Below, in pieces: positions 1 through 64,000 of a stretch of 64,000 nt of DNA. Source of the stretch: Rhizomonospora bruguierae (GTDB lineage Bacteria > Actinomycetota > Actinomycetes > Mycobacteriales > Micromonosporaceae). Both the position numbers and the translations under genes were made by a program. The notes beneath the pieces were generated by a model that saw only the letters and a program-made list of their open reading frames with translations, made no database searches and was not told the DNA's origin. The first letter of the stretch is position 1. Each line of letters begins with the position of its first letter. The DNA is taken from the NCBI RefSeq assembly GCF_018397995.1, contig NZ_BBQH01000010.1, positions 356,987 to 420,986 of the forward strand, in the 5' to 3' direction.

Positions 1-776
1 GCGAGCCGGGTACTGCCCACGCCGTCCGCGCCCACGACGGGGTGCAGCAGCCACGGGGCGAGCCGCCAGGCGGGATCGGCGTCGTCGGTCGCCCGGAAGA
101 TGCCGCTGACCCGCACGTCCTTGACGGTGCGCCGGGCGTCCTGCACCGGGATCCGGTCGCCGGGGCGCAGGCGGAGGGCCTCGGCGTCCGCTTCGGACAG
201 ACCGACCTGCACCGGCCAGGGCGGCCCGTCGTACGGGGCCGGCGCGGCGGCGTCCGGCACGGCGGCCCGGGGCGGGCCACCCGCGATCCAGGTGACGTGC
301 GGGCCGCTGCCGGGCCCGCGGTCGTCCGCGAAGTAGGCGAGTTGGAAGGTGCGCAGCACGCTGCCGTCGGTGACCTTGAGGATGTCGCTGGTGACGAGGG
401 CGACCGGTGGCCGCAGCGCGGCGCGCAGGGCCGGGTCGAGCTCGTTGACGGCCCGGGCGCGGAGGTCGTCGAGGTCCTCGGCGAGGCGGGGCGCGCGGAC
501 CCGGCCACCGGTGGGCCCGTCGTCGGGCTCCCAGTTGCCCCTCGCCAGCACGTCGGCGTCGCCGCCGGCCCGGCGCACGGCGTCCCGCACGGCGTCGTCG
601 GCGGCGGCCCGCAGCAGCGGTGGCGCGGCGCCGGCGAGCAGCGAGACGGCCGCGACGACGGCGGCGGCCAGCACCAGCGGTCCGGTGTCGGCCCGGGCCC
701 GGCCGCGGATGCTGGGCCAGTGCGGGACCGGCGGCCGCCAGCGGCGCCGCGCCCGCCACCACCCGAGCCCCCTCAT
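1..776 (-). CDS. FtsX-type ABC transporter permease, N-terminal part (runs off left edge)
   Basis: Partial gene; about 258 codons are visible and the 3' end lies outside the window. It starts at ATG 776, which overlaps the stop of the preceding permease gene in an ATGA junction, so the two are translationally coupled. After a basic N-terminus, one hydrophobic segment at about residues 33-52 is followed by a long extracytoplasmic region containing a RLRPGDRIPVQ-like stretch. This is the layout of MacB/FtsX-type permeases, which carry a large periplasmic-side domain between the first and second membrane helices. It is the fourth gene of an operon with two ATPases and another FtsX protein, so it probably forms the partner permease of an exporter or an envelope mechanotransmission complex. 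The substrate cannot be told from sequence. Family call is good; function is inferred. Confidence 0.75.
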   Translation of the reverse strand, partial: MRGLGWWRARRRWRPPVPHWPSIRGRARADTGPLVLAAAVVAAVSLLAGAAPPLLRAAADDAVRDAVRRAGGDADVLARGNWEPDDGPTGGRVRAPRLAEDLDDLRARAVNELDPALRAALRPPVALVTSDILKVTDGSVLRTFQLAYFADDRGPGSGPHVTWIAGGPPRAAVPDAAAPAPYDGPPWPVQVGLSEADAEALRLRPGDRIPVQDARRTVKDVRVSGIFRATDDADPAWRLAPWLLHPVVGADGVGSTRL

Positions 777-3700
777 GAGGCGACCCGCAGGTGAGCGGCG
801 TCCGCCCGGCGGGCCTGGACGGCGACCACCGCGGTCACCGCCAGCGTGCAGCCGGCCACCAGCGCGGCGAGCAGGGCGGCCTCAGCGGCCCACGGCCAGT
901 GCGCCACCGCGCCCGGGACCGGGGCGGCGCCGGTGCCGGTGCGGACCAGCAGGGGCGCGACGAGGCGGGTGGCGAGCGCGCCGACCACGGCGCCGGTTGC
1001 GAGCAGGGGCAGCAGGACGCCGGCGTGCTGGCCGAGCAGCACGGCGCGGATCTCGCGCCGGGTCATGCCCAGGCCGCGCAGGCGCGCCACCTCGAGGGCG
1101 CGCAGGTGCAGGTCGCAGGTCACGTGCAGGACGATGCCGGCGAGCAGCAGCAGCGCCGAGGCCGGGACGAGCAGCCGCAGCGCGGCCGGCAGCCCGGCGC
1201 TCAGGGGACCGCCGGTGCGCCGGGCGGCCTCGCCGGCGCGCGTGGTGACGGCGCCGAGGTGGAGGGCGCCGGCGCGCTCGGCGGCGTCGGGCCGGGCCGG
1301 CTGGCCGACCCAGATGGCGTCCACGGGGAACGCCAGGTCGCCGTTGCCGACGAGGGCGCGGGACAGGGCGTCCACATCGACCAGAACGGCGGCGGCGCCG
1401 GGCGCGGAGGGGACGGTGGGCACCACCTCGGCGACGGTGACCGGCACCGGGGTGGCACCCACGGTCAGGCTCAGCCGGGCGCCGGGCCGGGCCCGCAACT
1501 CGTCGGCGAACCGGGCCGAGACGGCGACCGGCACCGGCCCGTCGACGGGGAACGCGGTGGCGACGAGGTCGCGGGCGGCCTCCGGGGGGCCGGTGAGCCG
1601 GACGGACGTGGTCATCCTGAGCTGAACGCCCGCGGGCGTGCCGGTGACCGCGACGGCCGGGTCGGTGAGGTGCGCGGGCGAGGGAGCGGCGGAGGTGGCG
1701 GTCCACGGCGATCCGGGCGGCGCGTCCCCGGCGCCCGGCACCGTCAGCGTGACGGCGACCCGGCTGCCGTTGGGGTCGGTCCCGGTCCCGTCGACGGCAC
1801 CGGCCGGGCCGGTGAACGGGAGGGACACCGCCACCAGTCGCAGCCCCTCGGCCGGCGCGCACTCCGGCAGCCGGTGCGCCCGGCCGTCGAGCGGGACGGG
1901 CGAGCCGACGCAGGGGGTCCGCAGGCCGGTGGCGTCCTGCATCAGCAGGCGGGGCGTCACGGCGAGCAGGATCGCGCCGCTCGCCGTGCCGGTCAGGGTG
2001 AGCGCGGCGCCCGCCGGGACGGCGACACCGGTGGCGCGGGCGGGCGGCGAGAGGGCGGCGCCCACCCCGGCCCAGGTGCGCCCGCCGTCGAGCCGGCCGC
2101 GCAGCAGGTCACCGGCGCGGGCGGTGTCGACGGCGACCAGCCGGGTCGCCTCGCCCACGCTGCCGAGCCACTGCCCGACGGCGACGCCGCGGTTGACCAC
2201 GGGGCTCACCGCTCCCCCGGTGGCCGCCGCGACGGCGGCACCCTGTCCGGCCACCGGCGGGGCGGTGAGGGTGACGGCGAGGTCGGTGCCGACGGACAGG
2301 TCGGCCTGGTCGTGCTGCGAGCGCTGCCAGGTGGCGTCGAAGGCGGTCCCGAACGTGCCGGCGGCGCAGGCCAGGCCGATGAGCAGGCCGGCGGCGACGG
2401 CCCGGGGCCGCCGGGCGGCCTCCACCACGGCGAGCGGGAGCACCAGGCCGCGGGCGCGGCGCGCCAGCCGGTCCGCACCGCGCAGCGCGGGCAGCACGAG
2501 GCGCAGCGCCAGCGCGGCACCCGCGGCGAGCAGCACCGCCGGCGCGAGCACGCGGATCGCGTCCACCTGGGAGCCGGAGGCGGTGGGCCCGGCGCGCAGT
2601 TGCCACCAGCCGGCGGCGGCGAACGCGACGAGGAGCAGGTCCGCCCCGGAGCGGGCGAGCAGGGCGGCCCGCGGGTGCCGGTCGCCGGCCCAGGCCGCGG
2701 GCCGCATCGCGCGGGCGACGAGCACCGCCGCGAGCGCGAACGCGCCACCGGCGACGGCGAGCACCTGACCGGTGGTGACCGCCGGCCCGGCGGTGAGCCC
2801 GGCGCCCGCCAGCGGCGGCAGGTGGGCCAGGCCGGCGTGCAGGGCGGACGAGGCGGGGACCGCGAGCGCGGCGGCGAGGACGGCCAGCGCGCCCGCCTCG
2901 ACGGTGGTGGCGGCGGCGAACTGGCCGCGGCTGGTGCCCAGGGCGGCCAGCAGGGTCGCCTCGCCGGCGCGCACCCCGGCGGTGAGCCGGCCGGCGAGGG
3001 CGAGGGCGGTCGCGGCCAGCACGACGCCGAGGATCGAGACGGCCAGCACGGTGCCCGTGGTGACCCGCTGCTGCTCCCGGCTGGCCCGCAGGGTTGCCGG
3101 CAGCCGGGAGGCGATCCGCTCGATCCGCACCCGGTCGCCGAGGGCGGCCGCCAGGCGGTGGTCCGCGCCGGAAAGCGTCGTGGCGACGGCCGCCAGGGCG
3201 CGGCGGTCCGGGGCCGACAGGTCGGGGTGTGCGGTGATCTCCAGCCGGTCGATGGTGCAGCCGCCGGCCAGCAGGTCCGCGAGGTCCACGATGAACGGCC
3301 CGTAGGCGCGGACCGTGCGCAGCGAGTCCACGTCGCGGTAGCCGAGGTCGTACCCGGCGGCGGCGAGCGGGTCGCGGTCCCAGCCGGCGCCGGGCAGCGG
3401 GCGCACGACACCGACCACCGTCACGTCGACCGCCGGGGCGGCGTCGCCGGCCACCTCGGCGCCGATGTGGACGCGGTCGCCGGGCGCGAGCCCGAGCAGC
3501 CGCGCCGTGGGTTCGAGCAGCACCGCCTCCAGCGACACCGCGCCGGCCCTGGGCCACCGCCCGGCCGCCAGCAGGGCGCGGGCCGGCAGGTCCTCCACAC
3601 CGGACAGGTAGGTCTCGGCCCCGGCACCCGCCGCCGGCAGCGACCGCATCTTGGCCGAGGCTCGCGCGGCCGTCGTCGCGGGGAACGGGGCGAGCGCCGA

Positions 3701-3949
3701 GGTAAGCACGGCACGGGTGTCCTCCGCGACGGACCGGGCGTGCGGGCTCCGGATGGTGACCGTGTAGGCGGTGACATCGACGTCGCCGGGCGTGGCGCGG
3801 CTCGCGGCCACCTCCAGCGCCCGCCCCCCGGTGCGGGTGACGAGCAGGGCGCAGGTGCCCAGCAGGGTGGCGCCCACCGTGACGACCATCAGCAGCGCCG
3901 CCAGCAGCGGCCACTGCGCGCGGGCCCGGCGGGCCAGCAGCCTCAGCAC
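773..3949 (-). CDS. Large FtsX-like ABC transporter permease
   Basis: 1058 residues starting at GTG 3949, which overlaps the end of the ATPase gene by 7 bp. A first membrane helix at about residues 14-37 is followed by a roughly 250-residue extracytoplasmic domain. Then come a cluster of helices from about 296 to 420, further hydrophobic segments near 430-500, a second large external domain, and a final helix cluster from about 915 to 1045. The cytoplasmic loop ARLRGLGMTRREIRAVLLG is the typical FtsX coupling motif (gene order and motif point to contact with the ATPases). This duplicated FtsX layout is common in actinomycete export or lipoprotein-release-like ABC systems. It is the third gene of a four-gene operon. 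The cargo is unknown. Confidence 0.85.
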   Translation of the reverse strand: MLRLLARRARAQWPLLAALLMVVTVGATLLGTCALLVTRTGGRALEVAASRATPGDVDVTAYTVTIRSPHARSVAEDTRAVLTSALAPFPATTAARASAKMRSLPAAGAGAETYLSGVEDLPARALLAAGRWPRAGAVSLEAVLLEPTARLLGLAPGDRVHIGAEVAGDAAPAVDVTVVGVVRPLPGAGWDRDPLAAAGYDLGYRDVDSLRTVRAYGPFIVDLADLLAGGCTIDRLEITAHPDLSAPDRRALAAVATTLSGADHRLAAALGDRVRIERIASRLPATLRASREQQRVTTGTVLAVSILGVVLAATALALAGRLTAGVRAGEATLLAALGTSRGQFAAATTVEAGALAVLAAALAVPASSALHAGLAHLPPLAGAGLTAGPAVTTGQVLAVAGGAFALAAVLVARAMRPAAWAGDRHPRAALLARSGADLLLVAFAAAGWWQLRAGPTASGSQVDAIRVLAPAVLLAAGAALALRLVLPALRGADRLARRARGLVLPLAVVEAARRPRAVAAGLLIGLACAAGTFGTAFDATWQRSQHDQADLSVGTDLAVTLTAPPVAGQGAAVAAATGGAVSPVVNRGVAVGQWLGSVGEATRLVAVDTARAGDLLRGRLDGGRTWAGVGAALSPPARATGVAVPAGAALTLTGTASGAILLAVTPRLLMQDATGLRTPCVGSPVPLDGRAHRLPECAPAEGLRLVAVSLPFTGPAGAVDGTGTDPNGSRVAVTLTVPGAGDAPPGSPWTATSAAPSPAHLTDPAVAVTGTPAGVQLRMTTSVRLTGPPEAARDLVATAFPVDGPVPVAVSARFADELRARPGARLSLTVGATPVPVTVAEVVPTVPSAPGAAAVLVDVDALSRALVGNGDLAFPVDAIWVGQPARPDAAERAGALHLGAVTTRAGEAARRTGGPLSAGLPAALRLLVPASALLLLAGIVLHVTCDLHLRALEVARLRGLGMTRREIRAVLLGQHAGVLLPLLATGAVVGALATRLVAPLLVRTGTGAAPVPGAVAHWPWAAEAALLAALVAGCTLAVTAVVAVQARRADAAHLRVAS

Positions 3950-4653
3950 GCCGCCCCGACCCGCTCCCCGGCGGGCCCCTCGATCCGGCCGTCGCTGATC
4001 CGGATCACCCGGTCGGCCAGCGCCATCATCACCGCGTCGTGCGTGGACACCAGGGCCGTCACGCCCTCGGACTCCACCACCCCGCGCAGCAGCGCCATCA
4101 CCGACATGCCCGTCTCGTGGTCCAACTGCCCGGTCGGCTCGTCGGCGATCAGCAGCCGGGGCGAGGCGGCCAGCGCCCGCGCGATCGCCACCCGCTGCTG
4201 CTGGCCGCCGGACAGCTCACCCGGGCGCTGCCGGGCGTGCTCGGCCAGCCCCACCAGCTCCAACAGCAACGCGACCCGCCGCTCGCGCTCCCGCGCCGGC
4301 ACCCGGGTCAGCCGCAGCGGCGCGCCGACGTTCTCCGCCGCCGACAGCACCGGGATCAGGCCGAACGTCTGGAACACGTAGGCGACCCCGGCCCGCCGCA
4401 GCCGGGACAGGCCGTCCTCGTCGAGGGCGGTCACGTCGGTACCGTCGATGACGACCGTGCCCTCGTCCGGCCGGTCCAGGCCGCCGACGACGTTGAGCAG
4501 CGTCGTCTTGCCGGAGCCGGAGCGACCGACCAGGGCGACCATGGTGCCGGCGGCCACGTCGAACGACACGTCCCGCAGGGCGTGCACGGCGGTCGGCCCG
4601 GTGCCGAACCGCCGGTGCACGCCGCGCACCCGCAGCAGCGGGCCGCCGCTCAC
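3943..4653 (-). CDS. ABC transporter ATP-binding protein (LolD/MacB type)
   Basis: 236 residues. The start is taken as GTG 4653 because it overlaps the upstream stop in a GTGA junction; a longer reading frame upstream is only a shadow of the previous gene. Walker A is GRSGSGKTT at residues 43-51, the signature is LSGGQQQR, Walker B ends in LLIADEPTGQLD, and the switch histidine is in STHD. The short single-domain form with DEPTGQLD is characteristic of the LolD/MacB/FtsE family that drives FtsX-type permeases, matching the neighbouring permease genes. It would energise the permeases in the cytoplasm at the membrane. It is the second of two ATPases in this operon, which suggests the complex is a heterodimer. 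Confidence 0.88.
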   Translation of the reverse strand: MSGGPLLRVRGVHRRFGTGPTAVHALRDVSFDVAAGTMVALVGRSGSGKTTLLNVVGGLDRPDEGTVVIDGTDVTALDEDGLSRLRRAGVAYVFQTFGLIPVLSAAENVGAPLRLTRVPARERERRVALLLELVGLAEHARQRPGELSGGQQQRVAIARALAASPRLLIADEPTGQLDHETGMSVMALLRGVVESEGVTALVSTHDAVMMALADRVIRISDGRIEGPAGERVGAAC

Positions 4654-5582
4654 CCGGGCCGCCCGCGGTCGGGGCGGATCGTCACGTGGTCGGCCTCCAG
4701 CGCCAGCCGGACCCGCCGGGTCAGCGCCAGCGCCTCCCGGTAGTCGCGCGGCACCTGGACCCGCCCGGCGCGGTCCATCACGGCGTACTCCTCCGCGACC
4801 ACGTGCGTCTCGCCCGCGTCGTTCGTGGCGGTGCGGCGCAGCACCTCGCTGCTGGTGCGCCCGTCCCGGATCGCCACCGTGCGCTCGACCTGGCCGCTGA
4901 CCGCCGGGTCGTGGGTCACCACGACGACGGTCACGCCCAACCGGCGATTGACGTCCCGCAGCACCCCGAACACCTCCGCCGAGGTGGCGGTGTCCAACTC
5001 GCCGGTCGGCTCGTCGGCCAGCAGGACGCGGGGCTCGTTCGCCAGCGCCACCGCGATCGCGACGCGCATCTGCTGACCACCGGACAACTGCGCGGGGCGC
5101 CGACCGGCGCAGTCGGCGACGCCGAGGGACGCCAGCAATTCGGCCGTGCGGGCGCGGCGGGTACGGGCCGGCGTTCGGGCCGTCACCATCGGCAGGTCGA
5201 CCATCTCCCGCGCGGTCAGGTAGGGCACCAGGTTGCTGGCGGTCTGCTGCCGGACGAACCCGACCGTGTGCCGCCGGTAGTGCACCCGCTCCGCGCGGGA
5301 CATCGCCAGCAGGTCCCACCGGTCCACCCGCGCCCGCCCGGCGGTCGGCACGTCGAGCCCGGCGAGGATCGACAGCAACGTGGACTTGCCCGACCCGGAC
5401 ACCCCGACGACGGCGACCAGCTCGCCGCGCTCCACCACCAGGTCCAGCCCCTGCAGCGCCTGCACCTCGACCGACCCGGACTGGTAGATGCGCACCAGGC
5501 TCTCGCAGGCGATCAGCGCGTCCCGGCCGGACTCGGGCGCCCGCGGCGGCGGCACCGGAAGGGGCAGCGGCGTGGCCGACAT
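4650..5582 (-). CDS. ABC transporter ATP-binding protein with AbrB-like C-terminal extension
   Basis: 310 residues, first gene of the FtsX operon, ATG start at 5582. Walker A GVSGSGKST lies at residues 60-68, the signature is LSGGQQMR and Walker B is LLADEPTGELD, again the LolD/MacB type. The protein is about 70 residues longer than the family norm. The extension (about 250-310) contains YAVMDRAGRVQVPRDYREAL, which resembles the core of the AbrB/SpoVT swapped-hairpin fold (x-D-x-x-G-R-V-x-V-P-R-x-x). That domain normally binds DNA or dimerises; here it may serve dimerisation of the two ATPases. The AbrB match is by eye only. A proline-rich 20-residue N-terminus precedes the nucleotide-binding domain. 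Confidence 0.85.
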   Translation of the reverse strand: MSATPLPLPVPPPRAPESGRDALIACESLVRIYQSGSVEVQALQGLDLVVERGELVAVVGVSGSGKSTLLSILAGLDVPTAGRARVDRWDLLAMSRAERVHYRRHTVGFVRQQTASNLVPYLTAREMVDLPMVTARTPARTRRARTAELLASLGVADCAGRRPAQLSGGQQMRVAIAVALANEPRVLLADEPTGELDTATSAEVFGVLRDVNRRLGVTVVVVTHDPAVSGQVERTVAIRDGRTSSEVLRRTATNDAGETHVVAEEYAVMDRAGRVQVPRDYREALALTRRVRLALEADHVTIRPDRGRPG

Positions 5583-5674
5583 CGCCCTCCTCCCCGCGCG
5601 GTCGCGTGGGCGTCGGGCCAGACTCTATATCCAGTCCCATCGGTCCAACAGCGGGCGAAGCGGCGGTTTGCGGC

Positions 5675-6286
5675 TCACCCGGTGCGCGGCGGCTGCTCCT
5701 CCTCGGCCGGGCGGCCGAAGGTGACCGCGGCGCGCAGCGGTGCCGGCACGGCGGCGCGCAGGGCGGCGTCGGGGCGCAGGCCGAGCGCGTCGTTCACCGT
5801 CGAGAACGCCACGCGCAGCGCCACGAACGCGGTCATCGTGAAGATCTGCGAGTCGGTGAAGCCGGCGTCCCGCAGCTCCCGCACGTCGGCGTCGGTCGTG
5901 CCGTTCGGGTCCCGCGCGACCTTGCGCGCCCATCCGGCCATGGCCCGCTCGCCGGGCGTCAGGCCGCCGTCGTCGCCCTCGACCACGCCGGCCGCGGTCC
6001 GCGCGTCGCTCGCGTCGGCCAGCCGTTGCCCCCAGGCCAGCGAGCAGTACGAGTCGCCGCGGGCGGAGGCGCAGGCGGTCACCAGGACCGCGCGCTGGCG
6101 CAGGCTGAGCTGGTCCGCGGTGCTCACCTGCCGCAGCAGGGCGGACAGCCCGACCAGGGCGGCCGGCTGGTACGCCCACAGCCGGGACACGTTCATGACG
6201 TAGCCCAGTTCTTCGATGTCCTCGTCGAACAACTGCTGGGCCTCAGCGCTCGGTTCGGGGACGCCGAGGAAGCCGATGGTGTCCAT
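5675..6286 (-). CDS. AhpD/carboxymuconolactone decarboxylase-like protein
   Basis: 203 residues from ATG 6286, chosen because it is preceded by GGGAGAGG; an in-frame upstream start at 6322 would add 12 residues without a better ribosome site. The helical body with ELGYVMNVSRLWAYQPA and LSLRQRAVLVTACASARGD is typical of peroxidase-related AhpD-like proteins. In that superfamily a C-x-x-C or C-x-x-x-H motif near this point carries the redox centre. Here the motif reads SYCSLAWG, so the first Cys is kept but the second Cys is absent, which makes thioredoxin-like peroxidase chemistry doubtful. The C-terminus is Pro/Glu rich. It is transcribed alone, downstream of nothing obvious, and convergent with no gene. 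Confidence 0.75.
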   Translation of the reverse strand: MDTIGFLGVPEPSAEAQQLFDEDIEELGYVMNVSRLWAYQPAALVGLSALLRQVSTADQLSLRQRAVLVTACASARGDSYCSLAWGQRLADASDARTAAGVVEGDDGGLTPGERAMAGWARKVARDPNGTTDADVRELRDAGFTDSQIFTMTAFVALRVAFSTVNDALGLRPDAALRAAVPAPLRAAVTFGRPAEEEQPPRTG

Positions 6287-6592
6287 GCCTCTCCCCTGTG
6301 GTCGATGGTTCGTTCGCGCCACCAGCGTTCCGCACCGAGGACCGTTCCCTCATCCGTGGTTCGCACGGTCTTCGCACAGAGTCCGGGTGCGTGCGCCGGC
6401 CGTTCGGGCGACTCTCGGACGCACGCTGGATGGCCTCCGACCCGGGGCCCCGGAGTACGCTCCTATCGCCCGCGTAACGGATGTGGACGCTGGTGCGCTG
6501 TTAGTCATGACAGCCGGCGGGCGACATCGTTGGTCGCGTCCGGGAGGGCGCGGTTGGTCGCGTCCGGGAGGGCGCGAGCGGAGAGGACGGGT
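6287..6592. promoter_or_regulatory. Divergent intergenic region with a 24-bp tandem duplication
   Basis: A 306-bp gap between two divergent genes (5675-6286 minus, 6593 plus), so it should hold both promoters. A near-perfect 24-bp unit is repeated head to tail at 6530-6553 and 6554-6576, each copy carrying a purine-rich CGGGAGGG block. The second copy ends 16 bp before the GTG start at 6593. No convincing -10/-35 pair was found. Confidence 0.45.
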
Positions 6593-7285
6593 GTGGTAGC
6601 CCCCATCGGGGACGAGCAGAGGCTGGACCGGCCGCCTGCCGCAGCCGGCAGACCCGAGCACGGGCCGCCGGTCGGCGACGGGGGCGGGTGGGTGGCGCAG
6701 CAGGTCACCCGGCTCCTGCCCCGTCCCACCGGTAGGCACCGGTCCCCCGCGGCGATGCGGTGGTGGCCCCCGCCGATCTCCGCCACCTGGCTGCGGGAGT
6801 GGTGGATCGCCCTGGTGTCGGCCGCGGCGATCGTGATCACCATCCTGGTCGTCGCCGTGGCGCTGGCGAGCAGCGGGTCGCCGGCCACGACGACGACGGC
6901 CGGGTCCTCCCCGACCGAGGCGCCGGTGGCCACCACCGCCGACGACGAGGAGCCGGACGAGGAGACCCCGCCCCCGCCCGAGCCCACCGCGCGGAGCACC
7001 ACCACGCCGCCACCGCCCCGCGCCACCGCGACCCGGCCCGTCGGGCCGCAGCTCACCGGCCGGCTCGCCCGCTTCGCCACCGGGGTCCAGCAGCAGGTCG
7101 CCGCGGGCAACCTGGCCGCCGACGCCGGGCGCGACCTGCTGCGACAGGTTTACGACCTGGCCGCGCGGTCGGACCGCGGCAACGGCAGGGGAAGGCTGCG
7201 CGAACTCGACCGCCGGCTCAACGAGCTGCGCCGGGAGGGGAAGCTGAACCGGGCGGGTTACGAGGCGCTCAGCGCGCTCACCTGA
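6593..7285 (+). CDS. Single-pass membrane protein of unknown function
   Basis: 230 residues from GTG 6593, preceded by AGAGGA; the reading frame is open far upstream but only as shadow of the opposite strand. A cytoplasmic N-terminus of about 60 residues with Pro, Gly and Arg leads to one membrane helix near residues 68-92 (WWIALVSAAAIVITILVVAV). Next comes a low-complexity Thr/Pro/Glu linker (about 95-145) and a charged helical C-terminal domain of about 75 residues (FATGVQQQVAAGNLAADAG...). The C-terminal domain resembles, as I recall it, the extracytoplasmic tail found after the membrane helix in some Micromonospora-type Ser/Thr kinases, but no kinase domain is present. Function unknown. 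Confidence 0.7.
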   Translation: MVAPIGDEQRLDRPPAAAGRPEHGPPVGDGGGWVAQQVTRLLPRPTGRHRSPAAMRWWPPPISATWLREWWIALVSAAAIVITILVVAVALASSGSPATTTTAGSSPTEAPVATTADDEEPDEETPPPPEPTARSTTTPPPPRATATRPVGPQLTGRLARFATGVQQQVAAGNLAADAGRDLLRQVYDLAARSDRGNGRGRLRELDRRLNELRREGKLNRAGYEALSALT

Positions 7286-7353
7286 CGGGGCCGGGCGGGC
7301 GATCCGCGCCCGATCGTGCCCGCTCCCCCACCCCCGCTGACTACGGTCGGGGG

Positions 7354-7941
7354 ATGCCCACCAGACGCATGGAGGCGTTCAGCGACGCGGTCATCGCGAT
7401 CCTGATCACCGTCATGGTGCTGGGGTTGCGCGTGCCGCACGGCACCACCTGGTCGGCGGTCGCGGACTCGGGGCCGGTCCTGCTGTCGTACGTGCTGAGC
7501 TTCGTCTACCTGGGCATCTACTGGAACAACCACCATCACATGCTCATGCTGACCGAGCGGGTGAACGGGCTGGTGCTCTGGGCCAACCTGCACCTGCTGT
7601 TCTGGCTGTCGCTCATCCCGTTCACCACCGGGTGGCTGGGCGAGAACCGGTTCGCCGCGACGCCCGCGGCCGCCTACGGCATCGTGCTGCTGGCCGCGGC
7701 GGTGGCGTACTTCGGGCTGCGGACCGCCATCATCCGCGAGCAGGGCGCGTCGTCCAAGCTCGCGAAGGCGTTCGGCCGCGACCTCAAGGGAAAGGCGTCG
7801 CCGCTGTTCTACCTGCTCGGGATCGTGCTGGCCGCCGTGAACCGGTGGCTCTCGCTGGCGGTCTACGTCGCGGTCGCCCTCTGGTGGCTGGTGCCGGACC
7901 GGCGGGTCGAGCGGGCGGTCGCCGGCGCCTCACAACCCTGA
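7354..7941 (+). CDS. TMEM175-family potassium channel-like membrane protein
   Basis: 195 residues from ATG 7354. The first helix begins RRMEAFSDAVIAILITVMVL, matching the R-x-x-x-F-S-D-A signature that lines the pore of bacterial TMEM175 potassium channels. About six hydrophobic segments follow, including VLLSYVLSFVYLGIYWNNHHH, which is the second conserved block. Bacterial members are tetramers of such six-helix subunits and conduct K+ across the cytoplasmic membrane. Length fits the family (about 200). It stands 68 bp downstream of the single-pass protein on the same strand and converges with the CoA-transferase gene. Family call is strong; conductance is known for some homologues only. Confidence 0.88.
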   Translation: MPTRRMEAFSDAVIAILITVMVLGLRVPHGTTWSAVADSGPVLLSYVLSFVYLGIYWNNHHHMLMLTERVNGLVLWANLHLLFWLSLIPFTTGWLGENRFAATPAAAYGIVLLAAAVAYFGLRTAIIREQGASSKLAKAFGRDLKGKASPLFYLLGIVLAAVNRWLSLAVYVAVALWWLVPDRRVERAVAGASQP

Positions 7942-7999
7942 TCCGCCCATCGCACCCCCCGCCGGCACCGCACCCACCGGCGCCCCGGGCCCAGCCGGA

Positions 8000-9220
8000 T
8001 CAGCCGATCACGCCGCGCCGGGCCAGGTCGGAGATCTCCTCCGCCGAGAGTTCCAGCTCGCCGGCGAGAATCTCCCGGGTGTGCGAGCCGAACGCCCGAC
8101 CCGAGTGGCGGATCCGGCCGGGGGTCCGGGAGAGGCGAAACAGCACGTTGGGCATCCGCGCCCGCCCGAACTCGTCGTCGGGGACGGGGGTGAAGATCTC
8201 CCGTTCCCGGCTGTGCGGGTCGTTCACGAGCTGCGCGATGTCGTAGACCGGCGAGCCGGCCACGCCTTCCCGCTCGAACGCGGCGACGACCTCGTCGAGC
8301 GTGCGCGCCCCGACCCACTCCTGGACGTACCCGTCGAGCAGGTCGGCGTGCGCGGCGCGCTGGTATCCCCGGGAGAACCAGGGCTCGTCGATGACCTCGG
8401 GGTGCCCGACCAGCCGCATCAGGCGTTCCGCGATCGAGGTGGCGCTGGAGGAGAGCGCGACCCACCGCCCGTCCTTCGTCAGGTAGGTGTTGCGCGGGGC
8501 GTTGCTCGTCGACCGGTTGCCGGAGCGCTTGTTGACGACGCCGAGCCGGTCGTAGCCGATCGACTCCGGGCCGAGCGTCGCCGTCATGGTCTCCAGAATG
8601 GACAGGTCGATGACCTGGCCCTCCCCGCCCCGCGCGTCGCGCGCGTACAGGGCGGTGAGTACCGCCGCGAACCCGCTGATCCCGGCGATCGAGTCGGCGA
8701 GGCCGAACGGCGGAAGCGTCGGCGGCCCGTCGGGTTGGCCGGTCAGGTGGGCGAAGCCGCTCATCGCTTCGATCAGCGTGCCGAACGCGGGCCGACGGGC
8801 GTACGGGCCGGTCTGCCCGAAGCCGGTCATCCGGAGCAGGATCAGGCCGGGGTTGGCGGCCCGCAACCGCTCCCAGCCGAGCCCGTACCGCTCCAGGGTG
8901 CCCGGCCGGAACCCCTCGATCAGCACGTCGAACCGCTCGACCAGGCGGAGCAGCAGCCCCGCCCCGGCCGGCTCGCCCAGGTCCAGGCCGAGGCAGCGCT
9001 TGTTGCTGCCGATCATCTTCCACCACAGCGAGTCGCCGTCCTCGCGGAGCCCGTGACTGCGCAGGGCGTCCCCGTGCGCCGGATGCTCGATCTTGACGAC
9101 ATCAGCGCCGAAGTCGCCGAGGAGCCTGCCCACGGTGGGCCCAGCGATCATGGTGGCCGCGTCGAGCACCCGGAGGCCGGCCAGCGGCCCGTCCGAAGTG
9201 GCCGGTGGCTCGCCGGTCAC
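8000..9220 (-). CDS. CaiB/BaiF-type (class III) CoA-transferase
   Basis: 406 residues from GTG 9220, overlapping the upstream stop as GTGA. The N-terminus GPLAGLRVLDAATMIAGPTVGRLLGDFGADVVKIE and the later GFRPGTLERYGLG and MTGFGQTGPY blocks are diagnostic of class III CoA-transferases. The catalytic Asp is expected in GLADSIAG. The enzyme moves CoA from an acyl-CoA donor to a free carboxylate, going through an aspartyl-CoA thioester. It is the last gene of the eight-gene minus-strand operon. With the citryl-CoA-lyase-like gene across the divergent promoter it suggests that the imported acid is activated to a CoA thioester before C-C cleavage. The actual acid is not identifiable. Confidence 0.9.
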   Translation of the reverse strand: MTGEPPATSDGPLAGLRVLDAATMIAGPTVGRLLGDFGADVVKIEHPAHGDALRSHGLREDGDSLWWKMIGSNKRCLGLDLGEPAGAGLLLRLVERFDVLIEGFRPGTLERYGLGWERLRAANPGLILLRMTGFGQTGPYARRPAFGTLIEAMSGFAHLTGQPDGPPTLPPFGLADSIAGISGFAAVLTALYARDARGGEGQVIDLSILETMTATLGPESIGYDRLGVVNKRSGNRSTSNAPRNTYLTKDGRWVALSSSATSIAERLMRLVGHPEVIDEPWFSRGYQRAAHADLLDGYVQEWVGARTLDEVVAAFEREGVAGSPVYDIAQLVNDPHSREREIFTPVPDDEFGRARMPNVLFRLSRTPGRIRHSGRAFGSHTREILAGELELSAEEISDLARRGVIG

Positions 9221-10650
9221 GCGGTTCCCCCCTCGCCGGCGGCCCGGGCGGCGATGGCGTGGGCGGCCGCCCGGCCGGACGTCAGCGCCCAGGTGAGGTG
9301 CAGGCCGTGGCCGAGCAGGAGCAGGCCACCCTGGCCCGCGGCGCCGGCGGCGAACAGTCCGGGTATCGGCGTCCCGTCGCCGGAGAGCACCCGCAGGTGG
9401 TCGTCGACCGCGAGGCTGCCCTCGGTCACGGTGACCACCGGCCGGGCGGGCCCGACCAGCACGTACGGCGGTTTCCACGACGGCCCGCCGGCCAGGTGCC
9501 CGGCGAGCCGCTCGGCGGGGACGCCGACCAGCGCGGCGACCGCCTCGACATCCCGCGCATCGCGCACCAGGTCGGGCCGGGCGGCGCGGTAGTCCGCGAG
9601 GCGGGCGAAGCCCATGGTCGGGGCGCTGGAGATCCGCCGGTCCGGGTACTCCCCGCCGGGCAGCCAGCGCGAGTCGAGCAGCAGATACGCGGTCCGGCTG
9701 GCGGTCGCCGCGACCCTGTCCACCGCCCCGGGTACGCGGATCAGTTCGCCGGTGTCCAGGATGAGCGCGGCGTCCTCGGCGGCCGGTGCCATGTACGCCC
9801 GCGGCATCGCCGCCCACCCCGAGGCGCGCACCTCGTCCGCGCCGCCGCCGGCCGGGCCGGGGATGACCCGGCCGGCCGCCTGGCCCGCGGTGAACAGCGC
9901 CGGGGACCACTCGTCCGCGGGCGGGCCGGTCCGGGCGACGAACCTCAACTGCGGCGCGAACGCGGTACCCATGTTCCGCCAGGCCGCGCCGACCGACCTG
10001 CCGAGGGCGAGGCCGTCACCGCGGCTGGTCGGGTTGACCGCCGGACTCGTCGCGGCCGCGGGCGTCAGGTACCGGGCCTTCAGGTCGTCGTTCGCGGCGA
10101 AGTCGCCGCAGGCCAGGACGGTCGCCACCCGGCCGCGCAGATCGACGCCGCCCGCGCGTACGCCCGCCACCCGGGCGCCGTGCCGAAGGAGGCGGGTGAC
10201 GCGGGCGCCACAGGTGATCGTGACGCCGAGCTGGTGGGCCCGCCGCAGCAGCCACCAGATGAAGGACCGGCCGTCGGGCGCCGTCGCGTACAGGCGCGGG
10301 CGGCGGTGGGGATGCTCCGGGTACGGCCCGGTGAGGGGCACGCCGAGGGCGCGCAGCCAGCCGAGCGTCTCGCCACTGGTCCGGGCGAGCAGGTGGCGAA
10401 GGTCCGCGGGGACCAGGTGGGCCGCGTCGGCGGGCAGGAACCGGGCCGTGTCGGCGAGGAAGTCCTCGATCGAGTCGTCGCCGTCCGGCGGCGGAAGGCA
10501 GACGCAGATGGAGCCGACCGCGTGGGCCGTCGTGCCGCCGGGACGGTCGTTCTGCTCGACCACGTGGCACGCCAGGCCGGCCTCGGCGAGGCTGACCGCG
10601 GCCGCCAGGCCGGCGGCGCCGGCCCCGACCACCACCACGTCGGGGTTCAT
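9217..10650 (-). CDS. FAD-dependent dehydrogenase (fumarate reductase/tricarballylate dehydrogenase-like)
   Basis: 477 residues, ATG 10650 overlapping the previous stop (ATGA). The N-terminus DVVVVGAGAAGLAAAVSLAEAG is the dinucleotide-binding fold, followed by VVEQNDRPGGTTAHAVG, the flavin-site block of the FAD_binding_2 family. The C-terminus has GLFAAGAAGQGGLLLLGHGLHLTWALTSGR, the usual ribityl-binding end. No Cys or heme domain is present, so it is the soluble flavoprotein form that reduces or oxidises a C-C bond of a carboxylic acid or steroid-like substrate. It pairs with a second, only distantly similar family member directly upstream; the two may act on successive bonds or form a heterodimer. 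Confidence 0.8.
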   Translation of the reverse strand: MNPDVVVVGAGAAGLAAAVSLAEAGLACHVVEQNDRPGGTTAHAVGSICVCLPPPDGDDSIEDFLADTARFLPADAAHLVPADLRHLLARTSGETLGWLRALGVPLTGPYPEHPHRRPRLYATAPDGRSFIWWLLRRAHQLGVTITCGARVTRLLRHGARVAGVRAGGVDLRGRVATVLACGDFAANDDLKARYLTPAAATSPAVNPTSRGDGLALGRSVGAAWRNMGTAFAPQLRFVARTGPPADEWSPALFTAGQAAGRVIPGPAGGGADEVRASGWAAMPRAYMAPAAEDAALILDTGELIRVPGAVDRVAATASRTAYLLLDSRWLPGGEYPDRRISSAPTMGFARLADYRAARPDLVRDARDVEAVAALVGVPAERLAGHLAGGPSWKPPYVLVGPARPVVTVTEGSLAVDDHLRVLSGDGTPIPGLFAAGAAGQGGLLLLGHGLHLTWALTSGRAAAHAIAARAAGEGGTA

Positions 10651-11981
10651 CGCGCGTCACCCCCGGACGCCACCGGCGACCGCCGGGCGGCGGCCGCGGC
10701 GGAGGCACCGGCCCGGCGCCCGCTGACCAGGGCCCAGGCGAGCCCGCCGGCGTAGGCGCCGTGGAACACCCCGCCCGCGTCCGCCCCGGCGGCGAAGAGC
10801 CCGGCCAGGTGCTCGCCGCCGGCGTCGACCAGCGCCCCGGACGGTTCGACGGCCAGCCCGCCGTACGGCAGCGTGATGGCCGCGACGCAGGCGACCGCGA
10901 CGAACGGTGGCGTCCTCAGGGGACTGAGCGGTCGGCTGCGGTGCGGCATCAGCTCGGCGTTCGCGAGGGTCTGGGCGAGCGTGGTGCCGGGTATCTTCCA
11001 CGCCTTCGCCATCGATTCGGTCAGGCCGACCAGCGAGTCCGCCGACAGCAGGATCTCGCCGCGCGGAACGCCGGCCCGATCGGCGATCCGTCCGATCAGG
11101 TCGATCGGGATCCGGTCGGCCCGGTCGCCGTCGCAGATCAGGTAGAAGGCGCCGCCGGGCTGGTACATCGCCGCCACGGCGTTCGTCTCCTCCACGACTC
11201 CGTCGGCCTCGTCGGTGAAGCGCCGCCCGTCCCGGTTGACCAGGATCGCGTCGGCCGCCGCGTTCAGCGTCGCCGCCTTGAACTCGGTCGGCTCCAGCAG
11301 GTCGGCATGCTTGGGCATGGTGTGCCCGTAGAAGTCCGCCATTCCCCGGCTGACCGTCCCGCCGGCCGCCAGTCCCATCCGCAGGCCGTCACCGGTGCAG
11401 GCCGGTGCGGAGCGCAGCATGAGGTGCCGGGCCTCGGGCCCCAGATACGAGCGGGTGAGTTCGGCGCCGCCCTGGAATCCGCCGGACGCCAGGACGACGG
11501 CTGTCGCATGCACCTCCCAGCCGGTGTCGTCGGCCAGGCGTACGCCGTGCGGGGTACGGGTGAGTGCGGTGACGCGGGACCGGTGGCGGATCTCGACGCC
11601 CAGGCCGCTCACCCGGTCAGCCAGCTCCTGGAGAAACGGCGTGCGGTCGCCGACGGCGCCGAGGCCCATCACCCGGCCCGTCCCGAGCCGGTCGGGTCGC
11701 TGCGCGGCCAGGGGAAGGCCGAGCCCGGCCAACCAGTCCAGGCCGGCCAGGAGGTCGGCGGCGAGCGCCGCCTGCAACCGGGCGTCGCCCAGCGGAACGC
11801 GGCGGCGCATCTCCGGCAGGTCGGTGAACGTCCAGATCCGGCCGGCCGACCAGCGGGCGGCCCCACCCACCCGGTCGGTCGCCTCCAGCAGCACGACCCG
11901 GGCGCCCGCCCCCGCGGCCGAAGCCGCGGCGCACAGCCCGGCCATCCCGCCGCCGACGACGATCACATCCGTCTGGTCCAT
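10647..11981 (-). CDS. FAD-dependent dehydrogenase (fumarate reductase/TcuA-like)
   Basis: 444 residues. ATG 11981 is chosen because it follows a perfect GGAGGG; an in-frame GTG-side extension of 11 residues is possible but lacks such a site. The FAD fold VIVVGGGMAGLCAAASAAGAGA and VVLLEATDRVGGAARWSAG mark an FAD_binding_2 dehydrogenase. Further family blocks are GSGD-like CTGDGLRMGLAAGG and the C-terminal GLFAAGADAGGVFHGAYAGG. Relatives include tricarballylate dehydrogenase and 3-ketosteroid dehydrogenases; this sequence does not decide between them. It follows the receptor gene after an intergenic hairpin and overlaps the next dehydrogenase, so the two dehydrogenases and CoA-transferase are a tight unit. 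Confidence 0.82.
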   Translation of the reverse strand: MDQTDVIVVGGGMAGLCAAASAAGAGARVVLLEATDRVGGAARWSAGRIWTFTDLPEMRRRVPLGDARLQAALAADLLAGLDWLAGLGLPLAAQRPDRLGTGRVMGLGAVGDRTPFLQELADRVSGLGVEIRHRSRVTALTRTPHGVRLADDTGWEVHATAVVLASGGFQGGAELTRSYLGPEARHLMLRSAPACTGDGLRMGLAAGGTVSRGMADFYGHTMPKHADLLEPTEFKAATLNAAADAILVNRDGRRFTDEADGVVEETNAVAAMYQPGGAFYLICDGDRADRIPIDLIGRIADRAGVPRGEILLSADSLVGLTESMAKAWKIPGTTLAQTLANAELMPHRSRPLSPLRTPPFVAVACVAAITLPYGGLAVEPSGALVDAGGEHLAGLFAAGADAGGVFHGAYAGGLAWALVSGRRAGASAAAAARRSPVASGGDAR

Positions 11982-12006
11982 GTGCCCTCCGATGTGCGGT
12001 GCGGGC

Positions 12007-12044
12007 GGCCCCACCGGCGTGCGGGGTGCGGGCGCCGGTGGGCC
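12007..12044 (-). terminator. Intra-operon hairpin downstream of the receptor gene
   Basis: The arms CCCACCGGCG (12010-12019) and CGCCGGTGGG (12033-12042) pair perfectly over 10 bp around a 13-nt loop. It sits between the receptor gene stop (12065) and the dehydrogenase start (11981). There is no U-run, so it may act as an mRNA stabiliser or attenuator giving more receptor than enzyme. Confidence 0.45.
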
Positions 12045-12064
12045 ACCGCTATGGTTCGGCCGAC

Positions 12065-13186
12065 TCAGTTACGCCAGTCGTATTCCTTGGCCATCTTCTC
12101 GATGGTCGCCCGGTCGAAGTCGTTGATCTCCTTGACCAGGTCGTTGGTGTAGAAGATCGAGGGGTCCTTGACCTTGTCGGCCGCGCCGGCGAACGCCACC
12201 TCGTTCGCCCACTCCTGCGGCCTGGTCTGGCCGGGCAGCAGGCTCGAGTCGGCCGGCAACTGGTTGGCCATCCGGTACTTCATGATCTTGACGAGGTTGG
12301 CCACCGCCTCCTCGCGTGGCTTGCCCTCGCCGGCCTCCGGGTGCCGGTCCAGGTAGATCGCCGCAGCCGCCTCCGGGTTCGCCAGGGCGAAGACGATGCC
12401 CTTGAGCGTGGCCCGCCCGAGCCCGACCACCATCGCCCGGTCGGACTCGATCGTGGACTTCTTGGTCTGCAGGTAGAACCCGCCGAGTTCCGACACACCC
12501 TCCGGCCGGGGCAGGACCCGGTAGGAGATGCCGGCCACGTCCCACTGGCCGCGGTAGGTGTCCCAGGTCAGCGCGGCGTCCACCTTGCTGTCCTGCACGG
12601 CGGTACCCATCGGCTCGCCGCCGCCGGTGACGGTGAGCTTGACCTTGTCCGGGTTCGCCCCCGCCAGCCGCAGCCACTCCCGCGCCACCAACTCGTCGGC
12701 GGTACCGAGGGCGGATATGCCCACGGATCTGCCCTCCAACTCGCGCAGCGACTGGATGGGTGAATCGGGCTTCACCGCGAAGTCCCACTTCATCGGGTAC
12801 GCGTACTCGAAGAAGTTGACGCCGGGCAGGGCGCCGTTCTTGGCGTAGTTGCTCACCTGGAAGCTGGGTGTGCCGGTGGCGAACTGCGCCCGGTCGCGGT
12901 CCAGTTCGGCGGTGGCCTGCGCGTTGCCTCCGGCGTGCTTGAACGACACCGACAGCCCCTCCTCCTTGTAGAAGCCCAGGTTGACGCCGATCTCCTGGAT
13001 CGCGAAGTGCGGTCCACCCGTGGTGGACCCGGTCGCGAAGACCACGTTCTTCAGGCTGCCGTCGCCGGCGCCCGAGCCGGTGTCGCCGCCCTGACTCTCG
13101 CTGAGGCAGCCGGTGACGGTGGACAGGGCGAGCGCGCCGGCCGCGACGACGATTAATCCGCGCCGGACGGAAACGGACTGGGGCAT
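12065..13186 (-). CDS. ABC transporter substrate-binding lipoprotein (NMT1/SsuA/TauA-like)
   Basis: 373 residues from ATG 13186, preceded by GGAGG seven bases upstream. A lipoprotein signal peptide ends in the lipobox STVTGC with Cys27 as the lipidation site, so it is tethered outside the membrane. The mature protein has GGPHFAIQEIGVNLGFYKEEGL and later GRSVGISALGTADELVAREWL, the hallmark of the NMT1/SsuA-like receptors of the taurine, sulfonate, nitrate and thiamine-precursor class. It is the only receptor for a transporter that has two different permease genes. Given the downstream enzymes, the ligand is probably a small carboxylic or aromatic acid rather than a sulfonate, because no monooxygenase is present. 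Confidence 0.88.
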   Translation of the reverse strand: MPQSVSVRRGLIVVAAGALALSTVTGCLSESQGGDTGSGAGDGSLKNVVFATGSTTGGPHFAIQEIGVNLGFYKEEGLSVSFKHAGGNAQATAELDRDRAQFATGTPSFQVSNYAKNGALPGVNFFEYAYPMKWDFAVKPDSPIQSLRELEGRSVGISALGTADELVAREWLRLAGANPDKVKLTVTGGGEPMGTAVQDSKVDAALTWDTYRGQWDVAGISYRVLPRPEGVSELGGFYLQTKKSTIESDRAMVVGLGRATLKGIVFALANPEAAAAIYLDRHPEAGEGKPREEAVANLVKIMKYRMANQLPADSSLLPGQTRPQEWANEVAFAGAADKVKDPSIFYTNDLVKEINDFDRATIEKMAKEYDWRN

Positions 13187-13225
13187 GGGAAACCTCCTGG
13201 ACGGGCCGGACGCCCGCGCGGTGGA

Positions 13226-14092
13226 CTATTCGGATGGGGCGAGGGTGGATTGCTGCGACCGTTCCGGCGCCCAGTAGATGAGGCGCCCGCGCAGCAGCCG
13301 GATGATGCCGTTGAGGACGACGCCGGTCATGGCGAGCAGGATGAGCGCGGCGAACATCGCGGCGGTGTTGCTGACCGCCTGGTACTGCTTGAGCAGGATG
13401 CCCATGCCCGCCTCGGCCGCGACGAACTCGCCGACGATCGCGCCGAGCAGCGCCTGGACCACCGCGATCTCCAGGCCCGCGAAGATCATGACGAGCGCGC
13501 CGGGCAGCCGCAGTTGCATGAGCGTCTGTAGTGGACCCGCGCGCAGCGCGGTGAACAGCCGCTCGTAGCCACGGTCTACAGTGGTTAGACCGGTGTAGGT
13601 GTTGACGAACATGGGAAAGAAGACCAGGAACGCGGCGAGCAGCGCCTTGGTCGTCAGCCCGAAACCGAACCAGATCATCAGCAGCGGGGCGATGGCCACC
13701 TTCGGCAGCCCCTGGAGCGCGAACACGTACGAGGACAGAAAGCCGTCGACAACCCGGCTCGAGGCGGCGAACACCCCGGCCAGGACCCCGAGCAGACCCC
13801 CGACCAGCAGGCCCAGGCCGGCCGCCCGGAAGGTGATGATCAGGTGGAAGACGAGGCTGACCCGGGAGTTGAGCGGGGCCGTGAGCCCCCGGTACAGGGC
13901 CTGGCCGACGTCCAGCGGCGCGGGCAGCAGGTACGGACGGATGTTGAAGATCTCGACCGCGACGTGCCAGAGGGCCACCAGCACGACCAGTCCGAGCAGG
14001 ACGGTGATCGGGGGCCGCAGGCGTTCGGGCAGCCGCCGCCGGGCCCGGCCGGCGCGTGGCCGGGCGCTCGCGGCGGCGTTCACCGCACTCAT
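13226..14092 (-). CDS. ABC transporter permease (SsuC/TauC type)
   Basis: 288 residues, ATG 14092 overlapping the aldolase stop as ATGA. A basic N-terminus is followed by six hydrophobic segments. The coupling loop reads LPKVAIAPLLMIWFGFGLTTKALLAAFLVFFP, and E-x-x-x-A-x-x-G-like VAAEAGMGILLKQYQ follows, both typical of BPD_transp_1 permeases of the taurine/nitrate class. It would form the membrane channel with the ATPase at 15051-15905. It is clearly related to, but not a recent copy of, the permease at 15909-16766 in the same operon, so the transporter may use a permease heterodimer. Confidence 0.88.
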   Translation of the reverse strand: MSAVNAAASARPRAGRARRRLPERLRPPITVLLGLVVLVALWHVAVEIFNIRPYLLPAPLDVGQALYRGLTAPLNSRVSLVFHLIITFRAAGLGLLVGGLLGVLAGVFAASSRVVDGFLSSYVFALQGLPKVAIAPLLMIWFGFGLTTKALLAAFLVFFPMFVNTYTGLTTVDRGYERLFTALRAGPLQTLMQLRLPGALVMIFAGLEIAVVQALLGAIVGEFVAAEAGMGILLKQYQAVSNTAAMFAALILLAMTGVVLNGIIRLLRGRLIYWAPERSQQSTLAPSE

Positions 14093-15054
14093 GACGCCCC
14101 GACACCGACCGGAACGCCGGCACCCACCAGACCCGCCCGCTTCAGCGCCTCGGCGATCTGCCCGGTGCGCTCGGCGTCCGGGCCCACGGCCGGGGGACGG
14201 ATCCGGTTGTTCGACAGCAGGCCCAACTGGACCAGCGCCTCCTTCGCCGCACCCACCGGGCTGATGTGCCCGGTCGGCTGTTGGTTCTCGTAGATCGCCT
14301 CGGTCAGCGGGAGGCAGCGCTGCTGGAACAGCCGGTGCGCCCCGGCCAGGTCGCCGGCCGCGGCCAGCTCGACCAGTTCGGCCCAGATCGGGGTGCCGAC
14401 CGAACTGACCCCGATCAGCGCGCCGTCGGCGCCGTGCATCAGCATCGAGATCAGCGGCGGGCCGTCCGAGGCGGCCAGGATGTCGACCTTGCCGGCCAGT
14501 CGGTGGTGCAGCGCGACGTAGTCGGTGATGTCCCGGGTGCCGGCCTTGACCGCGCGCACCGCGGGCAGGTCGACCAACCGCTCCAGCACGTCCAGCGGGT
14601 ACGCGATGCCGCTCGCCCGGTTGTACTGGAAGACGATCAGCGGCACGTCGACCGCGTCGGCGACCGCCCGGAAGTAGGTCAGCGCCGCCTCGGCGTGCCC
14701 GACCAGGGGGCGCAGGGGGCGGGCGTCGAACGGCGGGCAGACCAGCAGCGCGTCGGCGCCGGCGTCCACCGCCTCGCGGGCCGCGGTGGCCAGGGCCTTC
14801 GGCGTGCGCCCCTCGACGCCGGCGATCACGTGCTTGCCGGCCGGGGCGGCCGCCCGCGCCACCCGCACCACCTCGCGCCGCTCGGCCGCGTCGAGCATCA
14901 TCAGCTCGCCCATGTGCCCGCTGACCACCACGCCGGACACGCCCCGCGGTGTGCTGCTGTACTCGATCACCCGGCGGAGCGCCTCGGCGTCGACGGTGTC
15001 CGATTCGGTGAACGGCACCACCGTGGCCGGGTAGAGCCCGGAGAACGTGGTCAT
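14089..15054 (-). CDS. DHDPS/NAL-family aldolase (class I, Schiff-base)
   Basis: 321 residues, ATG 15054 overlapping the ATPase stop. The (beta/alpha)8 enzyme starts SGLYPATVVPFTESDTVD, the usual dihydrodipicolinate synthase family opening. The Schiff-base lysine is Lys170 in RAVKAGTRD and the catalytic tyrosine lies in VFQYNRASG. In DapA the block after that Tyr is YNVP; here it is YNRA, so it is unlikely to be lysine biosynthesis and more likely cleaves or forms a pyruvate-derived or aromatic-side-chain C-C bond. It sits inside a transport operon between ATPase and permease genes, which supports a catabolic role. Substrate unknown. Confidence 0.85.
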   Translation of the reverse strand: MTTFSGLYPATVVPFTESDTVDAEALRRVIEYSSTPRGVSGVVVSGHMGELMMLDAAERREVVRVARAAAPAGKHVIAGVEGRTPKALATAAREAVDAGADALLVCPPFDARPLRPLVGHAEAALTYFRAVADAVDVPLIVFQYNRASGIAYPLDVLERLVDLPAVRAVKAGTRDITDYVALHHRLAGKVDILAASDGPPLISMLMHGADGALIGVSSVGTPIWAELVELAAAGDLAGAHRLFQQRCLPLTEAIYENQQPTGHISPVGAAKEALVQLGLLSNNRIRPPAVGPDAERTGQIAEALKRAGLVGAGVPVGVGAS

Positions 15055-15905
15055 CGCAGGTACTCCTTCTTGTCGGTCCGGCCGGGTTCGGCCGGGTGCT
15101 CCTTCAGCAGGTCGCGCACCTGCGCGACACGGTCCCGGAAGTCCGCGGTGTCCACGACCGACGGGGTGCGGGGCCGGTCGAGGTCGACCGTGATGGTCTT
15201 GACGATCCGGCCCGGCCGCGGCGACATCACCACGATCTGGTCGCTCAGCAGGACCGCCTCGGAGATGTCGTGGGTGACCAGCACCACGGCCTTCCGCTCG
15301 ACCTCCCAGATCCGGGCGAGCTCCATGTTCATCCGCTCCCGGGTCATCGCGTCGAGGGCACCGAACGGCTCGTCCATCAGCAGCGTGCTCGGCCGCAGCA
15401 GCAACGACCGGGCGATCGCGGTGCGCTGTTGCATCCCGCCGGACAGCTCGTGCGGCAGGTACTTCTCGAACCCGGCCAGGCCGACCATCTCGATCAGCTC
15501 CTGGGCCCGCTCCCGCATCTCCGGCGAGAGCCGCTTGCCGATCTTCGCCGGTAGCAGCACGTTCTGCAGCACGTTCTTCCAGGGCAGCAGCACCGGGGAC
15601 TGGAAGACGATGCCCACGTCGTCGCGCGGGCCGGTCGACTCCTGCCCCCCGATGCGGATGCTGCCCCGGCTTGCCCGCTCCAGCCCTGCCATGATCATGA
15701 GCAGGGTGGTCTTGCCGCAGCCGCTGGGGCCGACCACGCTGACGAAGCGCTCGCGCCCGACGGTCATCGAGACGCCGTCCAGGGCGGTGACGGTGCCGCG
15801 CTTGGACTCGAAGGTCCGGGTCACCTGCTCGCAGACCAGGGTCGGTTCCCCGGCGTCCGGAGGCGCCCCGGGCCGGCTGATGGTGGACTTCGCCGAGTTG
15901 ACCAC
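15051..15905 (-). CDS. ABC transporter ATP-binding protein (SsuB/TauB type)
   Basis: 284 residues from GTG 15905, with GAGGT just upstream. Walker A is GPSGCGKTT, the signature LSGGMQQR, Walker B LLMDEPFGALD, and the switch histidine is in VTHDISEAVLLSDQ. MDEPFGALD plus VTHD-x-x-EA is the classic taurine/nitrate/sulfonate importer ATPase. It is the only ATPase in this operon and must drive both permeases. It ends in an ATGA junction with the aldolase gene, so transport and catabolism are co-translated. Confidence 0.9.
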   Translation of the reverse strand: MVNSAKSTISRPGAPPDAGEPTLVCEQVTRTFESKRGTVTALDGVSMTVGRERFVSVVGPSGCGKTTLLMIMAGLERASRGSIRIGGQESTGPRDDVGIVFQSPVLLPWKNVLQNVLLPAKIGKRLSPEMRERAQELIEMVGLAGFEKYLPHELSGGMQQRTAIARSLLLRPSTLLMDEPFGALDAMTRERMNMELARIWEVERKAVVLVTHDISEAVLLSDQIVVMSPRPGRIVKTITVDLDRPRTPSVVDTADFRDRVAQVRDLLKEHPAEPGRTDKKEYLR

Positions 15906-15908
15906 GAC

Positions 15909-16766
15909 CTACCTCTTATCTGTGTGCGAGGGGATCCAGAAGATGACCCGTTTCCTGCTGGCCTTGAGGACCCGGTAGAGCACGAACGAGCTGATGGCCA
16001 GCAGGATGAACACGGCGAACGCACCGGCGGTGTCGTTGACGTACTGGAAGCGGATCAGGATGATGCCCAGCCCGTTCTGGCCGGCCAGGAACTCCGCCAC
16101 CACGGCGCCCAACTGGGCCCGGACGATGCCCATCTCCAGGCCGGCGAAGACCGCCACCATGGCGGCCGGCAGCCGCAACTGGGACAGCATCTGCCAGCGA
16201 CTGGCGCTCATGCCCCGGAACAGCCGCAGGTAGGTGTCGTCCACATTGACCAGGCCCGTGTAGGCGTTGACGAAGACCGGGAAGAACACCAGCAGCGCCG
16301 CCAGGGTGATCTTCGTGGGGTTGCCGAAGCCGAGCCAGACCATCAGCAGTGGCGTCAGTGCCACCTTCGGCATGCTCTGCAGGCCGAACACGTACGGGCG
16401 GACCACCTGGTTGACCACCCGGTTCATCGCGCACAGGCCGCCGAGCACGATTCCGGCGCCACTGCCGAGGGCGAACCCCGCGAGCGCCGCCGAGGTGGTG
16501 TGCCACAGGTGGGGCAGGTAGCTGTCGCGGTCGCTCGGGGCGACGGTCATGCCGTGCCACAGCGCCTTCGCCACGTCCATCGGAGCCGGCAGCATGTATC
16601 CGGGCACGCTGCCGAAGACCACCACGAGTTGCCAGAGCAGGACGAACACCACGGCTGCCGCGATCACGTAGCGGGGATCCCCGCGGCGGCGGGCCGAGCC
16701 GGCGGACCGCCGTACGGTCCGGCGGCGGGCCGCGGGGGCCGGCGCGGGGGCTTGCAGGGTCGTCAC
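15909..16766 (-). CDS. ABC transporter permease (SsuC/TauC type), first gene of the operon
   Basis: 285 residues. The start is placed at GTG 16766, seven bases after GGGAG, instead of the longer open frame beginning at 16859 whose first 31 residues look like shadow sequence. Six hydrophobic segments and the coupling loop SMPKVALTPLLMVWLGFGNPTKITLAALLVFFP place it in the taurine/nitrate permease class. It begins the long minus-strand operon that runs to 8000, and faces the plus-strand citryl-CoA-lyase-like gene. Together with the second permease at 13226-14092 it would make the membrane part of the importer. Confidence 0.88.
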   Translation of the reverse strand: MTTLQAPAPAPAARRRTVRRSAGSARRRGDPRYVIAAAVVFVLLWQLVVVFGSVPGYMLPAPMDVAKALWHGMTVAPSDRDSYLPHLWHTTSAALAGFALGSGAGIVLGGLCAMNRVVNQVVRPYVFGLQSMPKVALTPLLMVWLGFGNPTKITLAALLVFFPVFVNAYTGLVNVDDTYLRLFRGMSASRWQMLSQLRLPAAMVAVFAGLEMGIVRAQLGAVVAEFLAGQNGLGIILIRFQYVNDTAGAFAVFILLAISSFVLYRVLKASRKRVIFWIPSHTDKR

Positions 16767-17004
16767 AGTGCTTCTCCCGTCGTGCCTACGCGGGGTGGAT
16801 GACCGGGCTCGATACGCGGAGGTGAACAACGGGGCCGACGCCGCCGCCATCCGGTCCACCTATCAGTCAGTCCTATGGTTAACTAGATGAGCGGATGCTA
16901 GGCTCCGATCACACCGCCGTCAACAGCCCGAGCGGAACTCGCACCATCCGGTCCCTCGGAACCCCCGGCGGTACAGCAGCGACCCCGACGAGAGACGGGT
17001 GCCC
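16767..17004. promoter_or_regulatory. Divergent promoter region of the catabolic island
   Basis: A gap of about 240 bp between the two divergent transcription units, in a GC-rich setting but with a conspicuous A+T-rich patch at about 16860-16890. Within it GGTTAAC sits at 16877-16883, centred on the palindrome GTTAAC (16878-16883), with a CAGTCAGTC tandem just before. This is the best place for an operator of the GntR regulator encoded at 17795-18619. No clear -10/-35 pair could be assigned. Confidence 0.4.
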
Positions 17005-17787
17005 ATGTCCATACCCCAGCCCCCCTGGCACACCGCCCTGACCAGCACGGGGCCCGGCGGCGTATTCGTCCGCGGCCGGCCGGTCGCCGACCTGATGCGG
17101 GCCGGCAGCTTCGTCGCCACCCTGCTGCTGCTGTGGACCGGGCGCCGGCCGCCGGCCGCCGACGTCGAACTCGTCGAAACCTGCCTGATCGCCTGCGTGG
17201 ATCACGGCGCGGTGACCCCGTCCGCACTGGCCACCCGGACCGCCGCCTCGACCGGCAACCGCCCCCTCCCCAGCGCGGCTACCGGGCTACTGGCCACCGG
17301 TCCGCTGCACGGGGCGGCCGTCACCGCCTGCGCCGAACTCCTGGCCGCCGCTCCCCCCACCGACCTCGACCGCTGGGCCGAGGAGACGGTGGACCGGGTC
17401 CGCCGGCGGGGCGGGCGGGTGCCCGGCCTCGGTCACCGCTGGCACCGCGAGGACCCCCGCACCGCCGTCATCGTCGACCTGCTGGCCGCGCAGAACCGGG
17501 GCCACGCGCCGGTCGCCGCGGCACAGGCGCTCGCTCGGGCCCTGTCCCGGCGGACCGGCAAGCACCAGTGCGTCAACGTGGACGGCGGGTTGGCGCTCGC
17601 GGTGGTCACGATCGGGTTGCCCGCCCCGTTCGGCGACTGCCTGTTCGGCCTGGCCCGGCTCGGTGGACTCAGCGCGCACGCCGTCGAGGAGTCCACCCGG
17701 CAACGCCCGATGCGGGTCATCGAACCGGAACTGGTCCGGTACGACGGGCCGGCGGTGCAGTCGGCCACCCCAGAGAAGGTCTGCTGA
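17005..17787 (+). CDS. Citryl-CoA lyase-like protein (short citrate synthase superfamily)
   Basis: 260 residues from ATG 17005, nine bases after GAGAG; GTG 16999 two codons upstream is an alternative. Blocks seen are LIACVDHGAVTPSALATRTAAS, GPLHGAAVTACAELL, RVPGLGHRWHREDPR and NVDGGLALAVV, which contain the superfamily's histidines and CoA-site residues. At about 260 residues it lacks the large domain parts of real citrate synthase (about 430). It therefore matches stand-alone citryl-CoA lyases that split a citryl-CoA-like thioester into acetyl-CoA and a keto acid. Paired with the CoA-transferase of the divergent operon it implies an activate-then-cleave route. It lies 7 bp before the GntR gene. 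Confidence 0.72.
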   Translation: MSIPQPPWHTALTSTGPGGVFVRGRPVADLMRAGSFVATLLLLWTGRRPPAADVELVETCLIACVDHGAVTPSALATRTAASTGNRPLPSAATGLLATGPLHGAAVTACAELLAAAPPTDLDRWAEETVDRVRRRGGRVPGLGHRWHREDPRTAVIVDLLAAQNRGHAPVAAAQALARALSRRTGKHQCVNVDGGLALAVVTIGLPAPFGDCLFGLARLGGLSAHAVEESTRQRPMRVIEPELVRYDGPAVQSATPEKVC

Positions 17788-17794
17788 ACCTACA

Positions 17795-18619
17795 ATGGAC
17801 ATCGTGAATCGCCCACCCGGGGCCGACCTCGCGCGCGACAACCCAATGCCGCTGTATTACCAGATCGCGAACGTGCTCCGCAGCCGCATTGATACCGGAG
17901 AATGGGTAGTCGGCGACCGGCTCCCGTCCGAGGCGCAGTTGGCCGCCTCGTTCAAGGTCAGCGTCGTGACCATGCGCCAGGCACTCAGCCTGCTGGAGCA
18001 GCAGGGCCGGCTCAGCCGCCAGCAGGGCAAGGGAACCTTCGTCACGGCCACGGAGGAGCCCACCGACCGGGTGCGCATCACCGTTCCGCTGGAACTGGTC
18101 TCCGAGGCCGTCGCCGGCCTGGACGTGCGCGCGCTCGGGGTGACCGAGGTGGTCCCGCCGACCGACATCCGCACGACCCTCGGGCTGGAACCGGGCGAGC
18201 CGTGCGTGCAGGTGCGCCGGGTCCGCTCCGGCACCCGCGGGCCGATCACCTTCGCCACCTCCTACCTGCCGCGTTGGCTGGGCGAGGGGCTCACCATGGC
18301 AGACCTCCAGCAGTCGATGATGATCGACATCCTGGAGAAACGCGGCGTGCACTTCCACGGCGCGATCCAGACCATCGAGGCCGCCCTGGCCGAGCCGGAC
18401 ACCGCCGCCGTCCTCAGCGTGCCGGTCGGCGCGCCCATCCTGCTGGTGCGCCGGATCTACGAACTGGAGGACGGCCGGGTCGGGTACGTCGCGCTGAACC
18501 GCCACCCCAGCCACGAGATCCGGTACGAGCTGCGACTCAGCCGGGGCGAGGCGGACGGCGGCCGGTGGGCACTACCCGACCCGCGCGGCGAACCACGGCA
18601 GGACACCGGCACCGGCTGA
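17795..18619 (+). CDS. GntR-family regulator, HutC subfamily
   Basis: 274 residues from ATG 17795. The N-terminal winged helix is PLYYQIANVLRSRIDTGEW, LPSEAQLAASFKVSVVTMRQALSLLEQQG and RQQGKGTFV, standard for GntR proteins. The following domain (about 85-245) with PGEPCVQVRRVRSG and PILLVRRIYELEDGRVGYVALNRHP is the UTRA ligand-binding fold of the HutC subfamily. It is co-transcribed with the citryl-CoA-lyase-like gene and diverges from the transport/catabolic operon, so it most likely senses the pathway substrate or an intermediate and represses both units through the 16767-17004 region. A Pro/Asp-rich tail follows. Confidence 0.9.
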   Translation: MDIVNRPPGADLARDNPMPLYYQIANVLRSRIDTGEWVVGDRLPSEAQLAASFKVSVVTMRQALSLLEQQGRLSRQQGKGTFVTATEEPTDRVRITVPLELVSEAVAGLDVRALGVTEVVPPTDIRTTLGLEPGEPCVQVRRVRSGTRGPITFATSYLPRWLGEGLTMADLQQSMMIDILEKRGVHFHGAIQTIEAALAEPDTAAVLSVPVGAPILLVRRIYELEDGRVGYVALNRHPSHEIRYELRLSRGEADGGRWALPDPRGEPRQDTGTG

Positions 18620-18653
18620 CGCCACCGCTTGCCGCCTCGCGCCGAGGGAGCCG

Positions 18654-18693
18654 GTGCGGGCCGGGCCGGTCGCTCGGCCGACCCGACCCGCAC
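18654..18693. terminator. Bidirectional hairpin terminator between convergent genes
   Basis: Arms at 18654-18669 and 18678-18693 pair at 14 of 16 positions (two C-A mismatches). It lies between the ends of the GntR gene (18619, plus) and the sugar-receptor gene (18703, minus). No strong U-run, as usual in GC-rich actinomycetes. Confidence 0.6.
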
Positions 18694-18702
18694 GCGCCCG
18701 GC

Positions 18703-19668
18703 TCACTTGTACAGCACGGCCTGGATCTCGGGCTTGTCGATGTTGGTCTTGTCGTACCAGTAGAAGCCCGTGTCGATGGTCTTCGGCAGGGACTTGCCGT
18801 TGATCGCGTCCACGGCGGCCTTGACGAGCGCGGCCCCCATGCCGACCGGGTTCTGGGTGATGGCCCCGGCCATGACGCCGTTGCTGATCGCGTCGATCTG
18901 GGCCTGCCCGGAGTCGAAGCCGACGACCGCGATGCCCTGCTTGCCGCTCTCCTCGATGCCCTTGACGACGCCGATGGCGGAGCCCTCGTTGGCGCCGTAG
19001 ATGCCCTTGACGTCCGGGTTGGCGCGCAGGATCGACTTGGTGATGTCGGCGGACTTGGCCTGGTCGCCACCGCCGTACTGGACGGGCAGGATCTGGACCC
19101 CGGGCGCGTTGGCCGTCATCCAGTCGATGAAGCCGTCGCGCCGGTCGCGGCCGGTGACGCTGGTCTGGTCGTGCACGACCAGGGCCACCTTGCCCGCGCC
19201 GCCGATCAGCTCCGACATGTGCTTGGCCGCCTCGCCGGCGGCGGCCTTGTTGTCGGTCGCGGCCGTGGTGAGGGGGACCTCGCTGTCGACGCCCGAGTCG
19301 AAGGCGATCACGGGGATGTTGGCGGACCTGGCCTGCTGCATCAGCGGCGCGGCGGCCTTGCTGTCCAGGGCGGCGAAGCCAATCGCGTCGGGCTTCTTGG
19401 CCAGCGCGTTGGTGAGCATCGTCGTCTGGGCCTCGATGTCCGCCTCGGTGGCCGGGCCCTCGAAGGTGATGCGCACGCCCTGCCGGGCGGCCTCCTCCTC
19501 GGCCCCCTTCTTCACGGCCTGCCAGAACTGGTGCTGAAAGCCCTTGGAGACGATGGCGACGTACGGCTTCTTGGCGCCGCCGGAGTCGGAGCCGCCGGAG
19601 TCGCCGCACCCGGAGACGAGCAGCAGGGCGGCGGCCGCCAGGGCGGCGAGTGTGCGGGTTCTGGTCAT
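18703..19668 (-). CDS. Sugar ABC transporter substrate-binding lipoprotein (RbsB type)
   Basis: 321 residues from ATG 19668, preceded by AAGGAG. The signal peptide ends at lipobox LVSGC with Cys21. The mature domain is a type I periplasmic-binding fold: YVAIVSKGFQHQFWQAVKKGAEEEA, then ADIEAQTTMLTNALAKKPDAIGFAALD, IPVIAFDSGVDS, and NEGSAIGVVKGIEES with VVGFDSGQAQIDAI, all in the ribose-binding order. It is the receptor of the RbsABC-like importer encoded upstream on the same strand. It is distal in the gene order ATPase-permease-receptor. The linked L-fuconate dehydratase points to a deoxy-sugar or sugar acid, for instance fucose-like, rather than ribose. Confidence 0.9.
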   Translation of the reverse strand: MTRTRTLAALAAAALLLVSGCGDSGGSDSGGAKKPYVAIVSKGFQHQFWQAVKKGAEEEAARQGVRITFEGPATEADIEAQTTMLTNALAKKPDAIGFAALDSKAAAPLMQQARSANIPVIAFDSGVDSEVPLTTAATDNKAAAGEAAKHMSELIGGAGKVALVVHDQTSVTGRDRRDGFIDWMTANAPGVQILPVQYGGGDQAKSADITKSILRANPDVKGIYGANEGSAIGVVKGIEESGKQGIAVVGFDSGQAQIDAISNGVMAGAITQNPVGMGAALVKAAVDAINGKSLPKTIDTGFYWYDKTNIDKPEIQAVLYK

Positions 19669-19716
19669 CGTTCGGCGCTCCTTGCGTGGTGGCGGGGGTG
19701 GTGGGCGGTGGTGGGG

Positions 19717-20718
19717 TCAGGTCTCCTTCTTGCGCACCATGTCGGCGTAGACGGCCACGAGGATGACCAGGCCGAGGATGACGTTCTGCCACTCCTGCGG
19801 GATGGACATGATCTGCAGGCCGTTGTTGAGGACGGAGATGATCAGGGCGCCGATCATCGTGCCGATGATCGAGCCCTTGCCGCCGGCCAGCGACGTGCCG
19901 CCGATGACGACGGCGGCGATCGCCTGTAGTTCGTAGCCCATCCCGGTGGCCGGCTGCGCCGAGCCGAGCCGAGCCGAGATCAGCACGCCGGCCAGCCCGG
20001 TGAACAGGCCGGCGAGCGTATAGACGACCACCTTCCAGCGGCGGACGTTGATGCCCGACAGGGCGGTCGCGGCCTCGTTGCTGCCGATGGAGTACGTGTA
20101 GCGGCCGAGCAGGGTCCTGCTCAGCAGGAAACCGGCGAGCACGGCGGCGGCGAGGAGCACCACGACGGCGTTCGGGATGTTGAGCGCGGGGATGAGCTCG
20201 CCGGTGGAGATCTTGGTGTAGCCCGGGTGGTCGCTGAAGTAGATCGGGGTGCTCTTGGAGATCACCAGGGCGAGGCCCTGGGCCACCAGCATCATCGCGA
20301 GGGTCGCGATGAACGGCGGCAGCTTCAGCACGGCCACGTTGACGCCGTTGACCAGGCCGATCAGGCCGCCGAAGAGGACGGCGGCGGGCACGCCGAGCGC
20401 GACGGGCAGGCCGGCGTCGACGATGAACACGCCGGACATGACGGCGCACAGCGCCATGCCGGTGCCGATGGACAGGTCGATCCCGCCGGTGATGATGACG
20501 AAGGTGGTGCCCAGCGCGAGCGTTCCGATCACAACCGTGCTGAACAGGATGTTGATGACGTTGGAGTACGTGGGGAACGCCGAGTTGGCCAGCGCGAAGA
20601 ACGTGAAGATCACGATCAGGCTGGCGAACGCCAGCAGTTGCTGGAGCCGGTTCTTGGCCGCGGTCAGCCAGTTCGGCCGGGCGGCCGTCTCCGTGCCGTC
20701 GGTGAGCGGGAACGCCAT
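19717..20718 (-). CDS. Sugar ABC transporter permease (RbsC type)
   Basis: 333 residues from ATG 20718. GTG 20724 would overlap the ATPase stop as GTGA and add two residues, so the exact start is uncertain. Eight to ten hydrophobic segments are visible. The motif GTTFVIITGGIDLSIGTGMALCAVMSG and the later ALSGINVRRWKVVVYTLAGLFTGLAGVL are the signature blocks of ribose/xylose/galactose-type (BPD_transp_2) permeases. It should form a homodimeric channel driven by the double ATPase encoded just upstream. No oddities. Confidence 0.9.
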   Translation of the reverse strand: MAFPLTDGTETAARPNWLTAAKNRLQQLLAFASLIVIFTFFALANSAFPTYSNVINILFSTVVIGTLALGTTFVIITGGIDLSIGTGMALCAVMSGVFIVDAGLPVALGVPAAVLFGGLIGLVNGVNVAVLKLPPFIATLAMMLVAQGLALVISKSTPIYFSDHPGYTKISTGELIPALNIPNAVVVLLAAAVLAGFLLSRTLLGRYTYSIGSNEAATALSGINVRRWKVVVYTLAGLFTGLAGVLISARLGSAQPATGMGYELQAIAAVVIGGTSLAGGKGSIIGTMIGALIISVLNNGLQIMSIPQEWQNVILGLVILVAVYADMVRKKET

Positions 20719-20720
20719 CG

Positions 20721-22310
<1,590 letters not shown>

Positions 22311-22349
22311 CGCGCGTCCCCTCCCTCTACCCGTGGCCCGCGGCGGATC

Positions 22350-23636
22350 TCACGCCTGCCCCGGGAACCGGTAACGCTCGACGGACTCCATCAGCATCTC
22401 GGCACCGGACCCGGGCACCGAGGGCGCGATGTACCGTCCATTGCGGACCTGTACCGGCGCCGCGAAGTGTTCGTGCAGGTGGTCGACGTACTCGATCATC
22501 CGGTCCTCGGCCGTGCCCGAGACCGCCACGAGGTCGAACATCGCCAGGTGCTGCACCATCTCGCACAGGCCGACGCCGCCCGCGTGCGGGCAGACCGGGA
22601 CGCCGAACTTCGCGGCCAGCAACAGCATGGCGATGTTCTCGTTGACCCCGGACACGCGCGTCGCGTCGAGTTGCAGCACGCCGACCCCGCCGGCCTGGAG
22701 GAACTGTTTGGCCATGACCCGGTTCGCCATGTGCTCCCCCGTCGCCACCGGGATCGGGGCGATGGCGCGGGCGATGGCGGCGTGGCCCAGCACGTCGTCC
22801 GGGTTGGTCGGCTCCTCCACCCAGGCGACGCCGAACGGCGCGAGCGCCGCCACCCAGTCGACCGCCTCGGCCACCTCCCAGCGCTGGTTGGCGTCCACCG
22901 CGATGCGCACGTCCGGCCCGACGGTGTCGCGGGCGATCCGCAGGCGGCGCACGTCCTCCCGCCGGTCGGCGCCCACCTTCACCTTGATCTGGGTGAAACC
23001 GTCCGCGACCGCCTCGCGGCAGAGCCGGGCGAGCTTGCCGTCGTCGTAGCCGAGCCAGCCCGGGCTGGTGGTGTAGGCGGGGTAGCCGGCGCGGAGCAGC
23101 CACGCCTGCCGATCGGCCCGGTCCGGCTCGGCCGCCGCCAGGATCTTCAGCGCCTCGTCCCTGGTGAGGGCGTCGCTGAGGTACCGGAAATCGACCAGGT
23201 CGACGATCTCGGTCGGGGTCAGCCCCGCCAGCAGCCGCCACAGCGGCAGCCCGGCCCGCTTGGCCCTGAGGTCCCACAGGGCGTTGACGACGGCGCCGAC
23301 GGCCATGTGCATCACCCCCTTCTCCGGGCCGAGCCAGCGCAACTGCGAGTCGTGCACCAGCCGGCGCCAGAACCCGCCGAGGTCGTCCAGCAGCGCCTCG
23401 GCGTCCTGGCCGACGACGTACGGCGCCAGGCTGCGGATCGCGGCGACCTGCACGTCGTTACCGCGACCGATCGTGAACACGAAGCCGTGGCCGGCGTGCC
23501 CGTCCCCGGCGTCGGTCCGCAGCCGCAGGTAGGCCGCCGAGTAGTCCGGGTCGGGGTTCATCGCGTCCGAGCCGTCGAGGAATCGGGAGGTCGGAAACCG
23601 GACGTCGTGCGTGTCCATCGCGATGACGCGGCTCAC
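22350..23636 (-). CDS. L-fuconate dehydratase-like enzyme (enolase superfamily, mandelate racemase group)
   Basis: 428 residues from GTG 23636, eight bases after GGAGG. The early block [26 protein letters not shown] and [15 protein letters not shown] are typical of L-fuconate dehydratases (bacterial FucD, human ENOSF1). The catalytic K-x-K is Lys218/Lys220 in QIKVKVG; Mg ligands are in [16 protein letters not shown] and TGEHMANR; the catalytic His is in CPHAGGVG. It converts L-fuconate to 2-keto-3-deoxy-L-fuconate. The other L-fucose oxidative enzymes (dehydrogenase, lactonase, aldolase) are not in this window, so the pathway must be finished elsewhere. It leads the sugar transporter operon. 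Confidence 0.85.
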
Positions 23637-23807
23637 GGGTGGCTCCTCCCGCGGTGACGTGGTGATGCTGCCGGACGGTAGACATCGGATCTCTCTCATG
23701 TCAAGATGCCGATTCATCGCAGTTACATCGATAACCACGGCGCCGGATGGTCGAGACGTCCGAGGTCTGGTGGGAGGTGCCGTGCCGCAGCGGCCGAGGG
23801 CTGAACC
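23637..23807. promoter_or_regulatory. Divergent promoter between L-fuconate dehydratase operon and FadR-type regulator
   Basis: 171 bp, less GC-rich than its surroundings. On the minus strand a consensus -35 TTGACA occupies 23704-23699 and a weak -10 TCTACC lies 16 bp further (about 23682-23677), reading toward the dehydratase. The interrupted dyad GTTACATCGATAAC at 23722-23735 lies just upstream of that -35 and is a plausible FadR-type operator shared with the plus-strand regulator gene. Confidence 0.45.
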
Positions 23808-24530
23808 ATGGCGGTGACCGACGACGCGATCGCCGCGATCAAGAAGATGATCGTCGACGGCGACCTCGCGCCCGGCGACCGGCTCCCCCGGGAGGCCGAC
23901 CTCGCCGAGCGGCTCGGCCTGTCCCGCAGTTCCCTGCGCGAGGCGGTGCGGGCGCTGGCCCTGATCAAGGTCCTCGACGTCCGGCACGGCGACGGGACGT
24001 ACGTCACCGGGCTCGACCCGGCCACGCTCATGAACGCCCTCGGGTTCGTCGTGGACTTCCACCGCGACGACAGCGTGCTCCAGTTCCTCCAGGTGCGGCG
24101 GATCCTGGAGCCGGCCGCGACCGCCATGGCCACCGTGGCGATGTCCACCGTGGACATCGCCGGGCTGGCCGAGCACCTCGACACCCTGCCGCCGAGCCCG
24201 CGGATCGACGAACTCGTCGCCAACGACGTGGAGTTCCACGCCCGGATCGCGGCGGGCAGCGGGAACCCGCTGCTGTGCTCCCTGCTCGACAGCCTGTCCA
24301 GCCGTACCCAGCGGGCGCGCATGTGGCGCGGACTCAGCCAGGACACCGCGATCGAGCGCACGCTGCTGGAGCACCGCGCCATCCAGCGGGCCATGGCCGC
24401 CCGCGACCCGGAGACCGCCCGCTCGTGGGCCACGGTGCACATCGCCGGCCTCGAGGACTGGCTGCGCACCAAGGTCGCCGGCGGGCGGCCGCCCGACCCG
24501 CTTCCGGCCGCACCCGGGGAGGCCGGATGA
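23808..24530 (+). CDS. GntR-family regulator, FadR subfamily (FCD domain)
   Basis: 240 residues from ATG 23808. The winged helix comprises [41 protein letters not shown] and HGDGTYV. The C-terminal FCD domain (about 75-220) has [30 protein letters not shown] and [18 protein letters not shown]. The Asp/His positions in DVEFH and EH fit the metal-ligand triad of FCD regulators. It diverges from the L-fuconate dehydratase and sugar-transport genes and is the obvious local regulator of them, with a sugar acid as the likely inducer. Convergent with the membrane protein at 24747-25427. Confidence 0.9.
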
Positions 24531-24616
24531 CGGACACCGGCCGACGGCGCGCGGCGCCACCGTCACGACGGACACCGGCCGCTGGAAGTCGGCGCCGCGC
24601 GGCGCCACCCGCACCG
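24529..24616. repeat. Imperfect tandem duplication after the FadR-type gene
   Basis: GACGGACACCGGCCG occurs at 24529-24543 and again at 24567-24581, and both copies are followed by a GCGCGGCGCCACC block. The duplicated unit is about 38-48 bp. It starts at the end of the regulator gene and looks like a local slippage duplication. Confidence 0.5.
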
Positions 24617-24699
24617 CGCCGGGATGAGCTCCAGCCCAAGCCGCCCGGCCGGGGAAACGTCCTCGCCCGGCCGCGCGTGCGGGTGCGGTGATCGCACGA

Positions 24700-24732
24700 C
24701 GCTGCCCGGTGGGACGGCTCCACCGGGCAGCG
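24700..24732. terminator. Perfect 13-bp hairpin between convergent genes
   Basis: CGCTGCCCGGTGG (24700-24712) pairs with CCACCGGGCAGCG (24720-24732) around a 7-nt loop. It lies between the end of the FadR-type gene (24530, plus) and the end of the membrane protein gene (24747, minus), a likely bidirectional terminator. Confidence 0.7.
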
Positions 24733-24746
24733 GATGCGGGCCGCGG

Positions 24747-25427
24747 CTACCGGGAGCGAACGGTCTTCGCGGCCAGGGCGGCGAAGCCCACGGCCTGGAT
24801 CACCGCGCCGGTGACCTCGAACCATTCGCTGCCGGCGATCAGCCCGGTCACGTGCAGCACCGCCCAGCAGCAGATGGCGGCGGCGGCCCAGCCGGGCACC
24901 GTGCGGGCGCGGAACAGCGCGATGCCCAGGAGCAGGGTGCCGAGCAGGTTGCCCGCGACGAACAGCAGGAACCACGGGATGGCCGCCGTGTTGGCGGCGT
25001 CGAGCACGGCCGCGTAGTCGTCGACCGGGCCACCCCGCTGAGCCATCGCCAGCACGATGTGGTCGCTCATGCCGACGCCGAAGTACGCGACGTACCCGCC
25101 GATCATGAGTGACCCGCCGATCAGGCCCAGCCGGCGCGCCCGGAGCCGGGTCAGCGCCATGGCGCCGATGGTCGCCGGGACGATCAGCAAGCAGCCGACC
25201 ATCGCGGCGATGATCGCGCCCCGGGCCAGCGACGGGTGCGCCGCATACAGCGCAAGCGCTTCCTCGCTGGTCTGGTCGCCGCCGCCGGCCCGGGTCGCCC
25301 AGGCGTAGCAGGCGTTCGCCACGACGATCGCCCACGGGGCCAGCAGCATCGCCAGCGCGGTGCCCCCGCGGCGCAGGCCGTCGGCCGGCGGGGCGAGTTC
25401 CGCCTCGCGGTCCAGTACGGCGGTCAC
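24747..25427 (-). CDS. Hypothetical multi-pass membrane protein
   Basis: 226 residues from GTG 25427, which overlaps the preceding stop (GTGA). About six hydrophobic segments: near 26-46, 72-95, 100-122, 150-175, 185-200 and 205-220. The sequence EEALALYAAHPSLARGAIIAAMVGC between the first and second helices resembles DUF4386-like membrane proteins, but I cannot assign a function. It forms a two-gene unit with the smaller membrane protein upstream and diverges from the two-component system, so it may be a target of that system. Confidence 0.75.
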   Translation of the reverse strand: MTAVLDREAELAPPADGLRRGGTALAMLLAPWAIVVANACYAWATRAGGGDQTSEEALALYAAHPSLARGAIIAAMVGCLLIVPATIGAMALTRLRARRLGLIGGSLMIGGYVAYFGVGMSDHIVLAMAQRGGPVDDYAAVLDAANTAAIPWFLLFVAGNLLGTLLLGIALFRARTVPGWAAAAICCWAVLHVTGLIAGSEWFEVTGAVIQAVGFAALAAKTVRSR

Positions 25428-25792
25428 GACGCCACCGCCGGCTGCCGGCGCAGGGCCGGCCAGACCAGGATCAGCGCGACCGCCGTCAGGGCCAGGCCGA
25501 GGCCGATGAGCACGAGGTTCCCGGTGGAGATGTCGGAATCGCCGAACGCCGGCGCGGCGGCGAGCGCGGAGAGGATCCGGGTGACGATCACCGCCACCAG
25601 CCCGCCCCGCCGGCCCTGCCAGGCGAACCAGGCGCCGGCGAGGGTGACGGCGCCGAGCAGGGTGATGATCGCGGCCGCCGCGACCGGCGGCTGCCCCACC
25701 CCGCCCACGCCGAACAGCCAGGTGGCCAGGTCGGCCAGGCCCAGCAGGCCGGCGAGCGCGAGGCCCACGGTGAAGGTGCGGGTATGTGCCAT
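25424..25792 (-). CDS. Small four-helix membrane protein, unknown function
   Basis: 122 residues from ATG 25792, preceded by GGAGGG. Hydrophobic segments at about 8-28, 36-58, 64-85 and 92-112; the C-terminus is LVWPALRRQPAVAS. The small size and even spacing of helices resemble the DoxX/DUF-type small membrane proteins, but no signature residue settles it. It overlaps the next gene by 4 bp and is transcribed away from the histidine kinase gene. Confidence 0.72.
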   Translation of the reverse strand: MAHTRTFTVGLALAGLLGLADLATWLFGVGGVGQPPVAAAAIITLLGAVTLAGAWFAWQGRRGGLVAVIVTRILSALAAAPAFGDSDISTGNLVLIGLGLALTAVALILVWPALRRQPAVAS

Positions 25793-25880
25793 GGTGCCCT
25801 CCGTCGGAGTGGATGTCGTGGTCAGAGTCTCGGCCGGGAGGTCGGGCGGGCACATCGGAGCGGGCCCGGATCTTTCGCCT

Positions 25881-25916
25881 CCGTGCCGGCACGGGGGCGT
25901 CTCCGTGCTGGCACGG
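25881..25916. promoter_or_regulatory. Two 14-bp palindromes 22 bp apart, candidate operators
   Basis: CCGTGCCGGCACGG (25881-25894, perfect palindrome) and CCGTGCTGGCACGG (25903-25916, one central mismatch) lie on the same face of the helix, two turns apart, in the 159-bp region between the membrane-protein unit (minus) and the two-component operon (plus). They are the best candidates for binding by the linked LuxR-type response regulator or another dimeric factor. Confidence 0.6.
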
Positions 25917-25951
25917 TACTTCCGGCACCGCCGAACGCTTACTGTGGCGGC

Positions 25952-28006
25952 ATGACGGCACGCGGCGAAACCGCCCTGCCCCGCGCCACGTGGGCGCCGG
26001 GGCTGCGCGTCGCCCTGCCGCGCCTGACCGCCTGGGGCATGGCGGCGCTCGCCGCGGCGCTGGTCGGCGCGGGCGCCTGGGTGCTCACCCTCGGTGCGGG
26101 CGCGGGCATGGTGGCGTACTTCGCCATCGGCTGCCTGCTCGCCGGCGCCTGCGTGGCCCTCGGCGTGCTGATCGCGGTGAAGCGCCCCGCCAACCCGGTC
26201 GGTGCGCTGCTCACGCTCGTCGGGCTGGTCGCGATCGCGATCGCGTTCAGCGACCTCTACCGGGACGCCGTGGCCCGCCGGCCGGGGACGCTGCCGGTCT
26301 GGCCGCTGCTGGTGACCGCGAGCCAGGGCGCCTGGATGCTGCACTACGTGCCGGCGTCGCTGCTCATGCTGGTCTTCCCGGACGGGCGCCTGCTGCCCGG
26401 GCGGCGCTGGCGCGTGGCGGCGGCCGGCGTCCTCGCGGTCCCCGCCGCGTTCATCCTGCTCGCGGGCCTCGACCCCACCCCATTCCCGGCGCCGTACGCG
26501 GAGGTCGGGCACGCCTTCGGCACACCGTCGCCGGGGCTGGCGCGGGTGCTGGGGCCGGTCAGCATGGCGCTGCTGCCGGGGCTCCTCGCGCTCCTGGTCG
26601 TCTGCGCGACGGCGATGGTCATCCGGTACCGCCGGGCCGCCACCGCGGTGGCCCGGGCGCAACTGAAGTGGTTCGCGCTGGGCGCGCTGTTCCTGCCCGG
26701 GACGCTGCTGCTCTGCTGGCTGAGTTACCTGCTGGTGGACGGGCCGGAGCTGATCCTCATCGGGCTGGCCGGCACGCTGATCGCCATCCCCGCGGCGACC
26801 GCGATCGCGATCCTGCGCCACGACCTGTACGACGTGGACCGGGCGTTGAGCGCGGCGGTCACCTACGGCGTGGTGACCGCCGGGCTGCTCGCCTTCTACA
26901 CGGCCGCCACGTTCGTCGCCGGGCTGGTCGCCGGGCGGTCGTCGCCGGTGGCCGCCGCGGCGGCGACCGCGGTCAGCGCGCTCGCGCTGGCGCCGTTGCG
27001 CAGCCACGTGCAGCACCGGGTGGATCGCCGGCTCTACCCCGCCCGCCAGGCGGCGCTCGCGGCCATCGAGGATCTCCGGGCCCGGATCCACGCCGGCCAG
27101 GCCGCGCCGGAACGCCTCGAGGAGACGCTGCGGGCCGCGCTGCGCGACCCGGACCTGCGCATCGGGTACCACCTGCCCGGCACGGACGAGTTGCTCGGCG
27201 CGGCCGGCACACCGTTCGACTCCGCCGCGGAGGCCACCCCGATCCGGCTCGGCGGGCTGCGGATCGGCGTCCTGGTGCGGGGCCGCGCCGGCGGCTCGCC
27301 GGAACTGATGCGCGAGATCGCCGACGCCTGCGCCCTGCTCGTCGAGGTGGTGCGGCTGCGGCTGGAGGTGCGCCGCGCGCTGCTGGACGTGGAGGCGAGC
27401 CGGGCGCGGCTGCTGCGCGCCGGGTACGCCGAACGCCTGCGGCTCGAACGGGACCTGCACGACGGCGCCCAGCAGCGGCTGGTCTCGCTCGGCATGGCGC
27501 TGCGGCTGGCCCAGCGGCACCTGCCCGAGACCGACGTGGCGGGGCTGCTCGACCAGGCGGTCACCGAGCTGGGCACCGCGGTCGCGGAGCTGCGGCAGAT
27601 CGCGCAGGGGCTGCGACCGTCCAGCCTGGACGGCGGGTTGCCCGAGGCGCTCGCGATGCTGGCGCGCAGCGTGCCGATCCCGGCGACGGTCGACGTCGAC
27701 CCCGAACTGCACGCCGATCCGGTGGCCGAGGACGTCGCCACCACCGCCTACTACGTGGCCAGCGAGGCGGTCGCGAACATCGTGAAGCACGCCGCCGCCG
27801 GGAGCATCCACCTGAGCGCGTCCCGCCGGGACGGCCGGTTGACGGTGGCGGTGCGCGACGACGGGGTGGGCGGCGCGACCGTCCGGCCCGGGGCCGGGCT
27901 GGCCGGCCTCGCCGACCGGGTCTCCGCGGCCGGCGGCGCGCTCACCGTGACCAGCCGTCCCGGTCACGGGACCCTCGTACAGGCGGCGGTGCCGTGCGGA
28001 TCGTGA
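25952..28006 (+). CDS. Membrane sensor histidine kinase (NarL-type, HisKA_3)
   Basis: 684 residues from ATG 25952; the frame is open upstream but that part is antisense shadow. The N-terminal 320 residues hold about nine hydrophobic segments, so most sensing is within or near the membrane. After a linker with HVQHRVDRRLYPARQAAL (about 350-365) and a short globular region, the phospho-acceptor is His503 in LERDLHDGAQQRLVSLG. The ATP-binding part has AYYVASEAVANIVKHA (N box), DDGVGG and GAGLAGLADRV. This is the NarX/DesK-like class. It overlaps the response regulator gene by 13 bp, so the pair is translationally coupled. Confidence 0.93.
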   Translation: MTARGETALPRATWAPGLRVALPRLTAWGMAALAAALVGAGAWVLTLGAGAGMVAYFAIGCLLAGACVALGVLIAVKRPANPVGALLTLVGLVAIAIAFSDLYRDAVARRPGTLPVWPLLVTASQGAWMLHYVPASLLMLVFPDGRLLPGRRWRVAAAGVLAVPAAFILLAGLDPTPFPAPYAEVGHAFGTPSPGLARVLGPVSMALLPGLLALLVVCATAMVIRYRRAATAVARAQLKWFALGALFLPGTLLLCWLSYLLVDGPELILIGLAGTLIAIPAATAIAILRHDLYDVDRALSAAVTYGVVTAGLLAFYTAATFVAGLVAGRSSPVAAAAATAVSALALAPLRSHVQHRVDRRLYPARQAALAAIEDLRARIHAGQAAPERLEETLRAALRDPDLRIGYHLPGTDELLGAAGTPFDSAAEATPIRLGGLRIGVLVRGRAGGSPELMREIADACALLVEVVRLRLEVRRALLDVEASRARLLRAGYAERLRLERDLHDGAQQRLVSLGMALRLAQRHLPETDVAGLLDQAVTELGTAVAELRQIAQGLRPSSLDGGLPEALAMLARSVPIPATVDVDPELHADPVAEDVATTAYYVASEAVANIVKHAAAGSIHLSASRRDGRLTVAVRDDGVGGATVRPGAGLAGLADRVSAAGGALTVTSRPGHGTLVQAAVPCGS

Positions 28007-28647
28007 TCGGCGAGGACTCGGCCCTGTTCCGCGAGGGGCTGGCGCGGCTGCTGGCCGACGCCGGCCACGAGGTGGTCGGCAAGGCGACCGACGCGCCCGG
28101 CCTGCGGGCCGCCGTCGACGACACCCGGCCCGACCTGGCCCTCATCGACGTGCGGATGCCGCCCGACCACACCGACGACGGCGCCCGCGCGGCCCGCCGG
28201 ATCCGGCGGGACCACCCCGGCCTGGGCATCGTCCTGCTCTCCCAGCACATCGAGACCCGGCACTCGGTGGACCTCGTCGCCAGCGGCCGGTTCGGGTACC
28301 TGTTGAAGGACCGGGTGCTCGACGTGGACGACTTCCTGGACGCCCTGCGGCGGGTGGCGGCCGGCGGCTCGGCCCTGGACCCCGAGGTGGTCACCCGGTT
28401 GATCGGCCACCGTCCGCCCTCCGACCCGCTGGCCACCCTCACGCCGCGGGAGCGGGACGTTCTGACGCTGATGGCCGAGGGCCGCACGAACATCGGGATC
28501 GCCCGCCGGCTCTGCCTCACCGACCGCACCGTCGAGGCGCACGTCGGGTCCATCATGGCCAAGCTCGGGTTGGGCGGCTCCGACGAGGATCACCGGCGGG
28601 TGCTGGCGGTCCTGGTCTACCTGCGCGGGGCCACCCACCGGCCGTAG
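27994..28647 (+). CDS. LuxR/NarL-family response regulator
   Basis: 217 residues from GTG 27994. The receiver domain begins VRIVIGEDSALFREGLARLL with the acidic pair Glu/Asp; the phosphorylated residue is Asp52 in LIDVRMP; the conserved Lys is in YLLKDRV. The C-terminal LuxR helix-turn-helix is LTPRERDVLTLMAEGRTNIGIAR and RTVEAHVGSIMAKLGL. A small insertion in the HTH end (GGSDEDHRRV) is common in this class. It is the partner of the overlapping kinase gene and may bind the paired palindromes upstream of the operon. Confidence 0.93.
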   Translation: MRIVIGEDSALFREGLARLLADAGHEVVGKATDAPGLRAAVDDTRPDLALIDVRMPPDHTDDGARAARRIRRDHPGLGIVLLSQHIETRHSVDLVASGRFGYLLKDRVLDVDDFLDALRRVAAGGSALDPEVVTRLIGHRPPSDPLATLTPRERDVLTLMAEGRTNIGIARRLCLTDRTVEAHVGSIMAKLGLGGSDEDHRRVLAVLVYLRGATHRP

Positions 28648-28678
28648 GCGGCATCCGGCCCGGTCGGCGCATACACGC

Positions 28679-28712
28679 CGTGGCCCCCGGTCGGTCTCGA
28701 CCGGGGGCCACG
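28679..28712. terminator. Perfect 15-bp hairpin terminator
   Basis: CGTGGCCCCCGGTCG (28679-28693) pairs perfectly with 28698-28712 around the 4-nt loop GTCT. It lies between convergent genes ending at 28647 (plus) and 28732 (minus) and is the best terminator in the window. Confidence 0.85.
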
Positions 28713-28731
28713 GGTGGGCGGAGGGGCGCGG

Positions 28732-30327
28732 TCAGCCGGCGGAGGAGGAGGTGACCACGGAGCCGTTGTTCCCGGCCGCCAGTATCCGGGCCAGTTCGAG
28801 CCGCTTGATCTTCGTGGTCGCGGTCTGCGGCAGGTCGGCGTGCCGCCACTGCACCGGTTCGGCCATCGCCGGCAGGCCCCGCACCGCCGAGCGCCACGCC
28901 TGGCGGTCCAGGGGGGTATCGCCCCTGGTGCACACGATCGGCACGGGCCGGCCCTCGGTGTTGGGGATGATGACGACCTCGACCAGATCCGGGATCCGCG
29001 CCAGCAGACGGTCCTCGATGGCCAGGGTGCTGCTGATGCCCGGGATCAGGTCCACCTCGCGGTCCAGCAGGTGCAGGCAGCCCCACCTCGTGCGGTACCC
29101 GACGTCGCCCATCCGCCACCAGCCGTCGTTGACCTGCTTCTGGTGGCGCTCGTGCTCGCCGAGGTAGGTGACGATCCGGCCGTCGCTGCGCACCTCGATG
29201 TAGCCCGGCGACTCCGGGGACGGCGGGTTTCCGTCCCGGCTGACCACGCGGACGCCGGTCATCCCCGGGAACGGCATGCCGACGCAGCGACCGTCGTCGG
29301 CCTCGGTGCCCCACTTCGGGTGGTAGGCGCGGCCGGCGATCGGGCCGACCTCGCTCTGCCCGTACATCTGGATGTACCGGGGCGACCGGCGCCGGGACGC
29401 GCTGAGCAGCCGGCGCACCGTGCGCGGGTGGATCGCGTCGAACGTGCTGCTGAAGTACTTGACATTGGCCAGCGGCTGGCGCGGGTCCTCGACCAGTTCC
29501 TCCCACCGCACGAACGCGTTGGGGTGGGCCTCGATCAGGCCGGGCGGCGCCTCGGCGAAGACCTCAGCGACCCTGCCTGGGTCGTCGTCGCGCAGGATGA
29601 TCAGCGGGTGGCCCTGGAGGATCGTGATCGGCATCGCCGTGAACATCCGAGAGTGGACGAAGGACACGTGGATGGCGATCGGTTCCTTGCGGCTCACCAG
29701 CCGCGCCACCGTCGCCTGCGGACGGTACCGGGCCTCGAACGTCCGTCCGGTGTGGACGGCGAGCTTCGGGATGCCGGTGGTGCCCGAGGTATGGGTGATC
29801 AACGTCGGGTGCTCGGGCGGTATGGTGACCGCCGGCACCCGCGGGCCACCGGCGAGCGAGGCCAGTTCGACCGCGCGGTCGTGCCTGCCGGACGCCAGGA
29901 TCACCCGCTTGGCCAGGTCGAAGACCGACGCCGGCAGATCATTCTCCAGCTTGGCCTGGTCGGTCAGCAGGTACGGCCGGTCCACCCGGCGGACCAGTTC
30001 GGCGACGGTGTCACCGTCCAGCTTCGGCGACAGCAGCACCGGCACGGCGCCGATCCGGGCGATCGAGCAGGCGAGGAGCGTGATGTCGAAGCCGTTGGCC
30101 TTGTGCACCACGATTCGGTCGCCGGGGCGGACCTGCGCCGCCCAGAGCCGCGCGGCCAGGTCGTCGACGAGGTCCGCGACCCGGGTCAGGGTCGCCCGCC
30201 GGCCCAGTTCGGGTGCCACGTCGAGCGTGTGATCGAGGATCACGGGGCTGGCCGGGTACCGGGCGGCGGCCCGCTCGAACAGCGTGCCCAGCCGGATCCC
30301 CCTGTTGGCAATGCGCTGTAGAAACAT
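28732..30327 (-). CDS. Adenylate-forming enzyme (acyl-CoA synthetase/ligase family)
   Basis: 531 residues from ATG 30327, preceded by GGGAGG. The ATP-binding motif is THTSGTTGIPKLAVHTG, the later adenylate motif is MYGQSEVGP, and the hinge region reads GCLHLLDREVDLIPG in place of the usual YxxxGRxKDxI. The core Lys is in TATTKIKR near the C-terminus, so the enzyme should be active. It activates a carboxylate to an acyl-adenylate and probably to a thioester. It is the last gene of a three-gene unit with a START-like protein and a quinone reductase. The substrate is unknown; an aryl or alkyl acid linked to the nearby 3-hydroxyanthranilate pathway is possible but unproven. Confidence 0.85.
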   Translation of the reverse strand: MFLQRIANRGIRLGTLFERAAARYPASPVILDHTLDVAPELGRRATLTRVADLVDDLAARLWAAQVRPGDRIVVHKANGFDITLLACSIARIGAVPVLLSPKLDGDTVAELVRRVDRPYLLTDQAKLENDLPASVFDLAKRVILASGRHDRAVELASLAGGPRVPAVTIPPEHPTLITHTSGTTGIPKLAVHTGRTFEARYRPQATVARLVSRKEPIAIHVSFVHSRMFTAMPITILQGHPLIILRDDDPGRVAEVFAEAPPGLIEAHPNAFVRWEELVEDPRQPLANVKYFSSTFDAIHPRTVRRLLSASRRRSPRYIQMYGQSEVGPIAGRAYHPKWGTEADDGRCVGMPFPGMTGVRVVSRDGNPPSPESPGYIEVRSDGRIVTYLGEHERHQKQVNDGWWRMGDVGYRTRWGCLHLLDREVDLIPGISSTLAIEDRLLARIPDLVEVVIIPNTEGRPVPIVCTRGDTPLDRQAWRSAVRGLPAMAEPVQWRHADLPQTATTKIKRLELARILAAGNNGSVVTSSSAG

Positions 30328-30361
30328 GGAAACCTCCCTCTTTCGACGCGGGCCGGCCGGC

Positions 30362-30904
30362 TCACTCCTTCTCGATGACCTCTTTGATGCGGTGCAGGGT
30401 CTCGGCCAGGTCGCCCTCGAGCTTGGCGGTCCAGTCGACGACGAAGCGCTTGCGGTCCGGCTCGTCGAGGTCCTTCACGATCTTGCGAATGCCCTCGGTC
30501 GCCGGGCCCATCCGGAAGTGGTGGGTGAGAACCGCACCCGCCTCGCGGGGTTCGATGTCGAAGCCCCAGACGCTCTGCTGGTTCTCGCCCGTGTGCGTGC
30601 GCATCGCCCACCGGAAGGTGCGGCCCGGTTCGGCCGCCACGATCTGGCACTCGGTGTACCAGACCCCGCGGATGAGCGGCGCCCACGCCACCACGTCGTC
30701 CGGGCGCAGGTTCTCGCCGCGGAAGACGGCCCCGACGGTCGCCGCCTCGCCGGCGATCCACTGACCGCCCCGGCACTCCGGGCTCCACTCCCCGCTGCGG
30801 GTCAGGTCGCTGACGACCGAGTAGACCCGCTCCGGGCTGGCCGAGACCTCGATCCGCGAACGGAGATCGAAGAGCGGAACGCTGTCCACAATCGATTCAT
30901 TCAT
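30362..30904 (-). CDS. SRPBCC/START-like (polyketide cyclase/dehydrase-type) protein
   Basis: 180 residues from ATG 30904. The opening LFDLRSRIEVSASPERVYSVVSDLTRSGEWSPECRGGQW is the standard SRPBCC (Bet v1-like) start, and the fold ends in a long amphipathic helix near residues 145-178 (LDEPDRKRFVVDWTAKLEGDLAETLHRIKEVIE). The fold forms a hydrophobic cavity; members include aromatic cyclases and lipid-binding proteins, while many have no known reaction. It sits 34 bp upstream of the adenylate-forming ligase and 55 bp downstream of the quinone reductase, so the three probably act together. Confidence 0.85.
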   Translation of the reverse strand: MNESIVDSVPLFDLRSRIEVSASPERVYSVVSDLTRSGEWSPECRGGQWIAGEAATVGAVFRGENLRPDDVVAWAPLIRGVWYTECQIVAAEPGRTFRWAMRTHTGENQQSVWGFDIEPREAGAVLTHHFRMGPATEGIRKIVKDLDEPDRKRFVVDWTAKLEGDLAETLHRIKEVIEKE

Positions 30905-30959
30905 ACCTGTAAATGTGCCAGTCCTCGCGGCCGTTCGTGACCGCCGCGGGGCAAATCTG

Positions 30960-32048
30960 TCAAGTCACCGCCCCACCGCCCGCGAGCGGGGCGGGCAGCA
31001 CCGCGCCGCCTATCGCGGGCGGGGTCTGCGGCACCGCGCCGCCTACCGCGGGCGGGGTCTGCGACACCGCGCCGGCTACCGCGAGTACGACGCGGCTGCC
31101 GTGCAACTCTCCCGCTTCCGCCCGGCGGTGCGCCTCGGCGGCCTCGCTCAACGGCAGCCACGCCACCTTCCGGGGGCGCAGCCGGCCGGCCGCCAGCAAC
31201 CGGTTGATCGTGCGGGCGGCGTCGGCCAACTCGGCGGTGGTCGCCTGCGAGATGGCGAACCCGTGGATCGAGCAGTCCTTGAGGTACAGCTCGCCGACGG
31301 GCAGCACCGGCCGGGTCCGCAGGCCGGCGAGCACCACGATCCGGCCCCGCTTGGCCAGCATCGGTACCGCCGCGGCGACATCGTTGCGCCCGGCGGCGTC
31401 GATGTACGCGTCCACCCCGCCGGGACTGTGTTCCAGGACGCGCCGCGCCCACTCCGGATCCCGGTAGTCCACGACCGCCGCCGCACCCAGCGACCGGCAG
31501 TACCCGGCGTCCCCGGCGGACGCGACGGCGACGACCCGGGCGCCCAGGTCCACGGCCAGCACGACCAGCGCGCTGCCCACGTTGCCACCGGCGCCCACGA
31601 CCACAACGGTCTCGCCCGCCCGGACCCGCCCGTGCTGGTTCAGCGCCAGGTGGGCGGTCGCGGCCGGGTGGGCGACGGCGACGGCGTCCGCCTCGGGCAC
31701 ACCGGGCGGCAGGCGGTACAGGCGGTCGGCCGGTACCACGACCTTCTCCGCGGCGGCGCCCTGCCGTCCCGCATGACCCATGCTGTTGCACCAGACCCGT
31801 TCACCGACGCGGAACCCCGGCGCACCGGGGCCGGCGGCGCTGACCGTGCCGACGAGGTCCCGGCCGACGACAAACGGGAACGTGACCGGGGTCCGCCAGG
31901 CACCCGAGCGGACGAACGTGTCGACGTGGTTCACGGTGGTCACCGCGACGTCGACCAGCACGTCGGTGGGGCCCGCCGCCGGCGGCGCCAGCTCCCCGTA
32001 CCGGATCGCGTCCGGCGGACCGAGTCGTTCGATGTAGGCAGCTCGCAC
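30960..32048 (-). CDS. Quinone oxidoreductase-like MDR enzyme with a repeat-derived C-terminal tail
   Basis: 362 residues if translation starts at GTG 32048, giving MRAAYIERLGPP; a TTG at 32057 is the longer choice and no ribosome site precedes either, so a leaderless message is possible. The N-terminal GroES-like part (FVVGRDLVGTVSAAGPGAPGFRVGERVW) and NADPH fold (VVVGAGGNVGSALVVLAVDLGA) are those of zinc-free quinone reductases. The family normally ends near GSRVVLAV; here about 37 residues follow, made of 11-residue repeats (AVSQTPPAVGG, AVPQTPPAIGG and a degenerate third). The tail comes from 33-bp DNA repeats at 30999-31083. Confidence 0.85.
   Translation of the reverse strand: MRAAYIERLGPPDAIRYGELAPPAAGPTDVLVDVAVTTVNHVDTFVRSGAWRTPVTFPFVVGRDLVGTVSAAGPGAPGFRVGERVWCNSMGHAGRQGAAAEKVVVPADRLYRLPPGVPEADAVAVAHPAATAHLALNQHGRVRAGETVVVVGAGGNVGSALVVLAVDLGARVVAVASAGDAGYCRSLGAAAVVDYRDPEWARRVLEHSPGGVDAYIDAAGRNDVAAAVPMLAKRGRIVVLAGLRTRPVLPVGELYLKDCSIHGFAISQATTAELADAARTINRLLAAGRLRPRKVAWLPLSEAAEAHRRAEAGELHGSRVVLAVAGAVSQTPPAVGGAVPQTPPAIGGAVLPAPLAGGGAVT
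30999..31083 (-). repeat. 33-bp tandem repeat encoding an 11-residue unit
   Basis: Two nearly identical 33-bp units at 30999-31031 and 31032-31064 plus a partial third to about 31083, all in frame inside the 3' end of the quinone reductase gene. Because 33 is a multiple of three, copy-number change would lengthen or shorten the protein tail without a frameshift. Confidence 0.8.
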
Positions 32049-32282
32049 AATGAGCAATTGTGCGGCGCCGGGAGGCCGGTGTCCGGCTCACCGCCGCGGC
32101 TGTGTCAGGTCCACGCCGTGCCCGGTCGGCGCCTCGCGGCCGCCTCCGATCGGGCGCCGCCCACCGCCGCACCCGATACGCGCCGCCCACAGCCGCACCC
32201 GATACGCGCCGCCCAATGCGCGCCACTCACGGCCGCGCCACTCACGGCGCCCCGGGCGGCGCGGCGGCCGCTTGCCGGGTGG
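32049..32282. repeat. Intergenic tandem repeats (26-bp and 13-bp units)
   Basis: This 234-bp gap between two minus-strand genes has no ORF I trust. A 26-bp unit ending in CCGCACCCGATACG is repeated at 32155-32180 and 32181-32206 with a partial third copy to about 32220. It is followed by a smaller CGCCACTCACGGC duplication at about 32221-32250. The pattern is too short and variable for CRISPR. It also contains the upstream region of the quinone reductase gene, where no promoter is recognisable. Confidence 0.6.
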
Positions 32283-32669
32283 TTACCGCACCCAGGCGCT
32301 GTCGGGCCGGAAGCCGCCGAAGTCGGGGACGCCGCCGCCGGCCGGCACCAGGAACGGGCCGCCGAGACAGCCGTCGTTGGCGAACAGCGCTGCCGCCGAG
32401 GAGCCGGTGTTCAACGCCGAGCGCGCCTGGCCACCCCAGCCGTGGTCCACCAGGCTGACGCACGTGCCGGACGGAACGAGCGACCTCAGCGTCAGCCGGG
32501 CGCCGCTGTAGCCGGCGCCGTCGAACAGGCACAGCGTGTTCGTGAACGGGCACTCGGCGGGGAGCGTGCCCGCCCCCGCCGCCCGTGCGGGCGCGGCCAC
32601 GCCGAACACCGTGGTCGCGGCCAGGGCGACCGCCAGCAGGGCGGCCTTTCCGCTTCTGGTTACCGACAT
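32283..32669 (-). CDS. Secreted peptidase inhibitor family I36-like protein
   Basis: 128 residues from ATG 32669, nine bases after GGAGG; a longer open frame to 32831 lacks any such site. A Sec signal peptide covers about residues 1-31, with cleavage near APARAAG. The mature part has the beta-gamma-crystallin-like pattern CLFDGAGYSGARLTL and SLVDHGWGGQARSALNTGSSAAALFANDGC, seen in the I36 (SMPI-type) metalloprotease inhibitors and related secreted proteins of actinomycetes. Four cysteines are visible and may form two disulfides. It would be secreted; an inhibitory role is family knowledge and not shown here. Confidence 0.75.
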   Translation of the reverse strand: MSVTRSGKAALLAVALAATTVFGVAAPARAAGAGTLPAECPFTNTLCLFDGAGYSGARLTLRSLVPSGTCVSLVDHGWGGQARSALNTGSSAAALFANDGCLGGPFLVPAGGGVPDFGGFRPDSAWVR

Positions 32670-33263
32670 CTCGGGTACCTCCAGGGTGGTTGGTGACTGA
32701 CCTTCATCGGTGGTGCGGGCCCGCGGTGCGCCCGGGCGACATGGCGGCTGGCGAGCACCTACCGCCGTTCGCGGGCCTGCCTCATACACATTGGACAGGC
32801 GGAGGACGGCGGGCCGGACCGGCGCCGGCAACCCGGAACGGAATCCGCTCCTGCGCGGGTGTGGGCCGTCCGTGTGCTCCGTTGGGCTGCGAACTGGAGC
32901 CCCGGCAACTCGTAGGGCGTGCGGACCGTTGCGGTGCCCGGATGTGGCATCCGACTTCTCCCCGTACAGGCGGGGAAGTCAGGCCGGCCATCAGCCGCGC
33001 GCGGCCGCGCCACTCCCCCGCGATATGCACCATCGACCGCCCCGGGTCGGGCGTGAACGCCGCCGCGCCGGCCACCCCGCGAGGCATCGATAGAGTGGCA
33101 TATGTACGGGGTATCCACCACCCCCCGGCGGCCGAATTGATCAGCTACCGGGTTTCGGCCGGCAACCGGTGACAGCGGCCGAAGCGATCGGTATTCTCCG
33201 GGGCGTCAACGGGGAGCCGGCCGTCGCACGACGGGTAGCCACGGTGGAGCGAACCGACCGGCG
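32670..33263. other. 594-bp region without a convincing gene
   Basis: Short frames on both strands here have no recognisable domain, ribosome site or codon bias. It must contain the promoter of the inhibitor gene. One hairpin stands out: CGGGGAAGTC at 32971-32980 pairs with GACTT...CCCCG at 32953-32964 with a 2-nt bulge and a 6-nt loop. It may be a terminator for upstream minus-strand transcription or a regulatory stem. The stretch 33085-33135 is locally less GC-rich and contains CATATG. Confidence 0.4.
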
Positions 33264-34484
33264 CTACCGGCCGGATGCGGCACCGGCCAGCAGGCCGGGC
33301 GGCATGATGGTCAGCTCCCGGCCGAGCATGGCACGCAACGTCGGGTACGCCCGGGCGTCCCCGGCCAGGATCCCGCCGAGCAGGGTCCGGCCGTCGGCGG
33401 CCAGCACCAGCTTGGCGTACCTGCCCGCGGCCCGGTCGAGCTGCGCGAACTCCACGGCGCCCGGGGTGCGGGCGTGCGCGTCGCCGAAGCTGGCCACGTC
33501 CGCGCCCATCACCTTCAGCCGCACCGACGCGTCCGAGCCGGTGAAGGTCTTCCCGCCCCGGCCCAGCAGCTGCGCCGCCACGACCTCCGCCATCCGGTAT
33601 CCGGGATTGACCAGGCCGTAGCAGCGCCCGTGGACCGCGGCGCAGTCGCCGATGGCCCAGATGTGCGGGTCGGCCGTGCGGCACCGGTCATCGACGGCGA
33701 TCCCGCCACGCGGCGCGACCGTCAACCCGGCGGCCGTCGCCAACTCGTCCCGGGGGCGGACGCCCGCGGCGAAGACGATCAACCCCGCGGGCAGGGTCGC
33801 GCCGCCGGCGAAGGTGACGCCGCGCACCGCGCCACCCGGTCCGCCGTCGACGGACGCGACCGTGGTCGCGTGGTGTACCCGCACGCCGAGCCCGGCCACG
33901 AAGGCGGCCAGGACCCGGGCGGCGGCAGCGTCGAGCTGGGCCGCCATCAGCCGGTCCGACCGCTCCACCAGGTGGACGCGCATGCCGAGCGCGCGCAGCG
34001 CGGCGGCGGCCTCCAACCCGAGCACGCCGCCGCCGACCACGACCGCCGGCCGGCCCGGCCGCGCCGCCCGCCGCACCCGCTCGGCGTCGTCGAGGGTGCG
34101 GTAGGCGAAGCAACCGGGGCGGTCGTGCCCGGGTACGGGCGGCACGAACGGCCGGGCGCCCGTGGCGAACACGAGCGCGTCGTAGCCGACCCGCTCGCCG
34201 CCGGCCGCGTGCACCACCCGCCGCCCGGGTTTGACGCGCACGGCCGGGGTGCCGAGCATCAGACGTACCGCCGGGTCGTCCGGCACGGAGGGGGTCAGCA
34301 GCGCACTCCGCTCGGCGTCGCCGCCGGTCAGGTACGACGAGAGCAGGGTGCGGTCGTAGGCCGGGCGGGCCTCCTCGGCCAGCGCGACGACGCGCCAGTC
34401 GTTCCCGTGCTCCCCGGCGCGCAGTGCCTCGATGAGTCGCTTGCCGACCATTCCATGCCCGATGAGCACCAAGGTGCGGGTCAT
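33264..34484 (-). CDS. NAD(P)/FAD-dependent reductase resembling the N-terminal half of nitrite reductase NirB
   Basis: 406 residues, ATG 34484 overlapping the previous stop (ATGA). The two dinucleotide folds are LVLIGHGMVGKRLIEALRAG and PAVVVGGGVLGLEAAAALRALG; the FAD block is IWAIGDCAAVHGRCYGLVNPGY. AYDRTLLSSYLTGG and the domain order match the flavin part of assimilatory nitrite reductase large subunits. But the protein stops at about 406 residues and lacks the [2Fe-2S], ferredoxin-like and siroheme domains of NirB (about 800-850). It could transfer electrons from NADPH to the nitrate reductase or to a separate nitrite reductase. It ends the minus-strand nitrate operon. Confidence 0.8.
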   Translation of the reverse strand: MTRTLVLIGHGMVGKRLIEALRAGEHGNDWRVVALAEEARPAYDRTLLSSYLTGGDAERSALLTPSVPDDPAVRLMLGTPAVRVKPGRRVVHAAGGERVGYDALVFATGARPFVPPVPGHDRPGCFAYRTLDDAERVRRAARPGRPAVVVGGGVLGLEAAAALRALGMRVHLVERSDRLMAAQLDAAAARVLAAFVAGLGVRVHHATTVASVDGGPGGAVRGVTFAGGATLPAGLIVFAAGVRPRDELATAAGLTVAPRGGIAVDDRCRTADPHIWAIGDCAAVHGRCYGLVNPGYRMAEVVAAQLLGRGGKTFTGSDASVRLKVMGADVASFGDAHARTPGAVEFAQLDRAAGRYAKLVLAADGRTLLGGILAGDARAYPTLRAMLGRELTIMPPGLLAGAASGR

Positions 34485-35914
34485 GGCGTCACTCCACTAC
34501 CGACGGCCAGCAGGCGTCCGGTTTCGGTCGCCGGGCCACGGGCCGGCTCGGCACCCAGCCGCTCGCAGATCCGGTCGACCTCCGCGACGCACGTGCCGCA
34601 CCCGGTGCCCGCCCGGGTGGCCTCGCCCAGCGCCGCGCGGTCCCGGCAGCCGCGCCGCCAGGCGGCCACGATGCCCGCCCTGGTGACGGTGTTGCAGAAA
34701 CAGACGACGGCGTCGTCCGGCAGGTCACCGGTGCCCGTGCGGGGCGGCGTGCCGAGCAGCAGGGCGAGCCGGTCGGCGGGCAACGGCAGGTCCCGGTCGA
34801 ACAGTTGGGTGGCGGCGGCGGTCGCCTGCGGCAGCCCGTACAGCACGCCCCGGACGATGCGCCCCGCGAGCACCTCCAGCGCGGCGTGCCGGCGACCCGC
34901 TGGATCCGTGAACGTCACCGTCTCGGCGCGCCCGTCGGCGGCCCGGGGGCGGGGCCGGTCCAGGGCCACCACGCTCAGCTCCGGGTCGCGCAGCCGGACG
35001 ACCGCCGGCACCGGCTCGTACCGCCGCCGCCCGCCCGTCAGCAGCGCGGCCAGCGTCTCCGCCTGCGCCCAGGCGCGCGCCACACCGCCGCCCGACTCGC
35101 GGCCGTACCGCGCGCAGTCCCCGATGGCGTACACGTGGGGATCGTCCGTGCGCAGCCGGTCGTCGACCACGATCCCGCCGGCGACGGCCAGCCCGGCCGC
35201 CCGCGCGAGTTCGACGCGGGGCCGCGCACCGGCGCACAGCAGCAGGGTGTTGGCGGCGACCGTTTCGCCGTCGCGCAGCACCAGCAGGCCCTCGTCGTAG
35301 CGGACCGCCTCGCGCTCAAGCCGCACGTCGACGCCCCGGTCCGCCAGGTGCCGCGCCAGCAGCGTCCCGGCGGCGGCGTCCAGGTGCCGGTTCACCGGGT
35401 ACGGATGGCGGTGCACGAGCGTCACGCGGTGCCCGGCCCGGCGCAGCGCCAGGGCGGCCTCCACCCCGAGGACGCCACCGCCGAGCACGCAGACCGGTCC
35501 CGGGCCGAGCGCCACGCAACTGTCGAGGGTGCGCAGCGGCCGGACCTGTGGACTCAGCCCGCCCCGCCAGCGGATTCCCGGAACGCGTGGGACGACGGCA
35601 CGCGCGCCCGTGGCCAGAACGAGCGCGTCGTACCGGAACCGCCGCCCGTCGTCGAGGTGGACGGTGCGGGTGGCGCGGTCGATGCTCGTGACCGTGGCCG
35701 AGCGGTACGCTTCGACGCCCGCCGGCAGGTCCGGAAGCGTGACGGCCTCGGCGGGCAGCGCGCCGGCGAGCACCGACGCGAGCAGCATCCGGTTGTACGG
35801 CGGGCGCCGCTCGGCGCCGAGCATCACGACCGGGTCGCGGTGGCCACGCCGGTGCAGGCACTCGACGAACCGGTGGGCGGCGGGGCCGGCGCCGACGACG
35901 ACCACCCGCGTCAT
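34481..35914 (-). CDS. FAD-dependent reductase with C-terminal BFD-like [2Fe-2S] domain (NasB-like)
   Basis: 477 residues, ATG 35914 overlapping the nitrate reductase stop (ATGA). VVVVGAGPAAHRFVECLHRRG and VCVLGGGVLGVEAALALRRAG are the FAD and NAD(P) folds, with YAIGDCARYG as the FAD-binding end. The last 70 residues carry VVCFCNTVTRAGI and GTGCGTCVAEVD: C-x-C and C-x-x-C separated by about 30 residues, the [2Fe-2S] arrangement of bacterioferritin-associated ferredoxin domains. Such proteins serve as the electron-donating subunit of assimilatory nitrate reductases. It is about 30% related by eye to the flavoprotein encoded next, so the pair looks like an old duplication. Confidence 0.82.
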   Translation of the reverse strand: MTRVVVVGAGPAAHRFVECLHRRGHRDPVVMLGAERRPPYNRMLLASVLAGALPAEAVTLPDLPAGVEAYRSATVTSIDRATRTVHLDDGRRFRYDALVLATGARAVVPRVPGIRWRGGLSPQVRPLRTLDSCVALGPGPVCVLGGGVLGVEAALALRRAGHRVTLVHRHPYPVNRHLDAAAGTLLARHLADRGVDVRLEREAVRYDEGLLVLRDGETVAANTLLLCAGARPRVELARAAGLAVAGGIVVDDRLRTDDPHVYAIGDCARYGRESGGGVARAWAQAETLAALLTGGRRRYEPVPAVVRLRDPELSVVALDRPRPRAADGRAETVTFTDPAGRRHAALEVLAGRIVRGVLYGLPQATAAATQLFDRDLPLPADRLALLLGTPPRTGTGDLPDDAVVCFCNTVTRAGIVAAWRRGCRDRAALGEATRAGTGCGTCVAEVDRICERLGAEPARGPATETGRLLAVGSGVTP

Positions 35915-37989
35915 GTCGGCCCCCGGTAGGCCCGCACCCGCACCGCGCACACCTTGAACTCCGGCATCCCGCTGACCGGGTCGAGCGCGGGGTTCGTGAG
36001 CAGGTTCGCGCGCCCGGCGCCCGGGAAGTGGAACGGCAGGAAGACGGTGTCCGCGCGCAGGGTCGGCACCACCCGGACCCGCGCCACGGCGGTACCGCGG
36101 GCCGAGCTGACCCGGGCCCAGTCGCCGTCGGCCAGGCCGGCGCCCGCGGCGGTGTCCGGGTGCATCTCCACGAACGGCTCGGGATCGGACCGGCGCAGTT
36201 CGGCCACCCGCCGGGTCTGCGCGCCGGACTGGTAGTGGCCGAGCACCCGCCCGGTGGTGGCGTAGAGGGGCCGGTCGCCACCCGCCTCCTCGGCCGGTGG
36301 CCGGTGGTCCACGTCGACGAAGCGGGCCCGCCCGTCCGGGTGGGTGAAGCGGTCGAGGAACAGCCGCGGCGTTCCCGGATGCCCGCCGGGCGTCTCCGGG
36401 CACGGCCAGTGCAGGGCCTCCCCCGCGTCGAGCCGCTCGTAGCTGATGCCGGAGTAGTCCGCCCGCCCGCCGCGCGAGGCGCGCCGCAACTCGTCGAAGA
36501 CGTCGCGCGGGTCGGTCGGGTACCGCTCCGGCGGTTCGCCGAGGCGCACCGCGAGGTCGTGCAGCACCCGCAGGTCGCTGCGCACGCCGGGCGGCGGCGC
36601 CACGGCCCGCCGGCGCCGCAGCACCCGACCCTCCAGGTTGGTCATGGTGCCCTCCTCCTCGGCCCACTGCGTGACCGGCAGCACCACGTGCGCCAGGGTG
36701 GCCGTCTCGGACGGCACGAAGTCCGCGACCACCAGCAGGTCGAGCGCGGCCAGCCGGTCGGCGACGTGCCCGGCGCGGGGCGCGGAGACCGCGGGGTTGG
36801 TGCCGAACACCAGCAGCGCCCGTGGACCGCTTTCGGTGCCGAGCGCGTCGAGCAGTTCGTACGCGCCGCGTCCGGGGCCGGGCAGCGCCTCCGGTGGCAC
36901 ACCCCACACGCCGGCCACGTGTTCGCGCGCGCGAGGGTCCGTGATCATCCGGTACCCGGGTAGCTGGTCGGCCTTCTGGCCGTGTTCCCGGCCGCCCTGG
37001 CCGTTGCCCTGGCCGGTCAGGCACCCGTAGCCGCTGCCCTCGCGGCCGGGCAGTCCGAGCAGCAGCGCGAGGTTGATGAACGCCGCGACGGTGTCGACGC
37101 CCTTGCTGTGCTGCTCGGCGCCGCGCCCGGTGAGCAGGTACGCCCGGGTGGCGGCGCGCATCATCCGCACCGCCGCGCGCTGGTCGCGCACGGGCACGCC
37201 GGTGACGCGCTCGACCCGCTCCGGCCACCAGGTCAGCGCGCGCTTGGCGAACTGCTCGTAGCCCGCCGTCCGGGCGCGCAGGTAGGCGCGGTCCGTCAGG
37301 TCGTCGACGATCGCGATGTGCGCCAGGCCGAGGGCCAGCGCGAGGTCGGTGCCGGGTCGCGGTTGAAGGTGCAGCGCGGCCCGCTCGGCGGTGCGGCTCC
37401 GGCGGGGGTCGATGACGATCAGCTTCGGGGTCGCCAGGTGCCGCATCAACGGCGGCATCGTCTCGGCCACATTGGCCCCCGCCAGCATGACCACGTCGGC
37501 GCGGCCGAGGTCGGTGACCGGGAAGGGCAGCCCGCGGTCCACGCCGAAGGCCGCGTTGCCGGCCGCGGCCGCCGAGGACATGCAGAACCGTCCATTGTAG
37601 TCGATCTGGCTGGTGCCCAGCGCCACCCGGGCGAACTTGCCGAGCAGGTACGCCTTCTCGTTGGTCAGGCCGCCCCCGCCGAGGACGGCCACCGCGTCGG
37701 CGCCGTGCGTACGCCGGATGGCGCGCAGCCGGGACGCGACGGTGTCGAGCGCGGTGTCCCAGTCGGTGTCGACCTGGCGGCCGCCGGCGGCGCGGATCCG
37801 GGGCCGGCGCAGCCGATCGGGGACGGTCAGCACCTCTGCGGCGGTCCAGCCCTTGCGGCACAGACCACCCAGGTTGACCGGGAAGTCGTCGGCCTCGACC
37901 CGGACCGCGCCGTCCCGCAGGGCCAGGCGGGTGCCGCACTGGAGCGCGCAGTACGGGCAGTGGGTCGGCACCGATCGCGGCTCAGACAT
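35911..37989 (-). CDS. Assimilatory nitrate reductase catalytic subunit (molybdopterin oxidoreductase)
   Basis: 692 residues from ATG 37989, overlapping the transporter gene end by 8 bp. The [4Fe-4S] ligands are Cys11, Cys14 and Cys18 in THCPYCALQCGTR and the fourth Cys in LGGLCRKGW. Mo-bisMGD-binding blocks include GGGGLTNEKAYLLGKFAR, NGRFCMSSAAAA (Mo-ligand Cys expected here) and PRALLVFGTNPAVSAPRAG. The C-terminal cofactor domain has TTGRVLGHYQSGAQTRR and PLDPVSGMPEFKVCAVR-like text. Order and length fit the cytoplasmic assimilatory (NasC/NarB) type, reducing nitrate to nitrite. It is directly followed by two flavoprotein reductases and preceded by a nitrate transporter. Confidence 0.88.
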   Translation of the reverse strand: MSEPRSVPTHCPYCALQCGTRLALRDGAVRVEADDFPVNLGGLCRKGWTAAEVLTVPDRLRRPRIRAAGGRQVDTDWDTALDTVASRLRAIRRTHGADAVAVLGGGGLTNEKAYLLGKFARVALGTSQIDYNGRFCMSSAAAAGNAAFGVDRGLPFPVTDLGRADVVMLAGANVAETMPPLMRHLATPKLIVIDPRRSRTAERAALHLQPRPGTDLALALGLAHIAIVDDLTDRAYLRARTAGYEQFAKRALTWWPERVERVTGVPVRDQRAAVRMMRAATRAYLLTGRGAEQHSKGVDTVAAFINLALLLGLPGREGSGYGCLTGQGNGQGGREHGQKADQLPGYRMITDPRAREHVAGVWGVPPEALPGPGRGAYELLDALGTESGPRALLVFGTNPAVSAPRAGHVADRLAALDLLVVADFVPSETATLAHVVLPVTQWAEEEGTMTNLEGRVLRRRRAVAPPPGVRSDLRVLHDLAVRLGEPPERYPTDPRDVFDELRRASRGGRADYSGISYERLDAGEALHWPCPETPGGHPGTPRLFLDRFTHPDGRARFVDVDHRPPAEEAGGDRPLYATTGRVLGHYQSGAQTRRVAELRRSDPEPFVEMHPDTAAGAGLADGDWARVSSARGTAVARVRVVPTLRADTVFLPFHFPGAGRANLLTNPALDPVSGMPEFKVCAVRVRAYRGPT

Positions 37990-39379
37990 TCCGCACCGCT
38001 GCCCGGTCGGCGTGGAGGGTCGCCTCCGGGACGGCGAGCCGGCGCCGTGCCCGACCGCCGAGGTAGCCGAACCACGTGATGGCCAGGCACCCGGCATAGC
38101 CGGCGAGGAACGCCACGAAGGCGCGGGCGCCGCCGCCCGGCCCGCCGGCGTAGGCGGCACGGAAGGCGAGGTTGATGGCCACGCCGCCGAGCGCGCCGAC
38201 CGCGCCGCCGATCCCGATGACCGCGCCGGTGAGCCGGCGGGCGCGGGCGAACTGCCCGCGGGCGTCCTCGCCGGCCAGCACCGCGCGCGCCGCCTCGGCG
38301 GCGAAGACCGCGGGGATCATCTTGTACACCGAACCGTTGCCGGCGCCGCTGAGCAGGAACAGCGCCACGAAGCCGGCGAGGAAGCCGGTGGCCGAGCCGG
38401 CCGCGGCGGCGACCAGCAGCCCCCCGGTGCCCAGTGCCATGCCGAGGAACGCCGCGAAGGTGACCCGCGCCCCGCCGTACCGGTCGGCCAGCCACCCGCC
38501 GACCGGTCGCGCCGCCGAGCCGAGCAGCGGGCCGACGAAGCCGGCCGAGGCCGCCGCCAGCGGTGCCCAGCCGAACTCGGTCTGCAGCACGATGCCCAGG
38601 GCGAACCCGTAGCCGATGAAGGAGCCGAACGAACCGACGTAGAGCGCGGAGATCCACCAGGTGTGCCCGGAGCGGCACGCCTCGGCCAGCGCGGGCCGTT
38701 CCCGGCGCCGCGGCACGATGTCGTCCATGTACCGGGCGGCGACGGCGGCCGCGACGAGGATGGCGGGCAGGTAGACGGCGGGCAGCAGGGCGGGGTGGGC
38801 CGTACCGGCCACCGCGATCACCGCGACGCCCACCAGTTGCACGGCCGCGACGCCCAGGTTGCCGCCGCCCGCGTTGAGGCCGAGCACCAGACCCTGGCGG
38901 TGCTGCGGAAAGAGCATGCCGACGTAGGTCATCGACGAGCCGAACGTGGCCCCGCCGACCCCGGCGCTGGCGGCGACCAGCAGGTACCCCCACAGCGGGG
39001 CGCCCGGCCGCTGCACCAGGTACCAGGCGCCGAGGGTCGGCACCGCCAGCAGCAGGCTGGCCAGCAGCGTCCAGGTGCGCCCGCCGAAGCGCGCCACCCC
39101 GGCGCTGTACGGCAGGCGCAGCAGCGCCCCCACGAGGGTCGGGGTGACGACGACGAGGAACTTGTCCGCCGGGTCCAGGGAGGCGCCCGACCGCGGGGTG
39201 AGGAACAGCACGAGCACCGACCACATCGTCCAGACGGAGAAGCCGAGGTGCTCCGAGAGGATCGACGCCGCCAGGTTCCGGCGGGCGACCCGCCGGCCGC
39301 GTTCGGCCCAGAAGCGCTGATCCTCGGGGTTCCAGTCGTCGATCCGCCGCGTCCGTCCCGACCACCGGGTCCGGGGCAT
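37982..39379 (-). CDS. Nitrate/nitrite transporter, NarK-like MFS protein
   Basis: 465 residues from ATG 39379, preceded by GGAAGG. The soluble N-terminus RIDDWNPEDQRFWAERGRRVARRNLAASILSEHLGFSVW is typical of actinobacterial NarK/NarU proteins, and 12 hydrophobic segments follow. The family nitrate signature is represented by NAGGGNLGVAAVQL and later GAGNGSVYKMIP, the two glycine-rich motifs lining the NarK channel. It should import nitrate or exchange it with nitrite at the cytoplasmic membrane. It begins 47 bp after the PhzE-like gene on the same strand, so read-through from the chorismate cassette is likely. Confidence 0.88.
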   Translation of the reverse strand: MPRTRWSGRTRRIDDWNPEDQRFWAERGRRVARRNLAASILSEHLGFSVWTMWSVLVLFLTPRSGASLDPADKFLVVVTPTLVGALLRLPYSAGVARFGGRTWTLLASLLLAVPTLGAWYLVQRPGAPLWGYLLVAASAGVGGATFGSSMTYVGMLFPQHRQGLVLGLNAGGGNLGVAAVQLVGVAVIAVAGTAHPALLPAVYLPAILVAAAVAARYMDDIVPRRRERPALAEACRSGHTWWISALYVGSFGSFIGYGFALGIVLQTEFGWAPLAAASAGFVGPLLGSAARPVGGWLADRYGGARVTFAAFLGMALGTGGLLVAAAAGSATGFLAGFVALFLLSGAGNGSVYKMIPAVFAAEAARAVLAGEDARGQFARARRLTGAVIGIGGAVGALGGVAINLAFRAAYAGGPGGGARAFVAFLAGYAGCLAITWFGYLGGRARRRLAVPEATLHADRAAVRNV

Positions 39380-39426
39380 GGTCCTTCCCCCTTCAGTCGA
39401 CTGTGGATTGGCGTTCGCCGCCCGCA

Positions 39427-41337
39427 CTAGGCGGCCGTTCCCACCCGCTCCGCCGCGGCCAGCACGCCGGCCATCAGGTCGCCCAGGATCCGTTCGCCGT
39501 CCACGGAGAGGACGGATTCGGCGTGGAACTGGATGGTGGCGAAGAACTCGCCCCGCAGCGCGTGCACCTCGCCGGTCCGGGCGTCCCGGCTCACCTCCAC
39601 CGGTCCCACGCCGTCGATCTCCACCCGGTCGGCGTCGCCGATGGCCGCGAACGTGTTGTAGAACCCGACGCGCTCGGGCGCGCCGAACAGGTCGATCTCC
39701 CGCTGCACGCCCTGGTTCGGGATCTCCCGGCGGCGCAGCGCGAAGCCCAGTTGGGTGCAGAGCACCTGGTGGCTGAGGCAGACCGCGAGGAAGGGCCGCC
39801 GCCGGGCCAGCAGCGCCCGCGCGGCGGCGCGCAGCCGATCGATCTTGTGGTGGCCGTCGGCGCGCGGGTCGCCCGGCCCGGGGCCGAGCACGACGAGGTC
39901 GGGCCCGTCCAGGTCGTACGGCTGGTCGTAGCGCCGCACCGTCACCGACATGCCGAGGGCCCGCATCTGGTGGTCCATCATGGAGGTGAACGCGTCCTCG
40001 GCGTCGATCACCAGCACCCGGCGGCCGGCCAGCCGCGGCGCCGGCCGGGTGCGGGCGCCGATGTCGTTGAGCCAGAAGTCTGCGATGCCGTGGTTGCGGC
40101 GTTCCAGCGCCGCCCGCACCTGCGGGTGCCGGCCGAACCGGCCCGCGCCGCCGGCCTCCAGGGCGGCCAGCAGCCCGGCGGCCTTCGCCCGGGTCTCCGC
40201 CACCTCCGACACGGGGTCCGAGTGGCGCACCAGCGTCGCGCCCACCCCGATCCGCAGGTGCCCGCGGTGGTCGATGTCGGCGGTCCGGATGGCGATGGCC
40301 GAGTCGAGGACGTCGCCGCCGGTCGCGTCGCGCCCGATCAGCGCCACCACCCCGCCGTAGTAGCCCCGCCCCTCCGGCTCGTACCGCCGGATGACCCGGA
40401 AGGCGCTCTCCAGCGGGCTGCCGGTGACCGTGGGGGCGAACATGGTCTCCCGCAGCACCGTCCGGGGGTCGCGGCCGGTCCGGCCCTCGATGAGGTACTC
40501 GGTGTGCGCCAGCCGCGCCATCTCCTTCAGGTACGGCCCGCGCACCCGCCCGCCGTTGTCGCACACCCGGGCCATCATCTTCAGTTCCTCGTCGACAACC
40601 ATGTACAGCTCGTCGGTCTCCTTGCGGTCGGCGAGGAAGTCCAGCAGCTCCGGCAGGGCGGGACCGGACGGCGGGTAGCGGTACGTACCGCTGATGGGGT
40701 TCATGACCGCCGTGCCGTCGCGGACGCTGATGTGCCGTTCCGGGGTGGCACCGACGAGCGTGCGATCCCCCGTGTGCACCAGGTAGGTCCAGTAGGCACC
40801 GGACTCCCGCTGCACGAGCCGACGGAAGAACGCCAGCGCGCTGGCCAGCGTGTACCCGTCGATGTCCGCCCGGTAGGTGCGCTTGATGACGAAGTTGGCG
40901 CCCTCGCCGGTGCCGATCTGAAGGTCGATGACCTCCCGGACCGTGGCGGCGTAGTCGTCGTCGGCCACGTCGAAGCGCCCGTTCGACAGCCGCGTCGGCA
41001 CGTCCGGCAGCAGCCGCAGGGCGTCGCTCAACGGCAGGCTGCCCTGCTCCGTCACCGACAGGGCGACCAGCGGCGTGCCGTCGTCCACGCAGCTGAACCG
41101 GCGCTCGGCGATCTGGCGGTACGGGATGAGCACGAGCGCGTCGTGCCGGGGTTCGGCGCCCGGCGTGTGACCGGCCGGCGGCAGCGGAATCCCGGCCAGC
41201 GTGTCCGGGGTGGACACCTGCCCGACGACGACCTCCAGTTCGTCACGGGACGCCGCCTCCGGCCGGTACAGCAGCGCGAACGCCGACGGCGGCTGGGCGA
41301 GGACGCGGGCCAGCAGGCCGCTTCCGGCCGCGCTCAT
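39427..41337 (-). CDS. PhzE-like 2-amino-2-deoxyisochorismate (ADIC) synthase
   Basis: 636 residues, ATG 41337 overlapping the isochorismatase stop (ATGA). The N-terminal chorismate-using domain (1-430) carries [30 protein letters not shown] and the metal-site region [23 protein letters not shown], and ends in [10 protein letters not shown] and [12 protein letters not shown]. The C-terminal glutamine amidotransferase (about 435-636) has GPGPGDP, the catalytic Cys in [12 protein letters not shown] and the His-Glu in FHAES. The fused order and 636-residue length match PhzE. It converts chorismate plus glutamine to ADIC. Enzymes of this form also feed 3-hydroxyanthranilate-derived metabolites. 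Confidence 0.92.
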
Positions 41338-42023
41338 CGCAGCGCCCGCCGGCCGGCGGGCACGCCCGCACCGATCGGGTCGCCGGTCGGCCCCAACTGG
41401 TCGACGATCTGGGCCGTGCTGGCCACGAACGCGCACCGCAGCGCGGCGTACTCCAGCGCCATGCGGTGGAAGCGCTCGGAGAAGTCGGCGACCGCGTCGG
41501 CCACCAGGAACGGCTGGATGTCGTTGCTGAACGCGTCCACGGCGGTGGCCAGGACGCCGACGTGCGCGTAGACGCCGCACACGACGATCTGGTCGCGCCC
41601 GTCCCGCCGCATCCGGTCCAGCAGGTCCGAGCGGACGAAGGCGCTGTACCGCCACTTGGTGAACAGCCAGTCCGCCGGGCCGGGGCTGAGCTCGTCGATG
41701 ATCTGCCGATCCACCGGGTCGACCCGCATGCCCGGTCCCCAGAAGTCCTTCAGCAGCCCGCGCTGCCGGTCGTCCATGTCCCCCGGTTGGGCCGTGTACC
41801 CCACCGGGATCTTGTGCGCGATGCACTCCGCCCGCAGGCGCCGGACGTTGCTCACCATCGCCCGGCCCGGTTCGACCGCGGGGATCGGCCGCAGGAAGTA
41901 GCGCTGCATGTCGTGCACGAGCAGGACCGCCCGGCGCGGATCGATCCGCCAGTCGGCCGTGTTGGCCGGCAGGCTGTCCGCGGTCGGCAGGGCGTACGGC
42001 GTGATCGTGGGAATTCCCGCCAT
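41334..42023 (-). CDS. PhzD-like isochorismatase (DHHA synthase)
   Basis: 229 residues from ATG 42023, after GGAGGAAGG. The opening [42 protein letters not shown] is the conserved PhzD/EntB isochorismatase start with the catalytic Asp in VHDMQ. The catalytic Lys is in [10 protein letters not shown], and [23 protein letters not shown] is the family's cis-peptide loop. No carrier-protein domain follows, so it is PhzD-like and not EntB-like. It hydrolyses the enolpyruvyl group of ADIC to give trans-2,3-dihydro-3-hydroxyanthranilate (DHHA). It overlaps the ADIC synthase gene. Confidence 0.92.
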
Positions 42024-42055
42024 GACCTTCCTCCTTGAACGGCGAGGGACGGCGG

Positions 42056-42826
42056 CTAGACGCCCAGGGCGGCGCCGCCGTCGACGGTGAGATCCTGCAG
42101 GGTGATGTGGCTGGCCCGGTCGGACAGCAGGAAGGCGACGGCGTCGGCGATGGCGGCCGGGGTGGCCACCTTGCCCAGCGGGATGCCCACCCGGTAGCTG
42201 TCGAGCCGGCCCTCGAGGGTTTCGCGGCGGTCGCCGTCGTCGCGCCACATCGAGCGCAGCATCGGCGTGTCGGTCGACCCCGGCGCGACCACGTTGCACC
42301 GGATCCCGTACCGGGCCACCTCCAGACCGAGGCACTTGGTGTACATGGCCGCGGCCGCCTTGGAGGCCGCGTACGCCGCCATCCGCATGCGCGGTACCCG
42401 CGCCGCGTTCGAGGCCACCGTGACGATGCCGCCGCGGCGGCGCGGGACCATCCGGTCCACGACCGCCCGGGAGACGTTGCGGACGCCGGTCACGTTGACC
42501 GCGAAGGTGTCCGACCAGTCCTCGTCGCTGAGCGCGCGCGCCTCGCCGAGCCGCAGGATCCCGGCGCAGTTGACCAGATAGTCGACCGGTCCGAGCCGGC
42601 GCTCCACATCGTCCACCATGGAGGTCACCGACCGGGCGTCGCGTACGTCGGTGGGGAACGCCTCCGCCCGTGCCCCGTTCACCCCAAGTTTCGCCACGAG
42701 CGTCGCGAGCCGGTCGCTCTCCCGATCGACGGCCGCGACGGCCACCCCCTGGTCGCCGAGCGCCGAGGCGACGGCCGCACCGATTCCGCCGGCCGCTCCG
42801 GTGACGACGGCGATTCCCTGCTCCAT
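42056..42826 (-). CDS. EntA/DhbA-like short-chain dehydrogenase (likely DHHA dehydrogenase)
   Basis: 256 residues. ATG 42826 is chosen because GGGAGG precedes it; GTG 42838 lies upstream in the same frame but has no such site. The NAD fold is [19 protein letters not shown], the structural block NCAGILRL, the catalytic Ser/Tyr/Lys are in [23 protein letters not shown], and the C-terminal VDGGAALGV is typical of EntA/DhbA 2,3-dihydro-2,3-dihydroxybenzoate dehydrogenases. Next to a PhzD-like isochorismatase and a PhzE-like synthase, its substrate should be DHHA, oxidised to 3-hydroxyanthranilate. It is flanked by the DAHP synthase gene (13 bp) and the isochorismatase gene. Confidence 0.85.
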
Positions 42827-42839
42827 CTGCCCTCCCACC

Positions 42840-44012
42840 TCACTCGTGCCACGCCATGACCACGGACGCCGCCTGCTCGGGGTTGAGCCGCGGGTCGCAG
42901 AGGCTGGTGTACTTTTCGCCCACCCGGTCGATCTGGGACGCGTCCTGGACGCACTCGGTGACGGTGTCCGGGGTGGTCTCCAGGTGGATGCCGCCCGGGA
43001 CGCCGCCGCCGCGCCGCACCGCGCCGAGGAACAGCCGGACCTCGCGGGCGATGGTCTCGACGAAGCGGGTCTTCAGACCGTCCGGCGCGACGACGGTGTT
43101 GCCGTGCATCGGGTCGGTGAGCCAGCTGACCGGGTGCCCGGCCCGCCGGGCCGCCTGGACCAGGTCCGGCAGGCGCTCGGCCACCAGGTCCGCGCCCATC
43201 CGGGCGATGAGCGTGAGCCGGCCGGGCTCGCGCCGCGGATCGAGCCGCTCGCAGACCTCCAGCAACGTCCCGGTCGTCAGGTCCGGCCCGACCTTGTACG
43301 CGACCGGGTTGGTCACCCGGGCCAGCAGGGCCACGTGCGCCCCGTCCGGCGCGCCGGTGCGGTATCCGATCCACGGCCAGTGCGTCGAGGCGAGCACCGG
43401 TTCCCCGCCCGGCTCCCGCCGGACCATCGGGATCTCGTAGTCGAGCAGCAGCGCCTCGTGGCTGGTCCAGACCGGCGGCTGCATGCCGGGCAGCGCGGCG
43501 TCCGGGCGCCAGCCCAGGTGGCCCATGATCGTGGTGGCCGCGCGGTACCCGCTGAGCATCCGCTCCGGATCGGGCCGGCGGCCCTGCGGATCGGGCTCGG
43601 GGCAGTTCACCATGTGGCCGCGGAAGACCGCCAGTTCGGTGCCGCCGACCACCTCGACCGGGCGCGACCGGGGCTTGGCGAACTGGCCGGCGATGCGCCC
43701 GACGCGGACCACCGGCCGGCGGTCGCGCAGCCGCATGGCGCCGGCGAGCAGGTCCAGCATCGCCGCCTTGCGCGCCACGTCGACGGCGCCGGACTCCGCC
43801 GGGTCCTCGGCACAGTCGCCGCACTGCACCACGCACGCCTCGCCCCGGGCGACCCGGGCGAGCACGCCCCGCAGCCGCCGCACGGACGCCGCGCCGACCA
43901 GCGGGGCGCTGGCCGCCAGTTCCGCGCGGATGTCCTCGACCCGCGCCTCGTCGCTCCACAGTGGTTGCTGGGGAGCCGGCCTCGTCGCGGGCTCGCTCGT
44001 CATCGTGTCCAC
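42840..44012 (-). CDS. Class II DAHP synthase, short secondary-metabolism (PhzC-like) form
   Basis: 390 residues from GTG 44012, six bases after GGAGG; ATG 44003 three codons inside is the alternative. Class II blocks are VVQCGDCAED, GQFAKPRS, FRGHMVNCPEP, HWPWIGYRTG, DPMHGNT, GGIHLETTPDTVTEC and YTSLCDPRLNPEQA. These carry the metal ligands (Cys in QCGDC, His in PMHGN, Glu, Asp) and the PEP/E4P residues. It lacks the long N-terminal regulatory extension of primary-metabolism class II enzymes (about 450-470 residues), so it is probably feedback-insensitive, raising the chorismate supply for the ADIC pathway. It is the first gene of the cassette. Confidence 0.92.
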   Translation of the reverse strand: MDTMTSEPATRPAPQQPLWSDEARVEDIRAELAASAPLVGAASVRRLRGVLARVARGEACVVQCGDCAEDPAESGAVDVARKAAMLDLLAGAMRLRDRRPVVRVGRIAGQFAKPRSRPVEVVGGTELAVFRGHMVNCPEPDPQGRRPDPERMLSGYRAATTIMGHLGWRPDAALPGMQPPVWTSHEALLLDYEIPMVRREPGGEPVLASTHWPWIGYRTGAPDGAHVALLARVTNPVAYKVGPDLTTGTLLEVCERLDPRREPGRLTLIARMGADLVAERLPDLVQAARRAGHPVSWLTDPMHGNTVVAPDGLKTRFVETIAREVRLFLGAVRRGGGVPGGIHLETTPDTVTECVQDASQIDRVGEKYTSLCDPRLNPEQAASVVMAWHE

Positions 44013-44237
44013 TGGTTCCCTCCATGCCGCGGCACCGGGCTCGCGCTGCTGTCGGTCAGGGATCGAGGCATCTGGCCGGAATTCGCCCGGCCATCCGCGC
44101 GCTGGCGCGTCGCGGAGAACCCTCACCCGCATCCTGCGGCCCGGCCGGCGCGGAGCCCATCGAATCAGATCGATTCCGTCAGCTCTGCGACACTCCGTCA
44201 AGTCGCGCCGCGCCTATCGGGGTGCGACGCCGACGGT
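44013..44237 (-). promoter_or_regulatory. Leader region of the 3-hydroxyanthranilate cassette
   Basis: A 225-bp gap between the IS701-like gene (ends 44238) and the DAHP synthase start, both minus strand. It should hold a promoter of the cassette unless this is driven from 45458 upward. AATCAGATCGATTC at about 44163-44176 is a near-palindrome in an otherwise GC-rich stretch. No certain -10/-35. Confidence 0.3.
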
Positions 44238-45458
44238 TCAACTGGCGTAGGCGAGTTCGGCATCCGGGCGGACCGGCGCGCGGCGGCCGCGGGCCCGGTC
44301 CAGCCGGGCGACCGGCGGCACCTGGGCGCGATCGCCGCCGAGGACCGCGATGGCATGCGCCGCCGACGCGAGGGTCACGTGCCGGTGCCAGCCGCCGAAG
44401 GAGCGGCCGGTGAAGTCTCGCAGGCCGACCCCGTCGGTGATCTCGGCGCAGTCCCGGTCCACCCGGCCGGGCAGCCGGGCGAGCCGGAGCAGGTCCGCCA
44501 CGGGTGTGTCGATCAGCGTCGTCAGCCACAGTTCGCGCGGCGCGGGCGCACCGGCCGGCTCGACCCCGATCAGGAGCAGGTCACGCGGCAGGGTCTCCGG
44601 CCCGCCCACGGGATCGCGCACCACCGCGGTCGTGGCCATGGTGACCGGCGCCGGCCGGTGCGCCGCGCCGGTCCGCCAGTGGACGGGGCGGCGCATGTTG
44701 CGCAACGCGATCAGCAGCCGGTCGGCCTGGACCCGGGCACCGTGCCCGGGAAGCCCCCGGTCCGGCAGGTCCAGCGGGACGGTGCCGTTGATCCGGACCA
44801 GCGCGGGCACCCGGGCCGCCCGGAGGCGGCGCAGGACCGCCAGCGGGTCCAGCCGGCGGGCGTCCAGCACGACCGGCCGGACCGGCAGCTTCCAGTCCGC
44901 CATCACCTCGACGCACGACCGCACGGCGCACTCGCCCGGCGACTCGGGTTCCAGCTCGTCGGGGATCGCCGGGCCGCCGCGCCGCCCCGCCTGCCGGACC
45001 TCGTCGGGCGACAGTTGCATCCGCCAGTTCACCGGCATGCCGCGGTCCGGCCAGGCCGCCCAGACCCCGCAGGCCTCCTGACAGTTCAGCAGCTGGCCCA
45101 GCTCCGGGAAGAAGCGACGGTGCACGCCCACCGAGTTCTTGCCCGCCTTCGGGATGACCATCGGGCGCATCACCCAGGCCAGGGGCGGCTCCGGCCCGGT
45201 CAGGAGCTCGGCCAGCGCCCGCCGGACCGGCCGCCAGTCCCAGGTGGAGGAGCAGATGAAGTGGTGCAGGCTCTGCTCGGCGGCCGGGCCGCCGATCAGG
45301 GTGGCGATGTTGCGGATGGACTTGCGCCCCTCGGCGCCGAGCAGCCCGTGTACGTACTCGGTGCCCTTCCGTCGTTGGTCGCACCGGGGCAGCGCGGCGA
45401 AGATCGTCGAGCAGACGTCCGCCGTCACCTGGTCCGGATACACATTTGTGCTACTCAT
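44238..45458 (-). CDS. IS701-transposase-like protein with altered catalytic site
   Basis: 406 residues from ATG 45458, preceded by GGGGG. It resembles IS701-family DDE transposases over its length: LLGAEGRKSIRNIATLIGG, HHFICSSTWDWRPVRRAL and the C-terminal GRSFGGWHRHVTLASAAHA. In active members the first catalytic Asp is in a D-D-T-G block before the K-x-G-x-x-S-x-G-V motif. Here that place reads VMRPMVIPKAGKNSVGV, so the Asp is absent. The second Asp may remain in VVLDARRLD. No terminal inverted repeats or target duplication were found around it. It is full length and sits directly upstream of the chorismate cassette, so it may be a domesticated protein, perhaps regulatory. Confidence 0.72.
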   Translation of the reverse strand: MSSTNVYPDQVTADVCSTIFAALPRCDQRRKGTEYVHGLLGAEGRKSIRNIATLIGGPAAEQSLHHFICSSTWDWRPVRRALAELLTGPEPPLAWVMRPMVIPKAGKNSVGVHRRFFPELGQLLNCQEACGVWAAWPDRGMPVNWRMQLSPDEVRQAGRRGGPAIPDELEPESPGECAVRSCVEVMADWKLPVRPVVLDARRLDPLAVLRRLRAARVPALVRINGTVPLDLPDRGLPGHGARVQADRLLIALRNMRRPVHWRTGAAHRPAPVTMATTAVVRDPVGGPETLPRDLLLIGVEPAGAPAPRELWLTTLIDTPVADLLRLARLPGRVDRDCAEITDGVGLRDFTGRSFGGWHRHVTLASAAHAIAVLGGDRAQVPPVARLDRARGRRAPVRPDAELAYAS

Positions 45459-45802
45459 GGGATGCCCCCGTTCCGGTCAGCAAACCGCATTCACGACGCA
45501 TCCGCGGTCCAGCCGAGGACGCGTGACTGAATGAGCTGGTCCAGATATCCGAGCCGCGAGAGAGTTGCCCTGTCTGATGGTTGACTGACCGCGCGGGGAG
45601 TGCGTACCGGATTCGGCGGGAATGGTCGCGCGGCCTACCTGTGACAGATCTAGATTAGTCGATGTATTTGGTCATGGCAACCGCATGTTTCGGGTGCCTC
45701 GTTCCATTGTTTGTGGGGCGTGCTCGACCGCGGTCCGGTGCGTACCGAAAATGCACCGGACCCGGCGGTCATTCAATTGAGAAACGTCGACGGAGGCGGC
45801 GC
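45459..45802. promoter_or_regulatory. 344-bp intergenic region with A+T-rich stretches and a terminator hairpin
   Basis: No gene. The half near 45459-45700 is unusually low in GC for this genome (for example GATCTAGATTAGTCGATG at about 45647-45664) and should hold the promoter for the minus-strand IS701-like gene and the cassette beyond it. The half near 45732-45762 holds a hairpin listed separately. Confidence 0.5.
45732..45762 (-). terminator. Hairpin terminator of the FMN reductase gene
   Basis: GGTCCGGTGC (45732-45741) and GCACCGGACC (45753-45762) form a perfect 10-bp stem with an 11-nt loop. It lies 41 bp past the stop of the minus-strand FMN reductase gene. Confidence 0.65.
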
Positions 45803-46375
45803 TCAGCCGCCGAACGTCCGTTCCTCGCGGGCCGCCCTGAGTGCGTTCGCCCACCAGGAAAGCTGCTTGAGCAATTCGTCCGCCGCCCGGTTGGCCCGCT
45901 CGGGTTCGCGCAGCGTGCCGCGCTCGTCGAACTGATCCTCGGCCCAGTGGAAGCTCACGGTGTGCCGGACGGCCACCGCGTTCAACTCGGCAAAGACGGG
46001 CTTGAGCTGCTCGACCGAGCGCAGGCCGCCGGCCGTGCCGCCGTACGAGACGAAGGCCACCGGCTTGGCGAACCACTCGACCCGCGCCGTGTCGATCGCC
46101 GTCTTCAGCCCGCCCGGATAACCGTGGTTGTACTCGGGCGTGACGATCACGAACGCGGCTGCCCGGTCGATACGGGCGGCGAAGTCCGCCGCGTCACCGC
46201 TGCCGTCGAGGGTCGCCGGCAGGGTGAACTCGGCCAGGTCGATCACCTCGACCTTGAACTCGTCCCGCCCCGCCAGCCGGCCGAGGAGCCACTCGGCAAC
46301 CACGGGCCCGAACCGGCCCTCCCGCACGCTGCCGACCAGCACCGCGAGATCGATGGGATTCTGTTGCTGCTGCAC
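45803..46375 (-). CDS. NADPH-dependent FMN reductase family protein
   Basis: 190 residues from GTG 46375. The flavodoxin-like fold is shown by LAVLVGSVREGRFGPVVAEWLLGRL (FMN phosphate loop), VIVTPEYNHGYPGGLKTAID (the family signature P-E-Y-N-x-G/H) and VSYGGTAGGLRSVEQLKPVF. Such enzymes reduce FMN or quinones with NADPH in the cytoplasm. The ribosome site GGGAGG is inside a perfect 12-bp palindrome (46376-46387). It follows the LacI regulator gene by 16 bp on the same strand, so the two form an operon. Function beyond flavin reduction is open; it could supply reduced flavin to an oxygenase. Confidence 0.88.
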   Translation of the reverse strand: MQQQQNPIDLAVLVGSVREGRFGPVVAEWLLGRLAGRDEFKVEVIDLAEFTLPATLDGSGDAADFAARIDRAAAFVIVTPEYNHGYPGGLKTAIDTARVEWFAKPVAFVSYGGTAGGLRSVEQLKPVFAELNAVAVRHTVSFHWAEDQFDERGTLREPERANRAADELLKQLSWWANALRAAREERTFGG

Positions 46376-46391
46376 GGGAGGCCTCCCAACC

Positions 46392-47480
46392 TCAGTTAGC
46401 CGGACCGGTTGACGTGCGAGTGACCAGCTGCGTCGGCAGTACCATCCGGCGCTGGGTGTACGAGGAGTCGAGCAACATCCGCCCCATCAACCGGCCCTTC
46501 TCGCGGATCGGCTGCCGCACGGTGGTCAGGCCCGCCGGGGCGGCGGCGGGAATGTCGTCGAAGCCGACCACCGAGACGCCACCCGCGCCCGCGGGGACGT
46601 TCCGGCGGGCCAGCGCCTCCAGCGCACCGAGCGCCAGGACATCGCTGGTCGCGACGATCGCGGTCGGCGGATCCGCCCGCTCCAGGGCGGCGTCGGCCGC
46701 CACCCAGCCGGACGCGGCGGTGTTGCGCCGGGCCGCGACGACCGTGACCCGGCCGTGCCCGGCCAGCCCCTCCCGGATCCCCGCCAGGCGCAGCCGGGAG
46801 TAGGGAAACAGCTCGTCCTCCTCGACGGCCTCGTCCGGGCTGGACGGTTCGTGCAGGTGGTCGACCACCACGGCGACGTGCCGGTGACCCAGGCCGGCGA
46901 GGTACTCGCCCACGCTGCGGCCCGCCTCCCGCTCGTCGATCATCACGCAGTGACTCTCGGAGTTGTCCACCGACCGGATCAGCGGCAGCCCCCGGCTCAG
47001 CAGCACCTGCAAGGCCGGATGACCGTCGTCGATACCGTCGGCCACCGCCCCGTCGATCACGGCGTGGCGCACCGCCTCGACCGAGCGGCGCACCTCCTCC
47101 TCGGGGGCGACGACCCGGCGCGCGAGGGGGATCAGCACGACGCTGATCCGGTTCTCCTCCGCCACCTCGGCCAGGCCCGTCAACAACTCGACGCAGTACG
47201 GGTCGGAGAACGCGTAGGACAGTTGCGAGGTGAAGAGCACGCCGATCGCGCCGCTGTGCCGGCTGCGCAGCGACCGCGCCGCCGGGTCCGGCCCGGCGTA
47301 GCCCTGCTCCCGGGCGATGGCGAAGATCATGTCGCGCACCTCGTCGGAGACGTGCTCCGGCTTGTTGTAGGCATTGGACACGGTGGTGAGCGACACGCCC
47401 GCGGCCAGGGCCACCGTCTTGAGACTCGGGCCCTTCGCCTTCCCCGCCGCCGATCTCTTCACGCCACCCGCCGTGTCCAC
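46392..47480 (-). CDS. LacI-family transcriptional regulator
   Basis: 362 residues from GTG 47480; a GTG six codons further on (giving a start at VKRSAAG) is also possible. The DNA-binding head is SLKTVALAAGVSLTTVSNAYNKPEHVSDEVRDMIFAIAREQGY with the hinge region PAARSLRSRHSGAIG. The sugar-binding-like core includes IDEREAGRSVGEYLAGLGHRHVAVV, AIVATSDVLALGALEALARRNV and VSVVGFDDIPAAAPAGLTTVRQP, all classical. A candidate operator lies 17 bp upstream of its start, suggesting autoregulation. It may also control the glycosyltransferase region that begins on the other strand. The inducer is unknown. Confidence 0.92.
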   Translation of the reverse strand: MDTAGGVKRSAAGKAKGPSLKTVALAAGVSLTTVSNAYNKPEHVSDEVRDMIFAIAREQGYAGPDPAARSLRSRHSGAIGVLFTSQLSYAFSDPYCVELLTGLAEVAEENRISVVLIPLARRVVAPEEEVRRSVEAVRHAVIDGAVADGIDDGHPALQVLLSRGLPLIRSVDNSESHCVMIDEREAGRSVGEYLAGLGHRHVAVVVDHLHEPSSPDEAVEEDELFPYSRLRLAGIREGLAGHGRVTVVAARRNTAASGWVAADAALERADPPTAIVATSDVLALGALEALARRNVPAGAGGVSVVGFDDIPAAAPAGLTTVRQPIREKGRLMGRMLLDSSYTQRRMVLPTQLVTRTSTGPAN

Positions 47481-47496
47481 TCGTCGCGATCTTGAT

Positions 47497-47516
47497 GTTT
47501 AACGTTCATGTAAAAC
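47497..47516. promoter_or_regulatory. Candidate LacI-type operator
   Basis: GTTTAACGTTCATGTAAAAC is palindromic at 14 of 20 positions and A+T-rich in a very GC-rich genome. It sits 17 bp upstream of the LacI regulator start, the usual place for autoregulation by this family. Confidence 0.5.
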
Positions 47517-47591
47517 GATACACAAGGACCGCGCGCTGTCAAACGCCGCCGCACGCAATGTCACTTCCGGCACCCACCACCGACCCTCCGC

Positions 47592-47670
47592 CCGTCGATC
47601 TTGGACTTGTGGCGCCCGAACCGAGGTGATTGAGGCCGTTTTACTCCCCCACGGAGTCCAAGATCGACGG
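47592..47670. repeat. Dispersed palindromic repeat, copy 1
   Basis: A perfect 16-bp inverted repeat (CCGTCGATCTTGGACT at 47592-47607, its complement at 47655-47670) encloses a 47-bp core beginning TGTGGCGCCCGAACC. A diverged copy lies at 53474-53552. The whole 79-bp unit looks like a miniature element or REP-like sequence. I recall similar intergenic sequences from Micromonosporaceae, but that could not be searched. Confidence 0.6.
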
Positions 47671-47812
47671 AAGCCGGGCGGGCGGGCCGGGATGCGGGTG
47701 ACGGGACCTGACACATCTACCGGGGGTCACCGGCGCCGGGCGCTCCGCTCTGGCAGGTTCGGCCATAGACCAACGTCGAGTCGTAGCACGAACCGGATTC
47801 AAGGAGCAGCCG

Positions 47813-48964
47813 ATGGCCAGGTTCCTGTGGGCCAGCTTCGACGGCGGCGGCAACGTCCCGCCCAGCCTCGGGGTGGCGCGAGAACTCGTCCGGCGCGGCC
47901 ACGAGGTGTCGTTCGCCGGGCGCCCGGAGCTGGTGCGGCGGATGCGCCGCGACGGCCTCCCGGCGATCGAACTCACCCGGTCGTACGCGCACGCCGACCG
48001 GTACGACTGGCACCCGCGCGGGCGGCTGTTCGCGTACCTCACCTCGCCGGCGGTCGGCGACGAACTGCTCGCCCTGGCCAAGGCGGAGGGCCCGGACGTC
48101 ATGATCATCGACGCCATGTTCGGCGGGGCGCTCGCCGCGGCGCCCCGGTTCGGGCTGCCCACCGCGGTCATGCTGCACACGTTCCTGCACCGCACGATCG
48201 ACGGCTGGCGGGTCCTGATGGCGGACGAGAGCGACGCCCGCGCCCGCAGCGGCTTCGACCCGCTGCCGCCGCTGGAGGCGATGTGGGGCGAGCCCGACCT
48301 GCTGCACGTCAACTCGCTGCGGCAGCTCGACTGCGCACCGAAGGTCCGCTGGCCGAACATCCGCCACGGCGCGCCGATCCTGACCGACGACGGGCGCGCG
48401 GTCCCCGTCGAGCTGCCCTGGCCGGCCGGCGACCCCCACCCGGTCGCCCTGATCAGCTTCAGCACCGCCCTGGCGCAGGCGTCCCTCGGCAAGGTGCAGC
48501 GCAGCCTGGACGCGCTCGCCGACCTGCCGGTCCACCCGGTCGCCACGGTGGGCGACGCGATCGACCCGGCCGCGCTGGCCATCCCCGCCAACGCGCACGT
48601 CGTCCGGTTCGCCAAGCACAATCCGCTGGTGGAGCGGGCGGCGCTGGTGCTGACCCACGGGGGCCACGGCACGGCGATGCGGGCGCTGGCGCACGGCGTA
48701 CCCCTGGTATGCCTGGCCGGCCGGGCCGCCGACCAGGAGGGCGTGGCCGCCCTCGACCAGCCGCGGATCGCCGCCTTCTGCGAGGAGCGCGAGGTGGGCC
48801 GCATGGTCGACGCGGACGCGCCCGCGGAGCGGATCCGCGCCGCCGCCCGGGCCGTGCTGGAGGACCCGCGCTACCGGGCGAACGCCCGAGCCGTGGGCGC
48901 CCTGCTGGGGGCCAGGTCCGGCGCGGCCGAGGCGGCGAGCGCGGTGGAGCGGCTCGTCCGCTGA
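47813..48964 (+). CDS. UGT/MGT-like glycosyltransferase (GT1 family)
   Basis: 383 residues from ATG 47813, six bases after AAGGAG. The N-terminal acceptor fold starts RFLWASFDGGGNVPPSLGVARELVRRGHEVSFAGRPE. The C-terminal donor motif is LTHGGHGTAMRALAHGVPLVCLAGRAADQEGVAAL, the prokaryotic form of the H-G-G-x-G-T...D-Q nucleotide-sugar signature. Such enzymes add an activated sugar to natural products, antibiotics or lipids in the cytoplasm. It is transcribed alone between the dispersed repeat and a terminator, divergent from the LacI gene and convergent with a GT2 gene. The acceptor is unknown. Confidence 0.9.
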   Translation: MARFLWASFDGGGNVPPSLGVARELVRRGHEVSFAGRPELVRRMRRDGLPAIELTRSYAHADRYDWHPRGRLFAYLTSPAVGDELLALAKAEGPDVMIIDAMFGGALAAAPRFGLPTAVMLHTFLHRTIDGWRVLMADESDARARSGFDPLPPLEAMWGEPDLLHVNSLRQLDCAPKVRWPNIRHGAPILTDDGRAVPVELPWPAGDPHPVALISFSTALAQASLGKVQRSLDALADLPVHPVATVGDAIDPAALAIPANAHVVRFAKHNPLVERAALVLTHGGHGTAMRALAHGVPLVCLAGRAADQEGVAALDQPRIAAFCEEREVGRMVDADAPAERIRAAARAVLEDPRYRANARAVGALLGARSGAAEAASAVERLVR

Positions 48965-48993
48965 CGATGCCGTTCCCGCGCCACCGGCAAGGC

Positions 48994-49030
48994 CCGCCCG
49001 CCGAGTCCACCGAGACGGACCGGCGGGCGG
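48994..49030. terminator. Bidirectional hairpin between convergent glycosyltransferase genes
   Basis: A 10-bp outer stem (CCGCCCGCCG at 48994-49003 with 49021-49030) continues after one unpaired base into a GTCC/GGAC inner stem with an 8-nt loop. It lies between the genes ending at 48964 and 49049. Confidence 0.7.
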
Positions 49031-49048
49031 CCTACCGGGCGGACCGCG

Positions 49049-50002
49049 TCACCGCGAGCCGCCGGGCAGCGAGCCACCACCCGTCGGCTGGCGCCCCTCC
49101 CGCGCGAGGTACTCGGCGCAGCCGGGCAGCCCCCGCTCCACGATGACGTCGTTCATGTCGTACGGGTCGATCTTCGGGAAGAGCGGCGGGATCTGCGTGA
49201 TCGGCGTGTCGTACTTCCCCGCGAAGTACTGGTAGTTGAGCGCCGCCGACGCCTCGTTCGCCGCCTTGTCCTTGGGGTGCGGAAGGTGGATCGCGGCCGC
49301 CGGGCGCACCAGGACGAACCGGGCGCCGGCGCGGTGCAGCCGGTAGCCGAGGTCCAGGTCCTCGCCGCCCCAACTGCGGTAGGTGTTGTCGAACCCGCCG
49401 ACCGCCCGGATCTGCTCCGTGCCGGCCGAGGCGTTGGGGGTCCAGAACACCACCCAGGGCGCCGGGATGCCACCGAACTCGTCGGTGTACTTGGCGTAGA
49501 ACCGCTCCCGGTGGTCCAGGAAGGTCCCGGTGCGCTCCCAGCGCGCGATGGTCGCCGCCGGATCGTCCAGATCGATCTCCGCCGCGATGAGGTCCGCGTC
49601 CTCGTTGTTCATGTTGAACCCGTACACGTACCCGCAGATCGCGATCGGACCGTCGGCCGACCGGTGGGCAGCGACGTGCGCCGCCAGGCAGTCCGGGTGC
49701 AGTTGCACACCCGAGTCGATGAAGACGCACACCTGGCCGCGCGCGTGGCGGACCCCCACGTTGCGCGCCTCGGCGGCCCGCCACCCCTCGTCCGGTTGGA
49801 AGAAGTAGTGCAGGTCCAGCCGGTCGCGGAACCCGGCCACCAGGTCCGCGGTCCCGTCGCCGGAACCGTCGTCGACCACGATCACCTCGAAGTCGGCCCG
49901 GGGCAGGCTCTGGCCGGCGAGCGACGCGAGGGTGTGCCGGAGCAGATCGGCCCGGTTGTATGTCGGGATCACAACGCTGCACGCGAGCGTGTTCGTTTCC
50001 AC
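49049..50002 (-). CDS. Family 2 glycosyltransferase, paralogue A
   Basis: 317 residues. GTG 50002 is taken as start because GGAGGAGGA precedes it; the frame continues upstream without such a site. GT-A motifs are VVIPTYNRADLLRHTLASL, VIVVDDGSGDGTADLV, VFIDSGVQLHPD (the metal-binding D-x-D equivalent) and NTYRSWGGEDLDLGYRLHRAG, the latter resembling the galactosyltransferase C-terminal (Glyco_transf_7C) block with the catalytic Glu/Asp. It shares its whole length with the gene at 50244-51167, which is divergently transcribed. Such soluble enzymes modify small acceptors. A short linker and Pro/Gly-rich tail end the protein. Confidence 0.9.
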   Translation of the reverse strand: METNTLACSVVIPTYNRADLLRHTLASLAGQSLPRADFEVIVVDDGSGDGTADLVAGFRDRLDLHYFFQPDEGWRAAEARNVGVRHARGQVCVFIDSGVQLHPDCLAAHVAAHRSADGPIAICGYVYGFNMNNEDADLIAAEIDLDDPAATIARWERTGTFLDHRERFYAKYTDEFGGIPAPWVVFWTPNASAGTEQIRAVGGFDNTYRSWGGEDLDLGYRLHRAGARFVLVRPAAAIHLPHPKDKAANEASAALNYQYFAGKYDTPITQIPPLFPKIDPYDMNDVIVERGLPGCAEYLAREGRQPTGGGSLPGGSR

Positions 50003-50243
50003 GGTTCCTCCTCCAGTGGATCTCCGCTGGTCCGCCATCCGCACGGCGCGGGCGAGGGCGCCGCCCGCCGATTCTTTCGCCACCGGTCGCACCCATCCCA
50101 CCGGGAAGCGCCGATATGTCACCTCGACACACTCGAGGATCGTCGATTTGACATACTCGCCGGCTTCACTTGAGCCCCCCGATCCCCGGCGAGTATATGT
50201 CGACTGTGCCCGCCTCCACGGCCGCCACATTCCTGGGGGGAAA
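50003..50243. promoter_or_regulatory. Divergent promoter region of the paired GT2 genes, with an inverted repeat
   Basis: 241 bp. GACATACTCGCCGG at 50150-50163 faces CCGGCGAGTATATGTC at 50186-50201; the arms match except for a 2-nt AT insertion. The left arm includes a -35-like TTGACA (50148-50153) and the right arm, read on the minus strand, contains TATACT. The symmetry suggests either a shared operator or mirror-image promoters driving both genes. Confidence 0.5.
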
Positions 50244-51167
50244 ATGTCCGACAACGATCTCAAGTGCAGCGTCATCATCCCGACCTACAACCGCCGGGAA
50301 TTGCTCGGCCACACCCTCGATTCGCTCACCCGGCAGACCCTGCCGCGGGCGGAATTCGAGGTGATTGTCGTCGACGACGGGTCCGGCGACGCGACCGGGG
50401 AGATGGTGCGCGGGTTCCAGGACCGGCTGCGGCTGCGCTACTTCTACCAGCCTGACGAGGGGTGGCGGGTGGCGCACGCCCGCAACATCGGCATCCGCAA
50501 CGCCGCCGCCGGCATCTGCGTCTTCATCGACTCCGGCCTGCTGCTGCACTCCGGGTGCGTGGCCGCCCACGTGGCCAGCCACGAGGGGCGCGGCGGGCCG
50601 TCCGCGGTGATCGGCTACGTCTACGGCTTCAGCAACGACAACGCCGGGGTGGAGCGGCTCAGCCGCCAGATCGATCCGGACGACCCGGACGGCACCATCG
50701 CCCGGCTCGCCCGCGACCGCCGGCTCGCCGACCTGCGCGAGGAGTTCTACGCCGAGTACACCGACGAGTTCGGCGACCTGCCGGCGCCGTGGTCGGTGTT
50801 CTGGACCTGCAACGTGTCGGCCCGCACCGGGCAGATCCGCGAGGTCGGCGGCTTCGACGAGGCGTTTCGCAGCTGGGGCGGCGAGGACCTCGACCTCGGC
50901 TACCGGCTGCACCGCGCCGGCGCCCGGTTCTTCCTCGACCGGCGGGCGGCGGCGACGCACCTGCCGCACGAGAAGAAGACCGGCGCCAACGAGGAGCACG
51001 CGACCGAGAACTACCGGTACATGGCCCGCAAGTACGACACGCCCGTCACCCGGCTGCTGGAACTGGACGAGGTCCGGCCGTTCACGATCAACCGGATCAT
51101 CCGGCAGCGCGGCATCCGGGAGCGCGGGCCGGCCGAGGCCCCGCTGCCCACGGGAGAGCCGGCATGA
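50244..51167 (+). CDS. Family 2 glycosyltransferase, paralogue B
   Basis: 307 residues from ATG 50244, after GGGGGGA. The motifs follow paralogue A almost block for block: VIIPTYNRRELLGHTLDSL, VIVVDDGSGDATGEMV, YQPDEGWRVAHARNIGIRNA, VFIDSGLLLHSG and EAFRSWGGEDLDLGYRLHRAGARFF. Differences are concentrated in the acceptor-facing middle part and the C-terminus, so the two enzymes may use different acceptors or act as a pair. Its stop overlaps the start of an MFS gene (ATGA), so the transported compound may be its glycosylated product. Confidence 0.9.
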   Translation: MSDNDLKCSVIIPTYNRRELLGHTLDSLTRQTLPRAEFEVIVVDDGSGDATGEMVRGFQDRLRLRYFYQPDEGWRVAHARNIGIRNAAAGICVFIDSGLLLHSGCVAAHVASHEGRGGPSAVIGYVYGFSNDNAGVERLSRQIDPDDPDGTIARLARDRRLADLREEFYAEYTDEFGDLPAPWSVFWTCNVSARTGQIREVGGFDEAFRSWGGEDLDLGYRLHRAGARFFLDRRAAATHLPHEKKTGANEEHATENYRYMARKYDTPVTRLLELDEVRPFTINRIIRQRGIRERGPAEAPLPTGEPA

Positions 51168-52468
51168 CCGCCGGGCAGGTCTCGGTCACCGGCACCGGCC
51201 GCCTGCGGTTCCTACGCGACGGGGGCCTGAACAACCTGATCGCCGCGACGGGAGCGATCGGCGTCGGCGGCGCCATGGTGGTCACCTCCTTCAGCCTGTT
51301 CCTGGCCGACGAGATCAAGGCCGCTCCCCTGATGATCGGGCTGTTCTTCGCCGGCCGGGCCCTCGCGGAGATCGCCCTGGACCTGGTCGTCGGCGCCCTG
51401 TCCGATCGGATGGGCAACCGGCGGGCGCTGCTGGCCGTGTGCTCCGCCTCCTGCGGCGCGGGCGCGCTCAGCTACATGCTCCTGCGCGACTACTACCTGC
51501 TGTTCCTCGCCGGGGCGTTCTTCTTCGGCATCGGCGGCGCGGCCTTCTCCCAACTGTTCGCCTACACCCGGGAGTTCGCCGAGGCGCGCGGTATCGGGGT
51601 GGCCTTCTTCAACTCCGCCCTGCGCGCGGTCACCTCCGTGGCCTGGATCGTGGGCCCGCCGCTCGGCTTCCTGCTCATCGCCGAACACGGCTTCGGCGTC
51701 CTCTACGGCGCCGCCGCCGCCCTGTACGGGCTGGCCGCGCTGAGCTGCCTGTTCGGCCTACCCAACGTGGCCACCACCCGGCACGGCGACGCCGAGCGCG
51801 ACACCGAACGCCAGTCGCTGCGCCACTCGTTCGCCGGAATCAACCGGCGCGCGGCGATCCTGATCGCGGTCATCGTCGTGATGGTGACCGTCAACATGAT
51901 GTACCAGATCGACATCGCCCTGTTCGTGACGAAGGATCTGGGCTTCGGCATCGGGTTCACCGGCCTGCTGCTCGGCCTGGCCTCCGCGCTGGAGATCCCG
52001 ATCGTGTTGTACTTCGGCGCCAAGGCCGACCGGATCGGCAGGTCCCGCCTGGTGCTGATCGCGGTCCTCTGCGCCGTCGCGTTCTTCGTCCTGCTGCCGA
52101 TGGCCGACAGCCGGTGGCAACTGCTGGCACTACAGGTGCCGAACGCCATGTGGGTGGCGATCATACTGAGCATCCCCGTGGTCATCCTCCAGGACGAGAT
52201 GCCGGGGCGGGTCGGCGTCGCCTCGGCGCTGTACTCCAGCGCCTTCAAGGCCGGCATGTTCCTCGGCGGCGCCGTGGCCGGCACCGTGGCCGCGCTCGTC
52301 GGGTTCACCAACCTCTTCTGGGTGTGCGCGATCCTGGCCGCAGCCTCCGCCGCCCTCCTCGTCGCCGGCAAACCCACCGAACCGTCGGCGGCCGCCCCCG
52401 CGGAGGAGGCCGACCTCAGCGACGACCGAGGCCCGGTCAGCCCCAGATCCGCCGGAGCATCCGGTTGA
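51164..52468 (+). CDS. MFS transporter (sugar efflux/drug exporter-like)
   Basis: 434 residues, ATG 51164 overlapping the GT2 stop. Twelve hydrophobic segments are visible. Between helices 2 and 3 lies ALSDRMGNRRALLAVC, the MFS signature, and the second half repeats it as FGAKADRIGRSRLVLIAVL. The overall pattern (FSLFLADEIKAAPLMIGLFFAGRALAEI) resembles the SetA-type sugar efflux group more than the drug:H+ antiporter groups, but this is a weak call. The C-terminal 30 residues are an acidic, Pro/Ser-rich cytoplasmic tail. Coupling with a glycosyltransferase gene suggests export of a glycosylated metabolite. Confidence 0.85.
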   Translation: MTAGQVSVTGTGRLRFLRDGGLNNLIAATGAIGVGGAMVVTSFSLFLADEIKAAPLMIGLFFAGRALAEIALDLVVGALSDRMGNRRALLAVCSASCGAGALSYMLLRDYYLLFLAGAFFFGIGGAAFSQLFAYTREFAEARGIGVAFFNSALRAVTSVAWIVGPPLGFLLIAEHGFGVLYGAAAALYGLAALSCLFGLPNVATTRHGDAERDTERQSLRHSFAGINRRAAILIAVIVVMVTVNMMYQIDIALFVTKDLGFGIGFTGLLLGLASALEIPIVLYFGAKADRIGRSRLVLIAVLCAVAFFVLLPMADSRWQLLALQVPNAMWVAIILSIPVVILQDEMPGRVGVASALYSSAFKAGMFLGGAVAGTVAALVGFTNLFWVCAILAAASAALLVAGKPTEPSAAAPAEEADLSDDRGPVSPRSAGASG

Positions 52469-52556
52469 CCTCAACCAGCAGACCGCACACCACCGGCGCG
52501 TCGCCCGACACGGGCGGGAGTGCGAGCAATTCGCGCGGCACGAACGGTTCGCGCGA

Positions 52557-52610
52557 CGCGGGCAGTGCGAGCGGCACGGGCAGTGCGAACGGCGCGGGCA
52601 GCGCGGGCAC
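52557..52610. repeat. 18-bp tandem repeats in a convergent intergenic region
   Basis: CGCGGGCAGTGCGAGCGG (52557-52574), CACGGGCAGTGCGAACGG (52575-52592) and a shorter diverged third unit follow in series. Weaker related units precede from about 52530. They lie downstream of the MFS gene and do not belong to a gene I can support. Confidence 0.6.
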
Positions 52611-52642
52611 TGCGGGCGCACGGGTGCACCCACGCGCAGGCG

Positions 52643-52682
52643 GTGGCCGCGGTCCACCTCGGTGGCGGGTGGGCGCGGCCAC
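52643..52682. terminator. Hairpin between convergent MFS and oxygenase genes
   Basis: GTGGCCGCG (52643-52651) pairs with CGCGGCCAC (52674-52682), extendable by one G-T and one C-G pair, with a 22-nt loop. It ends 10 bp before the stop of the minus-strand oxygenase gene. Confidence 0.5.
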
Positions 52683-52691
52683 TGCCGCGGT

Positions 52692-53372
52692 TCAGGCGAG
52701 TTGCGTGGCCGGCGGTGCCGCTTCGGTCACTGCGTTGGCGTCGATCCAGTCCTGGAGGGCCGGGCCGCATTCGAAGCTGGCGATCATGGCGTAGCGCGGC
52801 GCGTCCCCCACGTGGTACACGGCGTGCCAGAGTCGTTCGGTGTCCACCACGAACTGGGCGCCCATGGGCAGCGGGATGCGGTGTTCGGTGGCCGGGTCGT
52901 CGCGGTCCTCGCGCAGGATCATGTAGCTGTCCGGGTTGTCGGTCAGGTTGAGCCAGGCGCGCACCACCCGGCCCTCACCCTCGGGGTTGAGCCGGTTGTT
53001 GTCGTCCTGGTGCAGGTACCGCTCGATGACCGACGCCGAGTCGGTGGACGGTTGCAGCTTGATGATGCGGACCCGGCCGTAACGGGCGCCGACCGCGGTG
53101 ACCCAGTCCCGCAGGACCGGGGCGGTCTGGGCGTTGACCGTCCAGACCCCGTCCTTGTCCGGCAGGCCGTGTTCCCAGAATCCCCGGGGGTCGTCCTCGC
53201 CGTTGGCGGAGGCCAGGACCGCGAAGTTGGTGTCGCCGCCGGACTTCCAGTCCAGGTAGGTCAGGCCCTCCCACTGCGCCGGATCCAGCGCCTGCCCGTA
53301 GGGCCGGAGCGTGATGAACCCGGTGTCGACGAGACCTGGCAGCATGCTGTGCTGCGGCTGAACAGCTGTCAT
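52692..53372 (-). CDS. Aspartyl/asparaginyl beta-hydroxylase-like Fe(II)/2-oxoglutarate oxygenase
   Basis: 226 residues from ATG 53372, after GGGGG; an upstream ATG at 53396 has no ribosome site. The double-stranded beta-helix portion holds the metal triad candidates His-x-Asp in ERYLHQDDNNRLN and the distal His in RLWHAVYHVGD. RAWLNLTDNPDSYMILRED and IPLPMGAQFVVDTERLWHAVYH match the AspH-type layout, in which the Arg for 2-oxoglutarate follows at about PRYAMIASFE. Related bacterial enzymes hydroxylate free or carrier-bound amino acids or small metabolites. It sits beside glycosyltransferases and an exporter, consistent with tailoring. Family call moderate. Confidence 0.7.
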   Translation of the reverse strand: MTAVQPQHSMLPGLVDTGFITLRPYGQALDPAQWEGLTYLDWKSGGDTNFAVLASANGEDDPRGFWEHGLPDKDGVWTVNAQTAPVLRDWVTAVGARYGRVRIIKLQPSTDSASVIERYLHQDDNNRLNPEGEGRVVRAWLNLTDNPDSYMILREDRDDPATEHRIPLPMGAQFVVDTERLWHAVYHVGDAPRYAMIASFECGPALQDWIDANAVTEAAPPATQLA

Positions 53373-53778
53373 GGTGGTTACCCCCGTGTAGCTCATTGAG
53401 TACGCCACGCGGCAGGTACCCACGCCCCCCGGGCACAATCGCGGAAAAAGGGGCAAACATGCCACCCTTCCTGCCGTCGATCTTGCGGTTGCGGTGGTCG
53501 CCAAAGCGCGCATTCAGCCACACCTCGGGCACCACAAATCCAAGATCGGCTAACCGGGTGGGTGGGCCGGCGGCCCGCGACCGACCCGCCGCGACATCGA
53601 CCAACGCAGGTGTTCCAACATAGGGAGTTGTCGGATCTCTACAACATCCGCTCCCCTGAGGTAGCGGGTCCGGGGGTTTCCATCCAAGGCGGCTGTGGTG
53701 AAGGTTGTTGGCGGGGACCCCTGCCCCGAGGGCGGCGGTCCCCCTTCTGTTGTGAACGCACCTATGGGGGCTTACACG
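53373..53778. promoter_or_regulatory. 406-bp divergent region between oxygenase and giant carboxylase genes
   Basis: No gene supported. It contains copy 2 of the dispersed repeat (53474-53552). Beyond this it has a relatively A+T-rich stretch (TTGTCGGATCTCTACAAC at about 53628-53645) that is a plausible promoter area for the plus-strand carboxylase. Confidence 0.45.
53474..53552 (-). repeat. Dispersed palindromic repeat, copy 2 (diverged)
   Basis: Read on the minus strand it starts CGATCTTGGATTTGTGGTGC, matching copy 1 at 47598 onward with only scattered changes through GCCCGA. It ends in CAAGATCGACGG like copy 1. The inner part has diverged and the inverted repeat is reduced to about 8-9 bp. 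Same overall length as copy 1. Confidence 0.6.
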
Positions 53779-56700
53779 GTGCTCAGCCGCATCGCCATCG
53801 TCAATAGAGGAGAGGCCGCGATGCGGCTGATCCACGCCGTCCGCGAGCTCAACGCCGAGGCCGAAGCCCCGCCGATCGAGACCGTCGCGCTCTACACGGA
53901 CGCCGAGAGCACCGCGACCTTCGTCCGTGCGGCCGACGACAGCTACTGCCTCGGGCCGGCCTCGGCGCGCCCGTACCTGGACCACGCCCTCCTCGAGCGC
54001 GCGCTGGTCGAGACGCGCGCGGACGCGGCATGGGTGGGCTGGGGCTTCGTCGCCGAGGACCCGGCCTTCGCCGAGCTCTGCGAGAAGATCGGGGTCACCT
54101 TCATCGGCCCGAGCGCCACCGCGATGCGCGCGCTCGGCGACAAGATCGGCGCGAAGCTGATCGCCGAGGAGGTCGGCGTCCCGGTGGCGCCGTGGAGCCG
54201 CGGCGCGGTGGAGAGCCTGGCCGCGGCCAAGCACGCGGCGGCCGGGATCGGCTACCCGCTGATGCTCAAGGCGACCGCGGGCGGTGGCGGGCGGGGCATC
54301 CGGGTCGTCCGCAGCGAGGAGGAGCTCGCCGACGCCTACGCGCGCACGAGCCTGGAGGCGGAGCGCGCGTTCGGCAGCGGCGTCGTGTTCCTGGAACGGC
54401 TGGTCACCGGCGCCCGGCACGTCGAGGTGCAGGTGATCGCGGACGGCCAGGGCACCGCCTGGGCGCTCGGGGTGCGGGACTGTTCGGTGCAGCGACGCAA
54501 CCAGAAGGTCATCGAGGAGTCGGCCTCCCCGGTGCTCGCCCCCGAGCAGGCCGGCGAGCTGAAGGCGGCGGCGGAGCGGCTCGCGCTGGCGGTGGACTAT
54601 TGCGGCGCGGGTACCGTCGAGTTCCTCTACCACCCGGGCGAGCAGCTGTTCGCCTTCCTCGAGGTCAACACCCGGCTCCAGGTCGAGCACCCGATCACCG
54701 AGGCCACCACCGACTTCGACCTGGTCAAGGCCCAGATCCACGTGGCCGCCGGCGGCCGGCTCGGCGAGCTGTTCGCGCAGTCCGCGGAGCGGACCAGCTG
54801 GCAGGGGCCGGCCGAGGCCGGGCATGCCGTCGAGGCCCGGCTCAACGCCGAGGACCCCGACCGCGACTTCGCGCCCTCGCCCGGCCGGATCGTCCGGCTG
54901 GCGCTGCCCGGCGGCCCCGGCGTCCGGGTGGACACCGGGGTCAGCGAGGGCGACGTGATTCCGGCCGACTTCGACTCGATGATCGCCAAGATCATCGCGT
55001 ACGGCCGCACCCGCGACGAGGCGCTCGGCCGGCTGCGTCGCGCGGTCGCCGAGACCACCGTGATCATCGAGGGCGGCGCCACCAACAAGAGTTTCCTGCT
55101 CGACCTGCTCGACCAGCCCGAGGTGATCGACGCCAGCGCGGACACCGGCTGGATCGACCGGGTCCGCGCGCAGGGCCGGCTGGTCTCCACCAGGCACTGC
55201 GGAATCGCGCTGGCCGCGGCCGCGATCGAGGCGTACGAGGACGAGGCGCTCGTCGAGCGGCAGCGGCTGCTGTCCACCGCGCACGGCGGCCGCCCGCAGG
55301 TCCAGCACTCCAGCGGCCGGCCGATCGACCTCAAGCTGCGGGGCGCGAGCTACCGGGTGTCGGTCGCGCAGACCGGGCCGCGCCGGTTCCGCGTCGGCAT
55401 CGGCGAGGTGCCCACCGTGGACGTCGAACTGGAGCGGTTCGACGAGCACACCGGCCGGATCCTGGTCAACGGCCAGCGGTACCGGCTCGTCACCGACACG
55501 CACGGGCCCACCCACCTGGTCGAGGTGGACGGAGTGACGCACCGGGTCAGCCGCGACGAGGGCGGCGTGCTGCGCTCCCCCGCGCCCGCGCTGGTCGTCG
55601 CGACCCCCCTCGAGGTGGGTGCCGAGGTCGAGGCGGGCGCGCCCGTGCTCGTCCTGGAAAGCATGAAGATGGAGACCGTGCTGCGCGCGCCGTTCCGGGC
55701 GAAGCTGCGGGAGTGCCTGGTCTCCGTCGGCAGCCAGGTGGAGACCGGCGCGCCGCTGCTGCGCCTGGAGCCGCTCGGCGACCAGGCCGCGGGCGAGATC
55801 GCCCAGACCGAGGCCGTCGACCTGGAGCTGCCGCCCGAGCCGGACGGCCTGTCCGCTGAGGCCCGGGTCGCGCGCGGCATCGCCGACCTGCGCAGCCTGC
55901 TGCTCGGCTACGACCTCGACCCCCGCGACGAGCGCCGGGCGCTGTCCGCCTACCTGGCCGCCCGGGCCGAACTCGGTCACCGCCCGCTCGCCGAAGAGGT
56001 CGAGCTGCTGCAGGTGTTCGCCGACCTGTCCGAGCTCAGCCGCAACCGGCCGATCGGCGAGGAGACCCGGGTCGACACCCGGGTGCACAGCCCGCGCGAG
56101 TACTTCCACGCCTACCTACAGTGCCTGGACGTCGAGCGGGCCGCGCTGCCGGAGACCTTCTGCCAGCGGCTGGCCCGGGTGCTCGCCCACTACGGCGTCG
56201 AGGACTTCGAGCGCACGCCCGCGCTGGAAGAGGCCGTGTTCCGGATCTTCCTGGCGCAGCGCCGGGCCTCGGCCGACGTCTCGGTGATCGTCACGTTCCT
56301 GCAGCAGTGGCTGACCGAGTCGATCCCCGGCGACGGGCTGCGTGAGCTGGTCGCCCACGCGCTGGAGCACCTGATCTTCGCCACCCAGCTCCGGTTCCCG
56401 GTGGTCGGCGACCTGGCCCGCAGCATCGTGTTCCGGTGGGCCGCCCAGCCGATGCTGCGCCGCAAGCGGGCCGAGGTGTACGCGGAGGTCCGCGGTCACC
56501 TCCGCCACCTCGACGCGGACCCCGCCGCGGCCGACCGCGCCGAGCGGATCGCGAAGATGGTCGCCTCGCCCGAGCCGCTGGTCCGGCTGCTCGGGCAGCG
56601 CATCGGCAGGCCGGGCGCCGACCACGGCCCGATGCTCGAGGTGCTCAGCCGCCGCTACTACGGCAACAGCGGCGCGAGCGACGCGCGCTGCGTCGAGGTG

Positions 56701-59295
56701 GCGGGCCACTCGTTCTTCACCGCGCGGTACGACCGTGACGGCGAGCGCTTCCGGCTGGTCGCCGCGGCGGCGGACTTCGCCGAGCTGCCCGCGGTCCTGC
56801 ACAAGGTCGCCGAGCTGTCCACCGCGGACTCCGGCGGCTCCGGCCCGGCGCGCCGCGACCCGGGGCCGTCGGTCGCCGACGTGTACCTGACCTGGGCCGA
56901 CCAGCCGGACGTGGAGGCGATGGCCGCCACCCTGCTCGATGTTCTCGAGCACGCCGGGCTGCCGGAGGCGCTCCAGCGGGTGACGATGTCGGTGGCCGGG
57001 CGCAACGGCACGGCGATGCATCATCACTTCACGTTCCGTCCGGGCCTCGGCGAGGACCGGGTCATCCGCGGGCTGCACCCGCTGATCGCCGAGCGGCTGC
57101 AACTGCCGCGGCTGTGGAGCTTCGACCTGACCCGGCTGCCGTCCGCGGACGAGGACGTCTACCTCTTCCACTGCGCCGCCCCGAACAACCGGGCCGACGA
57201 GCGGCTGGTGGCGATGGCCCAGGTCCGCGACCTGACCCCGCTGCGCGACGCCGACGGTCGGATCCTCGCGCTGCCCGCGGTCGAGGGCGCGCTCGACGCG
57301 TGTCTCGACGCGATCCGCAAGGTCCAGGCGCAGCGGCCGGCGAAGAAGAGGTTCGACACCAACCGGATCACCATCTACGTCTGGCCGCCGAACGACCTGA
57401 CGATCGACGAGCTGGACGCCGTCGCCCAGCGCGTGCTGCCGACCACGGCCGGCGCGGGCCTGGAGGAGGTCCTGTTCCTCGGCCGCCAGCGCGACGCGGC
57501 CACCGGGGAGCTGACCGACATCGCGGTCCAGATCTCCTACGACGCGGGCATGCAGGTGTCGGTCACCGAGCCGACGACCGAGCCGATCCAGCCCCTGGAC
57601 GGCTACCGCCAGAAGGTGCTCTCGGCGCGGCGGCGCGGCACGACGTACCCGTACGAGCTGACCGGGATGCTGGCCGGCCAGCGCGGCGCCTTCACCGAGT
57701 ACGACCTGGACGACACCGGCGCGCTGGCCCCGGTCGAGCGGCCGAAGGGGCAGAACACGGCGGGCCTCGTGGCCGGTGTGGTGCGCACGCCGACCGAGCG
57801 GTACCCCGAGGGCATCACGCGGGTGGTGCTGCTCGGCGACCCGACCAGGGCGCTGGGCGCGCTGGCCGAGCCGGAGTGCGCACGGGTGATCGCCGCGCTC
57901 GACCTGGCCGAGCGGATGCGGGTACCGGTCGACTGGTTCGCGCTGTCGGCGGGCGCGCGGATCTCGATGGCCTCGGGCACCGAGAACATGGACTGGGTGG
58001 CCGCCGCGCTCAAGCGGATCGTGGAGTTCACCCAGCGGGGCGGCGAGATCAACATCGTGGTCGCCGGGATCACGGTGGGCGCGCAGCCGTACTGGAACGC
58101 CGAGGCCACGATGCTCATGCACACCAAGGGCATCCTGGTGATGACCCCGGACTCGGCGATGGTGCTGACCGGCAAGCAGTCGCTGGACTTCTCCGGCGGG
58201 GTGTCGGCCGAGGACAACTTCGGCATCGGCGGCTACGACCGGGTGATGGGCCCCAACGGCCAGGCCCAGTACTGGGCGCCGGACCTGCGGGCCGCCCGCA
58301 ACGTGCTGATGGCGCACTACGACCACACCTACATCGCGCCCGGCGAGAGCCGGCCGCGGCGGGCGGCCACGTCCGACCCGGTCGACCGGGACATCTGCGG
58401 CTTCCCCCACGCGGTGCCGGACAGCGATTTCACGACCGTCGGCGAGATCTTCTCTCGGGACCGCAACCCCGACCGGAAGAAGCCGTTCGACATCCGCACG
58501 CTGATGCGGGCCCTGTCCGACCAGGACCACGTGATCCTGGAGCGCTGGGCGGGCATGGCCGACGCCGAGACCGCGGTGGTGCAGGACGTGCACCTCGGCG
58601 GCATCCCGGTGTGCCTGCTCGGTATCGAGTCCCGGCCGGTGCCGCGGCGCGGGTTCCCGCCCACCGACGGCCCGGACACCTACACCGCGGGCACCCTGTT
58701 CCCGCGCTCCTCCAAGAAGGCCGCGCGGGCGATCAACGCGGCCAGCGGGAACCGGCCGCTGGTCGTCCTGGCGAACCTGTCCGGGTTCGACGGCTCACCG
58801 GAGTCGATGCAGAAGTTGCAGCTGGAGTACGGCGCGGAGATCGGCCGGGCGATCGTGAACTTCGAGGGGCCGATCGTCTTCTGCGTGATCTCGCGGTATC
58901 ACGGCGGGGCGTTCGTGGTGTTCTCCAAGGCGCTCAACCCGAACATGACCGTGCTCGCCGTGGCGGGCTCGTTCGCGTCCGTCATCGGCGGGGCGCCGGC
59001 GGCGGCCGTGGTGTTCGCGGGAGAGGTCAACGCCCGCACGGCGAAGGATCCTCGGGTGGCCGAGCTGGAGGCGGGTATCGCCGCGGCGACCGGTGGGGAG
59101 CGGGCGGCACTGGTCGCGCAGCTCATGGAGGTCCGGGCCACGGTCCGGGCGGAGAAGCTAGGCGAGGTGGCGGCCGAGTTCGACGGGGTGCACAGCATCC
59201 AGCGCGCGGTCGAGGTCGGCTCGGTGGACGCCATCATCCGGCCCGAGGAGCTGCGCCCGCAGATCATCGCGGCCATCGAGCGCGGCCTCGCCTAG
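53779..59295 (+). CDS. Single-chain multidomain acyl-CoA/acetyl-CoA carboxylase (eukaryote-like order)
   Basis: 1838 residues from GTG 53779, eight bases after GGGGG; ATG 53764 is five codons upstream. Order: biotin carboxylase (about 1-470; RIAIVNRGEAAMRLI, KATAGGGGRGIRVV, LEVNTRLQVEHPITE); biotin carboxyl carrier with biotinyl-Lys630 in ESMKME; a central linker domain (about 690-1200) with no bacterial ACC counterpart; then both carboxyltransferase halves (about 1230-1830). The latter include SAGARISMASGTENMDWV, GKQSLDFSGGVSAEDNFGIGG, VVLANLSGFDGSPE and SFASVIGGAPAAAVVF. This is the layout of eukaryotic ACC, unlike the split actinobacterial AccA/AccD complexes. It carboxylates an acyl-CoA with bicarbonate and ATP. 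Substrate undetermined; stands alone. Confidence 0.85.
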   Translation: MLSRIAIVNRGEAAMRLIHAVRELNAEAEAPPIETVALYTDAESTATFVRAADDSYCLGPASARPYLDHALLERALVETRADAAWVGWGFVAEDPAFAELCEKIGVTFIGPSATAMRALGDKIGAKLIAEEVGVPVAPWSRGAVESLAAAKHAAAGIGYPLMLKATAGGGGRGIRVVRSEEELADAYARTSLEAERAFGSGVVFLERLVTGARHVEVQVIADGQGTAWALGVRDCSVQRRNQKVIEESASPVLAPEQAGELKAAAERLALAVDYCGAGTVEFLYHPGEQLFAFLEVNTRLQVEHPITEATTDFDLVKAQIHVAAGGRLGELFAQSAERTSWQGPAEAGHAVEARLNAEDPDRDFAPSPGRIVRLALPGGPGVRVDTGVSEGDVIPADFDSMIAKIIAYGRTRDEALGRLRRAVAETTVIIEGGATNKSFLLDLLDQPEVIDASADTGWIDRVRAQGRLVSTRHCGIALAAAAIEAYEDEALVERQRLLSTAHGGRPQVQHSSGRPIDLKLRGASYRVSVAQTGPRRFRVGIGEVPTVDVELERFDEHTGRILVNGQRYRLVTDTHGPTHLVEVDGVTHRVSRDEGGVLRSPAPALVVATPLEVGAEVEAGAPVLVLESMKMETVLRAPFRAKLRECLVSVGSQVETGAPLLRLEPLGDQAAGEIAQTEAVDLELPPEPDGLSAEARVARGIADLRSLLLGYDLDPRDERRALSAYLAARAELGHRPLAEEVELLQVFADLSELSRNRPIGEETRVDTRVHSPREYFHAYLQCLDVERAALPETFCQRLARVLAHYGVEDFERTPALEEAVFRIFLAQRRASADVSVIVTFLQQWLTESIPGDGLRELVAHALEHLIFATQLRFPVVGDLARSIVFRWAAQPMLRRKRAEVYAEVRGHLRHLDADPAAADRAERIAKMVASPEPLVRLLGQRIGRPGADHGPMLEVLSRRYYGNSGASDARCVEVAGHSFFTARYDRDGERFRLVAAAADFAELPAVLHKVAELSTADSGGSGPARRDPGPSVADVYLTWADQPDVEAMAATLLDVLEHAGLPEALQRVTMSVAGRNGTAMHHHFTFRPGLGEDRVIRGLHPLIAERLQLPRLWSFDLTRLPSADEDVYLFHCAAPNNRADERLVAMAQVRDLTPLRDADGRILALPAVEGALDACLDAIRKVQAQRPAKKRFDTNRITIYVWPPNDLTIDELDAVAQRVLPTTAGAGLEEVLFLGRQRDAATGELTDIAVQISYDAGMQVSVTEPTTEPIQPLDGYRQKVLSARRRGTTYPYELTGMLAGQRGAFTEYDLDDTGALAPVERPKGQNTAGLVAGVVRTPTERYPEGITRVVLLGDPTRALGALAEPECARVIAALDLAERMRVPVDWFALSAGARISMASGTENMDWVAAALKRIVEFTQRGGEINIVVAGITVGAQPYWNAEATMLMHTKGILVMTPDSAMVLTGKQSLDFSGGVSAEDNFGIGGYDRVMGPNGQAQYWAPDLRAARNVLMAHYDHTYIAPGESRPRRAATSDPVDRDICGFPHAVPDSDFTTVGEIFSRDRNPDRKKPFDIRTLMRALSDQDHVILERWAGMADAETAVVQDVHLGGIPVCLLGIESRPVPRRGFPPTDGPDTYTAGTLFPRSSKKAARAINAASGNRPLVVLANLSGFDGSPESMQKLQLEYGAEIGRAIVNFEGPIVFCVISRYHGGAFVVFSKALNPNMTVLAVAGSFASVIGGAPAAAVVFAGEVNARTAKDPRVAELEAGIAAATGGERAALVAQLMEVRATVRAEKLGEVAAEFDGVHSIQRAVEVGSVDAIIRPEELRPQIIAAIERGLA

Positions 59296-59309
59296 GTGTA
59301 CGCGTGAAT

Positions 59310-59338
59310 GGGCCGGGGGGCACCGTGCCCCCCGGCCC
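59310..59338 (+). terminator. Strong hairpin terminator after the carboxylase gene
   Basis: A perfect 13-bp stem (59310-59322 with 59326-59338) with a 3-nt CCG loop, 14 bp past the carboxylase stop. It could also serve the convergent YcnI-like gene ending at 59450. Confidence 0.8.
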
Positions 59339-59449
59339 TCGCGCTCGCATGACCCTTGCCCATGGGCGGCACAGGGCAGTCCACATCGGAGAGTCGCTGG
59401 CAGGCGCTCCGGGTCGGCCACCGATGCGGCCGACCCGGAGCGCACGGGT

Positions 59450-60175
59450 TCAGGAGCGGGCGCCGGTCGACGCGCCGGAGCGGCGGTACGCCAGCAGCGC
59501 GATGACGAGGGCGACCAGGCCGAGGGCGGATCCGGCGATGCCGAAGCCGGTCCCGGCGCCGCTCCCCCCGTCGCCGTCCGCCTTGGTCTCGGCCAGCAGA
59601 GCGGCCGTGGTGGGGGTCGCGGCGGCGCCGCCGGCGGCGGCCTTGGTCAGCTTGAGTACCGGCGCCGGATGCTCGGGCTCGGCGCCGTCGGTCGGGGTGT
59701 CGATCCAGCGCACGACATCGCCGTCGGAGTAGGTCTGCAGCGCCTTGAACACGATCTGGTCGACCTGGGGCAGCGGGCCGAGGGAGACCTCGAACTCCTG
59801 GAACGTGCCCGGCTTGATCACCGCGTCCGCGGCGGCGGTCCAGGTCACCTTCGAGACCGCCTCGGTCAGCTCCCCGTTGTGCGTCTTGACCGGCTGGGCG
59901 AGCTTGGCGCGGTCCGCCTGGGCGGTCCACCCGGCGACCGGCTTGAGGGACACCGACGCGATCGGGGTGTCGGCGGGGAAGGTGACCTCCAGCTTGACCG
60001 TGCTGGCGTCGTCCTTCTCGTTCGGTACCCGGAACGCGATTTTGGTGTACCCGCCCTGGGCGGCTTCCTTCGGGTTCACGGTCACGTGGGCCGACGCGGG
60101 CGCGGCGAGCACCAGGACGCCGGCGGCCACCGCGGCGAGCACCGCGGCGCCGCGCGTGAACAATGCAGTACGCAT
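59450..60175 (-). CDS. YcnI-like copper-binding membrane-anchored protein (DUF1775)
   Basis: 241 residues from ATG 60175. A Sec signal peptide is cleaved after APASA, which exposes HVTVNPKEA: the N-terminal His of the mature protein is the copper ligand in the family. The DUF1775 domain (about 30-160) includes YTKIAFRVPNEKDDASTVKLEV and DRAKLAQPVKTHNGELTEAV with the conserved W in GWTAQ. A low-complexity Ala/Thr/Asp/Gly linker is followed by a membrane helix at about 210-230 and a basic tail (YRRSG), so it is anchored outside the membrane. YcnI family proteins are linked with copper uptake or handling. No CopC/CopD genes are adjacent here. Confidence 0.9.
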   Translation of the reverse strand: MRTALFTRGAAVLAAVAAGVLVLAAPASAHVTVNPKEAAQGGYTKIAFRVPNEKDDASTVKLEVTFPADTPIASVSLKPVAGWTAQADRAKLAQPVKTHNGELTEAVSKVTWTAAADAVIKPGTFQEFEVSLGPLPQVDQIVFKALQTYSDGDVVRWIDTPTDGAEPEHPAPVLKLTKAAAGGAAATPTTAALLAETKADGDGGSGAGTGFGIAGSALGLVALVIALLAYRRSGASTGARS

Positions 60176-60553
60176 ACGAGAGTCCTTCGTCGGTGTGGCT
60201 GCGCACGGGCCACCCTCGAGCGGCGGCGGCCCGGCGAGCGGGATGAGTGCGGGTTGACTACGCCGGGTTAGTCGGACGATGGCCCATAAAAGTTCCCGAA
60301 CCGATTCAAAGCCCCTCCCGGGCCGGCACGTTCCGGCGGGCGGAGACGAGACCGGGGCGCGGGCGCCACCGGCGAGGTGGTGGTCATCGACGAACTCCTC
60401 ACCCGCCAGTCACATCGAAGGACGAAAATGTGTTGCGGGGGTCGAGGAGGTAGTCGCTCACCGGGCAGCATCGGTTCCGGGCACCGCAAAAGTCTGATGT
60501 ATAGGATGCCCCGCACCGAACCTCGCCCAGCTCAGCAGTGACCAACCGCACGA
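60176..60553. promoter_or_regulatory. 378-bp intergenic region, no gene
   Basis: The part next to 60176 should hold the promoter of the minus-strand YcnI-like gene; on the plus strand TTGACTACG at 60254-60262 is the only -35-like element noticed, and it points the wrong way. A stretch at 60280-60310 and another at 60488-60512 (GATGTATAGGATG) are A+T-rich. The remnant AHSA1 gene ends at 60554 with no hairpin seen. Confidence 0.35.
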
Positions 60554-60873
60554 TCAGGACGAAGCGGCCTCCTGCGCTCTGTCGGAGTCGTCGAGGAGGC
60601 CTCCGAGGCGCCGGAGGACGTGGCTGCGCCAGCCGCCGCCCATGATGCGCCGGGCCGTCTGCTGGCGTGGGTCGTCGGGGTCGAAGCCCGTGTGCTCGAG
60701 GATGAGCCGGGTGCCGTGCGGAGCGTGAACCGGTGGCCGTCGACGGCCGCGAAGTCGTTGGGCATGAGCCACTCGGCCATCAGCACGGGAGTCGTGAGGG
60801 CTCGCCACACCCGCGTGGGAGGGTGCGGGTAGTACTGGTCGACGCGGATCGTCGTAGGGCCCTCGGTGGTCAT
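60554..60873 (-). pseudogene. AHSA1/SRPBCC-family gene with internal deletion and frameshift
   Basis: The start at ATG 60873 overlaps the ArsR stop (ATGA). The first frame gives MTTEGPTTIRVDQYYPHPP, ARVWRALT-like text and MPNDFAAVDGHRFTLRT, the opening of AHSA1-type SRPBCC proteins. The family's C-terminal half then reappears in another frame as GTRLILEHTGFDPDDPRQQ and MGGGWRSHVLRRLGGLLDD, ending at stop 60554. Around 60718 the middle section (by eye about 40-50 residues) is missing and the frame changes. So this is a remnant. ArsR-AHSA1 pairs are common in actinomycetes, which supports the reading. The first frame alone runs on as unrelated sequence to a stop at 60532. Confidence 0.75.
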
Positions 60874-61223
60874 GCCCGGTCGGCTTCGTCGGGCGGCAGC
60901 GCGTCGAGGAGCCTGCCGAGGTCGGTGAGACGGTTCCGCCAGAACCGCTCGTAGGGGCCGAGCCAGTCGCGCACTTCGAGCAACGGCTCGGCGTTGATGG
61001 AGTAGAGCCGGAACCGGCCGTGCCGCGCCTCCGTGACGAGTCCGCATTCGCGCAACTCGCGCAGGTGCTCCGAGACCGAGGGCCGAGCCATGTCGAAGTG
61101 CGCGGCGAGGTCGGAGGCGGAACGGGGGCCATCGATGAGGAGGTCGAGCACGTCCCGCCGGGTGGGGTTCGCGAGCGCGGCGAACACCCGGTCGACGGGA
61201 AGGGTCTGCGATCGATGGGGCAT
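60870..61223 (-). CDS. ArsR-family transcriptional regulator
   Basis: 117 residues from ATG 61223, preceded by GGAAG. The winged helix is VFAALANPTRRDVLDLLIDGPRSASDLAAHFDMARPSVSEHLRELRECGLVTEARHGRFRLYSI. There is no metal-binding Cys cluster of the arsenical/cadmium type, so it belongs to the metal-independent group that often pairs with AHSA1 genes. It lies 8 bp after the permease gene and overlaps the broken AHSA1 gene, so it is in the DrrAB operon and may regulate it. Confidence 0.9.
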   Translation of the reverse strand: MPHRSQTLPVDRVFAALANPTRRDVLDLLIDGPRSASDLAAHFDMARPSVSEHLRELRECGLVTEARHGRFRLYSINAEPLLEVRDWLGPYERFWRNRLTDLGRLLDALPPDEADRA

Positions 61224-61231
61224 GGAGCTTC

Positions 61232-62029
61232 CTAACGGCGCCGGTACAGGCTGACCGCGGCGACCGCGGCGGCGAGCAGGATCGCGGCCATCCAGGTCAG
61301 TCCGACGAGCACATAGTAGCCGCCGCCGTGGGACGCGTTGGCGAGTCTCGGGTCGCCGTGGGCGAGCCACCGCGCCGCCGCCACGAGCACCGTCACCGGC
61401 TGGTTGTCGGCGAAGCCGCGCAGCCAGTCCGGCATCGACCCGGCCGGGACGAACGCGCCCGACACGAAGGTGAGCGGCAGGACGACGAACCCGATCCCCT
61501 GCGCGCTCTGCACGTCGCGGGTCGCGACGCCGGCGAGGATGAAGACCCAGCCGAAGGTGAGAGCCACCAGCAGGCACCAGCCCAGCACGCCGAGCAGGCC
61601 CGCGAAGCCGACCCCCGGGCGGAATCCGACGGCGACGGCGATCGCGGCGGTCGCGAGCAGCGTGACCGCGGAGAGCCCCAGCTGGGCGAGCACGCGTCCG
61701 ACCAGTGCCGCCGAGGGGGCGATGGGCAGGGACTTGAGCCGGTCGGTGACGCCGGTGCCCATGTCCTCGGCGACCGCGCCGCCGACGCCGATGACGGAGA
61801 ACAGCATGCTGACGACGAGCAGGCCGGGCGCGAGGAACTGGACGTAGTCGAGCCCGCCGGTTCCGATGGCGCCGCCGAACACGTAACGGAAGATCAGCAG
61901 GAAGACCACGCTCTGCACCACCGACATGATGACCACGGCGGGTGTGCGGATGGTGGCGAGGGCGTGCCGCCGCGTGACCGCGAGCAGGGCGACCGGCCAG
62001 GCCGTGCGGCGGGGAGCCGAGACCGTCAC
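61232..62029 (-). CDS. ABC-2 type permease (DrrB-like)
   Basis: 265 residues from GTG 62029, overlapping the ATPase stop (GTGA). Six hydrophobic segments begin with AVVIMSVVQSVVFLLIFRYVFGGAI, and the block DRLKSLPIAPSAALVGRVLAQLGLS (the conserved cytoplasmic loop) and GIGFVVLPLTFVSGAFVPAGSMPDWLRGFADNQPVT are the diagnostic parts of daunorubicin-resistance type (DrrB/ABC-2) permeases. It forms the export channel with the DrrA-like ATPase encoded upstream. Substrate probably a hydrophobic compound or drug. Confidence 0.92.
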   Translation of the reverse strand: MTVSAPRRTAWPVALLAVTRRHALATIRTPAVVIMSVVQSVVFLLIFRYVFGGAIGTGGLDYVQFLAPGLLVVSMLFSVIGVGGAVAEDMGTGVTDRLKSLPIAPSAALVGRVLAQLGLSAVTLLATAAIAVAVGFRPGVGFAGLLGVLGWCLLVALTFGWVFILAGVATRDVQSAQGIGFVVLPLTFVSGAFVPAGSMPDWLRGFADNQPVTVLVAAARWLAHGDPRLANASHGGGYYVLVGLTWMAAILLAAAVAAVSLYRRR

Positions 62030-63039
62030 CGGCCGCCCTCCGGCTTCCCGGCACCCGCCGGCTTCCCGGCACCCTCGGGCTGCTCAGCGCCCTCCGGCTC
62101 CCCGCCACCCTCGGGCTTCTCGGCGCCGACGAGGTCGAGGAAGACGTCGTCGAGGGTCGGCCGATGGATGGTCAGCTCACGCACCTCGATCCCCCGCGCG
62201 CCCAGATCGGCGAACACGCCGAGCGCCTCGCGCGCGCCGGACCTGGACGACCAGGTCACGCTCATCCGCTCCGCGTCGATCCGGCAGTCGCCGGGCACGG
62301 ACTGCGCGGCGACGGCCGCGTGCTCGGGGCGGTCGACGGCGATGGTGACGGTCTCGCCGGCGACCCGGGACTTGAGCCGCGCGGGCGAGCCGTGGGCGAC
62401 GATCCCGCCCTCGTTCAGAACGACGACGTTGCCCGCGAGGGCGTCCGCCTCTTCGAGGTACTGGGTGGTCAGCAGCACGTCGGTCCCTTCGCGGGTGAGT
62501 TCGGCGACCGCGTCCCAGAGCTGCCGGCGGCTGAGCGGGTCGAGCCCGGTGGTCGGCTCGTCCAGCAGGACGAGCGCGGGTCGGGCGACGAGGCTGACGG
62601 CGAGGTCCAGGCGCCGGCGCTGGCCGCCGCTGTAGCCGCCGGCGACGCGGTCGGCGACCGCTTCGAGGCCGAGCCGCCCCAGCGCGGACTCCGCCGCGTG
62701 CCGGGCCGCCCGCGCGCCGAGCCCGCTCAGCCGGCCGAAGACCCGGAGGTTCTCGCGGCCCGTGAGCTTCGGTTCGACCGCCGCGTGCTGGCCGGCCAGC
62801 CCGATCACTCCCCGCACCGCCGCTGCCTCCCGGCGCACGTCGTGGCCGGCGACCCGGGCGGTCCCGCCATCCGGCCGGACGACGGTGGAGAGGATGGACA
62901 CGAGCGTGGTCTTCCCCGCGCCGTTCGGGCCGAGCAGCGCGTGCACGATGCCGCTTTCGAGCGCCAGGTCGATGCCGCGCAGGGCCGGCCGCCCCCGGTA
63001 CGACTTGACGAGCCGCTCGGTTTCGATGATGGCGGACAT
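62026..63039 (-). CDS. DrrA-like ABC transporter ATP-binding protein
   Basis: 337 residues from ATG 63039. Walker A GPNGAGKTT, signature YSGGQRRRLDLAVSL, Walker B LVLLDEPTTGLD and the DrrA-type C-terminal domain EVRELTIHRPTLDDVFLDLVG. The tail after residue 305 is a degenerate run of PEGxG/PEGA units (KPEGGGEPEGAEQPEGAGKP), an uncommon low-complexity extension. It should drive the DrrB-like permease. Its start codon shares a base with the stop of a small 40-codon ORF (TGATG). The operon runs DrrA, DrrB, ArsR and the AHSA1 remnant. Confidence 0.92.
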   Translation of the reverse strand: MSAIIETERLVKSYRGRPALRGIDLALESGIVHALLGPNGAGKTTLVSILSTVVRPDGGTARVAGHDVRREAAAVRGVIGLAGQHAAVEPKLTGRENLRVFGRLSGLGARAARHAAESALGRLGLEAVADRVAGGYSGGQRRRLDLAVSLVARPALVLLDEPTTGLDPLSRRQLWDAVAELTREGTDVLLTTQYLEEADALAGNVVVLNEGGIVAHGSPARLKSRVAGETVTIAVDRPEHAAVAAQSVPGDCRIDAERMSVTWSSRSGAREALGVFADLGARGIEVRELTIHRPTLDDVFLDLVGAEKPEGGGEPEGAEQPEGAGKPAGAGKPEGGR

Positions 63040-63161
63040 CAGGCGAACGGGAGGGCGAAGCCGTCGGGCCGCACGGTGAAGCCGAGCCTGCCGGCGTCGG
63101 CGAGCACGGGGTCCTGGGCCGTGACGAACAGCGTGCCGTTCTTCGGGGTCGAGATCGTCAT
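63039..63161 (-). CDS. Possible 40-residue leader ORF coupled to the DrrA-like gene
   Basis: ATG 63161 to TGA 63041-63039, whose A is the A of the DrrA start codon (TGATG). The product would be 40 residues beginning MTISTPKNGTLFVTAQDP and ending FALPFA, with no helix or signal peptide. The stop-start overlap argues for translational coupling, as the DrrA gene itself has no good ribosome site. No strong Shine-Dalgarno precedes 63161. It could also be the eroded end of a former gene. Confidence 0.4.
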   Translation of the reverse strand: MTISTPKNGTLFVTAQDPVLADAGRLGFTVRPDGFALPFA

Positions 63162-63175
63162 ACCGGCCAGAATAG

Positions 63176-63216
63176 GTAGGAGATATCCTACGCATCAAAC
63201 GTAGGAGATAACCTAC
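63176..63216. promoter_or_regulatory. Two 16-bp palindromic operators 25 bp apart
   Basis: GTAGGAGATATCCTAC (63176-63191) and GTAGGAGATAACCTAC (63201-63216) are nearly identical, each with inverted GTAGG/CCTAC arms, and are A+T-richer than the flanks. They lie in the divergent region between the DrrAB operon (minus) and the small membrane protein gene (plus), next to both presumed promoters. A TetR- or ArsR-like dimer pair is the likely binder. Confidence 0.65.
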
Positions 63217-63273
63217 GCTTTGGTACGGGTACCAGCCGCGACTACCCGTTGCCTAACGGGGGAGACGCCCCAC

Positions 63274-63621
63274 ATGGGTGCACGGGCCGCCGAGGTGGCG
63301 TTGAAGGCGCTGGCGGGCGGGCTGTTCGTCCTGGCGTTCGTCGCGATCGCCCAGATCGTCGTGCCGAAACGGTTCGCCGGGGTGTTCTCGGCCGCGCCGT
63401 CGGTGGCACTGGGCACCCTGCTGGTCACGGTGATGTTCAGCGGTGCGGCGGAGGTCGCGCGATCGGTGCGGGGCATGGCCGTCGGGGCGGTCGCGCTCAC
63501 GATCTACTGCGTGGTGGCGGTCGCCCTGCTGCGGCGGTGGGGCGTCTGGCGCGGATCGGCGGCCGCGCTGGGCGCCTGGGTCGTCACGGCGGCGCTCGGC
63601 TACCTGCTGGTCCTGTCGTGA
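63274..63621 (+). CDS. Small membrane protein, DUF3147-like
   Basis: 115 residues from ATG 63274, ten bases after GGGGGA; a longer frame from 63220 adds 18 residues overlapping the operator area. Four hydrophobic segments: ALKALAGGLFVLAFVAIAQIVV (about 8-28), VALGTLLVTVMFSGAAEVA, MAVGAVALTIYCVVAVALL and GAWVVTAALGYLLVL. The segment VPKRFAGVFSAAPSVALGTLLVT is the recognisable DUF3147 block. Function unknown. It overlaps the next gene by 4 bp (GTGA) and the two look like a heteromeric pair. Confidence 0.78.
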   Translation: MGARAAEVALKALAGGLFVLAFVAIAQIVVPKRFAGVFSAAPSVALGTLLVTVMFSGAAEVARSVRGMAVGAVALTIYCVVAVALLRRWGVWRGSAAALGAWVVTAALGYLLVLS

Positions 63622-64000
63622 ACGGCATCGGGGCCAGGCCCGCCGAGATCGCCCGGACCAGGCGTCGGGACTGGCTGATCCGCTTCGCCTTCGGCGCCGG
63701 CATCTCGGGTGTCGCCGGCCTGGTGGGCGCGCTGGCCGGTCCCCTGGTCGGCGGCGCCTTCCTCGCCTTCCCGGCGATCCTGCTGGCCAGCCTGACACTG
63801 GTCGCGGAGGAGAACGGCCCGAGGCAGGCACGCGACGAGGCGCGGGGGGCCACCTTCGGCGCGGTCGGGCTGCTGGTGTTCGCGCTGGTTCTCACCGCGG
63901 CGGCACCCCGTTGGCCGCTATGGATCGCGTTTCCGGTCGCGACCGCGGCCTGGGTGGTCGTCTCGCTCGGCCTGTACGCGCTCACCTGCGCGTTCGGGCG
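63618..64000 (+). CDS. DUF3147-like membrane protein, N-terminal part (runs off right edge)
   Basis: Partial; about 127 residues are visible from GTG 63618, which overlaps the previous stop as GTGA, and no stop occurs before 64000. After a basic N-terminus (RTRRRDWLIR) the same four-segment pattern occurs as in the preceding gene: GISGVAGLVGALAGPLVGGAFLAFPAILLASLTLV, then AVGLLVFALVLTAAA, and IAFPVATAAWVVVSLGLYALTCAF. The P-L-V-G-G-x-F-L-A-F-P-A block parallels the neighbour's F-S-A-A-P-S. So this is a tandem pair of related four-helix proteins. Function unknown. Confidence 0.75.
   Translation, partial: MNGIGARPAEIARTRRRDWLIRFAFGAGISGVAGLVGALAGPLVGGAFLAFPAILLASLTLVAEENGPRQARDEARGATFGAVGLLVFALVLTAAAPRWPLWIAFPVATAAWVVVSLGLYALTCAFG

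Follow-up and report, generated by a model that had tools for sequence, protein, structure and literature searches.

Which acid might the ten-gene island of Rhizomonospora bruguierae degrade, and do its importer, flavoproteins, CoA-transferase and lyase belong to one pathway? In the window, i.e., the whole 64-kb stretch of DNA that was analysed, all ten genes were present and coding-like (GC at the third codon positions of 0.91-0.96), and the families that a preliminary description of this DNA had given for them were borne out by Pfam matches for all ten. The enzyme types are known; their combination is new to the searches made.

Organisation of the island

Eight tightly packed genes on the minus strand encode, by ascending coordinates, a CoA-transferase (CaiB), two flavoproteins (FAD2 and FAD1), the receptor, permease 2, a DHDPS-family protein, the ATPase and permease 1. 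Opposite this operon lies a divergent pair on the plus strand, the gene of a citrate-synthase-fold lyase followed by that of a GntR/UTRA regulator, and the island is flanked by convergent genes, one on the plus strand that ends at 7941 and an RbsB-type gene on the minus strand that ends at 18703. An operon with ATGA/GTGA junctions at most gene boundaries had been described; four of the seven junctions (CaiB/FAD2, FAD2/FAD1, permease 2/DHDPS and DHDPS/ATPase) are indeed 4-nt overlaps, and a 3-nt gap separates the ATPase and permease 1 genes. The receptor gene is, as had also been noted, set off by short gaps, which measured 39 nt before it and, counted up to the likely FAD1 start, 83 nt behind it.

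The ABC importer consists of an NMT1/THI5-type substrate receptor (12065-13186, minus strand; PF09084, 72 bits), an ATPase (15051-15905, minus strand; PF00005, ABC_tran, 108 bits) and two permeases that are 47% identical (PF00528, BPD_transp_1; 95 and 92 bits), i.e., permease 2 at 13226-14092 and permease 1 at 15909-16766, both on the minus strand. The reading frame of permease 1 opens at 16859, and the GTG at 16766, which has GGGAG upstream, is the likelier start. The regulator (17795-18619, plus strand; likely start ATG 17795) is a GntR-family protein (PF00392, 67 bits) with a UTRA (HutC-type) ligand domain (PF07702, 87 bits). A sigma-70-like site, TTGACG-17-TAGCAT (16895-16923, minus strand), is a candidate operon promoter by consensus match only; two sites of this kind occur in 7900-18720, against 0.2 expected in shuffles, and the second lies within a gene on the opposite strand. 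The palindrome GTTAAC (16878-16883) occurs nowhere else in the window, and the region around it (16875-16888) might, at a guess from its position and the palindrome, be the GntR operator.

The citrate-synthase-fold lyase

The lyase gene (17005-17787, plus strand; likely start ATG 17005) encodes a short citrate-synthase-fold protein of the citryl-CoA-lyase type, which has 260 aa (PF00285, 122 bits). The Citrate_synt match spans positions 145-355 of the 357 in the profile, i.e., the C-terminal part, and the best match in the PDB was the citryl-CoA lyase 6hxp (E 1.9e-29). The protein has the citrate-synthase fold without the N-terminal part and retains the His/His/Asp catalytic residues, assigned by the active-site numbering of citrate synthase; H67, H102, H144, R152, D193 and R218 were invariant across seven aligned sequences. 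A homolog in another genome (G704), which comes after a citryl-CoA-synthetase-like pair (ATP-grasp plus citrate-binding; CoA-binding plus CoA-ligase), has Ala at H67, and this residue is therefore not universal. Among 16 sequences, the window lyase alone has HGA after the first catalytic His, while the others have HGG. The protein may cleave citryl-CoA.

The window lyase scored below every curated NCBIfam cut-off for citryl-CoA lyases (best 139.6 versus 212 bits), and the homologs from Agrobacterium vitis (222.3 bits) and from locus L036 passed theirs. The closest lyase found was that of A. vitis pAvCG78a, with 39-41% identity. In the lyase tree, from which one outgroup, L003, was left out as it gave no match, the window protein sat on a branch of 1.92 changes per site and could not be placed with support. 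Two weak scans of genome contigs were also made: with just the lyase as query, none of the 53 pattern hits was a relative, and a two-sequence lyase alignment, of which only two peptide patterns were used, returned two loci.

Co-location of CoA-transferases and lyases

The CaiB/Frc-type CoA-transferase of 406 aa (8000-9220, minus strand; PF02515, 366 bits), whose GTG start overlaps the FAD2 stop, matches PF02515 (CoA_transf_3) along its full length (profile positions 1-366) and hence belongs to family III. It scored under all of the named equivalog cut-offs, i.e., those of the succinate-glutarate, mesaconate, oxalate and carnitine transferases (best 216.6 versus 750). A CaiB match was found in 18 of the 20 same-family lyase neighbourhoods, each of up to 20 kb, that were read among the 29 non-self loci within the best 30 matches listed. 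Five of the same-family genomes had 3-9 CaiB genes each (E<=1e-20), and therefore only about 0.013 would be expected per 20-kb neighbourhood. Beyond the family, there was a CaiB match at two of six further lyase loci, three of the six contigs being shorter than 10 kb. The "CoA-transferase plus C-C lyase" pairing is supported from outside the window, and this repeated co-location also supports the earlier proposal that CoA loading is followed by C-C cleavage. Among the open-licence PMC papers listed, none dealt with the CaiB/citryl-CoA-lyase pairing.

The nearest relatives of the window CaiB were found in its own genome and two same-family genomes (58%), in a genome of another family (G565, 51%) and in A. 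vitis (45%), with CaiB genes being sought in a few genomes beyond the window. The first CaiB tree comprised 16 lyase-linked sequences (13 of the 18 from the same family, A. vitis, a Streptomyces plasmid and a second pair of G218) and 20 others; of the ten other CaiB genes in the host's genome, five were included, and a later tree added three sequences. The window CaiB belongs to a clade of six members (supports 98/92 to 99/92), and the lyase-linked CaiBs that are common in the host's family form a different clade. A citrate-synthase-fold lyase accompanies three of the six, i.e., those of the window, G565 and A. vitis, and a CoA-ester lyase gene of some type lies within 10 kb at five of the six loci. 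In A. vitis pAvCG78a, the CaiB gene overlaps the citryl-CoA-lyase gene and TctABC genes lie alongside, while in G565, the CaiB and lyase (37%) genes share a 9.7-kb contig, with about 6 kb between them. The own-genome paralog (locus L108) overlaps an MmgE/PrpD gene, has an HpcH/HpaI CitE-like lyase gene convergent with it at 36 nt and has TctABC genes on the same strand. In the genome G023, an HMG-CoA-lyase-family gene lies about 4 kb from the 58% CaiB and adjoins another CaiB (40%), not the 58% one. For the clade member in G082, no recognisable lyase was present in the ten of 13 called neighbouring ORFs that were scanned.

Flavoproteins and the DHDPS-family protein

Both flavoproteins belong to the FAD_binding_2 family, FAD1 (10647-11981, minus strand; 444 aa; PF00890, 135 bits) and FAD2 (9217-10650, minus strand; 477 aa; PF00890, 122 bits). 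The reading frame of FAD1 opens at 12014, and the ATG at 11981, preceded by GGAGG, is the likeliest start. The best-scoring curated model for both was TcuA, with 162 bits for FAD1 and 104 bits for FAD2 against a cut-off of 369, and tricarballylate dehydrogenase was therefore rejected as an established identity; the tricarballylate-type oxidation that had been suggested is not proven. FAD1 aligns along flavocytochrome c fumarate reductase and lacks the His and Arg at two of the three fumarate-reductase active-site positions. A search of 235 other genomes of the same phylum brought up no FAD2 match at E<=1e-45.

Models of 3-oxosteroid and 4-oxocyclohexanecarboxylate dehydrogenases also matched the flavoproteins, all below the cut-off, which would suit an operon that degraded an acid unrelated to citrate, for example a cyclic or aromatic one, with the flavoproteins acting as ring or side-chain dehydrogenases, CaiB only activating the acid and the lyase being a separate unit. 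NMT1 receptors serve many ligand types, and the lyase gene is divergent and separately transcribed, all of which would fit this alternative too. However, the CoA-ester lyase genes at five of the six CaiB-clade loci, as well as the lack of any ring-cleaving or beta-oxidation family among the ten genes (Pfam), argue against it, and we consider an unrelated acid rather unlikely.

The DHDPS-family (class I lyase) protein (14089-15054, minus strand; 321 aa; PF00701, 127 bits) retains the barrel and the Schiff-base Lys. The Thr-Thr, Tyr and Arg138 positions, which are canonical in the DHDPS literature, are altered: GHMGE replaces GTTGE, Phe takes the place of the Tyr and is followed by a Tyr two residues on, and there is no Arg at the position of Arg138. 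A proven pyruvate-aldolase step was rejected on these grounds, and the aldolase step of the preliminary description is likewise not proven. A search of 295 other genomes gave no match to this protein at E<=1e-55. Together with the importer, it could instead serve an adjacent sugar-acid route, in which the neighbouring genes would produce 2-keto-3-deoxy-L-fuconate and the DHDPS-family protein would cleave it to pyruvate and lactaldehyde. Some 7 kb past the DHDPS-family gene, at about 22350-23600, lies a gene whose product matches L-fuconate dehydratases of solved structure (E about 1e-188), and RbsABC-type genes also adjoin the island. Moreover, the operon of the nearest plasmid homolog of the receptor (Azospirillum p3, 38% identity over 82%) also encodes PdxA, a four-carbon acid sugar kinase and a DHDPS-family protein; three further plasmid relatives (H58, H59 and H61) have different gene surroundings. 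Yet the window DHDPS-family protein is only 27% identical over 225 aa to the Azospirillum protein, its gene overlaps its neighbours on either side, which are importer genes of the other operon, its canonical positions are changed, and the route would not account for CaiB, the lyase or the flavoproteins. We regard the sugar-acid route as quite improbable.

Conservation of the gene set

No second copy of the ten-gene set was found using five markers (lyase, DHDPS-family protein, FAD1, receptor and FAD2), each of which was searched in 150-398 genomes with strict E-value limits and the best few candidates scored per genome. When the island was compared with plasmids by megablast, six records matched, none of them in pieces longer than 207 bases. 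The set was therefore rejected as a conserved pathway, and it looks rare and locally assembled. The view that the ten genes are kept as a unit is unsupported; of the two outcomes that the preliminary description had named as speaking against its reading, the first occurred, in that the genes were not found together in the other genomes searched, and the second did not, as the searches made turned up no homologous cluster that has been characterised and whose substrate is known. The lack of a second copy and the long lyase branch would also fit a chance or decaying assembly, in which transfer brought the genes together without one pathway. We regard this as quite improbable, as all ten genes have intact frames and a strong codon-position signal, four 4-nt overlaps are present, and the catalytic residues of the lyase are kept.

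Proposed pathway

We propose, with a probability of about 45%, that the island is under GntR/UTRA control and serves the breakdown of a branched di- or tricarboxylic acid, which would be split to acetyl-CoA and a 2-oxo acid. The NMT1-type ABC importer would take up the acid, a saturated form or precursor may be desaturated by one of the FAD_binding_2 enzymes or by both, and the CaiB-type transferase would move CoA to the acid, presumably from acetyl- or succinyl-CoA. The citrate-synthase-fold lyase would then perform a retro-Claisen split of the 3-hydroxyacyl-CoA to acetyl-CoA and a 2-oxo acid, i.e., pyruvate from citramalyl-CoA, oxaloacetate from citryl-CoA or 2-oxoglutarate from homocitryl-CoA. 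In the weakest step, the DHDPS-family protein might handle the 2-oxo acid or a by-product. If acetyl-CoA is the donor, CaiB and the lyase would recycle their own CoA in a manner similar to citrate lyase but without an acyl-carrier prosthetic group. We infer the order of the steps and the ligand of the regulator. Several findings speak against this reading: the lyase gene belongs to a divergent transcription unit of its own, some 8 kb away from CaiB, the lyase scores under the curated cut-offs and sits on a long, unplaced branch, CaiB matches are few at lyase loci beyond the family, the island has no hydratase gene, and FAD1 and the DHDPS-family protein lack canonical residues. From the full pathway that had been described earlier, the idea of CoA loading followed by C-C cleavage is supported; a proven aldolase step, given its residues, and a proven tricarballylate-type oxidation, given the TcuA cut-off, are not.

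The substrate class would probably be that of citramalate, methylsuccinate, tricarballylate or a citrate analogue. The branched polycarboxylates that had been named as candidates are favoured by the neighbourhoods of the nearest CoA-transferases, because TctABC importers occur in the A. vitis locus and in L108 of the host, and because the MmgE/PrpD and CitE-like lyase genes of L108 resemble the characterised itaconate/methylsuccinate clusters (PMC12290011).

In an extended version, CaiB and the lyase would form a self-priming, prosthetic-group-free system like citrate lyase, which would split a citrate analogue to a 2-oxo acid and either acetate or acetyl-CoA. The two flavin dehydrogenases would feed it by acting on a saturated tricarboxylate, and unrelated folds would fill the lyase position in the sister loci. 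We consider this extended version unlikely; if true, it would represent a route of polycarboxylate catabolism that has so far been linked to this gene set in no bacterium. The repeated proximity of this CaiB clade and short citryl-CoA-lyase-type proteins offers a concrete, testable function for both, and naming the substrate would also name the acid pool that such bacteria use.

Comparison with known systems

In the itaconate/methylsuccinate clusters, (S)-citramalyl-CoA lyase occurs together with MmgE/PrpD and a CoA transferase, and in C. necator a further citramalyl-CoA-lyase homolog lies beside a CoA transferase (PMC12290011). L108 of the host, with CaiB, MmgE/PrpD and a CitE-like lyase, resembles them. 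A CoA-transferase and a CoA-ester lyase yielding acetyl-CoA and a 2-oxo acid are common to the Ict-Ich-Ccl clusters of that paper and, by prediction, to the window. Compared with the clusters as described there, the window lyase is of the citrate-synthase fold and not CitE-like, a hydratase and an acyl-CoA dehydrogenase are absent, and two FAD_binding_2 proteins and a DHDPS-family protein are added. Among the ten island genes, the CoA transferase is present, and Pfam detected no hydratase family and no HpcH/HpaI protein.

For tricarballylate utilisation, the likeness is limited to TcuA being the top curated model of both flavoproteins, yet far below its cut-off, and none of the ten genes resembles its partners, TcuB and TcuC. 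The citryl-CoA synthetase/citryl-CoA lyase system (PDB 6hxp type) shares the fold, length and catalytic residues of the lyase with the window, whereas CoA loading in the window would depend on a CoA-transferase rather than on an ATP-dependent synthetase, and the window lyase stays below the curated cut-offs. The A. vitis pAvCG78a cluster differs in its TctABC importer and an isocitrate-lyase/PEP-mutase-family enzyme, and its annotated neighbours, unlike those of the window, include no flavoprotein or DHDPS-family gene; it resembles the window in its lyase (39-41%), a CaiB of the window clade (45%) and a GntR regulator.

Organisation and conservation of the island

In the host genome (6.7 Mb, 182 contigs), the G+C content of the window ranges from 0.69 to 0.81 per 2 kb; base composition and kin suggest an actinobacterium. 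The ten-gene catabolic island at 8000-18619 was recovered as first described, with eight genes on the minus strand and two divergent genes on the plus strand, all ten of which had a strong codon-position signal and were assigned using Pfam and NCBIfam. The noted pattern of overlapping junctions and a receptor gene that is set off also held, as four of the seven operon junctions are 4-nt overlaps and one is a 3-nt gap, while the receptor gene is separated from its flanking genes by 39 and 83 nt. For four genes, the likely start differs from that of the longest ORF: FAD1, one of two FAD_binding_2 flavoproteins (11981, minus), permease 1 (16766, minus), the short citrate synthase, hereafter the lyase (17005, plus), and GntR (17795, plus). 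A sequence match revealed a promoter-like site of the operon at 16923-16895 on the minus strand, and GTTAAC at 16878, just downstream of it and the sole copy in the 64-kb window, is a candidate operator. At 6760-7941 (plus), a TMEM175-type potassium channel protein is encoded convergently with the CoA-transferase (CaiB) gene at 8000-9220 (minus).

The island did not emerge as a unit kept elsewhere: the lyase, DHDPS-family, receptor, FAD1 and FAD2 queries brought no second copy of the ten-gene set in the genomes searched, where the best few candidates were scored per genome and the strict E limits miss distant relatives. The lyase reached at best 38% identity (E 1.7e-35) in 353 other genomes of the host family, whose 354 searched members include only the host genome from its genus, and five matches at E <= 1e-26 (best 37%) in 295 other genomes spread over the phylum. 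Among 398 genomes of the phylum of Agrobacterium vitis (A. vitis), G704 was the only one besides A. vitis itself to match at E <= 1e-30. There was no match to the DHDPS-family gene at E <= 1e-55 in 295 other genomes, nor to the receptor (E <= 1e-50) or FAD2 (E <= 1e-45) in 235. FAD1 had a match in one of 150 other genomes (36%), where the ATPase was the sole further island match within 20 kb. The island is real, intact and rare, a catabolic set that combines known enzyme families in a new variant.

Proposed CoA transfer and cleavage

In the pathway that we propose, an acid would be imported, presumably desaturated by a flavin enzyme, loaded with CoA by transfer and then cleaved in a retro-Claisen reaction to acetyl-CoA and a 2-oxo acid. 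We place the probability of this scheme as a whole at roughly 45%; its best-supported part is CoA transfer plus cleavage. The earlier idea of CoA loading followed by C-C cleavage gained support from the position of CaiB genes near lyase homologs. A CaiB match was present in 22 of 29 short non-self lyase loci (flanks of about 1.5 kb; from the best 30 listed in the host family) and in 18 of the 20 chosen from these 29 and re-read at up to 20 kb; the two without one were at a contig end (L040) and a weaker homolog (L053). In five of the lyase-locus genomes, 3-9 CaiB genes were counted at E <= 1e-20, a density at which a 20-kb stretch would be expected to contain about 0.013. The 18 loci are not independent because they all belong to one family and share ancestry. 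In six further loci from other families and phyla, three of them on contigs below 10 kb, only two had a CaiB match. One without a match (G704, contig 7, 3225-6453) has a citryl-CoA-synthetase-like pair directly 5' of the citryl-CoA-lyase homolog. In A. vitis, a CaiB (45% identical to that of the window) overlaps a lyase (39% identical) by one base, and the locus also holds a TctABC importer, an isocitrate-lyase/PEP-mutase-family gene and a GntR gene.

Contrary to our initial expectation, a tree of 37 CaiB proteins, rerun with three added rows, placed the window CaiB outside the clade of lyase-linked CaiBs that is common in the host family (30-35% identity). Its own six-member clade (support 98/92) contains an own-genome paralog, G023 and G082 (58% each), G565 (51%) and A. 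vitis (45%). The first three were initially labelled unlinked and their neighbourhoods were read afterwards. At the locus of the paralog (L108; contig 14, 54000-73900), the CaiB and an MmgE/PrpD gene share 4 nt and a convergent HpcH/HpaI CitE-like lyase gene lies 36 nt from the CaiB, with a TctABC importer on the CaiB strand; hydantoinase-like, isochorismatase, thiolase-like, cyclase, two more CaiB and another NMT1 receptor genes also occur there. The 58% CaiB of G023 has an HMG-CoA-lyase-family gene about 4 kb away, but this gene directly adjoins a different CaiB (40%). At the G082 locus, 10 of the 13 called ORFs were scanned and none was recognised as a lyase. In G565, the lyase (37%, the top hit among the 295 genomes of the phylum) is about 6 kb from the CaiB; a 3-hydroxyacyl-CoA dehydrogenase and an amidohydrolase gene lie between them (contig 244). 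Because a CoA-ester lyase gene occurs within 10 kb at five of the six clade loci, a pattern noticed post hoc, with a citrate-synthase fold in three from three bacterial groups, the clade suggests a function in which a substrate is activated and then cleaved.

Flavoproteins, DHDPS-family protein and neighbouring genes

For the proposed flavin oxidation of the acid, tricarballylate dehydrogenase (TcuA) was the top curated model for both FAD1 and FAD2, but both scored far under its cut-off. FAD1, which can be aligned along flavocytochrome c fumarate reductase, has retained the arginine of GRRFTDE and has residues other than His and Arg at the positions that we take to be His504 and Arg545, whereas FAD2 matches mainly within the FAD-binding part. 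Two CaiB-lyase loci, L049 and L056 (a Rhodococcus plasmid), have a match (~30%) to a TcuA/fumarate-reductase-type flavoprotein.

Of the suggested aldolase step, the DHDPS-family protein and its lysine remain; aldolase activity is not assured judging from the residues, because GHMGE replaces GTTGE, Phe occupies the Tyr position with a Tyr two residues later, and the Arg138 position has no Arg. The nearest plasmid homolog of the receptor (Azospirillum, 38%) is encoded in an operon together with genes for a four-carbon acid sugar kinase, PdxA, an iron alcohol dehydrogenase and a DHDPS-family protein, the last of which is only 27% identical to that of the window over 225 aa.

Adjoining the island, 18703-23600 (minus) encodes an RbsB/RbsC/RbsA-type sugar importer and then an L-fuconate dehydratase (~22350-23600; E ~1e-188 to solved enzymes), which by homology is a partial L-fucose route. 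Since a DHDPS-family aldolase takes part in some L-fucose routes, a link of the island DHDPS-family gene to this dehydratase is kept as a rival to its role in the acid pathway. Farther on, 28732-38160 encodes an AMP-binding ligase, a polyketide-cyclase-like protein, a zinc alcohol dehydrogenase, a pyridine-nucleotide oxidoreductase and a molybdopterin oxidoreductase. The region 39427-44132, with a class-II DAHP synthase and a 799-aa protein of chorismate-binding and glutamine amidotransferase domains, may be the start of a shikimate-derived, phenazine-like natural-product cluster.

Comparison with known systems

The nearest solved structure to the lyase is the citryl-CoA lyase 6hxp (E 1.9e-29), and H67, H102, H144, R152, D193 and R218 are invariant in seven aligned sequences; in the G704 protein H67 is replaced by Ala. 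The window lyase differs from a plain citryl-CoA lyase in scoring under the cut-off of every listed curated model, while the homologs of A. vitis and locus L036 each pass one, in its long branch (1.92 changes per site; tree position unsupported) and in having HGA where the other 15 of 16 sequences have HGG. Its substrate has likely shifted. The MmgE/PrpD, CitE and CaiB set beside the paralogous CaiB resembles the itaconate/methylsuccinate clusters characterised in PMC12290011.
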